Below, piece by piece: positions 1 through 58,954 of a stretch of 58,954 bases of DNA. Each line of letters begins with the position of its first letter. The first letter of the stretch is position 1. The notes beneath the pieces were generated by a model, which was not told the DNA's origin, made no database searches, and saw only the letters and a list, made by a program, of their open reading frames with translations. The translations under genes and the position numbers were made by a program. The stretch comes from Roseinatronobacter alkalisoli. Lineage in GTDB: Bacteria > Pseudomonadota > Alphaproteobacteria > Rhodobacterales > Rhodobacteraceae. The stretch covers positions 1 through 58,954 of the forward strand of contig NZ_JAQZSM010000024.1 of assembly GCF_028745735.1 (NCBI RefSeq), given 5' to 3'.

Positions 1-1
1 C

Positions 2-199
2 CGCCCGGAGGTGCTGGAAACCACCGCACTTGGTGCAGCGTGGCTGGCAGGCATGCGCGCGGGTGTCTGGCCGGACATGGATGAATTCGCCAGAGGCTGG
101 GCCGTGGAACGCCAGTTCACCCCCCAGATGGAAACCGCCCCGCGCAAGGCACGATACGACCGATGGAAACGCGCCGTCAGCGCAGTGCTGGGCGTCTAG
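2..199 (+). CDS. glpK: Glycerol kinase, C-terminal fragment (cut by window edge)
   Basis: Only the last 65 residues are present; the gene begins before the window. The peptide opens Arg-Pro-Glu, continues [12 protein letters not shown] and ends in a Tyr-x-x-Trp-Lys-Arg-Ala-Val stretch, which is how the C-terminus of the FGGY-family glycerol kinase GlpK runs. The enzyme phosphorylates glycerol to sn-glycerol 3-phosphate in the cytoplasm. The stop is TAG at 197-199. It converges with the sugar kinase gene at 481-1368. The 281-base gap between them (200-480) holds no convincing gene or strong terminator. The catalytic part is out of view, so another FGGY kinase is possible but less likely. Confidence 0.85.
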
Positions 200-480
200 C
201 AGAACGCGGAATGAACCCGGTGTGATGCCATGTCAGGCACCACGTTCCTGCGCGTGATCGCGCAAGGCCGGTTGAAGCGGTTGTCGGGCATGCCCCGGCC
301 TGCCGCCTGCCGGTTTCGCGCCATCCGGGATGCGCCCCATGGTCCGTTTCGCGCCATCACCACCAAGGCCGGACGCGCAGAGCACAGTGCGGCGCGCACC
401 CCGCGCGATCTGCCCGTCCCGGTCGGGAATTCCCTTTGATAGAAGCACTGGAATCCGCGATATCGCGTCAGACATCCGGC

Positions 481-1368
481 TTATGTCAGCACCTCTTTTC
501 CGTGCTCCGGGGCGCCGCCGATTGTGGTGACCGCCCTGGCACCGCGCGCCACAGCCCGGTCCAGCACTGTCTGCGCGGGCAAGCCCTGCATCAGGCCCGC
601 AATCAGCCCAGCGTTGAATGCATCGCCCGCGCCTGTGGTGTCCAGCACCCTGACGCCCGGTGCAATGCTGTGATAATGCCGCCCGTTCTGGCTGAACCAC
701 GCACCGTTTGCCCCACATTTTATCGCCACCATCGGAAAGTGGTTTCCCAGAATGTGCAGCGCATCCTTTGCAGTGGCAGCCCCTGTCAGCACAGTCGCTT
801 CTTTCAGGTTTGGCAAGAACAGATCAATGCCCCGGGCCATGTCGGTCAGCGCCTCCGGGTGCAGCAGTTTTGCATCCCAGCTGGGGTCCAGCGAAACGAC
901 CAACCCACGTGCAAGCGCCGCATCCGCCAGGGCGCGGGCGTCGCGCAGGGTTGCATATTCCGAAAAATGGACATGCGTGATCCGTCCGCGGTCAAATGCG
1001 CGTGCAGCATCCGGTGGCAGGGCCGGCCCATGCCGATGCGTGACAAAAGCGCGATCGCCTGCGTGGTTTAACGCCACAGTCACCTGCGCTGCTGTATCGT
1101 GCTCTCTGGCAAGGAAGTCGGTGGTCAGGCCCGCCGCACGGATTTGTGTGACCAATGCATTGGAGAACTCATCATCCCCCAGCCGCCCCAGAAGATGCGC
1201 CGGGGTGCCCGCATCCAGCAAATGCGCGGCGGTGATAAACGCGCCGCCACCTGCGCGCAGCGACATGTCGCCAGCAAACACTTCCGTGCCCAGGCGTGCA
1301 AAATCCGGCAGGCCCGTGAACACCAGATCACAATAAATGCGACCCGCGCAGAGTACTTCGCCCTGCAT
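481..1368 (-). CDS. PfkB-family carbohydrate kinase
   Basis: This is a 295-residue ribokinase/PfkB-type kinase, expected to phosphorylate an imported sugar or nucleoside with ATP. The N-terminal substrate-binding segment has the Gly-Gly pair near residues 40-42. The C-terminal family signature DTTGAGDAF lies at about 243-251, with Asp249 as the catalytic base. A longer frame exists upstream, but the ATG at 1368 fits best: it starts three bases past the TGA of the ABC ATPase gene and gives a normal PfkB N-terminus. It is the last gene of the minus-strand operon 481-6983, so it probably phosphorylates the sugar released from the transported compound. Specificity cannot be read from sequence. 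Confidence 0.85.
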   Translation of the reverse strand: MQGEVLCAGRIYCDLVFTGLPDFARLGTEVFAGDMSLRAGGGAFITAAHLLDAGTPAHLLGRLGDDEFSNALVTQIRAAGLTTDFLAREHDTAAQVTVALNHAGDRAFVTHRHGPALPPDAARAFDRGRITHVHFSEYATLRDARALADAALARGLVVSLDPSWDAKLLHPEALTDMARGIDLFLPNLKEATVLTGAATAKDALHILGNHFPMVAIKCGANGAWFSQNGRHYHSIAPGVRVLDTTGAGDAFNAGLIAGLMQGLPAQTVLDRAVARGARAVTTIGGAPEHGKEVLT

Positions 1369-1369
1369 G

Positions 1370-2431
1370 TCAGGCACGACCCAGTGCGCGCTGGCTGTCA
1401 GGGTCAAACAGATACAACCGCCCGGCATCGGCGCTGGCCGTCAATGTGCTGCCGATGGCGGGAATGACGCGGCCCGGCGCTGTTGCCATGACTTCGTGAC
1501 CCTGTGCATCCAGATGCACCAGCGTTTCAGGGCCAAGCGGTTCAACGGCCGTGACGGTTGCGTTTATCCGCGCAGCAGTTCCGGGGCCATCGACAAGCAG
1601 ATCCTGCGGTCGTATTCCAAGACAGATTGCCCCATCCGCACGCGAACACGCACCCATATCCTGATCCCCCACGATAATGCGCCCCGCCTGTACCCGCGCG
1701 TCCAGCACATTCATCGACGGATTTCCAATAAAGCGGGCTGTAAACAGATCGACAGGGTTTTCATAGAGGTCCACGGGCGCACCGACCTGCAGGATATGCC
1801 CGTCACGCATGACAACAATCCGGTCGGCCATTGTCATGGCCTCTACCTGATCATGGGTTACATACACGATGGTCGTACCCAGACGCTGGTGCAGACGCTT
1901 GATTTCAATGCGCATCTGGGCACGCAGCTGAGCGTCCAGATTGGACAGGGGTTCGTCAAACAGGAACGCCACCGGGTCACGGACCATTGCGCGCCCGATT
2001 GCCACGCGCTGCCGCTGCCCCCCCGAAAGTGCTGCGGGCCTGCGCGCCAGATAATCAGTAAGGCCCAGCATTCCCGCAACCTCGGCGACGCGGGCATCCT
2101 TTTGCGCGCGCGACATCCCGGATGTGTACAGACCGAAGGCGATATTCTGCGCAACCGTCAGATGGGGGTAAATGGCATAGTTCTGGAACACCATGGCGAT
2201 ATTGCGCGCCTTGGGTTCAGCGTCATTGACCAGACGTCCGGCGATGCGCAATTCACCCCCGGAAATATCCTCCAATCCGGCCAGCATCCGCAAGGTTGTG
2301 GATTTGCCACAGCCAGACGGCCCGACCAGAACGACAAATTCCCCGTTCGAGATATCCAGATCAATTCCATGCACGGCCCGGACGGTTCCGTAATCCTTGG
2401 TCAGGCTGCGAAGCGTAATTTCTGCCATCAT
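1370..2431 (-). CDS. Sugar ABC transporter ATP-binding protein (UgpC/MsmK type)
   Basis: A 353-residue ATPase that powers the import system encoded just upstream. Walker A (GPSGCGKST) is at 37-45, the signature LSGGQ at 135-139, Walker B ending FLFDEP near 156-161, and the switch His near 193. A C-terminal regulatory (TOBE/OB) domain follows from about residue 240, as usual for the MalK/UgpC class. The start codon overlaps the stop of the ArgH-like gene (ATGA at 2428-2431); the ATG at 2428 is an equally good start with a better-spaced GGAGA. Partners are the two permeases at 3938-5726 and the binding protein at 5733-6983. Confidence 0.93.
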
Positions 2432-3933
2432 CTTCTCCGTGCAAGGGCGTCGAAACGGGCGATGCGCCCCTCTCTTGCGGACTGCAATCTGTGTTTGTCG
2501 ACCTCTTGCGCCTGCAAAAGCTGTTGCGCGCGCATGCTGTATTCGTCCAGCGCGCTGCGCAAGGCTGCGGGGGCCGGACCGCCCGGACGGTCACGCAAGG
2601 CAATGAATCCCCCGGCTGAAACCGCTTTTGCGAAATCGGCCTGTCCCAGCGCGCTGTCACGCCCGGTGACACGCGCAAAAGCCGCCTGAAACGGGACATA
2701 GCCATCCGTCCCCAGACTGCCACGCACAGCGACAACGGCGCGCGCAACATCAGCGGCAATTTCATGCGCCATGCGGAAGGACAATCCTTCCTGACGCACC
2801 AGAGTATCTGCCAGTTCGGTGATGGTAATACAGGCGCGGTCCATGGTGTTTGCCACGCGGGCGCTGTCAATGCGGACCGCCTGCACCAGCGCGGTCATCA
2901 GGTCCAGCACGCGCCCGGCCACGTCAAAGGCACGGTAGCCTGCGGCCTGCGTTTCGCCTTCGGAATCGTTCATGTCCGTAAATGGCGTGTTGTGGACAAT
3001 TCCCAGCATCATCTGCGCCAGCCCCGCGCCCTGACTGGCCAGATGGCGCAAATGTTCGATCGGCACGGGATTGCGCTTCTGCGGCATGATCGAACTTACC
3101 TGAACAAGCGCGTTGGGAACGTAAAGCTGGCCAACCTCGAACGCAGTCCAGAACTGCATGTCCTGAACCGGGCGCCCCAGATGCAGCAGCAACAGTTGCA
3201 GCGCGGAATACGTGGCGGTGATGTAATCTACCGTCGCAATCGCACCATAGCTGTTCAGCTGCACCCCTGCAAAACCCAGATCCCGCGCCACTGCGTGCCG
3301 GTCCACCGCGAACCCGCTGGTGGTGATGGCCGCAGCCCCCATCGGACTGCAATCAACCTGCGCGCGCGCAGCCCGCAGCCGCGCCATATCCCCCAGAACG
3401 ACCTCTATGACCGCGCATAGATAATGGCCGTAGGTTGTGGGTTGCGCGGGCTGGCCATGCGTATAGGCCACGATCACTGTATCACGATGACGGCTGGCCG
3501 CGTCCAGCAGGGCATTCAGCAGGGTATGGGTCTGGTCAAGCAGCCCATCCAGACGGTACCGCAGCCGCATACGGAACAAGGTATGATCGATGTCATTGCG
3601 CGACCGCGCCGTATGCAGCCGCCCTGCCAGATCAGCCCCCAGATCAGCGCGCAGACTGGCTTCGATATGAAAGAAGTAATCCTCGACGCTGCCATCATAG
3701 ACCTTATGCGTCCCGGATTGCGCCTGATGCACCCTGATCAGGGCCTGCGCGATGCGTGTTGCATCTGCGGGGTTCAGAATCCCTGTTTCGTCCAGCATCA
3801 GCAGATGTGCCTGATCGATGGCATGAAAATCTTCGGCATGATGGGCCTGCGCGTGGTCAAACAGCGGTGCCAGAACCGTGCGCGCATAGACCGGATCAGG
3901 GAAACGGGTGGTATCTGTCATATCCATCGCCAT
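2428..3933 (-). CDS. ArgH-like lyase (aspartase/fumarase superfamily) in a sugar-import operon
   Basis: A protein of about 501 residues with the three conserved blocks of the argininosuccinate lyase/fumarase superfamily: His-Thr-Ala-Arg-Ser-Arg-Asn-Asp near 107-114, a Thr-His-Gly-Gln-Pro block around 158-163, and the flexible-loop signature SSIMPQKRNP near 280-289 that carries the catalytic serine. Family enzymes eliminate fumarate, or a related acid, from a C-N or C-O bond. No other arginine gene is nearby. It lies between the permease and ATPase genes of a carbohydrate ABC operon, so a catabolic lyase is more likely than arginine synthesis. An EDDS-lyase-like role is also possible. ATG 3933 is preferred because AAAGGG lies 7 bases upstream; GTG at 3936 is an alternative. 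Confidence 0.85.
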   Translation of the reverse strand: MAMDMTDTTRFPDPVYARTVLAPLFDHAQAHHAEDFHAIDQAHLLMLDETGILNPADATRIAQALIRVHQAQSGTHKVYDGSVEDYFFHIEASLRADLGADLAGRLHTARSRNDIDHTLFRMRLRYRLDGLLDQTHTLLNALLDAASRHRDTVIVAYTHGQPAQPTTYGHYLCAVIEVVLGDMARLRAARAQVDCSPMGAAAITTSGFAVDRHAVARDLGFAGVQLNSYGAIATVDYITATYSALQLLLLHLGRPVQDMQFWTAFEVGQLYVPNALVQVSSIMPQKRNPVPIEHLRHLASQGAGLAQMMLGIVHNTPFTDMNDSEGETQAAGYRAFDVAGRVLDLMTALVQAVRIDSARVANTMDRACITITELADTLVRQEGLSFRMAHEIAADVARAVVAVRGSLGTDGYVPFQAAFARVTGRDSALGQADFAKAVSAGGFIALRDRPGGPAPAALRSALDEYSMRAQQLLQAQEVDKHRLQSAREGRIARFDALARRR

Positions 3934-3937
3934 CACA

Positions 3938-4798
3938 TCACCCTTTCAATCCGGCCAGCATGACACCGCGCACAATGAACCGTTGCAGCACAAGAAACAC
4001 GATCAGGGTTGGTATGGTCGCAAGCGCGGCCCCTGTCATGATCATTTCCCACTGGATCGACTGTTCTACCGCAAAGCTGCTCAAACCCACGGGCAAGGTG
4101 TACAGATCGCGGCTGGTGGTCACGATCAGCGGCCAGAAAAACGCGGTCCAGTTGCCAAGGAAAGTAAAGATCGCCAATGCAGACAAGGCAGGTGTGACCA
4201 GCGGCATGGCCACTTTCCACCAGATCATGAATTCATTCATGCCATCCACGCGCGCTGCCTCGATGAAATCATCAGGCACGGTTTCAAAGAACTGTTTCAT
4301 CAGGAACGTACCGAAGGCGGTCATCATGCCGGGGAACATGATTCCCCAATAAGTATCCAGCCAGCCGAACTGCGCGCTCATCAGATACCACGGGATCACC
4401 AGCATTTCGGTCGGGATCATCAGTGTTGACAAAATGGCGATAAAGATGATGTAGCGCCCCCGAAACTTGAATTTCGCCAGCGTGTATCCGACCAGACTGT
4501 CGAAAAACACGTTTGAAACAGTCACACAGACCGCGACAATCATCGAATTCATGAACCAGCGCAGAAACCAGCCATCGGCCAGCACCCGCACATAATTGTT
4601 CAATGTCGGTTCCGCCGGAATGAACCGCAGATCGTAAATCTGGCCTGCTGATTTCAACGAGGTCGAAAACATCAGCACCAGTGGCGTGACCATCACCACC
4701 CCACCCAGAAACAGCAGCGTCCATACCAGCACCGCGCCCGGCTGCAGACGCGCGAACCAGGGCAGCATTTCGGGACGGTTGGCAGACATGTCGGCCAT
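3938..4798 (-). CDS. Carbohydrate ABC transporter permease (MalG-like)
   Basis: A 286-residue inner-membrane protein of the MalG type with about six hydrophobic segments. The EAA coupling loop (Glu-Ala-Ala-Arg-Val-Asp-Gly, then Pro-Leu-Val) sits around residues 180-205 and contacts the ATPase. It pairs with the MalF-like permease at 4800-5726. The start is ATG 4798, with GGAGG upstream inside the end of the preceding gene; the two genes are separated by one base. The downstream neighbour is the ArgH-like lyase. Confidence 0.92.
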   Translation of the reverse strand: MADMSANRPEMLPWFARLQPGAVLVWTLLFLGGVVMVTPLVLMFSTSLKSAGQIYDLRFIPAEPTLNNYVRVLADGWFLRWFMNSMIVAVCVTVSNVFFDSLVGYTLAKFKFRGRYIIFIAILSTLMIPTEMLVIPWYLMSAQFGWLDTYWGIMFPGMMTAFGTFLMKQFFETVPDDFIEAARVDGMNEFMIWWKVAMPLVTPALSALAIFTFLGNWTAFFWPLIVTTSRDLYTLPVGLSSFAVEQSIQWEMIMTGAALATIPTLIVFLVLQRFIVRGVMLAGLKG

Positions 4799-4799
4799 C

Positions 4800-5726
4800 T
4801 CAACGCCTCCGCAAAAGGTAAAGCTGGATCAGGGAAACGATCAGCAGGATGGTGAACAGAACAACCGTCTGTGCAGCGGCATATCCCATGTCATAGGATG
4901 AAAACGCGCTTTGATAGATCATCAGCACAAGCGGTTTTGTCGAATTCAGCGGGCCGCCCGGATCATTCGTGGTCATGTTATAGACCTGATCGAAAATCCG
5001 CAAAAAACCGATGGATGAGAAAACGACCAGAAACACCGTTGTCGGGCGCAGCAGCGGCAGCGTGATCCGGGTCAGAATTGCCCATTCGCCCAGACCATCC
5101 ACGCGCGCGGCTTCATAATATGTTTGCGGGATCGCGCGCAGGCCAGCCAGAAAGATAATGATCTGAAAACCCAGCCCTGCCCAGATCGCTGTGACCATGA
5201 TTGCGGGCAAGGCCTGACTGGTGGACCGCAGGAAGGGTTGTTGCGGCAAACCGATGGATGACAGCATCCCGTTGATGAAACCAATGGGCACCGGCTGGTA
5301 GAACCAGCGCCAGACCCAGGCCATGGCGGCAGCTGTGGTCAGAAAGGGCAGGAAATACAAGGCCCGGATGAACCCGTGCATCAGCCGCACGCGATCAAGG
5401 TAATAGGAAATGACGAACGCGATCACCAGACTGATGGGCGTGCCCCAGATCAGATAGGCGAAGGTATTGCGAAACACCTGCCAGAACGCAGCATCCGCAA
5501 ACATGCGCTGGTAATTCGCGGTCCCGATGAATTCGGGGCTGCGCAGCAGATTCCAATCGGTGAATGACAGATAGAACGCAGTGAAGGTAGGATAAAAGCG
5601 GATGATCGCATAGAACAGGATCGGGACGGCCAGAAACCCCCACGCCCAGATCACCCGCTTCTGGCCTATCGTCAGCCTGTCCCACCCGCGCATGCGCGGA
5701 TGGGTGAAATGCTGTGAGGATGCCAT
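4800..5726 (-). CDS. Carbohydrate ABC transporter permease (MalF/UgpA-like)
   Basis: A 308-residue MalF/UgpA-type inner-membrane permease. A hydrophilic N-terminus of about 25 residues is followed by about six membrane spans. The EAA loop (Tyr-Tyr-Glu-Ala-Ala-Arg-Val-Asp-Gly) is near residues 200-225. It would form the translocation pore with the MalG-like partner encoded one base downstream. It follows the binding-protein gene by six bases, so the two are surely cotranscribed. Confidence 0.92.
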   Translation of the reverse strand: MASSQHFTHPRMRGWDRLTIGQKRVIWAWGFLAVPILFYAIIRFYPTFTAFYLSFTDWNLLRSPEFIGTANYQRMFADAAFWQVFRNTFAYLIWGTPISLVIAFVISYYLDRVRLMHGFIRALYFLPFLTTAAAMAWVWRWFYQPVPIGFINGMLSSIGLPQQPFLRSTSQALPAIMVTAIWAGLGFQIIIFLAGLRAIPQTYYEAARVDGLGEWAILTRITLPLLRPTTVFLVVFSSIGFLRIFDQVYNMTTNDPGGPLNSTKPLVLMIYQSAFSSYDMGYAAAQTVVLFTILLIVSLIQLYLLRRR

Positions 5727-5732
5727 GGTCGC

Positions 5733-6983
5733 TTACCGGCTGCGGTCGATGATGGCCTGTTCCGCCGCGGCGGCCGCGGCCAGACTGTCCGCAGGGCTTT
5801 GGTTCTGCAGCACAACACGGTTTACCATATCAATGGCCACCTGACGTTGCGCAGCTTCGTCCACAAACCGTGTTGTATGGGCATAATCCAGCGCCGCCAG
5901 GAACGGCCCGTAAACGGGGTCAGTCAGGTTTTTATCGGTCTGCGCAACCTCTCGCCGCGCGGGCAATTCGCCTACAACCTCCAGCCAGACCTCCATCGCC
6001 TCTGGCGAGGTCAGGAATTGCAGGAAGGTTTCGGCGGCTTCGCGGCGTTCGCCTTCGGCGCGTGCCCCGATGGCATTTGCAAAATAGCTGGCATAGTTGG
6101 ACCGCAACCCGTCATCATTGGCCGGCAGTTCTGCGACGGTCCAGTTAAAATGGCTGATGCTGTTGAATGACCCCAGACGGAACGTGCCGTCGATCGTCAT
6201 CGCGGCCATACCGGCCCGGAACGCGGCCTGCCCCTCGTCCATGAAGCCGGTTGTCCCTACGCGGTCCTCGGTCTGCATGTTAGTCACGAATTCCAGTGCG
6301 GCAAGCCCGGCGTCGCTGTCATAGGCGACATTGCCATCATCGTCATACGGGACGCCGCCGAACTGACGCACCAGCCCTTCACGCCACCAATGATGATCCT
6401 GCGCGCCCATTTCCAGTGTCAGACCAACCGATGTGATGTTGCCTGCGCTATCATATTTTACAGCAGAAATTGCAGCATCGCGCAATTCGTCAATGGTCTG
6501 CGGCGGGTTGGCGGGGTCAAGTCCTGCTTCTTCAAACAGGTCATTATTGATGAACAGGGCCAGTGACCGCACAGCAGTCGGCAGGCCCCAATATTGCCCG
6601 TCACGCTGCATCGCACCCACAATCGGAAAGAAATCCGCTTCGATTTCCGCTGCCGGGAAACGCGCCTCGCTCAGCGGCTGGATAAGTTCACCAGCCACGA
6701 AATTATCAAGCCAGCCATAAAACAGCTGCACAACATCCGGCCCCTGCCCTGCGGTATGTGCTGCCACGATTCGTGTCTGATAATCCGCATAAGGGAAAGT
6801 TGTCTGACGCACGCGGATATCGGGGTATTCCTCATGGAATCTTTCGATCAGCTGGTCCATTGCGCGTACGCGCGTGTCAAAAATATACTGCCAGTACTCG
6901 ATTTCGACTGTCTGGGCCTGCGCCGGGACCACAACCAGACCGGCTGCGATCGTCAACATACTTGAAGCAAGGAAATTTCGCAT
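5733..6983 (-). CDS. Extracellular sugar-binding protein of ABC transporter (family 1)
   Basis: A 416-residue periplasmic solute-binding protein of the MalE/UgpB class. The N-terminus MRNFLASS, a hydrophobic stretch and Ala-Gln-Ala-Gln form a Sec signal peptide with cleavage near residue 23. The mature part begins with an acidic beta strand and has the usual Gly-Pro-Asp-Val-Val block. ATG 6983 was chosen over an upstream in-frame start because GGAGGTC lies 5 bases before it and the signal peptide then starts correctly. It is the first gene of the minus-strand operon and is divergent from the ROK regulator. The ligand is unknown. Confidence 0.92.
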   Translation of the reverse strand: MRNFLASSMLTIAAGLVVVPAQAQTVEIEYWQYIFDTRVRAMDQLIERFHEEYPDIRVRQTTFPYADYQTRIVAAHTAGQGPDVVQLFYGWLDNFVAGELIQPLSEARFPAAEIEADFFPIVGAMQRDGQYWGLPTAVRSLALFINNDLFEEAGLDPANPPQTIDELRDAAISAVKYDSAGNITSVGLTLEMGAQDHHWWREGLVRQFGGVPYDDDGNVAYDSDAGLAALEFVTNMQTEDRVGTTGFMDEGQAAFRAGMAAMTIDGTFRLGSFNSISHFNWTVAELPANDDGLRSNYASYFANAIGARAEGERREAAETFLQFLTSPEAMEVWLEVVGELPARREVAQTDKNLTDPVYGPFLAALDYAHTTRFVDEAAQRQVAIDMVNRVVLQNQSPADSLAAAAAAEQAIIDRSR

Positions 6984-7082
6984 TGGATGACCTCCTGTTG
7001 GCAAAAACCGCTTTTGCGGCATCGTTCAGTATTTTTGTTACCCAAGCCCGATGCTGGACGGACTACTTCCTTCTGTCAATAA

Positions 7083-7102
7083 AATAATTAACTTGAGTTA
7101 TT
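7083..7102. promoter_or_regulatory. Candidate ROK-repressor operator in divergent promoter
   Basis: The 158-base gap 6984-7141 separates the binding-protein gene (minus) and the ROK gene (plus). It holds an imperfect inverted repeat whose ends are AATAA and TTATT, within an AT-rich stretch that contrasts with the GC-rich surroundings. ROK repressors commonly bind such A/T-flanked dyads. The position suits control of both directions. This is inferred from symmetry and position only. Confidence 0.4.
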
Positions 7103-7141
7103 CTATTGCTGACGTAATCTTGCCGTGAAAGGAAACCGTTC

Positions 7142-8359
7142 ATGCGTAGCGAACCGCGTAGCCGTGTCGTCATGGGGTCCAACCCCGGCCGCAACCGCGC
7201 CCATAACCGTCGTGTCGTGCTGGAAGTTCTGCGCACGAACGGCCCGACAGGGCGCACCCGCATTGCGGATATGGCGCAGCTCAGTTCACAGGCAGTCACC
7301 CAGATTATTGAAGAACTGGTGAATGAAGGACTGGTCAAAGCAGGCGCAAGATTGCGCAACGGGCGCGGCCAGCCCCCGATTCAGTTCGCCATCAATCGCA
7401 ACGGCCCGATGACCGTCGGAATAGAAATTGCGGCCGATCACATCACCATGTTGCTGACTGATCTGACAGGCACAGTGCGTGCCGCCCGCGACATAGCCGT
7501 CACTGCCACAGACCCCGCGCATGTCATTCCCCTTTTGCGCCGCGAACTGGACGGGTTGCATCCTGATGATGGCGCGCAGGTGCCCGGTCTGCTGGGCATC
7601 GGGGTTGTCATGCCCGGCCCATTCGAAGTGGAAGCCCTCAGCGCCGCTGGCCCCACCACGCTGCCGGGCTGGAACAAGGTCGATCCGGTTGCCGCGCTAA
7701 GCGAAGGGCTGGGCATGCCTATCCAGCTACAAAACGACGCAACCGCGGCGGCAGTCGGGGAACGCCTGTATGGCGCGGGCCTGAAGATTGACGATTTCTG
7801 CCTGATTTATCTTAGCGCCGGTCTGGGTCTTGGCATTATTCAGGGGGGGCGTCCGACATCCGGGGCATATGGCAATGCTGGCGAAATCGGTCATCTGATC
7901 GCCGTGCCCGGTGGGCGGCCATGCAGCTGCGGACAACAAGGATGTCTGGAACAATATGCGTCACTTGTCGCACTGAGCGATGCATATCGCGCTGCGGGCC
8001 GCACGATGCCCCAGTCTGAAGCACTGTGCCCTGATGATCCGGTTTTCGACACATGGGCACGTCAGGCGACAGCCTGCCTGCGCCCTGTCGTGGCGATACT
8101 GGAAAACATCCTTGATCCGCAATGTATCATTCTGTCCAGCGCGGTCCCCGACCAGATCATTGACCGCCTGATCCACCTGATGCATCCCTTGCCGGTTTCT
8201 GTCGCGGCACGCGAAAATCGCGCAGTGCCACGATTGCTGCGCGGATCGACAGGCAGACGCACAGCGGCGCTGGGTGCCGCAGCCCTTCCGTTGATGCACG
8301 AACTGACCCCCGTTCTGCAGCATGTCCAACCGCAGGAACAGGAGCACACCCATGAATGA
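7142..8359 (+). CDS. ROK-family transcriptional regulator
   Basis: A 405-residue protein with an N-terminal winged helix-turn-helix (about residues 20-75) and a sugar-kinase-like ROK domain. The zinc motif Cys-Ser-Cys-Gly-x-x-Gly-Cys is at about 260-267, and a Gln-Asn-Asp block near 197-199 marks the kinase-fold active site. The first ATP-binding strand reads Val-Gly-Ile-Glu-Ile rather than the full DxGGT motif of ROK kinases, consistent with a repressor rather than a sugar kinase. AAAGGAAA precedes the ATG. It probably represses the divergent sugar operon and its own operon until the sugar is bound. Confidence 0.9.
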   Translation: MRSEPRSRVVMGSNPGRNRAHNRRVVLEVLRTNGPTGRTRIADMAQLSSQAVTQIIEELVNEGLVKAGARLRNGRGQPPIQFAINRNGPMTVGIEIAADHITMLLTDLTGTVRAARDIAVTATDPAHVIPLLRRELDGLHPDDGAQVPGLLGIGVVMPGPFEVEALSAAGPTTLPGWNKVDPVAALSEGLGMPIQLQNDATAAAVGERLYGAGLKIDDFCLIYLSAGLGLGIIQGGRPTSGAYGNAGEIGHLIAVPGGRPCSCGQQGCLEQYASLVALSDAYRAAGRTMPQSEALCPDDPVFDTWARQATACLRPVVAILENILDPQCIILSSAVPDQIIDRLIHLMHPLPVSVAARENRAVPRLLRGSTGRRTAALGAAALPLMHELTPVLQHVQPQEQEHTHE

Positions 8360-10640
8360 CCGCGACAAGCTGGCACTGGACAGGCTGGAACCGCCCGCAT
8401 TGCTGTTGCACCGCGCCCTCAGCCGGTTAACTGGTCTGGGCTGCGTCATGCAGACAGGCGCGCATCCCGATGATGAACAGAACGCGATGCTCGCCTGTCT
8501 GCGTTTTGAACATGGCGCACAGGTCGTGATCGCCTGTTCCACCCGTGGCGAAGGCGGTCAGAACGCGCTTGGGCCAGAACGCGGTGGGGCGCTGGGAGTA
8601 ATCCGCACTGCTGAAATGCATGCAGCCGCCGCAACCATAGATGCCGATGTTGCATGGCTCGGCTTCGGTCCGAATGACCCGGTCCATGATTTCGGCTTTT
8701 CGCGCGACGGGCAGGACACATTGGCGCGCTGGGGGAAGCAACTGATCATCGACCGGCTGGCCAGCGCTTATCGCGTCTGGCGTCCTGATGTAGTCATCCC
8801 GACATTTCTGGACGTCCCCGGCCAGCACGGCCATCACCGTGCAATGACCGAAGCGGCCGAGGCCGCGCTGACCCGCGCAACCGACCCGTCCTTCGATGAT
8901 GGCAACAGCCCATGGCAGGTTGCGCGCTATCTGCTGCCCGCGTGGTCGGGCGGCGGCGCTACTTATGATGACGAAACACCCCCGCCCCCGACCACGCACC
9001 GGGTACGCATAAGGGGCAACGATCCGGCCACAGGCGCCAGCTTTGCACGTATCGGGGAATGGTCGCGCGCGGCACATGCGTCGCAAGGGATGGGGCGGCT
9101 GGCAACCGCCGGAACCGAATGGCCCCTGCACCTGAAGGCGGGTCCGGACGGGGCTGAAATCCTGTCCGACCTGCCCCGGCGGCTTTGCGATATTGACGGG
9201 CTGCCCCGCGATTGCGCACAGGCTGTCGATCACGCGGTTGAACGCGCGCTGGCCGCATGGCCGGATAGTGCGGCGGTGCTGGCGGCATTGGAAACCATGC
9301 TCGCGCCGCTGGCTGTGGCCTTCGACCATTGCCCGCCTGAACATCAACACCGCCTGAACAGGTTCCGCGACAATCTGCACAGTGCCATTCTGGCCGCCGC
9401 CTGCCCCGGTCTGCGTGTCTGGTCAGACTCCGCATTGTTGACACCCGGAACGCATACCGCACTGAAAACTGATGCGGCACACGGCGCGGAAAGGGTTGTG
9501 CTCCACGCTGAATTCGGCGCAGGACTGCGGTTCGCTGATGGTCGCGTCGATATCGCATCAGACGCGCAACCCGATAATGTATGGACCGCGCATTGGTTTG
9601 CCCGTGGCGGAAACGGTCACCATATGCGCGCGGAACTGGACCTGTCGGGCCATCGCATAAGCGCCCCGGTGGACATCTGCCCGCCGCTTCGGATCATCCC
9701 CCACGGCCTACCACAGACCAGCCCCGACGCGATGCTGCTGATCAATACCAGCCGCGCCAGCCTGCACCCCGATGCCGCCGCGCAGATCCAGCTGCCCCCC
9801 GGGTGGCGCATAGACGCATCGGACAATGCAGCGCCACTGCTGGTGGCACCGGATGATGTGGCGGAAACGCCGGTAACCCTTGCCCTGCAGATGGGGCAGG
9901 AACCGGGCTACCATATGACCCCCATCACCATGCAGCAACTGCCGCCAATGGCCCATGTCGTGCCTGCGGCGATCCGCGTGCTTCCGCTTCGCCTGACACT
10001 GCCCGCAGGCGCGAAGATCGGGCATATCGACGGGGGTGCAGACCGGACAGCGCTGTGGCTGCATCGTATGGGCTTGCCCGTCACAACGCTGGCGCCTGCG
10101 ATGCTGGACAAGGCATTGCCGGAACTGACAACCGTTACTGTGGGCACTCTCGCATTCGGCACGCGCCCCGAATGGCGTGCCTGTCTGGCGCGGCTGCATG
10201 GCTGGGTGCGCGCGGGGGGCCATCTGGTCACGTTCTACCACCGGCCCACGGATAACTGGGATCCCGGCCATACACCGCCCCTGCCACTGACCATCGGCAG
10301 CCCCTCGCTGCGCTGGCGCACCACCGACCCCGCCGCCCCCATCACGGTGCTGGCACCTGATCATCCGCTTCTGAACGCGCCCAACCGGATTACCGCGCAG
10401 GACTGGTCCGGCTGGCACAAGGAACGCGGCCTGTATTTCGCCAGCGACTGGGATCCTGCCTATTGCCCGGTAGTTGAAACCGGCGATGTGACCGCGCCGG
10501 GCCTGCGGGGGGCGCTGCTTTCTGCCCGCGTTGGCAAAGGACGCCATACGCATTGCGCCTTCGTGCTGCATCATCAGATGGACTGCCTGGTGCCGGGGGC
10601 CTTTCGCCTGATGGCAAATCTGGTCGCCCCTGCCGCATGA
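8352..10640 (+). CDS. Large PIG-L/LmbE-type deacetylase
   Basis: A 762-residue protein. The N-terminal PIG-L zinc deacetylase domain has Ala-His-Pro-Asp-Asp-Glu at 37-42 and the second metal block Gly-Gln-His-Gly-His-His at 157-162. These enzymes remove N-acetyl groups from amino sugars or sugar conjugates. The rest (about 250-762) is a long extension with beta-rich segments and, from about 560, a stretch resembling the glutamine-amidotransferase-like fold. No signal peptide is visible, so it is cytoplasmic. ATG 8352 overlaps the ROK stop by 8 bases. Linkage to ROK and a sugar importer suggests it deacetylates the imported compound. Confidence 0.85.
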   Translation: MNDRDKLALDRLEPPALLLHRALSRLTGLGCVMQTGAHPDDEQNAMLACLRFEHGAQVVIACSTRGEGGQNALGPERGGALGVIRTAEMHAAAATIDADVAWLGFGPNDPVHDFGFSRDGQDTLARWGKQLIIDRLASAYRVWRPDVVIPTFLDVPGQHGHHRAMTEAAEAALTRATDPSFDDGNSPWQVARYLLPAWSGGGATYDDETPPPPTTHRVRIRGNDPATGASFARIGEWSRAAHASQGMGRLATAGTEWPLHLKAGPDGAEILSDLPRRLCDIDGLPRDCAQAVDHAVERALAAWPDSAAVLAALETMLAPLAVAFDHCPPEHQHRLNRFRDNLHSAILAAACPGLRVWSDSALLTPGTHTALKTDAAHGAERVVLHAEFGAGLRFADGRVDIASDAQPDNVWTAHWFARGGNGHHMRAELDLSGHRISAPVDICPPLRIIPHGLPQTSPDAMLLINTSRASLHPDAAAQIQLPPGWRIDASDNAAPLLVAPDDVAETPVTLALQMGQEPGYHMTPITMQQLPPMAHVVPAAIRVLPLRLTLPAGAKIGHIDGGADRTALWLHRMGLPVTTLAPAMLDKALPELTTVTVGTLAFGTRPEWRACLARLHGWVRAGGHLVTFYHRPTDNWDPGHTPPLPLTIGSPSLRWRTTDPAAPITVLAPDHPLLNAPNRITAQDWSGWHKERGLYFASDWDPAYCPVVETGDVTAPGLRGALLSARVGKGRHTHCAFVLHHQMDCLVPGAFRLMANLVAPAA

Positions 10641-11515
10641 CCGCTACCCCCCCTGCCCCACAGCAGACCGGTTACGCGGGCATTCTGTGGTTGCTGGCGG
10701 ATATGAGCCTGATTTCAATGATGGGGGCGCTGGTCAAATGGCAAGGGGGCACCTATTCCGCCCCCCAGTTGGTATTTCTGCGCGCCGTGGCAGGCGCGCT
10801 GATCATTGCGCCGATGATCTGGACTCACCGCGCTGAAATCCTGTCTCTGCCGGTGATCCGCAGCAACATGATGCGGGTTGCGTGTAACGGCTTGGCGCTG
10901 GCATGCAGTTTCGCAGCGCTGGCAAGCCTGCCATTGGCCGTGGTCAGTGCATCGAACTATGCGCGCCCCATCGTCCTGCTGGCGCTTGCCGCACTGTTGC
11001 TGAACGAACGCATTCCAGCGCGACGCTGGTGGTCCAGCCTGCTTGCGCTATGCGGGGTCGCACTGGTGATTGGTCCGGCCGCAACAGCGCCAGGCGCCCC
11101 GCTGCCGTTGTCGGGACTGGCCGCCGCCGGTGGGGCGATAATATTCGGCGTGTTGGCCGTTATCCTGATGCGGCAGCTGGTGGATCAGGCATTGGGCACA
11201 TTGATGGTTTTCTACACATTGGGACTAGGCGTGATATTCGCAGTGCCCGCCGCGCTGTTGTGGCAGCCTGTACGCCCTGCCGACTGGCCGGTCCTGATCC
11301 TGATCGGGGCGTTGGCCCAACTGGGGCAGCTGTGCTTTCTGCGGGCGCATCGTCTGGCGCAGGCAAACCAACTGGCCCCCTGGGGGTATATTTCTGTGAT
11401 ATTCGCAACCATGATCGGGATTCTTGTTTTTGATGAAATCCCGACAGCGCTGCAAGTTCTGGGCCTGACGATTGTGCTGGCCTCTGTGCTGGTTGCGCAG
11501 CGCAGGCAGGAATGA
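10637..11515 (+). CDS. EamA/DMT-family transporter
   Basis: A 292-residue integral membrane protein with about ten hydrophobic segments arranged as two EamA repeats, as in drug/metabolite exporters. The start ATG at 10637 overlaps the stop of the deacetylase gene (ATGA); an upstream in-frame start would lie deep inside that gene and is rejected. It ends the ROK-deacetylase operon. It may export a product or by-product, but the DMT family is too broad to name a substrate. Confidence 0.88.
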   Translation: MTATPPAPQQTGYAGILWLLADMSLISMMGALVKWQGGTYSAPQLVFLRAVAGALIIAPMIWTHRAEILSLPVIRSNMMRVACNGLALACSFAALASLPLAVVSASNYARPIVLLALAALLLNERIPARRWWSSLLALCGVALVIGPAATAPGAPLPLSGLAAAGGAIIFGVLAVILMRQLVDQALGTLMVFYTLGLGVIFAVPAALLWQPVRPADWPVLILIGALAQLGQLCFLRAHRLAQANQLAPWGYISVIFATMIGILVFDEIPTALQVLGLTIVLASVLVAQRRQE

Positions 11516-11536
11516 CACGGTATCCCCGAACCTGTA

Positions 11537-11568
11537 CCCCGGCGCCCTGTCCGGCACAGGCGCCGGGG
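11537..11568. terminator. Hairpin between convergent genes
   Basis: A perfect 10-base-pair stem (CCCCGGCGCC with GGCGCCGGGG) and a 12-base loop lies in the 74-base gap between the EamA gene and the sialidase-like gene, which converge. No long T-run follows on either strand. It is probably a shared terminator or mRNA 3'-end structure. Confidence 0.6.
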
Positions 11569-11589
11569 CATAAATACGCACGCCCTGCG

Positions 11590-12774
11590 TTATTGCGCCG
11601 GGGCGGACAGCGCATCCAGCGGAACGCGGGTAAGTTCGGCATCTTCTTTATTTGTGCCATAGCTTACATAAAGATAGCCATTCCAGACCACTGATTTGGG
11701 GTAGGAATAGCTGGGGCGTTTATACTGCCCCTCAAAGCGCAATGGTTGCATGTCGCTGGCGGAGCGCAGCAAGAACGCACGATCAAAGCGATAGCCATCG
11801 TCGCTCAGAACCACGGCCAATGGCATGCGCGCCTTGTTCGGGTGCGGGTTGCCAACCATGAAGGCCGTCCCGTCAGGAAGGTTGCCAGCGCTTTGCTTGG
11901 TGCGGGCATCGGGCATGTTCGTCAGGACAGGGTTGGTCCAGTTTTCACCTGCATCGGTGCTCATGGCAGCTATTTTATAGAACGAATTTCCCTGATCGCG
12001 GAAAATGGCAATCAGCGCACCATCCTGACGGACATAGGAACTGGGTTCCAGTTCGCGGCTGATATCGGGGTTGCCGGTGGGCAGATTCGCCACTTCACCC
12101 CGGACCCACCCCGAGATACCAAGCGGGTCATCCGTGTAGATTGGCGTGGCGATCAGCCCTGGCTGGAAATGCGCGAAGCTGACGATGCGCCCTGTCTCCA
12201 GTGCGCGCGGGTCTTGCTCAAAAATACCGTTCAGCGGGCTGCCATCGGCCATGGTAACCGGCGCTGGCTGTGACCAGTTTTCGCCATCGGTACTGACCAC
12301 ATATTCCACATGGCCACCACGCGGTGACACATCTTCCGGCCAGACGTTGAAATAAGCCACCAGCGTTTCGCCATCGGTCCACCAGCCCCCCGAAGATTTG
12401 TAACCCGCATCCCACGGAGCGGTCATCTGCATTGGTTCCGACCAGGCGCTGCCGTTTTCGCTGACAGCATAGACCACGGTGGTATCAGGGCCGTCCTCGT
12501 CACGCGCGGAGCTTTGCCACTGGGCATATAGCCTGTCCTTGAATGGCATAAGAACCACGCCATGCGCGAATTGCTGGCCACCTTCTTCAGGTGCGAAAAT
12601 GGTGATCGTTTCGGTTCCTTCGGCCAGTTCAAGGCCCAAGGTGTCGGTATTGGTGAAGTCGAGTATTTCGCCTGCCATCTCGAACGGAATATTTGTCGGG
12701 TGCGCGTCGGCACTGGCCGCGCTGCCGGCCATGATTGCACCGGCGAAGGCCAGTGAAATGTGGTGTCTGGACAT
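11590..12774 (-). CDS. Secreted sialidase-like BNR-repeat protein
   Basis: A 394-residue protein with a Sec signal peptide ending at Ala-Asp-Ala near residue 24, so it is exported. Four Asp-box/BNR-like blocks (Ser-x-[Asp/Asn]-x-Gly-x-x-[Trp/Phe]) start near 105, 161, 272 and 324, marking a beta-propeller like exo-alpha-sialidases (BNR_2). The Arg-Pro-Ser-Tyr-Ser-Tyr-Pro segment near 353-359 also fits this class. No clear N-terminal Arg-Ile-Pro motif is seen, so true sialic-acid hydrolysis is uncertain; another glycosidase or a sugar-binding role is possible. AAGGAGG precedes the ATG. It may supply glycan products to the ABC system at 13045-18947. Confidence 0.75.
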   Translation of the reverse strand: MSRHHISLAFAGAIMAGSAASADAHPTNIPFEMAGEILDFTNTDTLGLELAEGTETITIFAPEEGGQQFAHGVVLMPFKDRLYAQWQSSARDEDGPDTTVVYAVSENGSAWSEPMQMTAPWDAGYKSSGGWWTDGETLVAYFNVWPEDVSPRGGHVEYVVSTDGENWSQPAPVTMADGSPLNGIFEQDPRALETGRIVSFAHFQPGLIATPIYTDDPLGISGWVRGEVANLPTGNPDISRELEPSSYVRQDGALIAIFRDQGNSFYKIAAMSTDAGENWTNPVLTNMPDARTKQSAGNLPDGTAFMVGNPHPNKARMPLAVVLSDDGYRFDRAFLLRSASDMQPLRFEGQYKRPSYSYPKSVVWNGYLYVSYGTNKEDAELTRVPLDALSAPAQ

Positions 12775-12879
12775 GCCAGAATCCTCCTTGATTGTTTCAC
12801 AACAAGAGAGGCGCGCGCTGTCCGGCCTGATAGCAAGCGCGACATGCTGCCTCCTCCCCCTAGGGGAAGTTATCCAAGT

Positions 12880-12918
12880 ATGATAAGAGATTCAATAACT
12901 GATACAATCAATTATCAT
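12880..12918. promoter_or_regulatory. AT-rich inverted repeat upstream of sialidase-like gene
   Basis: Within the 270-base gap 12775-13044, ATGATAA at 12880-12886 is mirrored by TTATCAT at 12912-12918, with an AT-rich centre. It lies about 105-145 bases upstream of the sialidase-like start. Its GATAA/TTATC elements resemble those of the operator cluster at 14195-14230, so the same GntR protein might act here. This is weak, pattern-based evidence. Confidence 0.3.
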
Positions 12919-12998
12919 AAGATGACAGTCGTTGCGCCGAAACCCGCCGGTTCCGGCCATAACCACCTGTAAACGTAGAATTTCAGGTTGCCTTATCA

Positions 12999-13016
12999 GC
13001 GGAATGACAATTCCGC
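12999..13016 (-). terminator. Hairpin downstream of ABC ATPase gene
   Basis: GCGGAAT and ATTCCGC form a perfect 7-base-pair stem with a 4-base loop, 29 bases beyond the stop of the minus-strand ATPase gene at 13045. No T-run follows. It is a possible 3'-end structure separating that gene from the sialidase-like gene. Confidence 0.35.
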
Positions 13017-13044
13017 CCAAGGTAGTGAAAAGTCTGCGCCGTCG

Positions 13045-14157
13045 TCACGAAACCGCGTGGGTCGCGCGTGTTGCATGCTGTTGAGCTACGGACAGGCGCT
13101 TGCCGCTTTCGCCATCAAAGTAATGCAGATTGGCGGGATCGTAGGACAGGTGGATTGGCTGGTCGCGCCGTAACGGAATGTCCGGTGCCAGACGGGCCGA
13201 CATTTCGTGGTCCGCAAAACGGCAGATGGCCATCGTGTCGGAACCCAGGGGTTCAAACACCTCTACCACCGGCTGGATCTTGCCGGTCCCGGCCTCTGCC
13301 CAGATCAGATGTTCAGGGCGGATGCCGATATCGATCCGCGCGCCATCCTGCGCGGGTATCTCGCCTATTTCCACCGCTTCATCACCGACCCGCAGACAAG
13401 GTGTATCGCCAATGCGATCAATCACACCTGACAGCACATTCATCTTGGGTGATCCGATGAATTCGCCCACGAAACGGCAATTCGGCTGGTTATACAGCTC
13501 CATCGGCGGGCCTTCCTGCACGATATGGCCGCCCTGCAGAACAACCACACGGTCGGCCAGGGTCATCGCTTCGGTCTGGTCATGGGTGACATAGACAGTG
13601 GTGGTGCCCAACATGGCATGCAGGCGTTTGATCTGCGTGCGCATTTCGACCCGCAGCTTGGCATCAAGGTTGCTGAGCGGTTCATCAAACAGAAACACCG
13701 AGGGTTCGCGCACGATGGCCCGGCCCATGGCGACGCGCTGTCGCTGGCCACCCGACAACTGGCCCGGCTTGCGGTCCAGATAATCACCAATCTGCAGAAT
13801 GCGCGCGGCGTTTTCAACTTTGGGCGCGATATCAATGGCCTTCCAGCCGCGCATCTTCAGCCCGAAACCGATATTCTCACGGATCGACATATGCGGATAC
13901 AGCGCATAATCCTGAAACACCATCGCCACATCGCGCCCGCGTGGTTCCACCTCGTTGACCACCCGCCCACCAATCCGCAATGTCCCGCCCGAGATTTCCT
14001 CGAGTCCTGCAATCATCCGCAGCATGGTGGATTTCCCACATCCCGAAGGGCCGACAAAGGCGACAAATTCGCCATCATTCACCGAAAGGTCCACGCCATG
14101 GATCGCACGGACCCCGCCATAATCCTTCACGATATTTCTAAGGCTGATGTCGGCCAT
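13045..14157 (-). CDS. Sugar ABC transporter ATP-binding protein (UgpC-like)
   Basis: A 370-residue UgpC/MalK-type ATPase. Walker A (GPSGCGKST) is near 36-44, LSGGQ near 134-138, Walker B FLFDEP follows at about 155-160, and a C-terminal OB-type regulatory domain extends to the end. ATG 14157 was chosen over an in-frame start further upstream because GGGAGA lies about 8 bases before it and the upstream extension would run through the operator region. It is divergent from the GntR operon that carries its likely partners: the binding protein (15912-17126) and two permeases (17203-18947). Confidence 0.93.
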   Translation of the reverse strand: MADISLRNIVKDYGGVRAIHGVDLSVNDGEFVAFVGPSGCGKSTMLRMIAGLEEISGGTLRIGGRVVNEVEPRGRDVAMVFQDYALYPHMSIRENIGFGLKMRGWKAIDIAPKVENAARILQIGDYLDRKPGQLSGGQRQRVAMGRAIVREPSVFLFDEPLSNLDAKLRVEMRTQIKRLHAMLGTTTVYVTHDQTEAMTLADRVVVLQGGHIVQEGPPMELYNQPNCRFVGEFIGSPKMNVLSGVIDRIGDTPCLRVGDEAVEIGEIPAQDGARIDIGIRPEHLIWAEAGTGKIQPVVEVFEPLGSDTMAICRFADHEMSARLAPDIPLRRDQPIHLSYDPANLHYFDGESGKRLSVAQQHATRATHAVS

Positions 14158-14194
14158 GGTGCATGTCTCCCGTGCAGCACAAAAAGGGGCTTGC

Positions 14195-14230
14195 ATTATC
14201 GATAATATAACGATTATCGTTATTGATAAT
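14195..14230. promoter_or_regulatory. Operator cluster for divergent GntR/ABC promoters
   Basis: The 119-base gap 14158-14276 contains, back to back, ATTATCGATAAT (14195-14206, perfect palindrome), AACGATTATCGTT (14209-14221, palindrome around one central base) and ATTGATAAT (14222-14230). It is strongly AT-rich inside GC-rich DNA. The centre is about 45-75 bases from each start codon, the right place for the GntR protein encoded at 14277 to control both directions. Binding is inferred. Confidence 0.6.
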
Positions 14231-14276
14231 ATAAGGCAAGCCCAAAGCAGGCCCAAATCAAAGGAGCGGCGAAGAC

Positions 14277-14975
14277 ATGGCCGTTGAAAGTTTCAATACC
14301 CCCTCGGTGACGGAACTGGTTCCGCGACAATCAAGCAGACGCAGCCATGCTCTGTTCGTAGCGCTGCAGAAGGAAATCGTTCTGGGGGTGCTGCCCCCCG
14401 AACAGGCCCTGACCGAACTTGACCTTGCGCAAAGGTTCCGGTGCAGTCAGGGCACGGTGCGCGAAGCGCTGATGCAACTGAATGAAGAAGGGCTGGTGAA
14501 GCGGATGCCCAACCGGGGCACCCATGTGGCCCCTTGCCATGCCGACGATGCCCGCGCATTGCTGTCGTTGCGCCGCGCCGTGGAATGCGACCATCTGGAC
14601 CGGGTGGTTGCGCGGGCAGATGACCGTCTTCGCGCCGATCTGGGCGATCTTCTGAACGCGATGCGCAATGCCGCGCGGGACGGCGACGAATACCTGCTGT
14701 CGGTATATGACCGGGCCTTTCACGCACGGTTGTTTGATGCCGCCGACCTGCCATTGGTGGCGCCGATCCTGACACGCTGCCTGATCCATAACCACCGGTT
14801 CAAGATTCTGAATTCGCGGCCCAACCGCGCCTTGGAGGAAACGGCAGAACGGCACGTGCCGATTCTGGCCGCGCTGGATGCGCGGGATGTGGCGAAACTG
14901 CGCAATCTGCTGGCGCACCATATCGCAACCATCGTGGATTTCGGCCCCGACCTGACCGGCGATGCGGCACCATGA
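14277..14975 (+). CDS. GntR-family regulator (FadR/FCD subfamily)
   Basis: A 232-residue regulator. The N-terminal winged helix-turn-helix spans about 22-90 and includes the typical Gly-Thr-Val-Arg-Glu-Ala block. The all-helical FCD ligand domain follows, with the Asp-x-x-x-His pair near 142-146 and later histidines that would bind a metal and an acidic ligand. AAGGAG lies 10 bases before the ATG. It shares a divergent promoter with the ABC ATPase and overlaps the esterase gene by ATGA. FCD proteins usually respond to organic acids or sugar acids, which hints at an acidic sugar. Confidence 0.9.
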   Translation: MAVESFNTPSVTELVPRQSSRRSHALFVALQKEIVLGVLPPEQALTELDLAQRFRCSQGTVREALMQLNEEGLVKRMPNRGTHVAPCHADDARALLSLRRAVECDHLDRVVARADDRLRADLGDLLNAMRNAARDGDEYLLSVYDRAFHARLFDAADLPLVAPILTRCLIHNHRFKILNSRPNRALEETAERHVPILAALDARDVAKLRNLLAHHIATIVDFGPDLTGDAAP

Positions 14976-15883
14976 ACACCCCGTCCGACACCATGCGCGC
15001 TGTGCTGAACCGTCTGGCCATGGAAGACAGTGAACTGGCCGACCCGACCACGCTGGAGCCACAGCAGGGCCGGACACTTGCCGCACTGACAAACCTGCGC
15101 TGGAACGAAGACCTGCCCGTCATGGCCGATGCGCGCGTTGTAATGCATGCCGGCAGTATTCCCGCACGCTGGGTGGTTCCGCCGAATGACAACGGGCGCG
15201 ACGCTATCTTGCATGTCCATGGCGGTGGCTGGGCCTTCTGTTCGCCGACCACCCATGAAGGGGCAGCGCGGCGGCTGGCGCTGGCTTGTGGCTGTCCGGT
15301 GCTGACATTTGATTACCGCAAGGCCCCGGAACACCCCTGGCCCGCCGGGCTGGACGATGTGGCGGAAGCCTGGCATGCCCGCGACCCGGCGCGCCGCTGG
15401 TCACTGGCCGGCGACAGCGCAGGGGCGAATCTGGCACTCTGCGCAATGCTGCGGCTGATCGCCGAAGGGGCCGTGCTGCCAGCGCAGGCATTGTTGTTTT
15501 ATGGTGTCTATGGCGCGGATTTCGAAACTGAATCCTATGTGGCGAATGCTGCCGGGCCGGGACTGACGCGCGCCAAGATGCAGCGCTACTGGGACTGGTA
15601 CGCGCCGCAGGAACTGCGCAGCACGCCGGAGGTGGCGCCGTTGCTGGCCGATGACGCGGCGCTTGCCGCATTGCCGCCGCTATATCTGAACGCCGCCATG
15701 CTTGATCCGCTTTTTTCCGACAGCGCACAACTGGTGGCGCGGTTGCGCGCCCTTGGGCGGGATGACCCGTTCGACCGGATTGACGGGGTGGTGCACGGAT
15801 TCATGCAGATGGGCCTTGTCCTGCCCGAAGCGCGCGAGGCTTTCGCGCGGGCAGGCAAGGTTTTTCGTAGGAGGAGCGCCTGA
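14972..15883 (+). CDS. Alpha/beta hydrolase (HSL-type esterase)
   Basis: A 303-residue carboxylesterase of the hormone-sensitive-lipase group. The oxyanion-hole motif HGGGW is at 83-87 and the nucleophile motif GDSAG at 147-151 (Ser149). An Asp in Leu-Asp-Pro-Leu and a His in Val-Val-His-Gly-Phe near 265-268 complete the triad. No signal peptide is seen, so it acts in the cytoplasm. Its start overlaps the GntR stop (ATGA). In this operon it may remove acyl groups, such as O-acetyl, from the imported sugar. The substrate is not known. Confidence 0.88.
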   Translation: MNTPSDTMRAVLNRLAMEDSELADPTTLEPQQGRTLAALTNLRWNEDLPVMADARVVMHAGSIPARWVVPPNDNGRDAILHVHGGGWAFCSPTTHEGAARRLALACGCPVLTFDYRKAPEHPWPAGLDDVAEAWHARDPARRWSLAGDSAGANLALCAMLRLIAEGAVLPAQALLFYGVYGADFETESYVANAAGPGLTRAKMQRYWDWYAPQELRSTPEVAPLLADDAALAALPPLYLNAAMLDPLFSDSAQLVARLRALGRDDPFDRIDGVVHGFMQMGLVLPEAREAFARAGKVFRRRSA

Positions 15884-15911
15884 CAAGGGCGACAACAAGG
15901 GAGGAAAGACA

Positions 15912-17126
15912 ATGACTTTCAAGAAAACACTGGGGCTTGCCTCAGTTCTGGCACTTACGGCCGGGTTGGCCCATGCGGACAGCACTGTGCGGTTCTGGTA
16001 TCATTTCGACAATGCCGACAATCCGATGGATGATCTGGTCGCAGCATTCGAAGAGGCCAATCCCGGCATCAAGGTAGAAGCCGAGAATATCCCCTGGAAC
16101 AGCTATTACGACCAGCTTTATACCGCAATCATCGGTGGCAGCGCGCCTGATGCGGCAATGGTGAAAATGTTTGCCCAGCCCCGTCTGGTGGAAATGGGTG
16201 CGCTGGAACCCATTGGCGAACGGGTCGACGCATGGGACGGCAAGGACGGGCTTCAGGACAATCTGCTGGAACTGACCCGCGCGGCGGACGGGCAAACCTA
16301 TTATCTGCCGGTTCAGTATGTGGTGTTGTACCTGTATTACCGCCCCGACATGTTCGAGGAACTGGGCCTTGCCGTGCCGCAGACCTGCGATGACTTCCGC
16401 GAGGCGGCGCGCGCGCTGACCCGCGACACCAATGGCGACGGGCAGATCAATGTCTATGGCTTCGGGTTCCGTGGTGCCGGTGGCGGGCATGACCACTGGG
16501 GCAGTTTCACCCTTGGCCGAGAGGGCGTCAGCCTGACAGAGGGTCTGACATCAGAAGCCGGAATCGCCGGAACACAGTTCGTGGCAGATTTGTTCCGCGA
16601 AGACGGCGTGTTCCCCCCCTCCACCCCGAATGACGGGTTCCAGGAAATCATCGGCACCTTCAAGGCAGGGCGCACGGCAATGACCATCCACCATATCGGT
16701 TCGGCAAATGGCATGGTAGAGGCGTTGGGCGATAACGTGTCGGCGACCGTGGTGCCGGAATGTGGCGGTGGCCGCTGGACAGCCTTTGGCGATGAAAGCA
16801 CCGCCATTCTGTCCAGCGCCGAAGACAAGGAAGCGGCGTGGAAGTGGATTTCCTTCCTGTCCTCCGCCGGGAATAACGCGCTGTTCAACGAAGCAACCGG
16901 GCAATTGCCGGTGGTCAAGGCAGACACTGAAACATGGTCGCTGCATCCCCAGCGCTTCGTGCAGGCGACGGTCGACTCTCTGCCCTTTGCCGAACTGCTG
17001 CCCAATGTGCCCGAAACGTCTGATTTCGTGAACACGGTCTGGGCCACGGCAATGCAGCGGGTTCTGATCGGCGACATAACTGCTGAACAGATGAATGCCC
17101 AGATAGCCGATCTGTATTCAAACTGA
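15912..17126 (+). CDS. Extracellular sugar-binding protein of ABC transporter (family 1)
   Basis: A 404-residue periplasmic binding protein. The signal peptide starts MTFKKTLG and cleaves near Ala-His-Ala-Asp at about 21-22. The mature protein has the family 1 features: an aromatic-rich first strand with Phe-Trp-Tyr-His and a Gly-Gly-Ser-Ala-Pro-Asp block near 75. ATG 15912 was chosen because GGAGGAAAG precedes it and the signal peptide begins there; an upstream in-frame extension would lie inside the esterase gene. Partners are the two downstream permeases and the divergent ATPase. Confidence 0.93.
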   Translation: MTFKKTLGLASVLALTAGLAHADSTVRFWYHFDNADNPMDDLVAAFEEANPGIKVEAENIPWNSYYDQLYTAIIGGSAPDAAMVKMFAQPRLVEMGALEPIGERVDAWDGKDGLQDNLLELTRAADGQTYYLPVQYVVLYLYYRPDMFEELGLAVPQTCDDFREAARALTRDTNGDGQINVYGFGFRGAGGGHDHWGSFTLGREGVSLTEGLTSEAGIAGTQFVADLFREDGVFPPSTPNDGFQEIIGTFKAGRTAMTIHHIGSANGMVEALGDNVSATVVPECGGGRWTAFGDESTAILSSAEDKEAAWKWISFLSSAGNNALFNEATGQLPVVKADTETWSLHPQRFVQATVDSLPFAELLPNVPETSDFVNTVWATAMQRVLIGDITAEQMNAQIADLYSN

Positions 17127-17142
17127 TCGCATGTTGATCTGG

Positions 17143-17165
17143 CGGGGTGCCCCTTTGGCGCCCCG
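17143..17165 (+). terminator. Intercistronic hairpin after binding-protein gene
   Basis: CGGGGTGCC pairs with GGCGCCCCG (one G-U pair in RNA) around a 5-base loop in the 76-base gap before the first permease. Such structures after binding-protein genes typically stabilise the upstream message or partly terminate transcription, raising binding protein over permease. Confidence 0.6.
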
Positions 17166-17202
17166 TCATTCCCTTGCGGCGCGACTTTCCGAGAGAGTGT
17201 AA

Positions 17203-18114
17203 ATGACACAGGCAGATGCCCCCGACAGGCTGCACCGCCGCCCGCTTTCGCGGATCGTGCTGCCCTATGCGATGCTGTCGCCCGCGGTGCTGGTCACGCT
17301 GGCCATCGTGTTCTTTCCCATGGTCCAGACAGTGTGGATGAGTCTGCATGATTATGTGCTGTTCCGCCCGCATGCTTTCGACTTTGTCGGGCTGAAGAAT
17401 TTCCGCACTGCACTGAATGATGAAGTGTTCTGGATTTCGCTGCGTCATACAATCATCTGGATGGCGGCCACCATTCCCGCGCAGCTTTTGCTGGGGCTGG
17501 TCACAGCGCTGTTGCTGAACCAGTCGTTTCCGTGGCGCCCCCTCGCGCGGGCGCTGATCATCATTCCCTGGGCGTTACCTTCGGTGGTGATCGCGCTGAT
17601 GTGGGTATGGATTTATGACAGCAACTACGGCATCGCGAATGAGCTTTTGTTGCGCGTCGGGCTGATCCAGCGGGCCATCCCATGGCTGGCCAACCCCGAC
17701 ACAGCGCTGGCGGCCATCATCCTGACGCTGACATGGCAGGGTTTTCCCTTCTTCGCGGTCATGATCCTTGCGGGCCTGCAATCCATTCCGCGCAGTTATT
17801 ATGAGGCCGCAAGCATCGACGGGGCAAGCGCCTGGCGGCAGTTCTGGCACATCACCCTGCCAGGAATTTCCGGCGTGATTGTCACGGCAGTTCTGCTGCG
17901 TACCATCTGGGTGGCCAACAGTTTCGATGTGATTTTCGTCATGACGGGGGGCGGGCCGGGCTATGCCACCCACACGCTGCCGCTTTATGCCTTCATCAAG
18001 GCGCGCACCAATCTGGATTTCGGCTATGGATCGGCCATCGCCACGCTGTTTACCCTGATGCTGATGGTAATCGTGCTGCTGTATCTGCGGCGCACCGGAA
18101 AGGCGGTGCAGTAA
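17203..18114 (+). CDS. Sugar ABC transporter permease (MalF/UgpA-like)
   Basis: A 303-residue membrane protein with about six spans and the EAA loop Tyr-Tyr-Glu-Ala-Ala-Ser-Ile-Asp-Gly around 200-225. GAGAG precedes the ATG. It overlaps the next permease by one base (TAATG), so translation is probably coupled. It forms the channel with the MalG-like partner. Confidence 0.92.
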   Translation: MTQADAPDRLHRRPLSRIVLPYAMLSPAVLVTLAIVFFPMVQTVWMSLHDYVLFRPHAFDFVGLKNFRTALNDEVFWISLRHTIIWMAATIPAQLLLGLVTALLLNQSFPWRPLARALIIIPWALPSVVIALMWVWIYDSNYGIANELLLRVGLIQRAIPWLANPDTALAAIILTLTWQGFPFFAVMILAGLQSIPRSYYEAASIDGASAWRQFWHITLPGISGVIVTAVLLRTIWVANSFDVIFVMTGGGPGYATHTLPLYAFIKARTNLDFGYGSAIATLFTLMLMVIVLLYLRRTGKAVQ

Positions 18115-18947
18115 TGGCACTTGGCAAACGTTCCACCCTGCGCCGCATCCTGACGGTGGATCTGCCCATGCTGGCGATCCTGACCTTCACGCTGGGACCA
18201 TATCTGTGGATGCTCATCACCTCGATCAGCCGTGAATCAACACTGTTCACGGAAGGTCCGTCTATCTGGAACGCCACGATTGAAAACTACACCCGGCTGT
18301 TTGCAACAGTAGGGTTTGCGGGCAACATGCTTGACAGTCTGATCGTCGCGCTTGGCACTGTAGCGGTGGGCCTGTCGCTGTCGGTGACGGCTGCCTATGC
18401 GTTTTCGCGCTTCAACTTTCGCGGCAAACGGTTTCTGATGGTGCAGTTTCTGCTGATCAACATGTTCCCGCTGGTTCTGCTGATCCTGCCGCTATTTGTG
18501 CTGATGCGGGTTCTGGGGCTGCTGGATACACATCTTGCGCTGATCATCGCCAATTCCACTGTGGCAATCCCGTTTTCGGTCTGGATGATGGTCAGCTACA
18601 TGAACGGCATCCCCCGGTCGCTGGACGAAGCCGCGATGACGGATGGCTGCACCCGGATGCAGGCGCTGCGCCGGGTTATCCTGCCACTGTGCATGCCCGG
18701 CATCATCGCCACCGGCATCTATATCTTCATCACATCATGGAACGAATACCTGTATGCGCTGACCCTTGGGGGGCGGAACGTGCGCACGATCACTGTCGCA
18801 GTCCAGACCCTGATTGGCGAATACGAGGTGCAGTGGGGCCTGTTGACGGCGGGGGGCATCGTTGGCGCCTTGCCTGCAACGGTCCTGTTCCTGCTGGTAC
18901 AAAAACGGCTGATCTCGGGCCTGACGCAGGGCGCGGTCAAAGGCTGA
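18114..18947 (+). CDS. Sugar ABC transporter permease (MalG-like)
   Basis: A 277-residue MalG-type permease with about six membrane segments and the EAA loop Leu-Asp-Glu-Ala-Ala-Met-Thr-Asp-Gly around 165-190. Its ATG uses the last base of the preceding stop. It is the second half of the translocation pore that the divergent UgpC-like ATPase should energise. Confidence 0.92.
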
Positions 18948-18964
18948 GAAGGAAAGGACAGATA

Positions 18965-19852
18965 GTGAAAAATCCCATCGGCATCATATCGATGCAATTC
19001 ACCCGGCCGTTCACCGGCAAGGATCTTCATTACTTCGCGAAAGCCGCTGATCTGGGCTTCGATTTTATCGAACTTCTGGTACCCGAACCCGAAGACAACC
19101 TGCCGCTGGCCGATGTCAGGGCGGCGGCAGCAGATGCGGGGCTGTTTCTTGTGCTGGCAGCGCGGGTGACCCCCCGGCGCAGCATTGCATCAGAAGATGC
19201 GGCAAACCGTCAGGGGGGCATCGACTATCTGAAACAGACGGTGGATGTGGCAACTGAACTGGGGGCCGCCATCATCGGTGGGCCACTTTATGGGGAACCC
19301 ATGGTCTTCGCCGGGCGGCCACCAGTACCGCGCAGCGACGATGACATTGCCGCGCGCGCCGCGCGCACCATCGACGGGCTGGCGCAGGTGGCACCCATTG
19401 CGCGCGATGCGGGCGTGATGTTCGGGCTGGAGCCACTTAACCGGTTTGAAACCGACATCGTGTCCACCACACGACAGGCCATCGAAGTGGTGGATGCTGT
19501 GGGGGATGCTGGTCTGGGCATCATGCTTGATACGTTCCACATGAACATGGAAGAACGCTCTATCCCCGATGCGATCCGCCTTGCGGGACACCGGATCGTA
19601 CATTTTCAGGCGAATGAGAACCATCGCGGCCATGCAGGCACTGGTCATATAGACTGGCCCGCCGTCATGCGCGCACTGCATCAGGCCCGCTACGCCGGAC
19701 CGATCGCGCTGGAGCCGTTCCGCCGCGCAGATGACAGGGTAGCACTGCCCATTGCCCATTGGCGTGCCCCCCGCGAAGATGAATCCGACAAGCTGCGCGC
19801 TGGTCTGGGTGTTATCCGCAACGCACTGGCCCTGGCAGAGGTGGACCAATGA
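18965..19852 (+). CDS. Sugar isomerase/epimerase (AP-endonuclease-2 TIM barrel, tagatose-3-epimerase type)
   Basis: A 295-residue TIM-barrel enzyme of the xylose-isomerase-like/D-tagatose 3-epimerase group. Metal-ligand candidates are Glu156 in Leu-Glu-Pro-Leu-Asn-Arg, Asp189 in Leu-Asp-Thr-Phe-His, and Glu250 in Leu-Glu-Pro-Phe. GTG at 18965 was chosen because AAGGAAAGGA lies just before it, after the permease stop; a long upstream extension in frame overlaps the permease gene and is rejected. It would interconvert keto sugars or inosose-like intermediates after import. The next gene, a sugar dehydrogenase, overlaps it. Confidence 0.85.
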
Positions 19853-20844
19853 TCAATATCGGATGGATCGGCTGCGGCCGTCACGCGCGGCAAATGCTGC
19901 TGCCGCAGTTGGGGCGTAACGGCATACGCATTGCCGCCCTGTGCGACCGTGATGGTGACGCAATGGCGCAAACAGCCGCCGAATACGGTGTCACTGCGCT
20001 GCACAGTGATTTTCAGGGGCTGGTCGCCACACCGGGGCTGGATGCGATTGGCATGGCTGTGGGGCCGGAGCTTCATCATGCAGCGACCCTTGCAGCGCTG
20101 GCAAAGGGTCTGCCGGTATTCATGGAAAAACCCCCCGCCGCCAATGCTGCGGGTGCCCGCGACATTGCCCGTGCTGCGCAATCGGCGGGCAAGCCCGTGA
20201 TCGTGGGGTTCATGAAACGCTATTCCACCGGCAACCGCATTGCAAAGAACGTGCTGGACAAGGGCGGCTTTGGCGGTGTTCTGGGGATTACCGGCGCCTA
20301 TATGACAGCGCCCACCTATTTTGTGGGAGAACCGGATTACACCGGGTTTTTCCTGCATCATTGCGTACATTACATGGACCTGATTCCGTGGTTCACAGGC
20401 GAAGATTTCGGGGACATGCAGATGCGCAGCATATCCCCGCAGCCCGGCAAACTGCTGCTGCATCTGAATTTCACCACGGCTGGCGGGGTGATCGGCAATG
20501 TGGTGATGGGCACTGTGCAATCGCGCGGCACCCCGATGGAGGAAATCCGCATCATGGGCGACCATGCCCGCCTGCATGTGGATAACATCATCAATGTTAC
20601 CCTGTATCGCGACCCGCCTTTCAAGGCTGATGACCCCGGTGCTACGCTGGACCCGACCTGTGACACACTAAGCTGGACGCCGAATTTCACCGCCGCCGCA
20701 AACGAGGATCACAAGGGCTATGGTGCGCTGCTGGCCGATGTGGGTGCCGTGTTCCGGGGAGAGTCGCGCGACTTCCCCGATATTGCAGATGGCGTGCGCG
20801 CCATGGAACGGCTGGAACGCATGATTGCCGGAATAAACACCTGA
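19849..20844 (+). CDS. Gfo/Idh/MocA-family oxidoreductase
   Basis: A 331-residue NAD(P)-dependent dehydrogenase. A Rossmann start (Ile-Gly-Trp-Ile-Gly-Cys-Gly, residues 4-10) is followed by the family motif Glu-Lys-Pro-Pro near 95-98, which carries the catalytic lysine. Relatives oxidise sugars, inositols or sugar acids, or their derivatives. It overlaps the isomerase stop by ATGA and closes the GntR-esterase-ABC operon. Together the isomerase and dehydrogenase suggest oxidation-driven sugar breakdown rather than a kinase-first route. The gap 20845-21032 shows no gene. Confidence 0.88.
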
Positions 20845-21032
20845 ATTCCGGCACCGCCAGGATGCCGCCCTTGCCCATGGGGTATGCGCGATATCAACAC
20901 CCAGAAATATGGTTCAGTGTGTCGGAAACACCGGCTTAGGTTCGCCGCCTGACGCAAGAATTCCAGCGCATATACCAGCCAGGGAAACGCGCCAGCAGGC
21001 CCGCGATAACACGCAGATCGGCATGGCGCGTG

Positions 21033-21794
21033 CTACAACCCCACCACCACCGGCGCACCGTCCAGTTCGGCCAGTCGCAACGGCGTTTCATAAAGCTCTG
21101 ATAAAAGCGCGGAGGTCACGATGTCGCGCCATGGGCCTGCCGCAATGATCCGGCCAGCCTTCATTGCAATGCAGAAATCCGCATAGCGGGCCGCCACCGA
21201 CAGGTCATGCAGCACCAGCGCAATGCTGCGTTTTCCGGTATCGGTGCCGGTCATTGCGCGCAGCCGGTCCATGATGTCACGCACATATTTGGGGTCCAGC
21301 GCGGCCAGTGGTTCATCCAGAAACATCCAGGGTGTGGATTGGGCATAGGCCATCGCCACAAAGGCGCGCTGGCGCTGCCCGCCCGACAGCGATTCCACGC
21401 TGCGCTGTGCAAGCGCGTCCAGATCAAAGCGCGCCATCGCCTCGGCGGTTGCGGTGTGATCTGTGGGTGTGGGCCTGCCGCGATGATGCGGCCAGCGACC
21501 AAATGCAACCAGATCGCGCACGCTCAGGCGTGGGACGGCCCCTTGTGACTGGGTCAGAAGCGACAGGATCAGGGCGCGGCCTTGTTCGCGCAGGGCATGA
21601 ATATCCTGACCATTTACACGCACCTGGCCGCTGTCCGGGGCCAGCAGTCCCGCCATGCAATGCAGCAGCGTTGATTTGCCCGCCCCATTCGGCCCGATGA
21701 TGGCCGCAAGCCGCCCCGATGGCACGCTAAGCGACACATCGCGCAAAATCTGCACATCATCGCGCGACATGGACAAGCTGGAAATCTCGATCAT
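21033..21794 (-). CDS. Iron-siderophore ABC transporter ATP-binding protein (YclP/VctC-like)
   Basis: A 253-residue FecE-type ATPase with Walker A GPNGAGKST at 34-42, LSGGQ at 136-140 and Walker B Met-Phe-Leu-Asp-Glu-Pro soon after. It overlaps the upstream permease gene by ATGA. It energises uptake of a ferric siderophore through the two FecCD-type permeases at 21791-23672, with the binding protein at 23677-24579. Confidence 0.92.
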   Translation of the reverse strand: MIEISSLSMSRDDVQILRDVSLSVPSGRLAAIIGPNGAGKSTLLHCMAGLLAPDSGQVRVNGQDIHALREQGRALILSLLTQSQGAVPRLSVRDLVAFGRWPHHRGRPTPTDHTATAEAMARFDLDALAQRSVESLSGGQRQRAFVAMAYAQSTPWMFLDEPLAALDPKYVRDIMDRLRAMTGTDTGKRSIALVLHDLSVAARYADFCIAMKAGRIIAAGPWRDIVTSALLSELYETPLRLAELDGAPVVVGL

Positions 21795-22735
21795 CTTGTG
21801 CGCCTTTTCAGAACAAGGGCCAGAAACAACAGGCCACCGGCGAATTCGACAATGACCGCAAGCGCGGATTGCAGACCCAGAAGCCGCTCGAACACGGCCT
21901 GTCCTGCCACAAGGATGGCCGCGCCCATCAGCGCCGCTGCCGGAATCAACACAATGTGGCGGTGGTCGCGCAGCAGCGCATGGGCAAAACTGGCCGCCAG
22001 CAACCCCAGGAATGTGACCGGCCCCACAAGGGCCGTGGACACCGCAACCAACGCCGCCACAACACCAAGTGCGGTAAACACCAACCGGTCATGGTTCAGC
22101 CCCAGAACCCGCGCCTGCACCCGCCCCAGTGCCGCAACATCCAGCCCCGGCGCAAGCCACAGCGCGGCCCCAAGCCCGCAGACCAGCGCCAATGCCGCGA
22201 TTCCCAGCAAATCAGGATTGACCGCATTGAAACTGGCAATGCTGGCTTGCTGAACCACTGCGAATTCGGACGGGTCCAGCAGACGCTGCGCAAACCCTGC
22301 CAGCCCGCGCAGCAGCACCCCCAGAATAACGCCGGTCAGGATCATGCGGATAATATCTTCCGCGCCTTTGCGGAACAATATTCCGAACAACGCCATTGCC
22401 GCACCCATCAGCAGGGACGCTTCAACCAGAAATTTTGCCGTATCCGCCAGCGCCACATAGCCTGCCCCACCCAGACCCAGCACCAGTATTGTCTGGGTAA
22501 AAACGAACAGGGCGTCAAACCCCACGATTCCCGGTGTCAGCAAACGGTTGGCGGCGATGGTCTGGAAGATGACAGTTGCCGCGCCGGTTGCCGCGCCCAC
22601 CAGCACCAGTGCCGCCAGTTTTTCCGCGCGCAGTCCCAGAATGAACCCCATCGGCGCGCGCAGATTCCAGAAAAGGAACAGCGCGCACAGCCCCAGCAGC
22701 CCCAACGACAATGCGACAAGGCGACGTTCAGCCAT
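21791..22735 (-). CDS. Siderophore ABC transporter permease (FecCD family, YclO-like)
   Basis: A 314-residue, very hydrophobic permease of the BtuC/FecCD family with about nine to ten spans. ATG 22735 was chosen: it overlaps the preceding permease stop by 8 bases and gives a normal N-terminus. It pairs with the permease at 22728-23672. The ATPase gene overlaps its end by four bases. Confidence 0.88.
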   Translation of the reverse strand: MAERRLVALSLGLLGLCALFLFWNLRAPMGFILGLRAEKLAALVLVGAATGAATVIFQTIAANRLLTPGIVGFDALFVFTQTILVLGLGGAGYVALADTAKFLVEASLLMGAAMALFGILFRKGAEDIIRMILTGVILGVLLRGLAGFAQRLLDPSEFAVVQQASIASFNAVNPDLLGIAALALVCGLGAALWLAPGLDVAALGRVQARVLGLNHDRLVFTALGVVAALVAVSTALVGPVTFLGLLAASFAHALLRDHRHIVLIPAAALMGAAILVAGQAVFERLLGLQSALAVIVEFAGGLLFLALVLKRRTR

Positions 22736-23672
22736 GATGACGCGGCTTTCTGCTGTTGAGCAGCCAAAGAAACAGCACCGCGCCAAACACTGCAAAAATG
22801 GTCGCCGCCGGAATTTCGTAGGGCCAGCGCACCACACGGCCCAGAAGATCCGCGCCCAACACAAAAACCGCCCCCAGAAACGCCACCCAGGGCAGGTTCT
22901 GGCGCAGGTTGTCCCCACGCCAGCGCGAGACGATATTGGGCACGACAAGCCCCACAAAGGGCATGGCACCGACCGTCACCACCACCACCGCAAATGTTAC
23001 AGCCACACAACCCAGCCCCAGCAACACAGTTTGCAGATAATTCAGACCAAGGGCGCGGGCGTAATCCTCGCCCAGCCCCAACAGGGTAATCCGGTCTGCC
23101 AGCACGAACAGAATGATGGCCAGACCCGCAATGATCCACAGCAGTTCATAGCGCCCGCGCAGCACGCCGGAAAACTCTCCCGTGCGCCAGATGCTCAGAA
23201 ATTGCACCAGATCCGTCATCCAGCCCAGCCACAGGACCATCGCGCCCAGAATACCGCCATAGATCAGCCCGACCAGCGGCAGAAGCATCGGGTCCCGGCG
23301 TGGCACCAGCCGCGCCAACATGAAGAACACGGCGGTTCCCGCCAGCGCCGTCAGCGCCGCAACCGACATCTTGACCGCGAGCGCGGCGCCGGGCGCAATC
23401 AGGGTAATGGCCACCAGACCCAGCATCGCAGCTTCAGGCGTGCCGATCAGGCCGGGGTCAACCAGCCTGTTCTGGACACTTTGCTGTACAACGACACCGG
23501 CCAGCGCCAAGCCCGCACCGGCCAGCAATGCCGCCAGTGTGCGCGGCACGCGGCTGATGGCCAGAACCATGCCGGTATCAAGCTGCGTCGTCCACAGATT
23601 GGTTGCACCCACCAACAGGCTTGCGCCCGCAAGCAGGACAAGCCCGGTCAGGGCAATCGGAAGCCCGCGCAA
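22728..23672 (-). CDS. Siderophore ABC transporter permease (FecCD family, YclN-like)
   Basis: A FecCD permease of about 314 residues with about nine spans, including the conserved Gly-Ala-x-Pro-Phe-Val-Gly-Leu-Val-Val-Pro-Asn block in its C-terminal third. No ATG lies at the expected N-terminus. The TTG at 23672, four bases after the binding-protein stop, gives the usual start just before the first membrane span; a longer in-frame reading would overlap the binding-protein gene by over 100 bases and adds atypical sequence. The TTG call is therefore likely but not certain. Confidence 0.8.
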   Translation of the reverse strand: MRGLPIALTGLVLLAGASLLVGATNLWTTQLDTGMVLAISRVPRTLAALLAGAGLALAGVVVQQSVQNRLVDPGLIGTPEAAMLGLVAITLIAPGAALAVKMSVAALTALAGTAVFFMLARLVPRRDPMLLPLVGLIYGGILGAMVLWLGWMTDLVQFLSIWRTGEFSGVLRGRYELLWIIAGLAIILFVLADRITLLGLGEDYARALGLNYLQTVLLGLGCVAVTFAVVVVTVGAMPFVGLVVPNIVSRWRGDNLRQNLPWVAFLGAVFVLGADLLGRVVRWPYEIPAATIFAVFGAVLFLWLLNSRKPRHHG

Positions 23673-23676
23673 CGGA

Positions 23677-24579
23677 TCAGCTGCCGGACCCTTCGAATGC
23701 TGTCCTGATCTGGTCCAGCACGATCTGTACGGACTGAATGCCCCCGCCTGCCAGATAGATGGCGCCACCATCCAGATAGATGATCTGCCCGCGCTGGCCC
23801 GCGGTTGTGCCCGCAATCAGGGGGTTGTCCAGCGTCACGGCTGCGGCCTCGCCATCCTGACCGATGGCGGCGGCACGGTCCAGAACCAGCAACCAGTCCG
23901 GGTTTACCTCTGCGATAAATTCAAACGACACCGACTCGCCGTGATTTTCTGCGGTAATCCCGTCAAATGCCTGCGGCAGCCCGACAGCGTTATGCAGCCA
24001 GCCGAAACGGCTGTCAGCACCATAGGCCGACAGCTTGCCGCCATTGGTCTGCACGATCAGCGCACTTCCCTTGCCGGTGACAGCCGCTGCGGTGCTGGCA
24101 AGCGCGTCGTCAAGCTGCGCAATCAGCGCATCTGCCGCATCCGCCTTGTCAAACAGCGCGCCATAGGCTGCCACGCGGTCGCGCGCCTGTTCGATCAGCC
24201 CATCATTCATAATTGTCATGTCAATCGTGGGTGCCACACGCGACAGTGCACCAACCTGCGCCTGCGAACGCCCGCCCGCCACAATCAGGTCCGGCCCCAT
24301 GACGGCCAGCGCTTCAAAGTCGGGTTCGAACAGGGTGCCGACGGCAGGCAGGTCCTGCATGACCCTTGCCAGATAGGCAGGTGGTGTGACGCTGGGCACG
24401 GCCGCAATCGCGACATCAAGCGCTGACAATGCGTCAATTGCGGCAAGGTCCAGCGCAACCACATTCTGCGGTCCCGCTTGCAGCGTGACCGGGCCGGCAT
24501 GGGTTTCAACAGTGACATCCTGGGCCATTCCGACGACCGGTGCCAGACAAACCGCCGCCGCGCATAGTGTAAGTTTCAT
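23677..24579 (-). CDS. Siderophore-binding protein (YclQ/FatB/VctP family)
   Basis: A 300-residue periplasmic helical-backbone (PF01497-type) binding protein. The signal peptide starts MKLTLCAAA and cleaves near Gly-Met-Ala-Gln at about 17-20. The mature N-terminus, with Asn-Val-Val-Ala-Leu-Asp and later Phe-Glu-Pro-Asp-Phe-Glu and Pro-Asp-Leu-Ile-Val-Ala-Gly-Gly-Arg, matches how I recall the YclQ/FatB group, which binds catecholate or petrobactin-like siderophores. AAGGAA is 8 bases before ATG 24579. It is the first gene of the minus-strand import operon. No TonB receptor gene is in view. Confidence 0.88.
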   Translation of the reverse strand: MKLTLCAAAVCLAPVVGMAQDVTVETHAGPVTLQAGPQNVVALDLAAIDALSALDVAIAAVPSVTPPAYLARVMQDLPAVGTLFEPDFEALAVMGPDLIVAGGRSQAQVGALSRVAPTIDMTIMNDGLIEQARDRVAAYGALFDKADAADALIAQLDDALASTAAAVTGKGSALIVQTNGGKLSAYGADSRFGWLHNAVGLPQAFDGITAENHGESVSFEFIAEVNPDWLLVLDRAAAIGQDGEAAAVTLDNPLIAGTTAGQRGQIIYLDGGAIYLAGGGIQSVQIVLDQIRTAFEGSGS

Positions 24580-24691
24580 ATCGGCATTCCTTATGCTGTA
24601 TGCTGTTTTTCGGGTTGTCTGGCGGCGGCTGGACATATCCGACTGTTTTTGTCATTCTTGTGCCGGAGCAAATAAATAAGGAATCGGGCAG

Positions 24692-24982
24692 ATGCAACAC
24701 GCCATATGCGCAACCGGGCGGTTTCCCACCGCCAAGGCCAGTGCCTATCTTCAGCAACTCAGCAAGCATTTTGCCCATAAAATCCCTGTGGAGTTTGATG
24801 AAACCACATCACGGATAACGCTTCCGACCGGGGATTGCACAATAACGGCATCCGCGCATGAACTGCGCGTCGACGTTTCCGCCGATACAGTGGAACAGCT
24901 TGATCGCGCCAAAGGGATCGTTGACAGCCATCTGGAGCGTTTTGCATTCCGTGAAGGATTCAAGAACATGGCCTGGGGCTGA
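24692..24982 (+). CDS. DUF2218 small protein beside siderophore genes
   Basis: A 96-residue protein with no signal peptide or membrane span. It has the layout of DUF2218 proteins: a short start, a central Phe-Asp-Glu-x-x-x-Arg-Ile stretch, and a C-terminal His-Leu-Glu-Arg-Phe-Ala-Phe-Arg-Glu block. Members often neighbour iron-siderophore genes and contain conserved histidines. AAGGAA precedes the ATG. It is divergent from the binding protein; the 112-base gap 24580-24691 probably holds both promoters, though I see no clear Fur, Irr or RirA box. Its function is unknown. The gap 24983-25178 shows nothing. Confidence 0.8.
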   Translation: MQHAICATGRFPTAKASAYLQQLSKHFAHKIPVEFDETTSRITLPTGDCTITASAHELRVDVSADTVEQLDRAKGIVDSHLERFAFREGFKNMAWG

Positions 24983-25178
24983 TGGTTCGGCATGATCAAG
25001 CTGCCGACAGATTGCATTGCCGCCACATGTTCATGACCTGAACGCGACACGTTTGAATGTTATTCCACATCCGGAACGGTGCGCGGCATCGTTGCCTTCA
25101 ATCGGGCGCAGGAATTTCCGGGGTGGCGGAAGCAAGTGAACGCCGCGTGCCCTGATCTTTCAGCACTGTTTGATTGTG

Positions 25179-26213
25179 CTATTCCAGAACCGTCGTCGCA
25201 AGCTTGTCCGCCCCCTCGCGGACAGGATCGGCAGCGGGTAATCCGGTCGCGTCCTCAACCGCCCTGAGCGCCGCGTCGGCATCCGCCTGCGACAGGCGCG
25301 CTGTGTTCAGGGCAATGCCGACCACGCGCGCCGGGGTCAGTGCGCCACCCGCCCGTGCCACGCCTTCATTCAGCGCAATCACGTCGCGCAGGGGCGGAAT
25401 GCGGACGGTTTTCGGTTCATCAAGCGTTTCCATTCCGGCGCGGTGGCACAGGATCATATGGGTGCAGGCGCTGCCGCGCATCAGCGGCAGGGTGGCGGTA
25501 CTGCCGGGGTGCAATAATGAGCCCTGCCCCTCGATCACGACAATCGCATGCTTTGCTGCCTCCAGAACCATACGTTCTACGGCCCCGGCTGCATGATCAA
25601 CACGGATTGCGTCCAGCGGAATGCCGCTGCCCGTAATGGCAATGCCAGTCTGGCCCGTCGCAAGGAAGGCCGCATCGCGGCCCAATGCCTGCAAGCTGCG
25701 GGTCAGTTCCAGCCCGGCTGTCATCTTACCGACGGCCATGTCAGTGCCGACCATCAGCACGCGGGTATTGCGCAACGTGGCCGCGCGCGCCATCGCGATG
25801 GGCGGCGCATCGCCTTGTGGCACACGCAAGTCCCAGACCCATTGGCCGGGGCGAAGCCTGTCGGAAAACATGGGCTTCAGCTGGTCATGCATGCCGTTGA
25901 CAAGGCTCATGCCACCCGCAACCGCCTGTTCCAGAACAACTACCCAGTCCTGCGGCAGCCGCCCTCCCGATGGTGCAGTACCCAATACAAGCACCTGCGC
26001 GCCCAGGCCCTGCGCCTCTGCCAGTGTGGCAACCACCGGCACGTCACTGTTCAGCGCGCACAGATCGCGCACGCGTTTGCCCGCCTGCGTACTGTCGATC
26101 ACCGCGACCACGGGATTACGCCCATAACGCATGATGCCTTCGGCCATCTTGGCATTCAGCTTGCCCATTGTGGCCTCTGCAAACAGTGCGAGGGGAAGGG
26201 TGGGGTCAAGCAT
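25179..26213 (-). CDS. dgcN: DgcN-family protein (DUF1611)
   Basis: A 344-residue protein of the DUF1611/DgcN family. A P-loop-like segment Gly-Thr-Asp-Met-Ala-Val-Gly-Lys-Met-Thr is at 156-165. Members are reported to act with DgcA in D-glutamate use, DgcN as N-acetyltransferase and DgcA as N-acetyl-D-glutamate racemase. ATG 26213 is preferred to an ATG five codons upstream because GGAGGA lies 7 bases before it. It overlaps the dgcA stop by 8 bases and is the last gene of the ten-gene operon 25179-34972. Here its substrate may differ from D-glutamate. Confidence 0.8.
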   Translation of the reverse strand: MLDPTLPLALFAEATMGKLNAKMAEGIMRYGRNPVVAVIDSTQAGKRVRDLCALNSDVPVVATLAEAQGLGAQVLVLGTAPSGGRLPQDWVVVLEQAVAGGMSLVNGMHDQLKPMFSDRLRPGQWVWDLRVPQGDAPPIAMARAATLRNTRVLMVGTDMAVGKMTAGLELTRSLQALGRDAAFLATGQTGIAITGSGIPLDAIRVDHAAGAVERMVLEAAKHAIVVIEGQGSLLHPGSTATLPLMRGSACTHMILCHRAGMETLDEPKTVRIPPLRDVIALNEGVARAGGALTPARVVGIALNTARLSQADADAALRAVEDATGLPAADPVREGADKLATTVLE

Positions 26214-27237
26214 GCAAGGTTCCTCCATGGCCGGGCTGGTCCGCGGGCAGGGTTACACCATCCACGAAGGGTGCGCCGGTAGCGGGATCCGGGTCAAGGT
26301 TGAGGTGGGAGTCAAGGTCGATATAATCAAATAGCGCCGAAAGTGACGCGCCCGCCGCGATGGACACAGAGCTTTCGCCCATGCAGCCGATCATGGTTTT
26401 CAACCCATGCGCGCGGGCAGTAGCAACAATGCGCAAAGCCTCGGAAATACCGCCGCATTTCATCAGCTTCAGGTTCACCCCGTCCACACAATGCGCGAAT
26501 GCGGGAATGTCACTGGAAAAGCGGCAGGATTCATCGACAAAGATTGGTAGTGCGCGATCCCTGAATAGTTCGGGCAACTGATCTTCTGCCCCCTGCACCA
26601 GCGGCTGTTCGACATACTCCACCCCGCGCGTGGCAAGCCACCCCATCATGTGGCGCGCGTCGGTCAGTGACCAGCCGCCATTGGCATCAACGCGCAGCGC
26701 CGCACCGCTGCCCTGTGCAACCTCGTGTACAGCGGCGAACATGGCCTTGTCGGCCTCAATCCCGTCATTGCTGCCCAGCTTGATCTTCAGCGCCCGCGCA
26801 CCGCGGTCCAGCAATAGCGGCACACGCTCGCGCACGACCTCAGGCGGGTTGATACCCACTGTCAGTGACGACACCACACCCCGCCGCGCCAGCCCCAACA
26901 GATGATAAAGTGGCATCCCGGCCTGTTTGGCGCGCAGATCCCACAGCGCCATGTCGAGCGCAGCCAGCGCGCAGGCCCCGACCCCGGCCTTATGCGCTGA
27001 GAACCAGATGTCGTGGATCGCCCCTTTCAGCCCCTTTGCGCAGAACCCCTCCAGCTGTGCGCGCCCTTCAGCTACGGTCGCAGCCCCTTCAGTTTTGCCA
27101 GGTGCCATCTCGCCCCAGCCTGTCAGACCATCTTCGGTGACGGAAACAAACAGGTTTTCACCACCCGGAATCTCACCGCGCGAAATCCGCAGCGGGAAGC
27201 GCTTTTTCAGGTAAATCGCGCGAAAATCGACTTTCAT
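26206..27237 (-). CDS. dgcA: DgcA/dipeptide epimerase (enolase superfamily)
   Basis: A 343-residue enolase-superfamily enzyme of the muconate-lactonizing/L-Ala-D/L-Glu epimerase branch. The acid-base lysines sit in Lys-Ile-Lys (151-153) and Asn-Leu-Lys-Leu-Met-Lys (Lys257). Metal ligands are Asp184 (Val-Asp-Ala-Asn), Glu210 (Glu-Gln-Pro) and Asp235 (Val-Asp-Glu-Ser). All catalytic positions I can identify are intact. Pairing with dgcN supports N-acyl-amino-acid racemisation over dipeptide epimerisation. It overlaps the deacetylase stop by ATGA. Confidence 0.85.
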   Translation of the reverse strand: MKVDFRAIYLKKRFPLRISRGEIPGGENLFVSVTEDGLTGWGEMAPGKTEGAATVAEGRAQLEGFCAKGLKGAIHDIWFSAHKAGVGACALAALDMALWDLRAKQAGMPLYHLLGLARRGVVSSLTVGINPPEVVRERVPLLLDRGARALKIKLGSNDGIEADKAMFAAVHEVAQGSGAALRVDANGGWSLTDARHMMGWLATRGVEYVEQPLVQGAEDQLPELFRDRALPIFVDESCRFSSDIPAFAHCVDGVNLKLMKCGGISEALRIVATARAHGLKTMIGCMGESSVSIAAGASLSALFDYIDLDSHLNLDPDPATGAPFVDGVTLPADQPGHGGTLHA

Positions 27238-28250
27238 GACATCCCTTTCAAAAACGCCGTCAGATTATCGGACAGAGCGTCCGAAACATAGCCGCCTTCC
27301 TGCACCAGCAGCAACGGCAGACCGAGTCCCGCAATAGCCCCAGCCATTGTATGAAACCCTTGGGTCGTGATTGCCAGCCCCTTGAACGGGTCGTCAATAT
27401 GCGCATCCAGCCCCAGTGCCACGACGACCACATCCGCCCCGAATGCACGTATGCGCCGCAATGCGGTGTCAAGCGCCTGCATATAGCCTGCGTCATCTGT
27501 CCCGCGCGGCAAGGGCAGGTTCAGGTTATAACCCAGCCCACGCCCTTCGCCGCGTTCCTGCGCGCCCCCCCAGAAAAACGGGTAGAAGCGGTCGGGGTCC
27601 GCATGGAGTGAAAGAGTCAGCACATCATCGCGGGCGTAGAATATGCCCTGTGTTCCATTGCCGTGATGAACATCGACATCCAGTATTGCGGGCCGCAGCC
27701 CTTGGCCGCGCAGACGTTCAGCAGCGATGGCGGAGTTGTTGAGAAAACAGAACCCCCCCGCAAGATCACAGAACGCATGATGGCCGGGTGGACGTGACAG
27801 GACATACCCCGCCCGTTCGCCACCCGCGATCAGATCAGCGCCGGTGATGGCCGATTGCGCAGACCAATAGGCGGCGTCCCATGTATGCGCACCAATGGGG
27901 CAAGCAGTGTCGGCCTGATGATAACCTGCCTGCCCGATGGCGGATTTGGGGTAATTATTACTGCGCATCGCAGGGTGGATATTCGGAATCACCTCTGCCC
28001 CGGCATCGGGGATGCGTTGCCAGCGCGGGTATATGGTTTGCAGGAAATGCAGATATTCCGCACTGTGAATGGCGGCAATCGGGCCAAGCCCTGCGTCTTC
28101 CGGCGGCTGGAACCCGCAGCCTGCGGCTTTTGCGCCTGCCATCAGGCGGGTAATGCGTTCGGGCGATTCCGGGCTTGCGTAGGTCTTGCCATTGGCCATG
28201 AAATGCTGCGGATCATGCAGGCGCTGGCGGTCGTCGAATATGGCTTTCAT
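27234..28250 (-). CDS. Acetylpolyamine amidohydrolase / HDAC-family deacetylase
   Basis: A 338-residue arginase/deacetylase-fold enzyme. The active site is complete: tandem His157-His158 in Pro-Gly-His-His, zinc ligands Asp193 and His195 in Asp-Val-Asp-Val-His-His, Asp282 in Leu-Asp-Ala-His, and Tyr321 after Glu-Gly-Gly. Numbering and the loop around 70-120 resemble bacterial acetylpolyamine amidohydrolase, which removes N-acetyl groups from acetylated polyamines and amines. It overlaps neighbours on both sides by four bases (ATGA). Its place behind a PotABCD-like importer suggests it deacetylates an imported N-acetylated amine or amino acid. Confidence 0.88.
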   Translation of the reverse strand: MKAIFDDRQRLHDPQHFMANGKTYASPESPERITRLMAGAKAAGCGFQPPEDAGLGPIAAIHSAEYLHFLQTIYPRWQRIPDAGAEVIPNIHPAMRSNNYPKSAIGQAGYHQADTACPIGAHTWDAAYWSAQSAITGADLIAGGERAGYVLSRPPGHHAFCDLAGGFCFLNNSAIAAERLRGQGLRPAILDVDVHHGNGTQGIFYARDDVLTLSLHADPDRFYPFFWGGAQERGEGRGLGYNLNLPLPRGTDDAGYMQALDTALRRIRAFGADVVVVALGLDAHIDDPFKGLAITTQGFHTMAGAIAGLGLPLLLVQEGGYVSDALSDNLTAFLKGMS

Positions 28251-28741
28251 GTTGCCCCCCTGATCAGGTCTGACATGCCAGCCGCATCAAGGCGCATTTC
28301 CTGCATTCCTGTCGCGGGTTCGAACCCGAGCCTTTTGTAAAACTGCTGTGACGCCGTGCTGTGGTCATAGACCGCAAGCTTGATCCATGTTGCGTGCCAA
28401 TACAGCGCGCCCGCGCGCGCCACCTGCGCCAGAAGCCGCGTGCCAAGCCCCTGCCCGCGTGCATTCGCGCTGATCCACAGGTCCGACACATAGACCCCCA
28501 CCGCACCGCGCACGGTAGAAAAAACAGGGCTGTAGAGTGCTGCACCAAGGGTCTGTTCCTTTTGCAGGGCAAGAAGCCCGTGCGCTGCAGGGTGTGGCCC
28601 TGTCAGCGCATCGGCAAGCGTCGCGCCGGGACAGGCGTAATCCTCGCCGATATCGGCACTCAGGAAGCGCAAGGCGGCTTCCAGACGCGCCAGATCGTTG
28701 GCATTCGCGACCTTGCGAAAGTTCATCCCGTCATCCCGCAT
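28247..28741 (-). CDS. GNAT-family N-acetyltransferase
   Basis: A 164-residue GNAT protein. The acetyl-CoA binding motif Arg-Gly-Gln-Gly-Leu-Gly-Thr-Arg-Leu is near 95-103, after a strand with Leu-Trp-Ile-Ser, and the C-terminal Tyr-Lys-Arg-Leu-Gly-Phe-Glu signature is near 139-145. ATG 28741 overlaps the BKACE stop by 11 bases; ATG 28726 is also possible. It is one of two putative N-acetyl-transfer activities in the operon, opposite the deacetylase encoded next to it. Confidence 0.85.
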   Translation of the reverse strand: MRDDGMNFRKVANANDLARLEAALRFLSADIGEDYACPGATLADALTGPHPAAHGLLALQKEQTLGAALYSPVFSTVRGAVGVYVSDLWISANARGQGLGTRLLAQVARAGALYWHATWIKLAVYDHSTASQQFYKRLGFEPATGMQEMRLDAAGMSDLIRGAT

Positions 28742-29660
28742 TGATCTGCCCCGCCCCCTTCAGCCCCAGTGTGGCGCGCACCTGATCAGGGGTCATGACG
28801 TCGCGGCCCAGACGTTCGACAATCTCGCGGATTTTCATGACCTGCTCGGCGTTGGAGCATGCAAGCCTACCGCGGGCAATGGTCAGGCTGTCTTCCAGCC
28901 CCACGCGCACATGTCCGCCCATTGCCGCAGACATGGTGATCAGCGGCATCTGGAACCGCCCCGCCGCCAGCACGGAAAACATGTATTTATCCCCGAACAA
29001 CTTGTCCGCGATGCGCTTCATATGGGTCAGATTCTCCGGGTCCGGCCCCATGCCGCCCAGCACGCCAAAAACGAACTGGATGAAATAGGGCGGTTTTATC
29101 AGGCCGCGATCTGCAAAATGGCGCAGCATGTAGAGGTGGCTCAGATCATAGCATTCGAATTCGAACCTTGCGCCGCGCTCTTGCCCCAAGCTTGTCAGAA
29201 TGCGGGCAATGTCGCGGGGGGTGTTTTTAAAAACCAGATCATCGGTATCTTCCAGAAAGGGTTTTTCCCAGTCATGCATCCAGTTGCGGTCTTTCCCCAG
29301 CATCGGATACAGCGCGAAATTCATTGTGCCCATGTTCAGCGAGGCCATTTCCGGCGCAATCGCCAAAGGCGCGGCCAGCCGGTCATCCAGCGACATGACT
29401 GCACTGCCACCCGTGGACAGGTTCAGCACCGCATCGGTCTCTCGGGCCAGGATTGGCACGAAACCGTTAAAATGCTCCAGCAAGGCAGAGGGTCGCCCCG
29501 TCACCGGGTCGCGCGCATGCAGGTGCAGGATGGAGGCGCCCGCCTGCGCGGCCTCAATGCCCTGCCGCGCGATATCTTTGCCGGTGATGGGCAGATGCGG
29601 CGACATGCTAGGCGTGTGAATGGACCCCGTAAGCGCACAGGTGATGATGATGCCCGCCAT
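28731..29660 (-). CDS. BKACE family beta-keto acid cleavage enzyme
   Basis: A 309-residue TIM-barrel enzyme of the 3-keto-5-aminohexanoate cleavage (Kce/BKACE, DUF849) family. The zinc ligands His46 and His48 lie in His-Leu-His-Ala-Arg-Asp-Pro, with a further Glu in Val-Arg-Val-Gly-Leu-Glu-Asp near 251-257. These enzymes condense a beta-keto acid with acetyl-CoA and cleave it into acetoacetate and a new acyl-CoA. ATG 29660 gives the canonical N-terminus; an upstream in-frame start would overlap the aminotransferase. Its position next to an aminotransferase suggests the beta-keto acid arises by transamination of a beta-amino acid. Confidence 0.9.
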   Translation of the reverse strand: MAGIIITCALTGSIHTPSMSPHLPITGKDIARQGIEAAQAGASILHLHARDPVTGRPSALLEHFNGFVPILARETDAVLNLSTGGSAVMSLDDRLAAPLAIAPEMASLNMGTMNFALYPMLGKDRNWMHDWEKPFLEDTDDLVFKNTPRDIARILTSLGQERGARFEFECYDLSHLYMLRHFADRGLIKPPYFIQFVFGVLGGMGPDPENLTHMKRIADKLFGDKYMFSVLAAGRFQMPLITMSAAMGGHVRVGLEDSLTIARGRLACSNAEQVMKIREIVERLGRDVMTPDQVRATLGLKGAGQINAG

Positions 29661-29664
29661 GAAC

Positions 29665-31005
29665 CTATGCCATTTCCGACAAAGCTGGTGCCAAGTCATG
29701 CGCAAGCCGGGTCAGCGCTGCATCCAACGTATCGGTAATCTCGTCCAAATGCTGCTCCGTCACAATCAGGGGCGGACAGACCATGATATGATCGCCCGCG
29801 ACCCCGTCGCGGGTCCGGCGGGAATAGACGATCAGACCCAACTCATAGGTAATATCCACCAGCCGCTGATGCGCGTTCAGCCGCGCGGGCAGCGGGGCTT
29901 TGCTGTCACGGTCGGCCATGAACTCGAACGCCAACAGCAGTCCCTTGCCCCGCACATCACCAATGATCGGGTGCCGTGTCATTAAGCTGTCAAGCCGCGT
30001 GCGCAGCGCTGCGCCCATGACTTCCGCGTTGCGCACCAGTCCCAGCCGCGCAATTTCATCAATCACAGCAGCACCAGCGGCGCAGGCCAGCGGATTACCC
30101 GCATAGGTGAAACCATGCAGGAAACCGCCCCCTTCCATAACCGCCCGCACCAGATCATCCCGGGCGACAATCGCACCCAGCGGCACATACCCTGCGGCAA
30201 ACCCCTTGGACAGCACGACGATATCAGGCGACAGGCCCCAGTGTTCCAGCGCCAGAAAGCGGCCGGTACGGCCCGCGCCTGTCATCACTTCATCAAGGAT
30301 CAGCAGCACCCCGTACCGGCGGCAGATATCCTGCACCGCTTCCATGTAGCCGACAGGCGGGACCAGCGCGCCAGTGGACGCCCCGCCGACAGGTTCCACA
30401 ACAAAGGCCAGCACCGTATCCGGCCCTTGCGCAATGATTTCGGCTTCCAGCATGGCGGCGTAATGCGCGCCGGTGGCTGGGTCGTCCGGGTCCAGCCCGT
30501 CCAGATAGGCGCGCGGCGCAGGGATTTTGGGCATTTCGCGCATCATCGGCGCGAAATGTTCTGTCAGGGGCGCGTAACCCGTGATCGCAAGCGCGCCAAG
30601 GGTGCAACCGTGATAGCTGGGGCTGCGGCTGATGATCTTCCAGCGGTTGGCTTGCCCGACGGCCAGCGCATGCTGGCGCGCCAGCTTGATCGCGGATTCC
30701 ACGGCCTCCGACCCGCCGGAAACGAAGAAGACCTTGTTCATCCCTTCGGGGCAAAGGGCGGCGGTCTTTGCCGCCAGTTCCTCGGACGCTTCGGTTTCAA
30801 AATGCAGCCGGTAGCCGAAGGTGGATTTCTCCATCTGGCGGCGCATTGCATAGAGTACGTGTTCATTCGAATGGCCGATATTGCACACCATCGCGCCGGA
30901 TGAGCCGTCCAGATAGCGCTTGCCGTCCACATCCCACATATAAACGCCACGCGCCTGATCCAGAACAGGACGACGCTGACTGGTCTGATAGAACAGATGG
31001 CTCAT
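29665..31005 (-). CDS. Class III (omega-type) aminotransferase
   Basis: A 446-residue PLP enzyme of aminotransferase class III. The phosphate-binding block Ser-Gly-Gly-Ser-Glu-Ala-Val-Glu is near 96-103, Asp238-Glu-Val contacts the cofactor, and the Schiff-base lysine is Lys267 in Leu-Ser-Lys-Gly. Members transfer amino groups that are not alpha, for example omega- or beta-amino groups. ATG 31005 starts six bases after the ATPase stop. It is four bases from the BKACE gene, so the pair probably works in sequence: transaminate, then cleave. Confidence 0.9.
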   Translation of the reverse strand: MSHLFYQTSQRRPVLDQARGVYMWDVDGKRYLDGSSGAMVCNIGHSNEHVLYAMRRQMEKSTFGYRLHFETEASEELAAKTAALCPEGMNKVFFVSGGSEAVESAIKLARQHALAVGQANRWKIISRSPSYHGCTLGALAITGYAPLTEHFAPMMREMPKIPAPRAYLDGLDPDDPATGAHYAAMLEAEIIAQGPDTVLAFVVEPVGGASTGALVPPVGYMEAVQDICRRYGVLLILDEVMTGAGRTGRFLALEHWGLSPDIVVLSKGFAAGYVPLGAIVARDDLVRAVMEGGGFLHGFTYAGNPLACAAGAAVIDEIARLGLVRNAEVMGAALRTRLDSLMTRHPIIGDVRGKGLLLAFEFMADRDSKAPLPARLNAHQRLVDITYELGLIVYSRRTRDGVAGDHIMVCPPLIVTEQHLDEITDTLDAALTRLAHDLAPALSEMA

Positions 31006-31010
31006 GGTGA

Positions 31011-32084
31011 TTATCCGGGCAGGGCCGCGCAATCCTGCGGCCGAAGTGTCATATGTACCTGCGCACCCACAGGGAAGGGGCGCTCGTCGATCATGTTGAT
31101 GGCCTGAAACTGCATCTCGCCCGCACGGACGAAATAGCGGACGGACTGGCCCTGATAATCCACGGTTTCCACAGTGGCAGGGGCGGAAAACGCGCCACCT
31201 TCGGGCGGTGTGTCCCGCAGCAGCAGTTTCTCGGCTCGGATCACCAGCTTGGCAGGGCCTTCGCCCGCCAGATGCGGGGCCCTGGAACCAGGCACGGTGA
31301 CCTTGCCAAAGACCGGCACATCCAGAACCGCCTCATCCGCACTGCGCGACAGGCAGCGCCCGTCAAGGATGTTGGACGCCCCCAGAAACCGCGCGACAAA
31401 TTCACTGGCAGGGGTGTTATAGACCGCTTCAGGTGCGCCGACCTGTTCGACGCGGCCATCACTCATGACCACGATCCGGTCGGACATCGCCAATGCCTCT
31501 GACTGGTCATGCGTCACAAACACAGTCGTCACGCCGATGCGCGCCTGAATGTTCTTCAGTTCGACGCGCATATCTTCCCGCAGATTGGCGTCGAGCGCCG
31601 AAAGCGGCTCATCCAGCAGCAACACATCTGGTTCGATCACAATGGCGCGGGCCAGCGCGATGCGCTGTTGCTGACCACCCGACAATGCCTTGGGATAACG
31701 GTTTCCGACCTGCGGCAGTTGCACCAACTCCAGCGCATCCTGCACACGCCGCGTGATCTCGGCTTTTGGCACATTGCGGTAGCGCAGCCCGAAGGCCACG
31801 TTTTCGGCAACGGTCTTGTGTGGAAATAATGCGTAATTCTGGAACACCAGCCCCAGATTGCGCTTGTGAATCGGCACGTCATTGACGCGCTTGCCGTTGA
31901 TGACAATTTCACCCTCTGTCGGGTCCAGCAGCCCGGCGATCATGCGCAGCGTCGTGGTCTTGCCGCAGCCCGAGGGGCCAAGAAGCGTGACGAAGGCACC
32001 ATCCTCGATGGTCATCGAGGTCTTTTCGACCGCCGTAAAGCTGCCGAAGCGCTTGACAATGTTATTGAGTTGAACCGAACTCAC
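31011..32084 (-). CDS. ABC transporter ATP-binding protein (PotA-like)
   Basis: A 357-residue PotA/FbpC-type ATPase. Walker A GPSGCGKTT is at 36-44, LSGGQ near 134-138, Walker B Leu-Leu-Leu-Asp-Glu-Pro about 20 residues later, and a TOBE domain fills the C-terminus. The likely start is GTG 32084, with AAGGGGG upstream. It serves the binding protein and permeases at 32141-34972. A strong hairpin with a T-run separates it from the binding-protein gene, so its expression may be lower than that of the binding protein. Confidence 0.9.
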   Translation of the reverse strand: MSSVQLNNIVKRFGSFTAVEKTSMTIEDGAFVTLLGPSGCGKTTTLRMIAGLLDPTEGEIVINGKRVNDVPIHKRNLGLVFQNYALFPHKTVAENVAFGLRYRNVPKAEITRRVQDALELVQLPQVGNRYPKALSGGQQQRIALARAIVIEPDVLLLDEPLSALDANLREDMRVELKNIQARIGVTTVFVTHDQSEALAMSDRIVVMSDGRVEQVGAPEAVYNTPASEFVARFLGASNILDGRCLSRSADEAVLDVPVFGKVTVPGSRAPHLAGEGPAKLVIRAEKLLLRDTPPEGGAFSAPATVETVDYQGQSVRYFVRAGEMQFQAINMIDERPFPVGAQVHMTLRPQDCAALPG

Positions 32085-32107
32085 GATGGTGCCCCCTTGT
32101 CAGAAAA

Positions 32108-32132
32108 CCCCGCGCCCGAAGCAGGCGCGGGG
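32108..32132 (-). terminator. Partial terminator inside operon, after binding-protein gene
   Basis: On the minus strand CCCCGCGCC pairs perfectly with GGCGCGGGG around a 7-base loop and is followed directly by TTTTC. This is the classic shape of an intrinsic terminator, 8 bases after the binding-protein stop. As the ATPase and enzyme genes follow in the same direction, it probably attenuates rather than ends transcription. Confidence 0.75.
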
Positions 32133-32140
32133 TCATGGCG

Positions 32141-33283
32141 TCAGAAGCCGCGCTGCACACGCGCGAAGGTTTCCGACCATTCGGCCTCGTTTCCGTTCCA
32201 GTAAACGGGATCGGCGAAGGTCAGCGCCTCCAGCGTGCCAGAAGGGTCATAGGCGGGCAGCGTCGGTATCTTGCTGCCCAGATCGACCTTGCTGCCATCA
32301 AGCGCCGGCGGGTAATTCTGCCCTTCGGCCACAGCGATCGAAGTTTCGGGCGCCAGCATGAAGTTCAGAAGTTCCTCGCAGGCCTCAACGGGCGATCCTT
32401 TGATCACGAACAGGCATTCCTGCCAGCCAAAGCTGTTGGGCGCATCATAATAGCCGATGTCATGGCCCTGTTCCTGCAGCGCCGCGATCCGGCCTGACCA
32501 GCCTTCGGTGACATAGATCTCTTCCTCGGCCAGCAGGCTCATCAACTCTGCCCCGGAACCCCAGTATTTCAGCGCCAGATCGCGATGGGCGCGGATGGCG
32601 TCCCATGCGGCCTCCATGTCCTGAATGTCATTCGGGCTTTGGCCGGTTTGCAGCGCCGCATACCACAGCCGCGTGCGCCAGTCGCTCCAGCCGCCGATCT
32701 TGCCCTGATATTCAGGGTCGATCAGGATGGATGCGCCTTTCTCACGGATTTCCTCGTCAGAGATATAGGCCCGGTTATAAGCCAGCCCCGTGGTGCCGTA
32801 ATTATAGGGCACAGCAGACAGATGATCTGGCGTGATGCCGCGGAACGCATTGGTCAGCGCGTCCATGACCAGTTCCATGTTCGGGATGTTTTCGATGTTC
32901 AGCGCCACATCCAGACCGAAATTCACATAGCGGGCATAGTCGAATACGCCCGAGAGATGGGCAATGTTGTATTCGCCTTCCTGACTGGAACGCACCTGCG
33001 CCAGATATTCGTCCCCGCCAGAGAATGTACCATCCACCACGTTGATGCCGGTTGCGGCCGTATAGGGGTCGAACGCATGACGACGAAACGCTTCGGATAC
33101 GACGCCGCCCCAGCCATCGAAACGCACCTGCGTGACATCCTGAGCAAATGCCATCCGCGCGAAGGGCGTCTGCACGCCGTAAGCAACACCCGCCGCGCCG
33201 ATCAGCCCCAGAAAGCTGCGCCTGTCCAGATCACCGTTGCGATAACGTTCCAGAAGTCGTTCATATCTTTTGGTATTGTCCAT
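32141..33283 (-). CDS. Tat-exported polyamine/amine-type solute-binding protein (PotD-like)
   Basis: A 380-residue PotD/PotF-class binding protein. The N-terminus carries a twin-arginine signal, Asp-Arg-Arg-Ser-Phe-Leu-Gly, near 20-26, then a hydrophobic stretch and cleavage near Ala-Phe-Ala-Gln, so it is folded before export. ATG 33283 has AAGGAG six bases upstream; an ATG two codons earlier abuts that site and is less likely. It sits between the permease pair and the ATPase. The family binds polyamines and other cationic or zwitterionic compounds. The exact ligand is unknown. Confidence 0.88.
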   Translation of the reverse strand: MDNTKRYERLLERYRNGDLDRRSFLGLIGAAGVAYGVQTPFARMAFAQDVTQVRFDGWGGVVSEAFRRHAFDPYTAATGINVVDGTFSGGDEYLAQVRSSQEGEYNIAHLSGVFDYARYVNFGLDVALNIENIPNMELVMDALTNAFRGITPDHLSAVPYNYGTTGLAYNRAYISDEEIREKGASILIDPEYQGKIGGWSDWRTRLWYAALQTGQSPNDIQDMEAAWDAIRAHRDLALKYWGSGAELMSLLAEEEIYVTEGWSGRIAALQEQGHDIGYYDAPNSFGWQECLFVIKGSPVEACEELLNFMLAPETSIAVAEGQNYPPALDGSKVDLGSKIPTLPAYDPSGTLEALTFADPVYWNGNEAEWSETFARVQRGF

Positions 33284-33320
33284 TTTCATCTCCTTGTCGG
33301 GTTTAGGATTGCCGCAGTTC

Positions 33321-34106
33321 TTACATGCCGCGTTTCATGGCGATACTGCGGACGATGGCGGCCCCCAGCAATGGCAGCCCGACCGTGATAACGATCATCA
33401 CAGTGCCGAGCGCGTTGATTTCAGGGCTGATGGAATTGCGCAGCATCGAGAAGATCTGCGTGGGCACGGTTTCCACCCCGCCGGGTTTCCAGAACAGCGT
33501 GCCGGTAATGTCATCAAAGGATATGGTAAAGGCAAAGAGGGCGCCTGCGGCCACTGCGGGCATCAGAAGCGGCAGCGTCACGGAAAAGAAGGTCTGAACG
33601 GGCGACGCACCAAGGCTGAGCGCGGCTTCTTCCACATCGCGGCGGATACTGACCAGCCGCGCCTGCACTACAAGGATGACAAACGGCAGGGTGAAAATCA
33701 CATGACCTGCCAGCAACAACGCGAAGCTTTTGCCAATGCCAAGCCAGTTCAGAAACAGCAAAAGCGCCACCGCAAGCACCACCTCTGGCACCAGAATGGG
33801 CGCAATCAGAATGGTGGTGATCAGGTTCTTGCCCGGCACATTGTAGCGCACCAGCGCAAGGCTGGCGAGAACACCAAGGGTGGTGGAGATAAGAGCCGTC
33901 AGCAGGCCAAGGATCAACGACGTGCGAAAGGCGCGCATCACTGCATCGTTGTTCCACAATGCTTCGAACCAGCGCAGGGAAACGCCGGTCATGGGAAAAC
34001 TGCCGAACTGGTTCTGGTTGAACGACAACAGAACCACGACCGCCACGGGCAGGAACATGAACAGATAGACCAGTACCGTATATGCGCGGATCGCAGCCCA
34101 ACCCAT
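33321..34106 (-). CDS. ABC transporter permease (PotC-like)
   Basis: A 261-residue PotC-type permease with about six spans and the EAA loop Val-Glu-Glu-Ala-Ala-Leu-Ser-Leu-Gly around 160-185. It overlaps the PotB-like gene by one base and precedes the binding-protein gene by 37 bases. It forms half of the import channel. Confidence 0.9.
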   Translation of the reverse strand: MGWAAIRAYTVLVYLFMFLPVAVVVLLSFNQNQFGSFPMTGVSLRWFEALWNNDAVMRAFRTSLILGLLTALISTTLGVLASLALVRYNVPGKNLITTILIAPILVPEVVLAVALLLFLNWLGIGKSFALLLAGHVIFTLPFVILVVQARLVSIRRDVEEAALSLGASPVQTFFSVTLPLLMPAVAAGALFAFTISFDDITGTLFWKPGGVETVPTQIFSMLRNSISPEINALGTVMIVITVGLPLLGAAIVRSIAMKRGM

Positions 34107-34972
34107 TATCCCAGCCCCTTCGTCAGTTGTGACATGCCAAGAAAGCGGTTGTAGACAGCCACCAAAGCGCCAAGAACCAGCAAAAGCAGCAGCGACAGCG
34201 CGGACCCCATTGGCCAGTTCAACTGCGTGATGATGGCTTCAAACACCAGATTGGCGAACATCGCATCGCGCGGCCCGCCAAGAATAAGCGGTGTGATATA
34301 GGTGCCCGCGCCCAGCACGAAACACAACAAGCCCCCTGCGGCCAGTCCGGGCAGCGATAAGGGCAAGGTCACCTGCAGGAACGACTGCCAGCGCGTGGCC
34401 CCCAGCGACGTCGCTGCATCTTCCAGATTGGTGTCGATGCCGTCAAGGCTGACATAGATGTTCAGCACCATGAAGGGCAGCAGGAAATGCACCAGCCCCA
34501 GAATGACCGTGGCTTCGTTATACAGCATCTGAATTGGCGACGAGATGACACCGGTGGACAGAAGCAGCGTATTCAGCGCACCCGAACTGCCCAGAATGTT
34601 GATCCAGCTCATCGTGCGAATAATGTAGCTGATCCAGAAAGGAAGCATCAATAACAGCAGCAATATAAGCTTGTTGCCGCTGGAGCGGGTGATGAAATAA
34701 GCCGCCGGATAGCCCAGAAGCGCGCAGAAAAACGTGGTGATCGCAGCAATCTTCAGCGTGTTGAACAATATGTAACGGTAGAACGGGTCCGTCAGGGCGC
34801 GCTGCCAGTTGTCCGGATGAAATCCCGCAATATCCGGCCCGACCGCCGAGCGCAGCCAGAAGGAATAGATCACGATGAACACCAGCGGCACAAGCAACAG
34901 CAGCGTCACCGCCCCCAGCGGGGCCGAAAGCAATATCCACGGCTGCCGCCTTTCACGGGCTTCTACAGACAT
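34106..34972 (-). CDS. ABC transporter permease (PotB-like)
   Basis: A 288-residue PotB-type permease with about six spans and the EAA loop Leu-Glu-Asp-Ala-Ala-Thr-Ser-Leu-Gly in its second half. ATG 34972 was chosen over ATG 35038 because it gives a usual short N-terminus and leaves 108 bases for the divergent promoter; neither has a strong ribosome-binding site. It is the first gene of the operon running down to dgcN. Confidence 0.85.
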   Translation of the reverse strand: MSVEARERRQPWILLSAPLGAVTLLLLVPLVFIVIYSFWLRSAVGPDIAGFHPDNWQRALTDPFYRYILFNTLKIAAITTFFCALLGYPAAYFITRSSGNKLILLLLLMLPFWISYIIRTMSWINILGSSGALNTLLLSTGVISSPIQMLYNEATVILGLVHFLLPFMVLNIYVSLDGIDTNLEDAATSLGATRWQSFLQVTLPLSLPGLAAGGLLCFVLGAGTYITPLILGGPRDAMFANLVFEAIITQLNWPMGSALSLLLLLVLGALVAVYNRFLGMSQLTKGLG

Positions 34973-35047
34973 GTCGGTAATTTGCTTGGCATAATGGCGG
35001 AACTGGGCATGGTCAAAGATTGCAAAGCCAGAACGCATAAGGCAAAT

Positions 35048-35077
35048 TGATAATTGGAATAGTGATTATAGGTATCA
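35048..35077. promoter_or_regulatory. Nested inverted repeat, likely LysR binding site
   Basis: In the divergent gap 34973-35080, TGATA (35048-35052) is mirrored by TATCA (35073-35077), and inside it ATAAT (35050-35054) is mirrored by ATTAT (35065-35069). LysR regulators usually bind such interrupted AT-rich dyads upstream of a divergent target. The site ends three bases before the LysR ATG, so autoregulation is plausible. Confidence 0.5.
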
Positions 35078-35080
35078 TTA

Positions 35081-36079
35081 ATGCCGGAGCCACGTGACGC
35101 CGACCGCCTGACGCGGGATCTGGACTGGAACCTGCTACGCAGCTTTGTGGTGATGGCCGAAGCGCGCTCCATCACGGATGCGGCACAGCGTTTGCGGCTG
35201 ACGCAGCCCTCTGTCTCTACTGCGCTGAAAAAACTGGAGGACCGCATCGGAAAACGTCTGATCGACCGCACGCCGGGGCGCTATGAACTGACACGGGCGG
35301 GCGCGCTTCTGTATCGCGAGGCGGTCGAGATACACGGTGCCGTTCATCGGCTGTCGACCTTGATGCGCGACATGACCGACGAGGTGCGCGGCCATGTGCG
35401 TATTGCCGTGGCCAGCCATGTCGTCTGCCCATTATTCGATCAGGTTCTGGCCGAATTTCACGCCCGTCACCCGCGCGCAACCCTGTCAATATCGGTACTC
35501 GGTTCCAGTGCGGCGCTGGCCAGCGTCACGGCGCGCACGGCATCTTTCGCGATCTGTCTTGTGCACAGGCGCGATCCGAAAATCGAATACCTGCGGCTTT
35601 ATCGCGAATTCTTCGGCCTGTTCTGTGGTCCGCCTCATCCGCTTTTCGGTCGCAGGGATTTACGCCAGAAAGACCTTGCCGGACATGCCGCCGTCAGTTT
35701 CGAGACGGACAGGCTGCATGACGCGCTACGCTCGGTGACCTTGTTGCGGGCGCAATCCGAACTGAACGAACAGATCATCGGCACGTCCAGTCATCTGGAA
35801 GAAGTGCGCCGCATGGTGATCGCCGGCCTCGGGATCGGCCCCTTGCCGCTGCATGTGGTGGCGCGCGATGTCCAGGACGGGCTGCTCTGGCGTCTGCCGC
35901 CTTATGACATGCCACCAGCGATTGACGTGCATCTGGTCTGGAACCCCAAAGCAACCCTTAACCGGGCCGAAACCGCGCTTCTCGAAGCTATTCAGCACGC
36001 AATATCATTGGTTCCAATGACGGCGCGCACCTATGGGCTTTCCGCGGAGGAAGATGGCAGCGCCAGCGTCGCTGAGTAA
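35081..36079 (+). CDS. LysR-family regulator of the ten-gene operon
   Basis: A 332-residue LysR protein. The N-terminal helix-turn-helix (about 15-75) has the usual Ala-Ala-Gln-Arg-Leu then Thr-Gln-Pro-Ser-Val-Ser block, and an effector-binding domain runs to about 310. It is divergent from the PotB-like gene, so it probably activates or represses the 25179-34972 operon according to the imported substrate. It converges with choline-sulfatase, so control of that gene is possible but less direct. Confidence 0.88.
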   Translation: MPEPRDADRLTRDLDWNLLRSFVVMAEARSITDAAQRLRLTQPSVSTALKKLEDRIGKRLIDRTPGRYELTRAGALLYREAVEIHGAVHRLSTLMRDMTDEVRGHVRIAVASHVVCPLFDQVLAEFHARHPRATLSISVLGSSAALASVTARTASFAICLVHRRDPKIEYLRLYREFFGLFCGPPHPLFGRRDLRQKDLAGHAAVSFETDRLHDALRSVTLLRAQSELNEQIIGTSSHLEEVRRMVIAGLGIGPLPLHVVARDVQDGLLWRLPPYDMPPAIDVHLVWNPKATLNRAETALLEAIQHAISLVPMTARTYGLSAEEDGSASVAE

Positions 36080-36138
36080 CGCGCTATCGAAATTCGGCTT
36101 GCCCCCCTTAGCGCGCCCCCCGCGTGTGATTACCCATG

Positions 36139-37659
36139 TCATTCGCCACGGGGAAAACGCTTGCTGTCTTCAAGAAGATTCAGGTCCATGTGATTACGCA
36201 TGTAGCGTTCCGACGCCTTTTGCAGCGGCTGAAAATCCCAGGGGAAATACCCCCCCTGCCGCAGCGCCTCATAAACCACCCAGCGCCGCGCCTGACTTTC
36301 GCGCACCTCGGCATCAAAGCGGGACAGATCCCAACGCGCCGCCGCCTGCGCGCGCAGACCGGCCAATATGTCCTGATGCGCCGTGTCATCGGCGAGGTTG
36401 TGCAATTCCTGCGGGTCGGTTTCCAGATCGAACAGCATTTCCGGGTCCAGCGTGCAGCGGATATATTTCCAACGCCCGTCACGCAGACAGACCAGCGGTG
36501 CCTCCGACGCTTCGGCGGCATATTCCATGGCCACGGGACTGGTGCGCACGCCGCCCTGACCCAGCGGCACAAGGCTTTCGCCAGTGGTCCAGGGCATCAC
36601 CTCTGCCATACTGACGCCTGCCAGATCGCATAATGTCGGGCATACATCGATGGTGCTGACAGGCGCATCTACCCGGCCTGCCGCCATATCGGGGGCCGCA
36701 ATCATCAGCGGCACGCGGGCCGACCCCTCAAAAAAGCACATCTTGTACCACAGACCCCGTTCGCCCAGCATATCGCCATGATCGCTGACAAACACCACAA
36801 CGGCTTGCTGGCGTGTTGCCTCCAGCGTGGCCAGGATCTCGCCGATCTTGTCATCAAGATAGGAAATATTGGCGAAATAGGCGCGGCGCGCGCGAGCCAC
36901 CATTTCCGGGGTCAGATCATAGGACCGCCAGTCATTCGCATCAAAAATCCGCCTGGAATGGGGGTCTTGCTGCGCATATGGGATTGGCCCGGTTTCGGGC
37001 ATCAGATGGGCGCAATCCGCGTACAGATCCCAGTATTTTTTCCGCGCAACATAAGGGTCATGGGGATGGGTGAAACTGACCGTCAGGCACCATGGCCGAG
37101 CGTCGGCACCGCGGGCCAGATCATAGATTCTGGAAATCGCGTGATGCGCGACATCATCGTCATATTCCATCTGGTTGGTGATTTCTGCCACGCCTGCGCC
37201 CGTAACCGACCCCATGTTATGATACCACCAGTCGATCCGTTCGCCGGGTTTGCGATAATCGGGCGTCCAGCCGAAATCGGCGGGGTAGATATCGGTGGTC
37301 ATGCGTTCTTCGAACCCGTGCAACTGATCGGGGCCGACGAAATGCATCTTGCCGGACAGGCAGGTATAATACCCCGCACGCCGCAGATGATGTGCATAGG
37401 TCGGAATGCTGGACGCAAATTCAGCCGCGTTGTCATAAACCCGTGTGGCACTGGGCAACTGCCCTGACATGAAACTTGCCCGCCCCGGCGCGCATAACGG
37501 CGAGGCCGTATAGGCATTGGCGAAACGCGTGGACCGCGCCGCCAGCGCCCGAAGGTTGGGCGCGTGCAGCCAATCGACGGGACCGTCGGGAAACAGCGTG
37601 CCGTTCAGCTGATCAACCATCACGATCAGGATATTGGGCCGTGTGTCGTCGTCGTTCAT
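36139..37659 (-). CDS. betC: Choline-sulfatase
   Basis: A 506-residue type I sulfatase. Cys56 in Ser-Pro-Leu-Cys-Ala-Pro-Gly-Arg is the site converted to formylglycine. The start (Val-Asp-Gln-Leu-Asn-Gly, then Pro-Asp-Gly-Pro) and the C-terminal tail with Trp-Asp-Phe-Gln-Pro match choline-sulfatases as I recall them. It hydrolyses choline-O-sulfate to choline and sulfate in the cytoplasm, feeding betaine synthesis or sulfur supply. ATG 37659 starts at MNDDDTRP; an upstream extension is not sulfatase-like. No betA or betB is in view, so the choline-oxidising genes must lie elsewhere. Confidence 0.88.
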   Translation of the reverse strand: MNDDDTRPNILIVMVDQLNGTLFPDGPVDWLHAPNLRALAARSTRFANAYTASPLCAPGRASFMSGQLPSATRVYDNAAEFASSIPTYAHHLRRAGYYTCLSGKMHFVGPDQLHGFEERMTTDIYPADFGWTPDYRKPGERIDWWYHNMGSVTGAGVAEITNQMEYDDDVAHHAISRIYDLARGADARPWCLTVSFTHPHDPYVARKKYWDLYADCAHLMPETGPIPYAQQDPHSRRIFDANDWRSYDLTPEMVARARRAYFANISYLDDKIGEILATLEATRQQAVVVFVSDHGDMLGERGLWYKMCFFEGSARVPLMIAAPDMAAGRVDAPVSTIDVCPTLCDLAGVSMAEVMPWTTGESLVPLGQGGVRTSPVAMEYAAEASEAPLVCLRDGRWKYIRCTLDPEMLFDLETDPQELHNLADDTAHQDILAGLRAQAAARWDLSRFDAEVRESQARRWVVYEALRQGGYFPWDFQPLQKASERYMRNHMDLNLLEDSKRFPRGE

Positions 37660-37744
37660 GACGGTCCTCTTTCGGGTATTGGTGTTCCGGTCTGCCCGGC
37701 ACCGTGGTTTCGCAATGTCCCATATCCGGCGGCGACTGACGCTA

Positions 37745-37801
37745 ATGCATCCCGGCAATCAGGTCTGCTACTTCAGAATCCGATTCTGATATGGGATGCA
37801 T
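37745..37801. promoter_or_regulatory. Large nested palindrome upstream of choline-sulfatase
   Basis: The 313-base gap 37660-37972 holds ATGCATCCC (37745-37753) mirrored by GGGATGCAT (37793-37801). Between them lies a perfect 17-base dyad, TCAGAATCcGATTCTGA (37773-37789). It is about 85-140 bases upstream of betC and 170 or more upstream of the MarR-GNAT gene. It looks like an operator or a cruciform-forming site. The protein that binds it is unknown. Confidence 0.5.
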
Positions 37802-37940
37802 GATTTCAGCGGGCACGCCCCGGATAATGTGCCGCCCTAGCGCAAACTCGCTTGTTTTTGGCCGCCGGTCAACCCTGCCGCGCCGGTGATGCAGTGCCCA
37901 CTTGCCCACAGGATTCTTCGGCTTGCGTGCATTCATATAT

Positions 37941-37954
37941 CTGACTAAAGTCAG
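37941..37954. promoter_or_regulatory. Candidate MarR operator
   Basis: CTGACT and AGTCAG flank two bases to form a perfect palindrome, with ATAT on one side and AATAT on the other, 18 bases before the MarR-GNAT start codon. MarR proteins often bind such short dyads over their own promoters. Confidence 0.5.
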
Positions 37955-37972
37955 GAATATTGGAGCCATGCC

Positions 37973-38857
37973 ATGACAACAGATCAGATCGCCCGCATCC
38001 GCCGCTTCCAGCGCGCCGTGACCACTGAAATCGGCCTGCTGGACACGTCCTTCCTTGGCCGGGGCCGCCCGCTTGGCCCTGCTCGCGTTCTGAACGCGAT
38101 TGGCGGGAGCCGGGTAGAGGTCAGTGAAATACGCGCCTATCTGGGACTGGATTCCGGGTTGATGAGCCGTTTGCTGCGGGGGTTGGAGGCGGAGGGGCTG
38201 ATTGAGGTTGAGCCCGGCGCGGATGACAGCAGGCGCCGGCGCGTGCGGCTGACAGCGGCAGGCGCGCAGGAATACGCCGCCTATGAAGCGCTGGCCGATG
38301 CGCAGGCCCGCGAAATGCTGGGCAAACATGCCGCCCCAGACAAGCTGCTGGCGGCAATGGATATGGTGGCCTCGGCCCTGGGCAAGGAACGCATCGCGCT
38401 GGATGCGGTCGATCCAAGGCACCCGCTGGCGCAGGCCTGCATGAATGCCTATTACACAGAACTGGCGGCGCGGCTTGAACAGGGGTTCGATGTCGCGCGC
38501 TCCAGCGACCCGGATGTGCAGGACATGCGCCACCCGCGCGGCGCCTTCGTGATTGCCACATCGGACGGCCTGCCGCTTGGCTGTGCGGGGCTGAAGGGCA
38601 CGGATAAAGGCTATGCCGAGGTCAAACGCCTCTGGGTCTCTCCGGCCGCGCGGGGGCTGGGGCTGGCGCGGCGGCTGATGCGTGAATTGGAGGATCGCGC
38701 GCGCGACATCGGCGTGACGGTGCTGCGGCTTGATTCCAACAGCGCCCTGCACGAAGCGGTCGCGCTTTATCGGGCAACAGGCTGGGTTGAGATCGCGCGC
38801 TTCAATGACGACCCCTACCCCGACCTGTTCTTTGAAAAACGCCTGATCACCGGCTGA
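37973..38857 (+). CDS. MarR-GNAT fusion protein
   Basis: A 294-residue two-domain protein. Residues about 1-140 are a MarR-type winged helix-turn-helix with a wing rich in Asp-Asp-Ser-Arg-Arg-Arg. Residues about 150-294 are a GNAT acetyltransferase with Ala-Arg-Gly-Leu-Gly-Leu-Ala-Arg-Arg at about 223-231 and a C-terminal Leu-Tyr-Arg-Ala-Thr-Gly-Trp signature. TGGAG lies 8 bases before the ATG. The fusion is known in bacteria, but what the acetyltransferase half modifies is unclear. A palindrome just upstream suggests self-control. Confidence 0.87.
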   Translation: MTTDQIARIRRFQRAVTTEIGLLDTSFLGRGRPLGPARVLNAIGGSRVEVSEIRAYLGLDSGLMSRLLRGLEAEGLIEVEPGADDSRRRRVRLTAAGAQEYAAYEALADAQAREMLGKHAAPDKLLAAMDMVASALGKERIALDAVDPRHPLAQACMNAYYTELAARLEQGFDVARSSDPDVQDMRHPRGAFVIATSDGLPLGCAGLKGTDKGYAEVKRLWVSPAARGLGLARRLMRELEDRARDIGVTVLRLDSNSALHEAVALYRATGWVEIARFNDDPYPDLFFEKRLITG

Positions 38858-38887
38858 TGATGGTAGCTGGTCACCCCTTCATGGGTG

Positions 38888-39862
38888 TCAGGAAAGTGTG
38901 AAGCGCCCGTCCAGCGGCAGGTTCCCGGCAAAACGCAAAGCATTCTTCCGGATGTGTTCCGCGATAGACTGGACTGCCAGCGGGCATCCAGCCGGCGCTA
39001 CATGGGGCGTAATCACCACATTCTGTTTCATCCACAGCGGGTGGTCATCGGGCAACGGTTCAGGATCCGTGACATCCAGCGCGGCACCACCAATCTGCCC
39101 GGAAGCCAATGCATCCATCAAAGCGTCCGTATCAATCAGCTTTCCACGCCCGACATTCACGACCAGCGCGCCTCTCCTGCAGGCTGCCAGGCTTTGGGCG
39201 TTCAGCAGATGCAGCGTGTCGGGCGTCAGCGGGGCGCATAAAACAACCGCATCAGCGCGGGATAAAACCTCGTGCAGTTTCGTGGCCGGGGCAACCTCGT
39301 GCGCGGCCGGGTCCGGCCGACCCGAGCGGGTGACCCCGATCACGGACATGCCGAAGGCGCGGGCGCGGTGCGCGACCTCTCGTCCTATTCCGCCCAGCCC
39401 GATGATGGCCAGACAGCGACCGTCAAGGCAAAAGGCAGGCTGCGCCCGCGCCCGGTCCCACCGCGGCAGTGCCGTTCTGTCCAGGGCCGCAGGCAGGCTA
39501 TGAGACAAGCCGAGCAGCAGCGCCATCGCATGCTCTGCCACGGGCTTGTCGAAGCCGCCACCATTATTGGTGAGTGCTACCCGGTCGGGCACACCGAAAC
39601 GCGCAAGCGCGTCATGGCCTGCCGAAGTCAGCTGGATCCATTCCAGACGAAGCGCCTTTGAACGCAACGTGTCAGCAACCACCTGCGAGTAGCTGGTTTC
39701 GCCACCGCCGGTTATCAACCCATCCAGCTGCGGCGCATAACGCGCGACCGAATCCTGATTCTCCAGAAGTATCAACCGGATGCCCGCCACTGTTCGGATG
39801 GTATTCATGAAGGTCTGGTCCGCAAATGCGGGCAGATAGCCGAGCGTTCTGGCGTCAGGCAT
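38888..39862 (-). CDS. D-2-hydroxyacid dehydrogenase (NAD-dependent)
   Basis: A 324-residue dehydrogenase of the D-isomer-specific family. The NAD-binding motif Gly-Leu-Gly-Gly-Ile-Gly is near 155-160. Catalytic Arg lies in Asn-Val-Gly-Arg-Gly, Glu in Asp-Pro-Glu-Pro, and His in Ile-Thr-Pro-His-Val. It reduces 2-keto acids or oxidises D-2-hydroxy acids. ATG 39862 has GGAGG six to seven bases upstream; GTG 39868 abuts that site and is unlikely. It converges with the MarR-GNAT gene over a 30-base gap holding a weak hairpin, and is divergent from the stress-protein gene. Confidence 0.87.
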   Translation of the reverse strand: MPDARTLGYLPAFADQTFMNTIRTVAGIRLILLENQDSVARYAPQLDGLITGGGETSYSQVVADTLRSKALRLEWIQLTSAGHDALARFGVPDRVALTNNGGGFDKPVAEHAMALLLGLSHSLPAALDRTALPRWDRARAQPAFCLDGRCLAIIGLGGIGREVAHRARAFGMSVIGVTRSGRPDPAAHEVAPATKLHEVLSRADAVVLCAPLTPDTLHLLNAQSLAACRRGALVVNVGRGKLIDTDALMDALASGQIGGAALDVTDPEPLPDDHPLWMKQNVVITPHVAPAGCPLAVQSIAEHIRKNALRFAGNLPLDGRFTLS

Positions 39863-40216
39863 ATTCACCCCTCCATAGCAATCTCATATGTGGTCTTCCA
39901 CTTGCGCCGTAAACGGAGGAGTCCAGCCGCCCCGGTTCATATTCCATGTTAGCAGTCGCATATTGACGTCACAATACATCAAGACATTTGGAAACCTGAA
40001 CCAGTCGCCGGTCATAAATTGTAGCTTTTCTTATGGCCTGCGAAATTCCACAAATAGCGTCATATAACCTTAAAAATAATAAATTTACGTTTAATTCGAC
40101 TGCAATTTATTAATTTAAAGGCGAATTAATTTGTCAAGCCCTGATAATATGCGACATCGGGTCGCGGTCTGGGTCCGCACAGGAGCCCGTGATTTCAGCA
40201 GGGAGAATGTGACAAA
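39863..40216. other. Divergent 354-base intergenic region with AT-rich core
   Basis: No gene is seen. It separates the dehydrogenase (minus) and stress-protein (plus) genes. TATTG and CAATA flank ACGTCA at 39961-39976, a short dyad. From about 40065 to 40135 the sequence is far more AT-rich than its surroundings, with runs such as AATTTATTAATTTAAA, as in an UP-element-like promoter for the stress-protein gene. I found no clean FNR-type box. Confidence 0.5.
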
Positions 40217-40651
40217 ATGTTGGAAAAATTCGTCGTCGGCTATGATGGAAGCGAGACTGCCCGCCGGGCACTCGATTTCGCCGTCGCACGGGCCACAGTA
40301 CAGAACGGCAGCATCGTATTGGTGCATGTTCTGGAATGGTCGCCCTATTCATTTCTTACGCCAACCGAACTGGAAGAGCGGCACATGCGCCGCCGTCAGG
40401 AGATGGAACGTGCCGAGGCCGCGGTGATGGCCCCGGTGATCAAGGAACTGACAGCCCAGGGCGTGAACGTTACCCCGGTGATGCGATACGGCAAAACCGC
40501 CGACATTCTGTGCGCTGTTGCGCGCGAAGAAAGCGCGGTTCAGATTTTTGTGGGCCGAGAGGGGCATTCAGCGCTTGAGGCCCGCCTCTTTGGTTCGGTC
40601 GCGGGTGCTCTGGTGCAGACCGCGCCGGTGCCCTGCACCATTGTTCCATAA
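40217..40651 (+). CDS. Universal stress protein (UspA family)
   Basis: A 144-residue Usp-domain protein. The start Phe-Val-Val-Gly-Tyr-Asp-Gly-Ser is the usual first strand. The ATP-binding motif Gly-2x-Gly-9x-Gly-Ser is present near 114-128, and it ends Pro-Cys-Thr-Ile-Val-Pro. GGGAGA precedes the ATG. It is 23 bases upstream of the symporter gene and probably cotranscribed, so it may modulate or respond to that transporter, a pairing seen for other transporters. Confidence 0.9.
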   Translation: MLEKFVVGYDGSETARRALDFAVARATVQNGSIVLVHVLEWSPYSFLTPTELEERHMRRRQEMERAEAAVMAPVIKELTAQGVNVTPVMRYGKTADILCAVAREESAVQIFVGREGHSALEARLFGSVAGALVQTAPVPCTIVP

Positions 40652-40674
40652 GAAAAATCAACAGGGAAATAATC

Positions 40675-42219
40675 ATGTTTAAATGGACACTTCCGGCAGC
40701 TTTTGCCGCAGCGGGGACGGGGCTGGCGGCAACCCCGGCATTTGCGCAATCCCTCGATGATCAGGTCAACCAGATATTTGCCGTTTCAACAGGCTGGTTC
40801 GTCACTCTTATCTTCTCCAACTTTCCGGGTACTGCTTTCCCGTGGATCGTGGCCTGGCTGGTGATAGGGGCCACGGTCTTTACTCTCTATTTCGGTTTTG
40901 TTCAGTTCCGGGTGATCCGCCATTCCATTGCACTTGTCAAAGGCGACTATTCCGACCCGAAGAACGCAGGTGAGGTCAGCCATTTTCAGGCGCTGGCCAC
41001 CGCGCTTTCGGGGACTGTGGGCCTTGGCAATATCGCGGGCGTCGCGGTTGCCATCGGCATCGGCGGACCAGGGGCCACGTTCTGGATGATCCTTGCCGGT
41101 CTGATGGGCATGGCGTCGAAATTCACCGAATGTACGCTGGGTGTAAAATACCGCAACGAATATGCCGATGGGCGTGTTTCGGGCGGGCCCATGTATTACC
41201 TGACCAAAGGTTTTGCCGAACGCGGTCTGCCGGGGGGCAAGATCCTTGCTGTGCTGTTCTCGATCTTCTGTATCCTTGGCGCGCTTGGTGGCGGGAACAT
41301 GTTCCAGGCCAATCAGGCACATCAGCAGATCACCGGCGTTGTCGGGCAATATCCCGGCTGGATTACCGGGCTGGTGTTTGCCGGTCTTGTCTTTGCTGTG
41401 ATTGTGGGCGGGATCAAGTCGATCGCAAAGGTCACGGAAAAAGTGGTGCCGTTCATGGGCATCCTCTATGTGGGCACGGCGCTGATCATCATCGCGATGA
41501 ACTATCATCTGGTCGGCTGGGCGTTGTCGCAGATCTTCGTCGGGGCCTTCACCGGGCTGGGCGTTGCGGGCGGCATGGTCGGTGCGCTGATCCAGGGGTT
41601 CAAGCGCGCGGCCTTTTCGAACGAGGCAGGCGTCGGTTCTGCGGCGATTGCCCACTCGGCGGTCAAGACCAATGAACCGATTACCGAAGGGTTCGTATCG
41701 CTGCTGGAACCGTTCATCGATACGGTCATTGTCTGCACCATGACCGCGCTGGTGATCATCATCACCCAGCAGCTTGTGACGGACCCCGCAACCGGGCTTT
41801 ACCTTCTGAACGAGGCGGGTAATGCCGTGCGCACGATTGGCGACACTTCGGGCGTGGGCCTTACATCAGCCGCCTTCGGCAGTGCTATCAGCTGGTTCCC
41901 CTATGTACTGGCGCTTGCGGTGGTGCTCTTTGCGTTTTCGACGATGATCACCTGGTCCTATTACGGCCTGAAGGCATGGACCTATCTTTTCGGCGAGGGC
42001 GAGCGCAAGGAACTGGTGTTCAAGGTGATTTTCTGCGTCTTCGTGGTGATTGGTGCCGCAGCGCAGCTTGAGCCGGTGATCGACTTTTCTGATGCGGCGA
42101 TTTTCGCCATGGCGGTTGTCAACATCATCGGGCTTTATTTCCTGATGCCGATCGTCAAGCGCGAGCTGGAAAGCTACGTGGAGCGCCTGAAATCAGGAGA
42201 GATAAAGAAGTTCGCGTAA
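40675..42219 (+). CDS. Alanine/glycine:cation symporter (AGCS family)
   Basis: A 514-residue sodium-type amino-acid symporter with about ten or more membrane spans. The family signature with Gly-Leu-Gly-Asn-Ile-Ala-Gly-Val-Ala is near 115-125, followed by Gly-Gly-Pro-Gly-Ala-Thr-Phe-Trp. The N-terminus has a signal-like hydrophobic segment ending Ala-Phe-Ala-Gln. It imports alanine, glycine or similar small amino acids with a cation. It follows the stress-protein gene and ends at a good intrinsic terminator. Confidence 0.92.
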   Translation: MFKWTLPAAFAAAGTGLAATPAFAQSLDDQVNQIFAVSTGWFVTLIFSNFPGTAFPWIVAWLVIGATVFTLYFGFVQFRVIRHSIALVKGDYSDPKNAGEVSHFQALATALSGTVGLGNIAGVAVAIGIGGPGATFWMILAGLMGMASKFTECTLGVKYRNEYADGRVSGGPMYYLTKGFAERGLPGGKILAVLFSIFCILGALGGGNMFQANQAHQQITGVVGQYPGWITGLVFAGLVFAVIVGGIKSIAKVTEKVVPFMGILYVGTALIIIAMNYHLVGWALSQIFVGAFTGLGVAGGMVGALIQGFKRAAFSNEAGVGSAAIAHSAVKTNEPITEGFVSLLEPFIDTVIVCTMTALVIIITQQLVTDPATGLYLLNEAGNAVRTIGDTSGVGLTSAAFGSAISWFPYVLALAVVLFAFSTMITWSYYGLKAWTYLFGEGERKELVFKVIFCVFVVIGAAAQLEPVIDFSDAAIFAMAVVNIIGLYFLMPIVKRELESYVERLKSGEIKKFA

Positions 42220-42245
42220 CCTGGCACGCCACAGGGCGCGTCAAC

Positions 42246-42278
42246 AAAGGGCCGTGGCCAGTGTGCCTCGGCCCTTTT
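42246..42278 (+). terminator. Intrinsic terminator of the stress-protein/symporter operon
   Basis: AAAGGGCCG pairs perfectly with CGGCCCTTT around a 14-base loop, ending in a short TTTT run, 27 bases after the symporter stop. Confidence 0.8.
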
Positions 42279-42322
42279 GCAATTCCGTTGCGCTGGCTTC
42301 CGGTCCCTGCATTCTGCATGTG

Positions 42323-42352
42323 GCAGGTGGCGCTGCCAACAGCGCCACCTGC
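42323..42352 (-). terminator. Strong hairpin downstream of tctC
   Basis: GCAGGTGGCGCTG and CAGCGCCACCTGC form a perfect 13-base-pair stem with a 4-base loop, 6 bases past the tctC stop on the minus strand. No T-run follows, so it may act as an mRNA 3' stabiliser or a Rho-assisted terminator. Confidence 0.65.
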
Positions 42353-42358
42353 GTCGGA

Positions 42359-43285
42359 TCAGTCGGCCATGACCTCTTCCGTGGCGGCACGGATGCGCCG
42401 CACATTGGCTTCCATGTCGTCCTGCCCGATGAACACCACAGGGAAGAAGGTGTTTCCTTCGGTGATGTCAATGAAGGACTGGTGTGTGCTCGCGAATTCT
42501 GCGGCTGCTATCAGGCGCTCCTTTACATCGTCCGGTGTGCCTGCGGGTACGATGATGGTGCGGTAATCTTCGATCGAATAATCATAACCGAGTTCCATCA
42601 GCGTGGGCGTGTCGGGATAGAAAGGACTGCGCTCTGCCGACATGAAGGCGGCCACAACCATTTCACCGGTTGGCGTATATTGCGCATGCGTCCCGCCTGA
42701 ATAGGCGAAGTCAACCTCGCGGCCCAACACAAGGGGCGCCATGCCACCACCGCCACCGGTCGGCACAATCGCCAGATCCAGATCTTCCTCTTCGGCAATC
42801 GCACGGATGATAGCCTCGTCCAGCGGTGTTTGCTGGGCATAGGTCATCGGGTTTTCCTTGCCATGGGCAATGATTTCATCAAATGTGCTGAAGGGTTGAT
42901 CGGCAGCTGTCACAATGGCGTTCTGCCCCAGGGCAACAGCGGCCAGATATTCGAAATCATCGATTTCATATTCCACCGGCGTGATAATCGGCGTGAAGGT
43001 CAGTGCCGTGGTCCCGCCGAACAGGAACGTATAGCCATCAGCCTCGGTGTTCGTCAGCCGGGTAAAGGCCACGGCCGAACCACCACCGGGCTGGTTTACA
43101 ACATTTACCGGCTGGCCCAGAAATTCCTCCATCACATTGGCCAGAACACGGCCCTGAATGTCGGTCGAGCCACCGGGGTTGAAACCGATCACCATGGTCA
43201 GCGGGCGCGTGGGCCAGTCAGCGGCATAGGCCATCGGCGCGGCCAGCATGGTTGCGCCAAGGATGCTTGCAAAAGTTCTTTTCAT
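42359..43285 (-). CDS. tctC: Tripartite tricarboxylate transporter binding protein (TctC)
   Basis: A 308-residue periplasmic binding protein of the Bug/TctC family. A Sec signal peptide ends at Ala-Tyr-Ala-Ala-Asp near 19-23. The mature start Trp-Pro-x-Arg-Pro-Leu-x-Met-Val-Ile-Gly-Phe with Pro-Gly-Gly-Ser-Thr-Asp is characteristic. It captures a carboxylate for the TctA/TctB membrane pair. It is the last gene of the set, after tctB and tctA, with a hairpin in the 136-base gap before it. Confidence 0.92.
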   Translation of the reverse strand: MKRTFASILGATMLAAPMAYAADWPTRPLTMVIGFNPGGSTDIQGRVLANVMEEFLGQPVNVVNQPGGGSAVAFTRLTNTEADGYTFLFGGTTALTFTPIITPVEYEIDDFEYLAAVALGQNAIVTAADQPFSTFDEIIAHGKENPMTYAQQTPLDEAIIRAIAEEEDLDLAIVPTGGGGGMAPLVLGREVDFAYSGGTHAQYTPTGEMVVAAFMSAERSPFYPDTPTLMELGYDYSIEDYRTIIVPAGTPDDVKERLIAAAEFASTHQSFIDITEGNTFFPVVFIGQDDMEANVRRIRAATEEVMAD

Positions 43286-43400
43286 CGTGATTTACTCCCG
43301 TTGGTTATGCGTCTTCTTGAACCCGGCGATAACTTCGCGTGTAATCAGCCGGTTATCTGCTGCAGCGATGAAGACGATTGATCGCAGCAAAATCTCGAAA

Positions 43401-43418
43401 GATCGGATGACTCCGATC
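43401..43418 (-). terminator. Attenuator-like hairpin between tctA and tctC
   Basis: GATCGGA and TCCGATC form a perfect 7-base-pair stem with a 4-base loop, 3 bases after the tctA stop, and on the minus strand TTTC follows. It could reduce read-through or protect the upstream message. Confidence 0.5.
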
Positions 43419-43421
43419 AGT

Positions 43422-44939
43422 TTACTCTGATGTCGGCGCACCAGCCGCCGCTTTATCCGTGCGGAAGGTGCGAATGATCAGCGTAATCAGCGCCAGCGCA
43501 GTGCAGGCGATAAAGAAGGTCGCAATCGGACGATCAAGCAGGATTGCCCAGTTACCGCGCGACAGGATGATGGACTGACGCAGATTCAACTCCAGCATCG
43601 GGGTGATAATGAAGGCCACAAGGAAGGTGACGAAACTGTAATCGTATTTCTTCATCAGATAGCCGAGTGCTGCGAAACCCATCAGGATAATCAGCCCGAA
43701 TGTGCCGTAGCCCTGCAGCATCATCCCTGCGAGGCAGAAGAAGATCACGATGGGAATGACCACATGCGGGGGCACGCGGGTAATCTGGGCAAAGAACATC
43801 AGCCCGAACCAGCCAAGCGCCAGCATGATGACCGATGCCAGGATCATCCCCGCGAAAATGGAGTATAGCAGTTCAGGATTGTCGCGCAGCAGAAGCGGGC
43901 CAACCGTAATACCATGTATCGCGAACGCCCCGATGAGCAGCGCCGCCGATACATTGCCCGGAATCCCCAGACCGAAAAGCGGGATCAGCGCTGCCGGGAT
44001 AACGGCGTTATCCGCCGATTCCGCGGCCGCAATACCCTTGGGGTTGCCCTTGCCAAAACTCTCCGGGTCTTTCGCGGCCTTGACCGTCATGCCGTAAGAC
44101 ATGAAAGACCCCACAGACGGCCCCAGCCCCGGCAATGCACCGACAAACGTACCGACCCCCGTTCCACGCAGGATTGTGGGAAGAATACCCTTGAATATCG
44201 GCCAGGTGATGCGGTCACTCGTATCCTTCTTCATGGAAACCGCCATATTCTCGCGGTCATAGCGCAGCTTCTCGGACTGGATGAACATCTCGGACAGGGC
44301 CAGCGTACCGATGGCGACTGCAATCAGCGGCATTCCGTCCATCAGTTCGGTATAGCCAAAGGTCAGGCGCGGCAGGCCGGTCTGATTGTCCAGCCCGATT
44401 GTGCCCAGAAAAATGCCAAGCCCCCCGGCGGCCAGCCCCTTGAAAATATTACCGCCCGAAAGCCCCGCGATGAAGACCAGCGCGAAAGCAAGGATCGCAG
44501 CCATTTCATACGGGCCGAACAGAAGCGCGACGCGCGCAAAGGGGATGGCCACGAAGATCAGGATGATTGTGGCCAGAATATCGCCCATGACCGACGCGAT
44601 CAGCCCGACCTGAAGGGCGGTCTTCGGCTTGCCCTGCCTGGCCATAGGGTAGCCATCAAGTGCGGTGGCCGCAGACGACGCCTCGCCCGGCGCATTCAGC
44701 AGGATGGCCGAAACCGCGCTGCCCGCCGCCGTGCCCTTGGACAAGCCAATCAGAAACGAAATCGCGATATAGGGCGACATGTAGAACGTCATCGGAATAG
44801 CGATGGAAATCGCCACGGACCGTGACAGGCCGGGAATTACCCCCACCACATAGCCCAGAAGCACCCCGCCCCCGATACCGATGAAAGATGCAAGCGTCAG
44901 CGCTTCGGCAGCGGCGGCCCCGATAACGGAAAAATCCAT
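43422..44939 (-). CDS. tctA: Tripartite tricarboxylate transporter large permease (TctA)
   Basis: A 505-residue membrane protein with about eleven to twelve spans. The family motifs Gly-Val-Ile-Pro-Gly-Leu near 33-38 and Ala-Leu-Pro-Gly-Leu-Gly-Pro near 270-276 are both present. It is the main channel of the Tct importer and uses an ion gradient rather than ATP. It starts three bases after the tctB stop. The carboxylate substrate cannot be told from sequence. Confidence 0.93.
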   Translation of the reverse strand: MDFSVIGAAAAEALTLASFIGIGGGVLLGYVVGVIPGLSRSVAISIAIPMTFYMSPYIAISFLIGLSKGTAAGSAVSAILLNAPGEASSAATALDGYPMARQGKPKTALQVGLIASVMGDILATIILIFVAIPFARVALLFGPYEMAAILAFALVFIAGLSGGNIFKGLAAGGLGIFLGTIGLDNQTGLPRLTFGYTELMDGMPLIAVAIGTLALSEMFIQSEKLRYDRENMAVSMKKDTSDRITWPIFKGILPTILRGTGVGTFVGALPGLGPSVGSFMSYGMTVKAAKDPESFGKGNPKGIAAAESADNAVIPAALIPLFGLGIPGNVSAALLIGAFAIHGITVGPLLLRDNPELLYSIFAGMILASVIMLALGWFGLMFFAQITRVPPHVVIPIVIFFCLAGMMLQGYGTFGLIILMGFAALGYLMKKYDYSFVTFLVAFIITPMLELNLRQSIILSRGNWAILLDRPIATFFIACTALALITLIIRTFRTDKAAAGAPTSE

Positions 44940-44942
44940 GCC

Positions 44943-45395
44943 CTACACCACCCCGACGCGCATCATGTAAACAGAAAGGATATAAAGCAGCACCACCGGC
45001 ACGACCGAGCACCCGAGGATGATGTACCACCGGCGTTCGCCCAGAAGGATCAGCATTCCCCCGATCAGGAAAGCCCCGAACCATGTTATCTTGATGAAGG
45101 ACATGAACCAGATCGCCACCGCGACATAGGCGAAGGGCCAGGCGGCCCAGGCAACAGCGCCCCAATGAAGATCGGCGGTGACGGGTCCGATGCGCGCGCG
45201 CACCATCTGAAACAGGCCCTTGGCGGCGATGATCGTTCCGCACAGCACCATCAGCCAGGCGCCGATTCCTGGCACCAGCTCCGGTGGCATCTGTGCAAAT
45301 GGATTGGAACCCGCGTAATTCGGTATCATCCAGAGCAACGCCAACAGCCCGAATGCGGCCACCACGAGCCCGGACCAGAAATCTGATCGTGGCAT
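44943..45395 (-). CDS. tctB: Tripartite tricarboxylate transporter small subunit (TctB)
   Basis: A 150-residue protein with about four membrane spans, the TctB type. ATG 45395 starts MPRSDFWSG; a TTG codon one triplet upstream is also in frame. It precedes tctA by three bases and assists the large permease. Its promoter must lie in 45399-45875. Confidence 0.85.
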   Translation of the reverse strand: MPRSDFWSGLVVAAFGLLALLWMIPNYAGSNPFAQMPPELVPGIGAWLMVLCGTIIAAKGLFQMVRARIGPVTADLHWGAVAWAAWPFAYVAVAIWFMSFIKITWFGAFLIGGMLILLGERRWYIILGCSVVPVVLLYILSVYMMRVGVV

Positions 45396-45398
45396 CAA

Positions 45399-45820
45399 TT
45401 CTATTCCCTGTCATTTGCGACTTATTGATGTCGCTTATTGGCAAAGGCTGGCATATTTTCTGCACCCCGCGCAACCCAAATATCGACGGCATCGCGGGCC
45501 GGAACGTGCAAAACGGCAAAAAGCCTCTGATTTCAGCCCGATACTGAAACAATGCATTAAACCGGAGGCACCGGGCGGACATGCTCGGCGAGCGCATCTT
45601 TATAATTGCGGGTTTTGCAAACGCTGCGGGCAGATGACGCGTCTGCGCTTCCCTTTGTGTCTTTTGAAAAGTCGGGGGAATACGCAGTCACGCAGCATAA
45701 CCTTCAGAGAAGGCTGCGGAAATACAGACAGAAAAAATACTTTCACACCGATGATGCGGCAGTCCGCGATCCGGTCAGCGAATGACAACTACAGAAATGT
45801 CCGAAGCCATGGTCATTCAT
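45399..45820. other. Intergenic region upstream of tctBAC
   Basis: This stretch contains no convincing gene. The short open frames on both strands lack any recognisable domain and have atypical composition rich in Cys, Arg and Lys. It must contain the tctBAC promoter on the minus strand. It is the longest gene-free interval in the window. Confidence 0.5.
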
Positions 45821-45855
45821 CTGTCAGGTCCGGGCTTCAGAACCGGACCTGACAG
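45821..45855 (-). terminator. Terminator-like hairpin after PotD-like gene
   Basis: CTGTCAGGTCCGG and CCGGACCTGACAG form a perfect 13-base-pair stem with a 9-base loop, 20 bases past the stop of the binding-protein gene at 45876. No clear T-run follows on the minus strand. Confidence 0.6.
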
Positions 45856-45875
45856 ACGCATTTCAGAACAAACCA

Positions 45876-46919
45876 CTATCTGCGCAGGGCCGTCCAGATT
45901 CGATCATGAATCTCTTGTGTGGCCTGATCGCACACCTCGATGAAGATGGCGGGTCCGGCATCCTCGGGCGGGTTACGTTCCGGTTGCGCGGCAAGTGCGG
46001 GATCAAGAAACGCGTCCACCCCAGCGATACCCGCGGAATATTGCGTCCAGTTGGTCAGTATGCCGACATTTTCCGGTTCCAGCAGAAAATCCATGAAGCG
46101 GATGGCGTTGTCACGGTTTGGGGCATCATTCAGCAGCACGACATTGTCCATCCAGGCGATGTAGCCTTGCGTTGCGAAGGCGTATTCCAGATTTGCGCCT
46201 TCCTCGATGCGCGCGCGCGCTGAAAAGCCGTCATAGATCATTCCTGCTGCCGCATCGCCCGAGACAAGAACCTCGCGCGCAGTATCGGAATTGAATGACA
46301 CCCAGTGCTGGCGTGACCCCATAAGCAGATCATTGAGCGCCTGAACATCGTCGCGTTCAGGGCTGCACATCGGGATACCCAGATGGATTGCAGCCAGCGC
46401 CATGACTTCCCCCTGCGAGGCCAGCATGTTTATGCGCCCGGACAGTTCGGCAGGCGGGTTGAAAATGATTTCGGTCGTGTTGATCGGGCCATCATAGACA
46501 TCTCGGTTAACCGAGAAAGAAGTAGACCCCCACTGATACGGGATCGAATGTTGCCGACCCGGATCATATCTTACATCCAGCCATTCCGGCAGAATATTGC
46601 CGTGGTTAGACAACTCCCCCTCTGCAATTGCATCCAGCATGTCGTTGTCGCGCATGATCTGAACCATGTAATCGCCGGGAACAGCGACGTCATAAGTGCC
46701 CATGCCGCCTGCGCGCAGGGACGCAAGCATAGCCTCGTTTGAATCGTAGGTGTCCATGACGACACGAATACCGGTTTCCTCGGTGAACTTGTCAATCAGT
46801 TCCTGCGGGATGTATTCGAACCAATGATAGACAACCACGTCGCCCTCGGCCAATGCCGCCGTTGCACAGCCAAGTCCGGCACATAATGCGATTGCAGATG
46901 TTCTGAGATAGTTGGCCAT
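45876..46919 (-). CDS. PotD/PotF-like solute-binding protein
   Basis: A 347-residue periplasmic binding protein of the spermidine/putrescine class. A Sec signal peptide ends near Ala-Leu-Ala-Glu at about 22-25, and the mature start Val-Val-Tyr-His-Trp-Phe-Glu-Tyr-Ile-Pro is typical. It is last in the order ATPase, permease, permease, binding protein, the same as potABCD. Given the enzymes upstream it may bind an N-methylated or cationic amine compound rather than a polyamine. Confidence 0.9.
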   Translation of the reverse strand: MANYLRTSAIALCAGLGCATAALAEGDVVVYHWFEYIPQELIDKFTEETGIRVVMDTYDSNEAMLASLRAGGMGTYDVAVPGDYMVQIMRDNDMLDAIAEGELSNHGNILPEWLDVRYDPGRQHSIPYQWGSTSFSVNRDVYDGPINTTEIIFNPPAELSGRINMLASQGEVMALAAIHLGIPMCSPERDDVQALNDLLMGSRQHWVSFNSDTAREVLVSGDAAAGMIYDGFSARARIEEGANLEYAFATQGYIAWMDNVVLLNDAPNRDNAIRFMDFLLEPENVGILTNWTQYSAGIAGVDAFLDPALAAQPERNPPEDAGPAIFIEVCDQATQEIHDRIWTALRR

Positions 46920-46946
46920 TGCGAGGCACCTTTCTGTTGGAGGGAG

Positions 46947-47753
46947 TCATTTCGTGCGATCGATCCTGCTTACCAGCCAGGACAACGTCACGATCACAGT
47001 TGAGAATACGAGAAGCATGGTTGAGATGGCCATGATATTGGGTCTTAGCCCTTGCTTCACCGAGCCGAATATCGCGGTCGGCAACGTCTCGATCCCCGCA
47101 CCCTTGACGAAATTTGTGATGATGAAATCGTCAAGCGAGATAATGAAAGCCAGCAGGAAACCAGAGATGATGCCCGGCATCATCATCGGCAGCAGGACGC
47201 GGCGGAAAGCTTGCGCTCTGCCGGCGTAAAGATCCATCGCAGCCTGTTCATAAACGCCTTCGATGCCCTGCATCCGCGCCGAAATCGGCAGATAGGCGAA
47301 GGGAATGCAGAACGCGATATGGGCAATCAGGATCGATGTGTAACCGCGCGTGAAGCCGATTGCATTGAAGAAGATCAGCATCGCAACTGCGGTCACAATC
47401 TCCGGCACCAGAATGGGCAGACTGATTAATCCGAATGTGGCGGTCCGCAGCTTGAAGCGCCCGCCGCGCACCATGGCCAAAGCCGCCGACGTGGCAATGG
47501 CAGTCGCGACCGTAGCGGCAATCAACGCGATCGAGAAACTATTGAACGCCGCCGATTGGAACTTGGCGGAGTCGGGGCCAGTGAAGACATCAACATACCA
47601 GCGCAGCGAAAACCCGCCCCAGGTCGTGATCGAACGCGAGTCGTTGAAACTGTAGACCGTCACAACCAGAAGCGGTGCATACAGGATGAACAGACACAGG
47701 AAAGTCAGCACTTTAAAGCCCGGAAAATCGAAGCGTGCGGCACCAGTCTGCAT
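46947..47753 (-). CDS. ABC transporter permease (PotC-like)
   Basis: A 268-residue PotC-type permease with about six spans and an EAA-type loop (Tyr-Glu-Gln-Ala-Ala-Met-Asp-Leu, where the usual Gly is replaced) around 165-190. It overlaps the PotB-like gene by one base and precedes the binding-protein gene by 27 bases. Confidence 0.9.
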
Positions 47754-48682
47754 CAGCCTGCTCCTTTTTCGAGCCGCGCCTGCTGGCGCGCCAGAACCAT
47801 CAGCACCAGAAGCACCAGTGTCAGCAGGATCATCGAAGCTGCGGCCCCGAAAGGCCAGTTGCCCGCACTGCCCCTGAACTGTTCGTCAATTAGTGAACCG
47901 ATCATGAAATTCCGCGCACCGCCCAGCAGATCCGGTGCCAGAAACGACCCCAGCGACGGGACGAACACCAGAATGCAGCCCGCTATCAGTCCGGGCTTGA
48001 CCGCAGGCAGAACAATGCGGGTCAGAATCTTGTGGCGCGGTGCGTATAGGTCGGACGCAGCCTCGGAGAGGGAAAAGTTGTAGCGCTCGATGGCAGCATA
48101 GAGCGGCAGCACCATGAAGGGCAGGTATGAATAGAACAGACCGATCTGCACCCCAAGGTTGGTATTGATGATCGTCAAAGGCTCTGCAACGATCCCCGTC
48201 CATTGCAGAAGATCGTTAAGCGGCCCCTGATCGCGCAGGATGAACCGCATGGACACTGTGCGGATCAGCAGATTGACCCAATAGGGGATGGTGATCAGGA
48301 AAACCCAGATCGTACGCTGATTGGCAGGGCGCGTCGCAATGAAATAGGCCGTGGGAAACCCGATCAGCAGGCAGAAGATGGTCGCCAGCGTGGCCTGCCA
48401 GATTGACCGCCAGAATATCTGGATATAGGCCCATTGAATTGTCGGCGCGTCATCGCCAAACAGGCCGCGGTCGAAGAAGAACTGGTCATAGGCGTCAACC
48501 GAAAATTCCCAGATCACGCCGCCGCGGAATTCCTTTGTCAGGAAGGAATAGATCAGCATCAGAACTATCGGCGCCAGGACGACGATTCCCAACACCACCC
48601 ATGTCGGCAACAAAAGCCAGCCTCGTGCCGGGGCATAGGCTTCGCTGGTGGCGTTGCCGCCGCTTGCCGCACCGCCCGCCAT
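47753..48682 (-). CDS. ABC transporter permease (PotB-like)
   Basis: A 309-residue PotB-type permease. A hydrophilic start rich in Gly and Ala precedes about six spans; the EAA loop [11 protein letters not shown] lies around 210-220. One-base overlaps with both neighbours indicate translational coupling. Confidence 0.9.
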
Positions 48683-49773
48683 CAGTCCACAAGGAGGCGC
48701 GCTGCGCCCCGCTCCATGTTGACGAACACATTTTGCCCAGGTTCGAAAACCCGCAGATTGCCCCGATCCGAATTCGAGGCACGCACCCGGAACTGTGGGC
48801 CCACACCAAGGTCAAGGATGGTGGTGATATCCGTGCCGATGAAGATATTCTCGACGACGCGCCCCCGCAGACTTTCGACTTCCTCCGGTTCTGATGACAG
48901 GAACAGCCGCTCCGGGCGCACCGACAGATGGACCCGCGCGCCGGTGTCGACGCCCGCGACGGGATCGCATGTCAGTTCATGCCCGCCGCCCAGATGACAC
49001 GTCGCACGGCCATTCTCGATCTTGTCCACCGAAACTTCCAGCAGGTTTGTGTCGCCAATGAAATCGGCCACGAACATGTTGCGCGGGTTCTCATAGATAT
49101 CGCGTGCCGTGCCAAGCTGTTGCACCTCTCCTGCGGACATGACGGCAATGCGGTCGGACATGGTCAGGGCTTCTTCCTGATCATGGGTGACAAAGATGAA
49201 GGTGATGCCCGTTTCGCGCTGGATATGTTTCAGTTCAAGCTGCATGGACTTGCGCAGCTTCATGTCCAGCGCCGAAAGCGGTTCATCCAGCAACAGCACC
49301 CTGGGCTTCGGTGCCAGCGCGCGGGCCAGCGCCACGCGCTGCTGCTGCCCACCCGAAAGCTGAGAGGGCTTGCGATGGGCGAATTGCGACAGTTGCACCA
49401 GTTCCAGCATTTCGCCCGCTTGCCGCCTGGCTTCCGCCCTGGATTTGCCCTGCATTTCCAGCCCGAAGCCGACATTCTCCAGCACGCTCATGGTTGGAAA
49501 CAGCGCGTAATTCTGGAATACCGTATTGATTGGCCGCTTGTTGGGCGGGAGTTTCGCGATTTCCTGATCGTAAAGGAAAATCGCACCGGCGGTCACATCC
49601 TCGAACCCTGCGATCATACGCAGAAGCGTGGTTTTGCCGCAGCCTGATGGTCCCAACAGGGTGAAGAACTCATTGTCCCCGATACTGACCGAGACCTCCT
49701 TCAGGGCTGTGAAGTCGCCAAAACGCTTGACGACCTTCTGAATATCAATAGCGATGGGTCGCTGTTTTGTCAT
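48682..49773 (-). CDS. ABC transporter ATP-binding protein (PotA-like)
   Basis: A 363-residue PotA-type ATPase. Walker A GPSGCGKTT is at 41-49, LSGGQ follows near 139-143, Walker B Leu-Leu-Leu-Asp-Glu-Pro about 20 residues later, and there is a C-terminal TOBE domain. ATG 49773 (MTKQRP) has GAGGG four bases upstream and was preferred to an earlier in-frame ATG. It is the first gene of the potABCD-like set. The 202-base gap 49774-49975 upstream probably carries its promoter; no clear operator was seen there. Confidence 0.92.
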   Translation of the reverse strand: MTKQRPIAIDIQKVVKRFGDFTALKEVSVSIGDNEFFTLLGPSGCGKTTLLRMIAGFEDVTAGAIFLYDQEIAKLPPNKRPINTVFQNYALFPTMSVLENVGFGLEMQGKSRAEARRQAGEMLELVQLSQFAHRKPSQLSGGQQQRVALARALAPKPRVLLLDEPLSALDMKLRKSMQLELKHIQRETGITFIFVTHDQEEALTMSDRIAVMSAGEVQQLGTARDIYENPRNMFVADFIGDTNLLEVSVDKIENGRATCHLGGGHELTCDPVAGVDTGARVHLSVRPERLFLSSEPEEVESLRGRVVENIFIGTDITTILDLGVGPQFRVRASNSDRGNLRVFEPGQNVFVNMERGAARLLVD

Positions 49774-49975
49774 GTAGCCCTCGCGGCAGGATAGGTGGTG
49801 ATGCAACGATAGAAATCTTAACTGTCAGTTGTAAGAATTGACTTCCTCAGTTCACGTTAGCCTTTGCCTAAGATCGGATGGCGAAGGATCAGGGGCAGGA
49901 AACGCCTGTTTGAAAGGCAGAAATCAGTGCATGTGCCCATTCCGACGGCGAATTCACGGCGGGAAAGCCCATGGT

Positions 49976-51160
49976 TTACCTGATTTCAGGTTGTGCCTGA
50001 TCTTTACGCAGATGCGCCAGCACACGGTCGAGCATCTGTTCACACGCAAGAAGCTGGCCGGTTTCCAGATATTCATCGGGCTTGTGCCCCTGCGCGGCCA
50101 TACTGCCCGGACCACAGACAACAGTCGGAATTCCCGCCTCGGCAAAGAAACCAGCCTCGGTGCCAAAACCTACCTTCTGTCCGGGCGCGTGTCCGGCCAG
50201 CGCAGCGGCCAGTTTCATCGCGGAATGGTTCCTGGAAATATCCAGCCCGGGATAGGCGTTAACCTCTTCAATGTCGATTCCGGCGGTATCGGGGTAACCG
50301 CGCAGGACAGCCTCGACACGTTTTTGAAGCCGCGCCTTGAAAACTGCCGGATTGTCCTTCGGCAGATAGCGCAGCTCGAATTCAATGACGGCCTCTTCCG
50401 GCACGATATTCAGAATGCGCCCGCCCCGCATGACCCCGGCGTGAACGGTTGAATAGGGAACCGCAAAGGTAGGATCGGACGCGCCGTCACGGGCGTATTC
50501 CTGTTGCATCAGGCGCAGTGCCGTAATGACGTCAGCGGCCAGATGCAGCGCGTTCACGAAATCGGGGGCATCAGCGGAATGTCCGGCCTCGCCCCTGCAA
50601 CGCGCGTGGAAGACGACCTTGCCCTTGTGGCCGGGTACCGGGCGCATTTCCGTCGGCTCGCCCACGATGCAAAGGTCGGGTTGCCAGCCGACTGCGCCAA
50701 GTGTCGGCATGATTTGCCGGATACCCTTGCAGCCGACTTCTTCATCATAGGAAATGACCATCATCAGTGGCGCGCGCAGCGGCGCCCCGGCTGCCTTGGA
50801 CGCAAGCGCCAGCGTCGCCGCAAGAAAGCCCTTCATGTCGGTCGTGCCCCGCCCGAACAGGCGGTTACCCTGCTGGGAAAGACGGAACGGGGCGCGTGTC
50901 CAGTTCTGCCCTTCGACAGGCACCACGTCACTATGCGCCGATAACAGAATTCCGCCAGGGCCTTCTGGCCCCAACCGCGCAACCAGCCCGGCCTTGGGGG
51001 CTGTCGGGTCGGCAATTCGCGCAACTTCAAACCCGGTGCCGCGCAGCACCCCTTCGGCATAGTCGATCAGGGCAAGATTGCTTTGCGCGCTGACAGTTGG
51101 AAAGGCAATCAGGCGTTCAAGGACCGGCAAGCTGCCGGGCGTGGGCACGGAATCCGGCAT
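49976..51160 (-). CDS. M20 deacylase (ArgE/acetylornithine deacetylase-like)
   Basis: A 394-residue M20 metallohydrolase of the ArgE/DapE branch. Zinc ligands and catalytic residues visible are His76 and Asp78 (Ala-His-Ser-Asp), Asp108 (Thr-Thr-Asp-Met-Lys) and Glu140-Glu141 (Asp-Glu-Glu-Val-Gly). It removes an N-acyl group from an amino acid. No arginine-synthesis genes are nearby, so it more likely acts on a catabolic intermediate made by the flavoprotein encoded just upstream (gap of 9 bases). Confidence 0.85.
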   Translation of the reverse strand: MPDSVPTPGSLPVLERLIAFPTVSAQSNLALIDYAEGVLRGTGFEVARIADPTAPKAGLVARLGPEGPGGILLSAHSDVVPVEGQNWTRAPFRLSQQGNRLFGRGTTDMKGFLAATLALASKAAGAPLRAPLMMVISYDEEVGCKGIRQIMPTLGAVGWQPDLCIVGEPTEMRPVPGHKGKVVFHARCRGEAGHSADAPDFVNALHLAADVITALRLMQQEYARDGASDPTFAVPYSTVHAGVMRGGRILNIVPEEAVIEFELRYLPKDNPAVFKARLQKRVEAVLRGYPDTAGIDIEEVNAYPGLDISRNHSAMKLAAALAGHAPGQKVGFGTEAGFFAEAGIPTVVCGPGSMAAQGHKPDEYLETGQLLACEQMLDRVLAHLRKDQAQPEIR

Positions 51161-51169
51161 TGTACTTTC

Positions 51170-53239
51170 TTACTCCGCGGCAAGCCCGGTGATTTCCCTG
51201 CGGAACGATAGTGCATCACCCCGATCCGGCTCGTCCAACTCACGCGCGTAGCGGTGGCCCGCATAGGTGGCCCAGGCGATCGGTCCTGCTGCCTCGGCAT
51301 CGCCAAAGACCCTGACGGAGAGGATCCCGGCATCTGCCCAGTCCGCCTGCCGCGCGACAAGGTCATGATAGAGCGTGTCATTGCCAGTTCTCGACGTGAC
51401 CATCACTACCGCTTCCGCCGGATAGGTCCGCGTCTTGCCGGTATAGACGCAATTGCTGACAACATGATCAGTGCCAATGCGGATCACGCCACGGTTAAGC
51501 ACGATATCGACGCCCATTTCATCCAGCCGCGCATGGATCGTGGCCTGTTCCAGCGTGTTGTTGGTCCAGTCCGAAACAAACGCAGACGGCGTGATCAGCG
51601 TGACATTCGCGCCGTTCTTCACCAGAAGTTCAGCCAGCACCCCACCCATGTAATAGTGATCATCATCATAGATCACGACGTCGCCCGCAGGCATGCGCCC
51701 TGCCATCAGGTCATCAGGTGTGTAGATGCGGGCGTTATCGGCGATGGGCATGGGCACCACATGCTGACGTGCCACGCCGTCGCGTCGCCATGTGGCCCCG
51801 GTGGCAATCGCAATGTTCTGAAAACCGAATTCCATGACGTCCGCGGCACTAAGCGCACTATCGAGATAGATTTCCGCATTCGGTCGCTGGCGCAACTGGT
51901 ATTCGCGATAGTCACGCACCCGGCCCCAGGCGCTTAAACCCGGCAGGCGCGATTCCAGCGTGACACGGCCCCCGATTTCCGTCCGCGCCTCGGCAATGGC
52001 CACATCATATCCACGTCGACACAGTGCCCATGCCGCCTCTAGTCCGGCCGGACCAGACCCGATGACCAGCACATTCCCACTCTCGCCCTTGGGGTTCATG
52101 CGCTCGGGGTGCCAGCCTTTGCGCCATTCTTCCATGAAGGTCGGATTCTGGGTGCAACGACTGATCGACATGGTCATGTCCCCCGTAATGCAAATATTGC
52201 AGCCGATGCATTCGCGGATATCGTCAATCCGGCCTTCTTCGACCTTTCTGGGCAGGAAGGGGTCGGCAATCGAAGGGCGGGCGCAGCCGATGAAATCGAG
52301 TGTGCCGGATTTGACCATCCGCACCATCACATCAGGCGAAGTAAAGCGGCCCACACCCACCACGGGCTTGCTGGTCAATACCCTGATGCCGCTGACAAGC
52401 TGCTCTTGTGCCCCCTCTTCCTTGAAGCGCGACGGGCCGGAACAATCTTCCCATGTGCCTTGCGCCAGATCCCACAGATCGGGCAAATCGCGGTTCATCT
52501 CGATAAACTCGCGCAGTTCGGCGTTGGAAAACCCTAGTTCGCCGATGGTTTCATCAAGGCTGACGCGAAGGGTCAGGCCCATGCAATCCCCCACTGCGTC
52601 GCGGATATCCGCCACAACCTCATTGACGAAACGCGCGCGGTTTTCCAGCGAACCGCCATATTCGTCGCCCCTCTGGTTGGTGGCGCGGCTCAGGAAATGC
52701 TGGAAAATCCCGAAACCATGCGCCCCATAAAGACATATCAGATCAAACCCCGCGAGTTTCGAGCGCTTCGCGGCATTCACGAACCAGCGCCGCAGATCGC
52801 GGATATCACTTTTTGACAGCGCCCGCGCCTGTACCGGATCATTGGTAAAGGTACGAATTGGCAAGGCCGACGGCGCAAGCGGCACTTCCTTGGTGTAAAG
52901 GTTCGGGCCATTGATGCCGGAATAGGCCAGTTGAATGCCCGCCAGCGCACCGTGGGTTTTCATCTTCTCGGACATGCGGCGCAGTTGCGGAATGTCCTTG
53001 TCTTCCCATAGGCGCAATTCGATGAAAGGCGTTATTTCGGAGGTATGGTGCATCTCGCATTGTTCGGTGAATATGACGCCCCAGCCGCCTTCGGCCTTGA
53101 TGCCGCGCATTTCCGCAGCGGCCGAAGGGTCGCGATACCCCCCGCCATTGCAATGGGGCACTTGGTAGAACCGGTTCATGGCCGTGACTGGCCCAATCGC
53201 CATAGGCTCGAACAAGATGTCGTAACGGGAATCGCGCAC
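51170..53239 (-). CDS. Trimethylamine-dehydrogenase-like flavoprotein (N-demethylase type)
   Basis: A 689-residue FMN/iron-sulfur/ADP protein built like trimethylamine dehydrogenase. It has an Old-Yellow-Enzyme TIM barrel (1-370), including Cys30 in Val-Pro-His-Cys, the residue that links FMN in TMADH. A 4Fe-4S motif (Cys343, 346, 349 and 361) follows, then a Rossmann half from about 390 (Val-Ile-Gly-Ser-Gly-Pro-Ala-Gly). The catalytic Tyr171/His174 pair matches. Position 60 is Gln where TMADH has Tyr, and no Trp matches TMADH Trp355, so trimethylamine is unlikely; another N-methylated or amine substrate, such as a betaine, is more likely. GTG 53239 has AGGAG upstream. Confidence 0.85.
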   Translation of the reverse strand: MRDSRYDILFEPMAIGPVTAMNRFYQVPHCNGGGYRDPSAAAEMRGIKAEGGWGVIFTEQCEMHHTSEITPFIELRLWEDKDIPQLRRMSEKMKTHGALAGIQLAYSGINGPNLYTKEVPLAPSALPIRTFTNDPVQARALSKSDIRDLRRWFVNAAKRSKLAGFDLICLYGAHGFGIFQHFLSRATNQRGDEYGGSLENRARFVNEVVADIRDAVGDCMGLTLRVSLDETIGELGFSNAELREFIEMNRDLPDLWDLAQGTWEDCSGPSRFKEEGAQEQLVSGIRVLTSKPVVGVGRFTSPDVMVRMVKSGTLDFIGCARPSIADPFLPRKVEEGRIDDIRECIGCNICITGDMTMSISRCTQNPTFMEEWRKGWHPERMNPKGESGNVLVIGSGPAGLEAAWALCRRGYDVAIAEARTEIGGRVTLESRLPGLSAWGRVRDYREYQLRQRPNAEIYLDSALSAADVMEFGFQNIAIATGATWRRDGVARQHVVPMPIADNARIYTPDDLMAGRMPAGDVVIYDDDHYYMGGVLAELLVKNGANVTLITPSAFVSDWTNNTLEQATIHARLDEMGVDIVLNRGVIRIGTDHVVSNCVYTGKTRTYPAEAVVMVTSRTGNDTLYHDLVARQADWADAGILSVRVFGDAEAAGPIAWATYAGHRYARELDEPDRGDALSFRREITGLAAE

Positions 53240-53327
53240 TGTCTGGCTCCTGTCAGATTTTGCACCAGTCTAAAGGCGTATCTGCAAGATAAAATACAAG
53301 CCTGCATAAGCCTTGATTTGGCCCTGA

Positions 53328-54263
53328 CTAAGCAGCGCCGATCCCCAGAAGCCGGGTAGCATTCGCAGCAAGCCATTCCTGGGCATGCGCCGTAAAAGCC
53401 TTGTGCAACTGTGTCCGCTCCGTCCCGGCAACCATCAGCAGGCCCAGTTTCATGGGCCGCGCGTTACCGGAAAGCGGAATGAAGCGTATCGGCTTGCCAT
53501 CAGGTGACATGTCATTCAGCGGACGGTGATTGACAATGGAATATCCGAACCCGTTCGCGACCAGACTGCGCATCACCGCCATATCACGGGTGCGTTCGTG
53601 AACATTGGCGCGCAATCCGGCCCGGCTGAAGAAAGACAGGAAATAGTCCGAACTCAGCGGCAGATCGAGCAGCACCATTGGATAAGCAGCAAGTTGCTGA
53701 ACAGATACAGTCGGGAGATGTGCCAGCGAATGGGTATCGCTCATGGCGACAAGTGGCGGCAATTCCAGAATTGGTGTGAAGTGCAGATCACCCGGCAAAT
53801 CAAGGTCATATGACAGCGCCATGTCGATGCGCGCTTGCCGCAGCCATGTAAAGAGGCTGGCTTGGTCCCCCTCGGTCTGGGATATCCGCACCTCCTCATA
53901 CATATCAAGAAAACTGCGCCGCAGACCCGGAACGACAATTTGCGCGAAAGTAGACAGGCATCCAAGCTCCAGCGGGCCGCGCACCATGCCCGACAACTCA
54001 CCTGCAAGATCGCGCAAGGCCGCAGCCTGCCGCAGGACAATCTGCGCCTGATCCAGCAGCTTGTGACCCGGCAGTGTAGGCGCCAGCCCCTGGGCATGAT
54101 GGCGCACGAAAAGTTGCACGCCCAGTTCTTCTTCCAGCTGCGAAATCGCGGCAGAGATCGAAGGCGAAGAAACATTGACCCGATGTGAAGCGGCTGCAAT
54201 GCTGCCAGCCTCGCCCACAGCAACGAAATATTCCAGTTGTCTCAACGTGTAGCGAAGGGGCAT
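53328..54263 (-). CDS. LysR-family regulator
   Basis: A 311-residue LysR protein with helix-turn-helix in about 1-65 (Ile-Ala-Ala-Ala-Ser-His, then Val-Ser-Ser-Pro-Ser-Ile-Ser) and an effector domain to about 295. It lies on the same strand between the aldehyde dehydrogenase and demethylase genes, so it is probably the local regulator of this cluster. Gaps of 88 and 96 bases on its two sides could hold promoters. Confidence 0.88.
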   Translation of the reverse strand: MPLRYTLRQLEYFVAVGEAGSIAAASHRVNVSSPSISAAISQLEEELGVQLFVRHHAQGLAPTLPGHKLLDQAQIVLRQAAALRDLAGELSGMVRGPLELGCLSTFAQIVVPGLRRSFLDMYEEVRISQTEGDQASLFTWLRQARIDMALSYDLDLPGDLHFTPILELPPLVAMSDTHSLAHLPTVSVQQLAAYPMVLLDLPLSSDYFLSFFSRAGLRANVHERTRDMAVMRSLVANGFGYSIVNHRPLNDMSPDGKPIRFIPLSGNARPMKLGLLMVAGTERTQLHKAFTAHAQEWLAANATRLLGIGAA

Positions 54264-54359
54264 GGCTCACCTCTTGGTATGACGCCAGTCTAGGCGCAAG
54301 CGCGGGCACGAGCCAATGCTTTCGCATTGAATGCACATCTGGGGAACATCACGTTCTGA

Positions 54360-55856
54360 TCATGCGCGGTATTTCATCCAGACAGTCTTGAGGGCTGTGT
54401 ATTTTTCCAGCGCATGGAGTGACAGATCCCGTCCGAAACCGGATTGCTTCATGCCCCCGAACGGGGTTTGTGCAGACAGGGCGTCAACAGTGTTCACCGA
54501 AACCGTGCCCACATGCAGGCGGTCAGACATGCGCAACGCGCGGCCAAGGTTTCCGGTCCAGACCGATGCCGCCAACCCATAGGGAGAGTCGTTGGCCATG
54601 GTGATCGCCTCTTCCTCGGTGTCGAACGCGATGACCGACAGCACAGGCCCGAAGATTTCCTCGCGGGCAAGCGGGTCGGTCTGGGCGACATCGGCAAAGA
54701 TGGTGGGTTGCACGAAATGGCCCTTGCCGTCGATCTGCACACGCGTGCCCCCTGTGACCAGCCGCGCGCTGCGCTGCCCGCCCTGAATGAACCCCATGAT
54801 GCGGTCCAGCTGCCTTGCATCGACAATCGCGCCCATCTTGGACGATGGGTCCAACGGATCACCCGGCTGCATGGCCTTCGCCCGCGCGACCAGCTTCTCA
54901 AGAAACGCCTCCATGATCGGGCGTTCAACATAGAGCCGTGTATTGGCGGAACACACCTCTCCTTGATTGAAGAACACCCCGAAGGCAGCCATGTCAGCCG
55001 CCGCGTCCAGATCCTCGCAATCGGCAAAAACAATGTTGGGGCTTTTGCCCCCCGTTTCCGGCCAGACCGCTTTCATGTTGGACTGGCCCGAATATTGCAT
55101 GAACAACTTGCCCACCGCTGTCGAACCGGTGAAGGCCAGACAGTCGACATTCATGTGAAGTCCCAGTGCCTTGCCCGCCGTTGCCCCAAATCCGGGCACG
55201 ACATTGAACACGCCATCCGGGACACCCGCTTCGGCGGCAAGTTCAGCCAGACGCAGCGCCGAAAGGGGCGATTGCTCGGCCGGTTTCAGCACCACGGAAT
55301 TGCCCGCCGCCAACGCGGCAGAGGCTTTCCACGTCGCCATATCAAGCGGAAAGTTCCACGGCACAACAGCACCGACCACGCCCAACGGGACACGACGGAC
55401 AAGCGCCAGATCGCCTGGTCCGGTCGGGGCCACCTCGTCATAGATCTTGTCGATCGCCTCGGCATACCACTGGAAGAAATGCGCCGATCCGGGTGCATCA
55501 ATCGTGACGGCATCCGTGATCGTCTTGCCCATATCCAGACTGTCAAGCAAGGCCATCTCATGCAGATTTGCGCGGATCAGATCGGCCAGTTTCAATAGCA
55601 CGGCCTTGCGCGCGGCAGGTGGCTTGCGCGACCAGCGACCATCGTCAAAGGCGCGCTGTGCCGCCGCCACGGCAAGGTCAATATCCGCAGCATCCCCTTC
55701 CGCCACCTGCGCCAGAACAGCCCCGGTTGCAGGGTTCACACTGTCAAATGTCCGGCCCGATTGCGCATCGACGAATCTGCCATCGATAAAGGCCTGTCCA
55801 CGGATGCCAAGTGCGTTTGCACGGGCTTTCCAGTCTTCATGGCTCAGCGTAGTCAT
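54360..55856 (-). CDS. Aldehyde dehydrogenase (NAD-dependent)
   Basis: A 498-residue class-1-type aldehyde dehydrogenase. Asn168 (Pro-Trp-Asn-Phe-Pro), Glu267 (Glu-Thr-Gly-Gly) and Cys302 (Gly-Glu-Val-Cys) occupy the standard catalytic positions. The overall sequence resembles the PuuC/gamma-aminobutyraldehyde dehydrogenase group. It would oxidise the aldehyde left when an amine is cleaved, fitting the flavoproteins in the cluster. GGAGAGG precedes the ATG. Confidence 0.9.
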   Translation of the reverse strand: MTTLSHEDWKARANALGIRGQAFIDGRFVDAQSGRTFDSVNPATGAVLAQVAEGDAADIDLAVAAAQRAFDDGRWSRKPPAARKAVLLKLADLIRANLHEMALLDSLDMGKTITDAVTIDAPGSAHFFQWYAEAIDKIYDEVAPTGPGDLALVRRVPLGVVGAVVPWNFPLDMATWKASAALAAGNSVVLKPAEQSPLSALRLAELAAEAGVPDGVFNVVPGFGATAGKALGLHMNVDCLAFTGSTAVGKLFMQYSGQSNMKAVWPETGGKSPNIVFADCEDLDAAADMAAFGVFFNQGEVCSANTRLYVERPIMEAFLEKLVARAKAMQPGDPLDPSSKMGAIVDARQLDRIMGFIQGGQRSARLVTGGTRVQIDGKGHFVQPTIFADVAQTDPLAREEIFGPVLSVIAFDTEEEAITMANDSPYGLAASVWTGNLGRALRMSDRLHVGTVSVNTVDALSAQTPFGGMKQSGFGRDLSLHALEKYTALKTVWMKYRA

Positions 55857-55874
55857 GCGCCTCTCCCTGTTTTG

Positions 55875-56549
55875 TCATTCATCTCCGGGCACCCCGTAGG
55901 AGGGTGCCTCACGCGGGTCGAGCGCGCGCTGGATATAGGCGTCAAGCTGCGGCTTGTAGATGTCCCATACGATTTCAAGCTGATGGATCGGGCAGCCCTC
56001 TGTCCAGTCGCAGCGCAAATCAGCAACCGGCCAGCTAACAGTATCGACCAGTTTCATTCCGGCTGAATGCACCGGACCCGCTTCGCCGCCCGCCGCGAGG
56101 CCAGCTTTCAGGGCACCCAGCAAGCGGTCCCCCAAATGGCCTGAACTGCGCTCGAAATGCGACACCATTGCCTGCGGCACAGTGTCATTTGCCAGCAGAT
56201 TGCCGCCTGCCGCCACATCCACGCCTTGCGCTTGTGTCCAGATCCCCAATGCCTTCGGACCGGAATGAATGGCGGTGCGTCCACCGACATCAATGGCAAG
56301 GACTTGCCGGTAATCGACAAACCGCGCGCGTTTGCGGATATCGGCCACTGCCTCAGGCGCGGACTGGCCTTGCTCCATCAGATCAAGCACCATGGGCCCC
56401 AGTGTCGGGTCCGTCACATTCTGCGACGCGACAGCACCGACACTGGCGCGCGCATGCGAACAGCGCGCCGCCACTGCGGGCGAAGATGATGCAATGGCCA
56501 GTCCGAACATGCCGGTTTCGGCGCAGCGCGCCACAAGCGAGAAGGTCAT
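55875..56549 (-). CDS. DUF1028 (Ntn-hydrolase-like) protein
   Basis: A 224-residue DUF1028 protein. The start Thr-Phe-Ser-Leu-Val-Ala-Arg is characteristic, and the central Asp-Val-Gly-Gly-Arg and Gly-Gly-Asn-Leu-Leu blocks recall a penicillin-amidase-type Ntn fold. The domain is often found with deacylases, peptidases and RidA in amino-acid catabolic clusters. The reaction is unknown; an amidase role on an acylated amine is possible. Confidence 0.85.
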   Translation of the reverse strand: MTFSLVARCAETGMFGLAIASSSPAVAARCSHARASVGAVASQNVTDPTLGPMVLDLMEQGQSAPEAVADIRKRARFVDYRQVLAIDVGGRTAIHSGPKALGIWTQAQGVDVAAGGNLLANDTVPQAMVSHFERSSGHLGDRLLGALKAGLAAGGEAGPVHSAGMKLVDTVSWPVADLRCDWTEGCPIHQLEIVWDIYKPQLDAYIQRALDPREAPSYGVPGDE

Positions 56550-56552
56550 GGG

Positions 56553-56969
56553 CTACTCCGGGATAACTGCAGTGGCGTCGATTTCGACCAGCCATTCGGG
56601 GCGTGCCAATGCTTGCACGACCAGCCCCGTTGAGACCGGATGCACCCCACGGATATACTCGCCCATGGTGCGATAGACGGATTCGCGGTGGCGGACATCC
56701 GTCAGATACACCACAACCTTCACCAGATGCGACATCTCGCCTCCGGCCTCTTCGATCAGCTGGCGGATATTCTGCATCACCTTATGCGTCTGCGCGACAG
56801 GATCATGGCTGTCAAGATTGACCGCATCATCAAGGTTTTGCGGGCATTGACCGCGCAGCCAGACAATCCGCCCGCCTTGGGTGACAACTGCCTGACACAG
56901 GTCGGTGTCGAGGTTCTGCTCGGGATAGGTATCCCGCGTGTTGAACTTGCGTATGCGCGTATGAACCAT
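56553..56969 (-). CDS. RidA/YjgF-family protein
   Basis: A 138-residue RidA-family protein. The C-terminal Leu-Ala-Arg-Pro-Glu-Trp-Leu-Val-Glu-Ile block keeps the arginine expected to hold the carboxylate of enamine/imine intermediates. RidA hydrolyses reactive imines formed by PLP enzymes or by flavin amine oxidation, which fits a cluster with flavin oxidoreductases. It starts three bases upstream of the DUF1028 gene. Confidence 0.88.
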   Translation of the reverse strand: MVHTRIRKFNTRDTYPEQNLDTDLCQAVVTQGGRIVWLRGQCPQNLDDAVNLDSHDPVAQTHKVMQNIRQLIEEAGGEMSHLVKVVVYLTDVRHRESVYRTMGEYIRGVHPVSTGLVVQALARPEWLVEIDATAVIPE

Positions 56970-56994
56970 GATCTTCTTCCACCTTCTGAAGGGT

Positions 56995-58287
56995 TTACTC
57001 TGCGGGTGCTTTCTCAGGATCGCGCGCGCTTTGACCGGTCTTGTCGTGATAAGTCATGTAGCTGCGCTGGATCACGATCTGGTCCGCCAGATAGCGTGCA
57101 TCGTGCCAGACACCCCAGATGAAACTTGATCCCCGCCGCGATTGCCAAGGCAGACCAAGAAAATAGACACCTGGCTCGACAGAGACACCACGCTGATGTC
57201 GCGGACGGCCCTGTGCATCAAAAATATCAAGCTTCAGCCAGCTGTAGTCCTGCTTGAACCCTGTCGCCCAGATCACACTGCCAATTCCTGCCCCGGACAG
57301 ATCGAGGCTGCGCAGCGGGTTGGTCACACAATCGGGATCGGGCAGTTGTTCATGTGCTTCCGGCTCTGGTGGCAGATCAAGGCCCTGTGCCGCGACATAC
57401 GCATCGGCCTCTGAGAGCAAGTTGCGCAGGCTGGCATCGCCCGCCGCAAGGTTTTCCGCCAGATCATCGCGGAAATGCAGCCGTTTTCCGTCGAATGTTT
57501 CCGTACGCCCGACCAGCGTTACCCCCCTCCCGGCCAGATTGCGAAAATCCACTGTGTGCCCGCCATGCGCCCCGCTGACGGCGATAGTCACATGTTCTGT
57601 GCCCGGATTGGGCGCTGCCGCATCCCATTTCCCCAACACACCCAACCACCAGCAGAAATCACGCCCCCGATAGGAACGGGGCGGGCGCTCATGCGGGCCG
57701 ACAGACAGATATACCTTGCGCCCGGCGCGCGCCAGTTCATCCGCGATCTGCACCCCGGAAGACCCCGCGCCGACAATCATCACGGCCCCTGCAGGCAGTT
57801 GATCGGGGTTGCGATAGGCGCTGGAATGCAATTGCATGACAGCGCAATCCCCCGGAATGACCGACGGGATGACCGGGCGCTGAAACGGTCCTGTGGCAGC
57901 GACAATCCGCTGGGCCTCGATCACGCCATCAGTGGTTTCGACCCGGAAGCCGCCGCGCCCGGGAATGCGGGTGGCGCTGCGCACTTCCACCCCGCACCGG
58001 ATTGGTGCATCAAACTGCTCTGCATAGCGCTCGAAATAAGTTGCGACCTGGTCTTTCGGGACAAAGGCGTCCGGCGCATGCTGGTCGAATTCCAGATCGG
58101 GGAACCGGTCATGCCAGGCGGGACCGTTCGCCACAAGCGAGTCCCAGCGCGCGGTGCGCCAGCGCTCGGCTATACGGTGTTTCTCCAGAACACGATGCGG
58201 TACCGATTGCGCGCTCAGGTGTCTGCTCATGGCCAGGCCAGCCTGACCGCCGCCGACAATGACGGTATCGATATGTTCCACACTCAT
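56995..58287 (-). CDS. Flavin-dependent monooxygenase (CzcO/FMO-like)
   Basis: A 430-residue FAD/NAD(P)-binding protein. The FAD motif Val-Gly-Gly-Gly-Gln-Ala-Gly is at 11-17, and a second Rossmann motif Val-Gly-Ala-Gly-Ser-Ser-Gly for NADPH lies mid-protein. An Ala-Thr-Gly-Phe block near the C-terminus matches FMO/CzcO-type proteins. It probably N- or S-oxygenates a small amine, or acts as a Baeyer-Villiger-type enzyme. ATG 58287 has GGAGG upstream; a much longer in-frame extension covers the 58288-58617 gap and is not flavoprotein-like. It heads the cluster running to 45876. Confidence 0.85.
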   Translation of the reverse strand: MSVEHIDTVIVGGGQAGLAMSRHLSAQSVPHRVLEKHRIAERWRTARWDSLVANGPAWHDRFPDLEFDQHAPDAFVPKDQVATYFERYAEQFDAPIRCGVEVRSATRIPGRGGFRVETTDGVIEAQRIVAATGPFQRPVIPSVIPGDCAVMQLHSSAYRNPDQLPAGAVMIVGAGSSGVQIADELARAGRKVYLSVGPHERPPRSYRGRDFCWWLGVLGKWDAAAPNPGTEHVTIAVSGAHGGHTVDFRNLAGRGVTLVGRTETFDGKRLHFRDDLAENLAAGDASLRNLLSEADAYVAAQGLDLPPEPEAHEQLPDPDCVTNPLRSLDLSGAGIGSVIWATGFKQDYSWLKLDIFDAQGRPRHQRGVSVEPGVYFLGLPWQSRRGSSFIWGVWHDARYLADQIVIQRSYMTYHDKTGQSARDPEKAPAE

Positions 58288-58617
58288 CGCATCATTCCTC
58301 CGGATAGAACTGCACAAGGGCAAATTGTCTTGTGGTCTTCGGGATATGCGATGAAGCATGTGGGACAAACTATGTTTTCCTGCATCTTTGATTAGCCGAA
58401 TCCTTGCCCGCATATCGACGGTCATCAGGGCGTGTTTGCGCGATCCGAACGAATTGCAGCAAGATGTAGACTTTCGCAGATGCGGCAACATGACCGGCGC
58501 ATTTTTGCCGGTCAGCCTGATCTTTATCTCATGATCGCGACCACCCGGCGCATTTCTGCTTGCAGACTGTGCGGGGTCAATTAAATTCACCTTAAGGTTT
58601 AGTATCGGGCGTATTTG
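58288..58617. promoter_or_regulatory. Divergent promoter region with hairpin before vgrG
   Basis: This 330-base gap separates the monooxygenase (minus) from vgrG (plus). TGACCGGC and GCCGGTCA (58491-58514) form a perfect 8-base-pair inverted repeat with an 8-base loop holding five T. No gene is seen, and I identified no sigma-54-type promoter with confidence. The repeat may be an operator or a folded leader. Confidence 0.4.
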
Positions 58618-58954
58618 ATGAATAAAGCGTTTTCTCAAGTCTTTCGTATGGGTCAGTTAACGACCTCTCTTGGTCCGGATGTGCTGGCGCTGATGCGCTT
58701 TGAAGGTGTCGAGCGGTTGAATGATCTGTTCGACTGGCAGGTCGAGTGTCTGGCCGCCAATGATGACATCGATTTCGACGCGCTGATCGGCACCCATGCC
58801 ACTGTCACCCTGCATGACCGCCAGACGGAGCGTCATTTCGACGGTATCGTGACGGAAGCCCGCTGGATGGGCGCGGGCGAGAACGGGCATCGCTACCGGT
58901 TGCGGCTGCAGCCCTGGTTCAAGCTGGCCAGCCTGCGGCGCAACCAGCGGATTT
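58618..58954 (+). CDS. vgrG: Type VI secretion VgrG, N-terminal part (cut by window edge)
   Basis: The first 112 codons are present and the frame runs open to the end of the window. The start reads MNKAFSQVFR, then Gly-Gln-Leu-Thr-Thr-Ser-Leu-Gly-Pro-Asp-Val-Leu and Arg-Phe-Glu-Gly, followed by Leu-Phe-Asp-Trp-Gln-Val and His-Phe-Asp-Gly-Ile-Val, all typical of the VgrG N-terminal domain (gp27-like). VgrG forms the tip of the type VI secretion tube and carries effectors. An internal ATG at 58648 is a less likely start. It is divergent from the catabolic cluster and unrelated to it. Whether it is complete or carries a C-terminal effector is unknown. Confidence 0.85.
   Translation, partial: MNKAFSQVFRMGQLTTSLGPDVLALMRFEGVERLNDLFDWQVECLAANDDIDFDALIGTHATVTLHDRQTERHFDGIVTEARWMGAGENGHRYRLRLQPWFKLASLRRNQRI

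Follow-up and report, generated by a model that had tools for sequence, protein, structure and literature searches.

Candidate genes for an acetyl-protected beta-lysine degradation route in a ten-gene operon of Roseinatronobacter alkalisoli

Barker and colleagues reportedly measured, decades ago, the enzymes of an acetyl-protected route for L-beta-lysine degradation in Pseudomonas B4. These are said to include an N6-acetyl-beta-lysine aminotransferase (EC 2.6.1.65), a 4-acetamidobutyrate deacetylase (EC 3.5.1.63) and a 4-acetamidobutyryl-CoA deacetylase (EC 3.5.1.51), and we know of no genes for the route. The operon described here has one gene class per proposed step (acetylation, transamination, acetyl-CoA-dependent cleavage and deacetylation), and a thioesterase gene lies beside the corresponding module in some relatives. 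However, the original enzymes have no link to sequences, DgcA and DgcN are added here, and both organism and importer differ. The sequence-only reading knew of no described pathway with this set of enzymes; this holds for genes, to our knowledge, but not for biochemistry.

Other described systems share single enzymes with this locus. According to PMC12482172, conversion of carnitine to glycine betaine in Pseudomonas aeruginosa uses a BKACE, and DhcAB is named for the last step. There, as proposed here, BKACE cleaves a beta-keto acid to an acyl-CoA, which is then freed, and the thioesterase beside module L141 aligns weakly (27 bits against a cut-off of 592) with the end of the carnitine 3-dehydrogenase model NF005716. 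In contrast to the carnitine route, the ketone would be formed here by an aminotransferase rather than a dehydrogenase, the BKACE is probably of the neutral-substrate kind, the substrate would be acetyl-protected, and the last step would not fall to DhcAB but to a thioesterase. Kce, listed in PMC10458976 as an enzyme of lysine fermentation, belongs to the same BKACE family, but the window BKACE scores 219.3 bits with the Kce model NF052387 (cut-off 382), and the Kce system is a fermentation. The DgcN-DgcA D-glutamate pathway (PMC10845958) has two families in common with the operon, with adjacent genes and the racemase catalytic residues, but the window pair forms a distinct subfamily that falls below both cut-offs and has a changed loop at residues 46–52. 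Our search of the open-access literature, with subscription journals mostly outside its scope, found no paper tying BKACE to beta-lysine degradation. We also drew on PMC4922564, PMC11961710, PMC4784309 and PMC1224877.

The window, meaning the whole 58,954-nucleotide stretch analyzed, contains a ten-gene operon running from 35038 to 25179, with all ten ORFs intact and on the minus strand. Families were assigned with Pfam and NCBIfam profiles (Table 1).

Table 1. Genes of the operon and its divergent neighbor, with profile matches.
Feature	Position	Strand	Profile match or remark
PotB-like permease (potB)	34106..35038	-	PF00528; NF007044 193.9 bits, below cut-off 348
PotC-like permease (potC)	33321..34106	-	PF00528; NF007047 207.8 bits, below cut-off 326
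PotD-like binding protein (potD)	32141..33289	-	PF13416
PotA-like ATPase (potA)	31011..32084	-	TIGR01187 (PotA subfamily) 368.3 bits, above cut-off 355.6
Class III aminotransferase; proposed N6-acetyl-beta-lysine aminotransferase	29665..31032	-	PF00202 337 bits; best NCBIfam PRK07483 452.2, below cut-off 485
BKACE; proposed 6-acetamido-3-oxohexanoate cleavage enzyme	28731..29705	-	PF05853 337 bits; NF053538 474.7 bits, above cut-off 430
GNAT acetyltransferase; proposed beta-lysine N6-acetyltransferase	28247..28741	-	PF00583
HDAC/APAH-fold deacetylase; proposed 4-acetamidobutyrate(-CoA) deacetylase	27234..28250	-	PF00850
DgcA-like enolase-superfamily racemase, type II	26206..27237	-	NF042940 188.3 bits, below cut-off 400
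DgcN-like DUF1611 protein, type II; proposed N-acetyltransferase	25179..26228	-	PF07755, PF17396; NF041892 225.2 bits, below cut-off 480
Divergent LysR-type regulator	35081..36079	+	Homolog in same place at Pot-linked modules

Neighboring genes overlap by 1–41 bases, except for gaps of 31 bases between potC and potD and 56 bases between potD and potA. This agrees with the tight, single-stranded arrangement and the 56-base gap noted earlier from the letters; the other gap had been given as 37 bases, which would fit a second ATG of potD. The BKACE and aminotransferase genes also contain internal ATG codons, the use of which would shorten their overlaps. Downstream, 542 bases separate the operon from the next ORF considered (ending at 24636), and 42 bases lie between potB and the divergent LysR gene. 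Promoter-like matches were about as frequent as chance predicts (4 against 3.7), and terminator-like matches, at 12 against 9.2, were also near the chance level. The gene order itself is beyond chance, because the same order recurs across many genomes. The LysR homolog occupies the same position at Pot-linked modules (e.g., L037, L038, L045, L054, L057 and L088), and it is the probable regulator of the operon.

The recurring unit is a module of class III aminotransferase, BKACE, GNAT and APAH-type deacetylase, present in Rhodobacterales, in Hyphomicrobiales and, mostly without GNAT, in another class of the phylum. The order is not peculiar to this strain (had it been so, this would have told against the sequence-only reading), and the set of six enzymes occurs in other Rhodobacterales with Pot as well as with Liv importers. 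The four-enzyme module is also found on named plasmids and in genomes with no DgcA/DgcN nearby. We surveyed 77 hand-chosen, non-repeating loci and dropped one (L145, no BKACE at 50%), leaving 76; the importers encoded there are Pot-like, Liv-like or of the polar amino acid kind. Counts rest on tblastn, a simple ORF picker having missed or misjoined genes (e.g., at L046, L051, L073, L092 and L207), and each accessory gene was searched for with a single example as the query. Aminotransferase and deacetylase occur together at 70 loci; the six others, including L156, are outside the counts of GNAT and M20 deacylase. Among the 70, 60 have GNAT only, eight have M20 only, two have neither and none has both, as expected if some hosts take up an already acylated substrate. 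L156, which has no deacetylase, breaks this exclusion: it has an M20 deacylase and also matches GNAT, though weakly (37% over 97 residues). Thioesterase genes (PF13279) adjoin modules L141, L206 and L207, and there is none in the window operon.

From the gene content, its conservation, the intact catalytic residues and the loss of polyamine-binding residues we infer the substrates, reaction order and regulation of the operon. Our leading reading, which we hold tentatively and at close to even confidence, is that the operon takes up free lysine isomers and degrades them, with an acetyl-protected beta-lysine route as its core. GNAT would acetylate the far amine of beta-lysine, so that the later ketone is kept from cyclizing. 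The aminotransferase would convert the 3-amine to a ketone, giving 6-acetamido-3-oxohexanoate, which BKACE would cleave with acetyl-CoA to acetoacetate and 4-acetamidobutyryl-CoA. GABA would then be released by hydrolysis of the thioester and by the deacetylase, and would go on to succinate. In favor of this, the genome has two SSADH genes above cut-off; against it, an assembly of 130 contigs that may be incomplete shows no GABA transaminase above cut-off. The same assembly yielded no KamA-family enzyme in a search that was positive in 9 of 14 control genomes, and synthesis of beta-lysine inside the cell was rejected on this ground. Nor was a beta-lysine synthesis gene seen in the modules read, the flanks of which were labeled mostly by eye.

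The best reading of the enzymes favors the acetyl-beta-lysine route: a single unit encodes an acetyltransferase, an aminotransferase, a cleavage enzyme and a deacetylase of the classes required, the BKACE lies near neutral-substrate enzymes, the deacetylases are without the polyamine glutamates, and thioesterase genes stand by some modules. In the window BKACE, the motifs HLHARDP, FEFECYD, AAGR and VGLED align with 3e02 and 3e49, and an intact enzyme fits the chemistry suggested earlier, in which transamination gives a beta-keto acid that BKACE then cleaves. Its best-scoring model is the neutral-substrate one, NF053538, and a beta-glutamate type substrate was rejected on this score; aspartate or another alpha-keto substrate was rejected on chemical grounds. 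The closest solved chains are 3e02, 3e49 and 8rio, and BKACE15 is among the nearest solved relatives by overall sequence similarity. Published accounts describe one BKACE group with neutral substrates, and for BKACE15 confirm neutral C5–C6 keto acids, among them C5-substituted C6 compounds. In a tree, core BKACEs group together (56 core among 78 rows after removal of repeated loci; 3 label changes against 19.4 when shuffled, 0/500 shuffles), although kinship among the sequences makes this test, like the Fisher value of the 76-locus survey, overstate significance.

DgcA and DgcN do not fit into this core. Enolase-superfamily DgcA inverts only the carbon next to the carboxylate and therefore cannot invert C3 of beta-lysine, and the pair adjoins only 28 of the 76 modules. 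A substrate of the epsilon-acetyl-beta-lysine type stands as the best fit, but not as one for every enzyme, and the single linear path first proposed is not supported. DgcA and DgcN look like a separate entry, in which DgcN would acetylate and DgcA would invert a D-alpha-amino acid, with D-lysine or another basic compound the likeliest, and the L-form would feed general metabolism. A D-lysine-like substrate probably enters as well, because in relatives other D-amino-acid enzymes adjoin the same core, namely a dehydrogenase resembling DauA or a racemase of lysine or broad-specificity type. The L257 FAD enzyme scores 310 bits against DauA D-arginine dehydrogenase (next other chain 53), and six chains that bear the name of lysine, broad-specificity or alanine racemase score 286–311 bits against the L138 Alr (next chain 136).

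It is possible, though unlikely, that all these enzymes act on the two enantiomers of one diamino acid, handled by the aminotransferase (L or S), by a DauA-type dehydrogenase with RidA (D or R), or by a racemase, so that racemase or oxidase works on the aminotransferase's stereocenter and a single keto acid reaches BKACE. Three different sets of chirality enzymes, the DgcA/DgcN pair, the DauA-type dehydrogenase and the Alr racemase, take turns at the same core, and no locus of the 76 has them together. Moreover, E87 of DauA, the side-chain glutamate, which also bears on the proposed entry of a basic D-amino acid, is kept in 8/8 GNAT-holding loci with a DauA-like dehydrogenase and lost in 3/3 GNAT-less ones, which ties the dehydrogenase to the acetylated compound. 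However, an alpha-amino acid would give an alpha-keto acid, a kind of compound that BKACE, by its chemistry, does not cleave, and a center at C3 of a beta-amino acid could not be inverted by DgcA. Furthermore, at 31 of the 76 loci the search within 9 kb showed neither DgcA/DgcN nor a DauA-like, Alr or M20 gene (five of these genomes carry DgcA/DgcN elsewhere). Similarly doubtful is a chirality-blind catabolism of lysine isomers, in which a beta-lysine core would be joined by exchangeable sets (N-acetyl racemase pair, broad racemase with deacylase, or DauA-type dehydrogenase with RidA) feeding in other stereoisomers of the same imported compound; one of these enzymes might then be a racemase or dehydrogenase acting on a beta-amino acid, which would be a first.

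We give somewhat less credence again to the same four-step chemistry acting on another N-acetylated beta-amino acid, for instance 3,5-diaminohexanoate or a diamino acid of shorter or greater length. The sequence does not constrain chain length, and the C5-substituted C6 keto acids taken by BKACE15 would suit it. Yet, on chemical reasoning, acetylation keeps the ketone of a 3,6-diamino acid, but not that of a 3,5-diamino acid, from closing into a five-membered ring, and most of what is known of 3,5-diaminohexanoate comes from anaerobic fermentation.

That the operon imports and breaks down acetylpolyamines, as the gene annotations suggest, is very improbable. The importer is Pot-like and the deacetylase APAH-type, but E106 of APAH, which we take to be a polyamine-binding residue, and E117 are replaced by I105 and A116 in the window deacetylase, the zinc ligands being kept. 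Both glutamates are absent in 54/54 core deacetylases (repeated loci dropped), whose zinc site is retained and which have H92, R96 and H111. For E117, a polyamine-binding role is given in PMC5454378. We rejected acetylpolyamine use on these residues; it would also leave BKACE without a role, and the importer is exchanged for Liv or polar types in other modules. The window PotD has a twin-arginine-like signal (DRRSFLGL, read by eye) and scores 33.7 bits with the PotD equivalog model (cut-off 582). Its best matches among solved chains, which include several polyamine-binding proteins, reach a mere 36–42 bits, too distant to tell the ligand.

The window DgcA keeps KxK and the metal ligands, and has E50 instead of R49. 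At the type I R49 site, 39/39 distinct alphaproteobacterial or unclassed type II rows lack R and have E at position 50 (the type I comparison set has 24 rows, one of them, L066_4, another enolase-family protein). The nearest solved chain to the window DgcN is 2obn, followed by 7xrj. Judged by scores below the NCBIfam cut-offs and by a loop in which Arg has gone and Glu has appeared, the window proteins are not the D-glutamate enzymes. Use of D-glutamate through DgcN and DgcA has their family names in its favor but is the least probable reading and was rejected on scores far below the cut-offs and on the R49/E50 loop, with a second DgcN-family match in the same genome and no role for the other operon enzymes also against it. 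MAGs of Bacteroidetes and Gammaproteobacteria carry type II DgcA/DgcN without the module, and cyanobacteria have DgcN by itself; the substrate of the pair may therefore be unrelated to lysine.

If the acetyl-beta-lysine reading is true, a degradation route reportedly known only from old enzyme work would gain candidate genes for its aminotransferase, cleavage and deacetylase activities. The names "histone deacetylase", "DgcN" and "3-keto-5-aminohexanoate cleavage protein" call for caution in such operons. Three unrelated chirality-handling sets alternating by one core offer a direct test of how bacteria handle D- and beta-diamino acids. N-epsilon-acetyl-beta-lysine is a common osmolyte of methanogens and serves salt-adapted ones, which favors this reading, and the route would show how bacteria could recycle it.

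The ten genes of the operon are present as the sequence-only reading had described. All lie on the minus strand, in frame; neighbors overlap by as much as 41 bases or stand up to 56 bases apart. Pfam and NCBIfam assign them to a PotABCD-like importer, a class III aminotransferase, a BKACE, a GNAT and an HDAC/APAH-fold deacetylase, followed by an enolase-superfamily racemase (DgcA-like) and a DUF1611 protein (DgcN-like) as the last two genes. Among the NCBIfam rows listed, only BKACE (474.7 against a cut-off of 430 for NF053538) and PotA (TIGR01187) passed a curated cut-off; the DgcA-like and DgcN-like proteins scored below theirs (188 vs 400 and 225 vs 480). By eye, a sulfatase-like gene lies upstream and siderophore-type ABC importer genes lie downstream; in L031, a locus from another genome, genes resembling those for histidine use take the downstream place instead.

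Coordinates of the operon, its neighbors and features of loci (L-numbers) in other genomes
Feature	Sequence	Coordinates	Strand
Ten-gene operon	Window	35038–25179	minus
Sulfatase-like gene	Window	36139–37758	
Siderophore-type ABC importer genes	Window	21791–24636	
Deacetylase and PALP genes	L205	8639–10716	
Module with 133-aa ORF	L145	5729–9029	
DgcA-DgcN with Xsc-like gene	L074, L075	about 4–11 kb	
Creatininase-family gene	L186	5485–6315	
Creatininase-family gene	L188	5040–5831	
Module with M20 gene	L156	7460–11469	

The gene order is not unique to this strain, a possibility that the sequence-only reading had raised against itself: the four-enzyme module (aminotransferase, BKACE, GNAT and deacetylase; hereafter the core) recurs in other genomes, and the operon is more than a chance neighborhood. 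Window-type DgcN (at least 67% identity) occurred in 4 of 292 Rhodobacterales genomes, the strain's own included; some match was found in 242, the remaining ones among those listed being at about 43% identity or less. Core-type BKACE (at least 66% identity) was present in 36 of the 292, including all four of these genomes, as counted by hand from the match list. A scan of named genomes gave 74 loci of DgcN type, the closest in Natronohydrobacter, Roseinatronobacter, Rhabdonatronobacter, Roseibaca, Roseovarius, Phycocomes and Rhodobacteraceae MAGs, many of which are, going by isolate names, presumably from soda lakes. The module also occurs, with no DgcA/DgcN, on named plasmids of Phyllobacterium, Shinella and Pararhizobium and in a record labelled Roseateles. 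In a second class of the same phylum, the deacetylase search matched 8 of 369 genomes, two with the module minus GNAT (L206, L207) and the rest with the deacetylase in other settings. In L205, also of that class, the gene for a core-like deacetylase (57%) lies directly next to one for a pyridoxal-dependent PALP enzyme, which is another tie between this deacetylase and amino acid enzymes. L145, on a Rhizobium sp. CB3171 plasmid, has the aminotransferase, GNAT and deacetylase, with a 133-aa hypothetical ORF at the expected BKACE position, and is probably a decayed module.

Neighbors were sought within 9 kb in 76 non-repeating loci, some on contigs that end early. Importers belonged to the Pot, Liv or polar amino acid types; other loci showed none in this range. 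DgcA/DgcN adjoined the core in 28 loci, a DauA-like dehydrogenase in 11, M20 amidohydrolase plus Alr in 4, and an ArgE-like M20 in 5 (3 also with the DauA-like dehydrogenase); 31 had no DgcA/DgcN, DauA-like, M20 or Alr gene beside the core, and some of these carry DMFB, creatininase or thioesterase genes. Because of these counts, we treat the four enzymes as the core and DgcA/DgcN as an option. Twelve genomes in which DgcA/DgcN seemed to lack a complete neighboring core were searched. Five held a whole or partial core on another contig (DgcA/DgcN and core loci, respectively: L051 and L188, L065 and L184, L046 and L186, L073 and L187, L092 and L189). L066 and L190 seem to be parts of a single operon that contig ends divide, L060 was the same locus, the L063 genome had no BKACE at threshold, and the L068, L070, L107 and L067 genomes had only 56–57% BKACE relatives.

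Other neighbors varied. In L074 and L075, from Gammaproteobacteria MAGs, type II DgcA-DgcN (the subfamily of the window pair) follow an Xsc-like TPP enzyme and phosphotransacetylase (Pfam in L074), with an apparent alanine dehydrogenase by eye; this taurine or sulfonate context differs from that of the window. L082 has a PTA-like neighbor of the type II pair, by eye only. Hydantoinase/oxoprolinase genes lie 4–6 kb upstream of DgcA-DgcN in L073 (B) and L092 (A), with FAD-binding and adenine-deaminase-like ORFs in between in L073. A creatininase-family gene (Pfam for L186) sits between the binding protein and permeases of the core module's polar importer in L186 and L188; its enzyme might act by opening a lactam ring, for example that of 2-pyrrolidinone. 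Dimethylformamidase beta-subunit-like genes lie near the module in L149, L157 and L161–L164 (Pararhizobium and another, perhaps Bradyrhizobium-like, family).

Work from the Barker group reportedly established that beta-lysine is converted to N6-acetyl-beta-lysine and 6-acetamido-3-oxohexanoate, which with acetyl-CoA is said to give acetoacetate and 4-acetamidobutyryl-CoA, then GABA. The core holds one gene class per step. An acetyl-protected beta-amino acid would become a ketone, be cleaved by BKACE and then be deacetylated, with acetylation blocking ring closure of the amino ketone; we consider this chemistry probable.

In a tree of 78 BKACE sequences, core and other members separated almost fully (3 label changes vs 19.4 in shuffles). 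The solved chains nearest to the window BKACE are 3e02, 3e49 and BKACE15. Substrates given for BKACE15 are neutral: beta-ketohexanoate, 3,5-dioxohexanoate and 5-hydroxy-beta-ketohexanoate (PMC11961710). In the grouping described in PMC4922564, G1 takes neutral and G5 positively charged substrates, and we infer that the window BKACE belongs to G1. Since these substrates are neutral, a free amine seems unlikely and an acetylated one would suit.

Relative to Mycoplana ramosa APAH, the window deacetylase has I105 and A116 in place of E106 and E117. PMC5454378 describes E117 as stabilizing the polyamine and a gatekeeper residue as setting charge preference. All 54 core deacetylases lack both glutamates and keep the zinc site; 51 of them have F as gatekeeper and 3 have L. 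H92, R96 and H111 are invariant (F, T and Y in APAH), basic residues that would fit a negatively charged product, for example 4-acetamidobutyrate. Because 16 non-core relatives mostly lack the glutamates too (E117 in none, E106 in two), their loss marks the deacetylase clade rather than the core alone.

Among 70 modules holding both aminotransferase and deacetylase, 60 had GNAT without an M20 deacylase, 8 had M20 without GNAT, 2 had neither and none had both. Most simply, hosts that lack GNAT would take up a compound that is acylated beforehand. L156, outside the 70 as it lacks the HDAC-fold deacetylase, has an aminotransferase, a BKACE and a weak GNAT match followed by an M20 deacylase, which may replace the missing deacetylase in this route.

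Thioesterase-fold genes adjoin modules L141, L206 and L207 (PF13279) and L146 and L147 (by annotation). The strain's own genome has two SSADH genes above cut-off and no GABA transaminase above cut-off (11 weak matches, the window aminotransferase best). No KamA-family aminomutase was found in it, so beta-lysine would need to be imported. N-epsilon-acetyl-beta-lysine is described as an osmolyte of many methanogens and the major one in some above 1 M NaCl (PMC1224877).

The optional enzymes may concern a different isomer. For the FAD enzyme of L257 the best match is DauA D-arginine dehydrogenase, at 309.8 bits against 53 for the next other chain. All 11 DauA-like sequences keep R222, R305, Y53, Y249 and Q336 and differ from DauA at H48 and T50. 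E87, which we take to bind the basic side chain, is present in all 8 loci that have GNAT; the three that lack GNAT carry I, I and L there. The best matches to the Alr of L138 are six chains that bear the names lysine, broad-specificity or alanine racemase (286–311 bits; next 136). Window DgcA retains the racemase lysines and metal ligands; at the position of R49 in type I DgcA, all 39 distinct type II rows that are alphaproteobacterial or unclassed have T, S, A, N or I, with E50 as the next residue, and E50 occurs in 8 of 15 from other groups. This loop may set DgcA specificity. Taken together, these residues and similarities suggest a basic D-alpha-amino acid, with D-lysine the plain candidate. 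An alpha-amino acid gives no beta-keto acid, and C3 of beta-lysine is not a carbon that DgcA can invert; we therefore interpret the operon as two entry routes for lysine isomers, served by one importer. Beta-lysine as the core substrate alongside a D-entry is a tentative assignment that we hold at just under an even chance.
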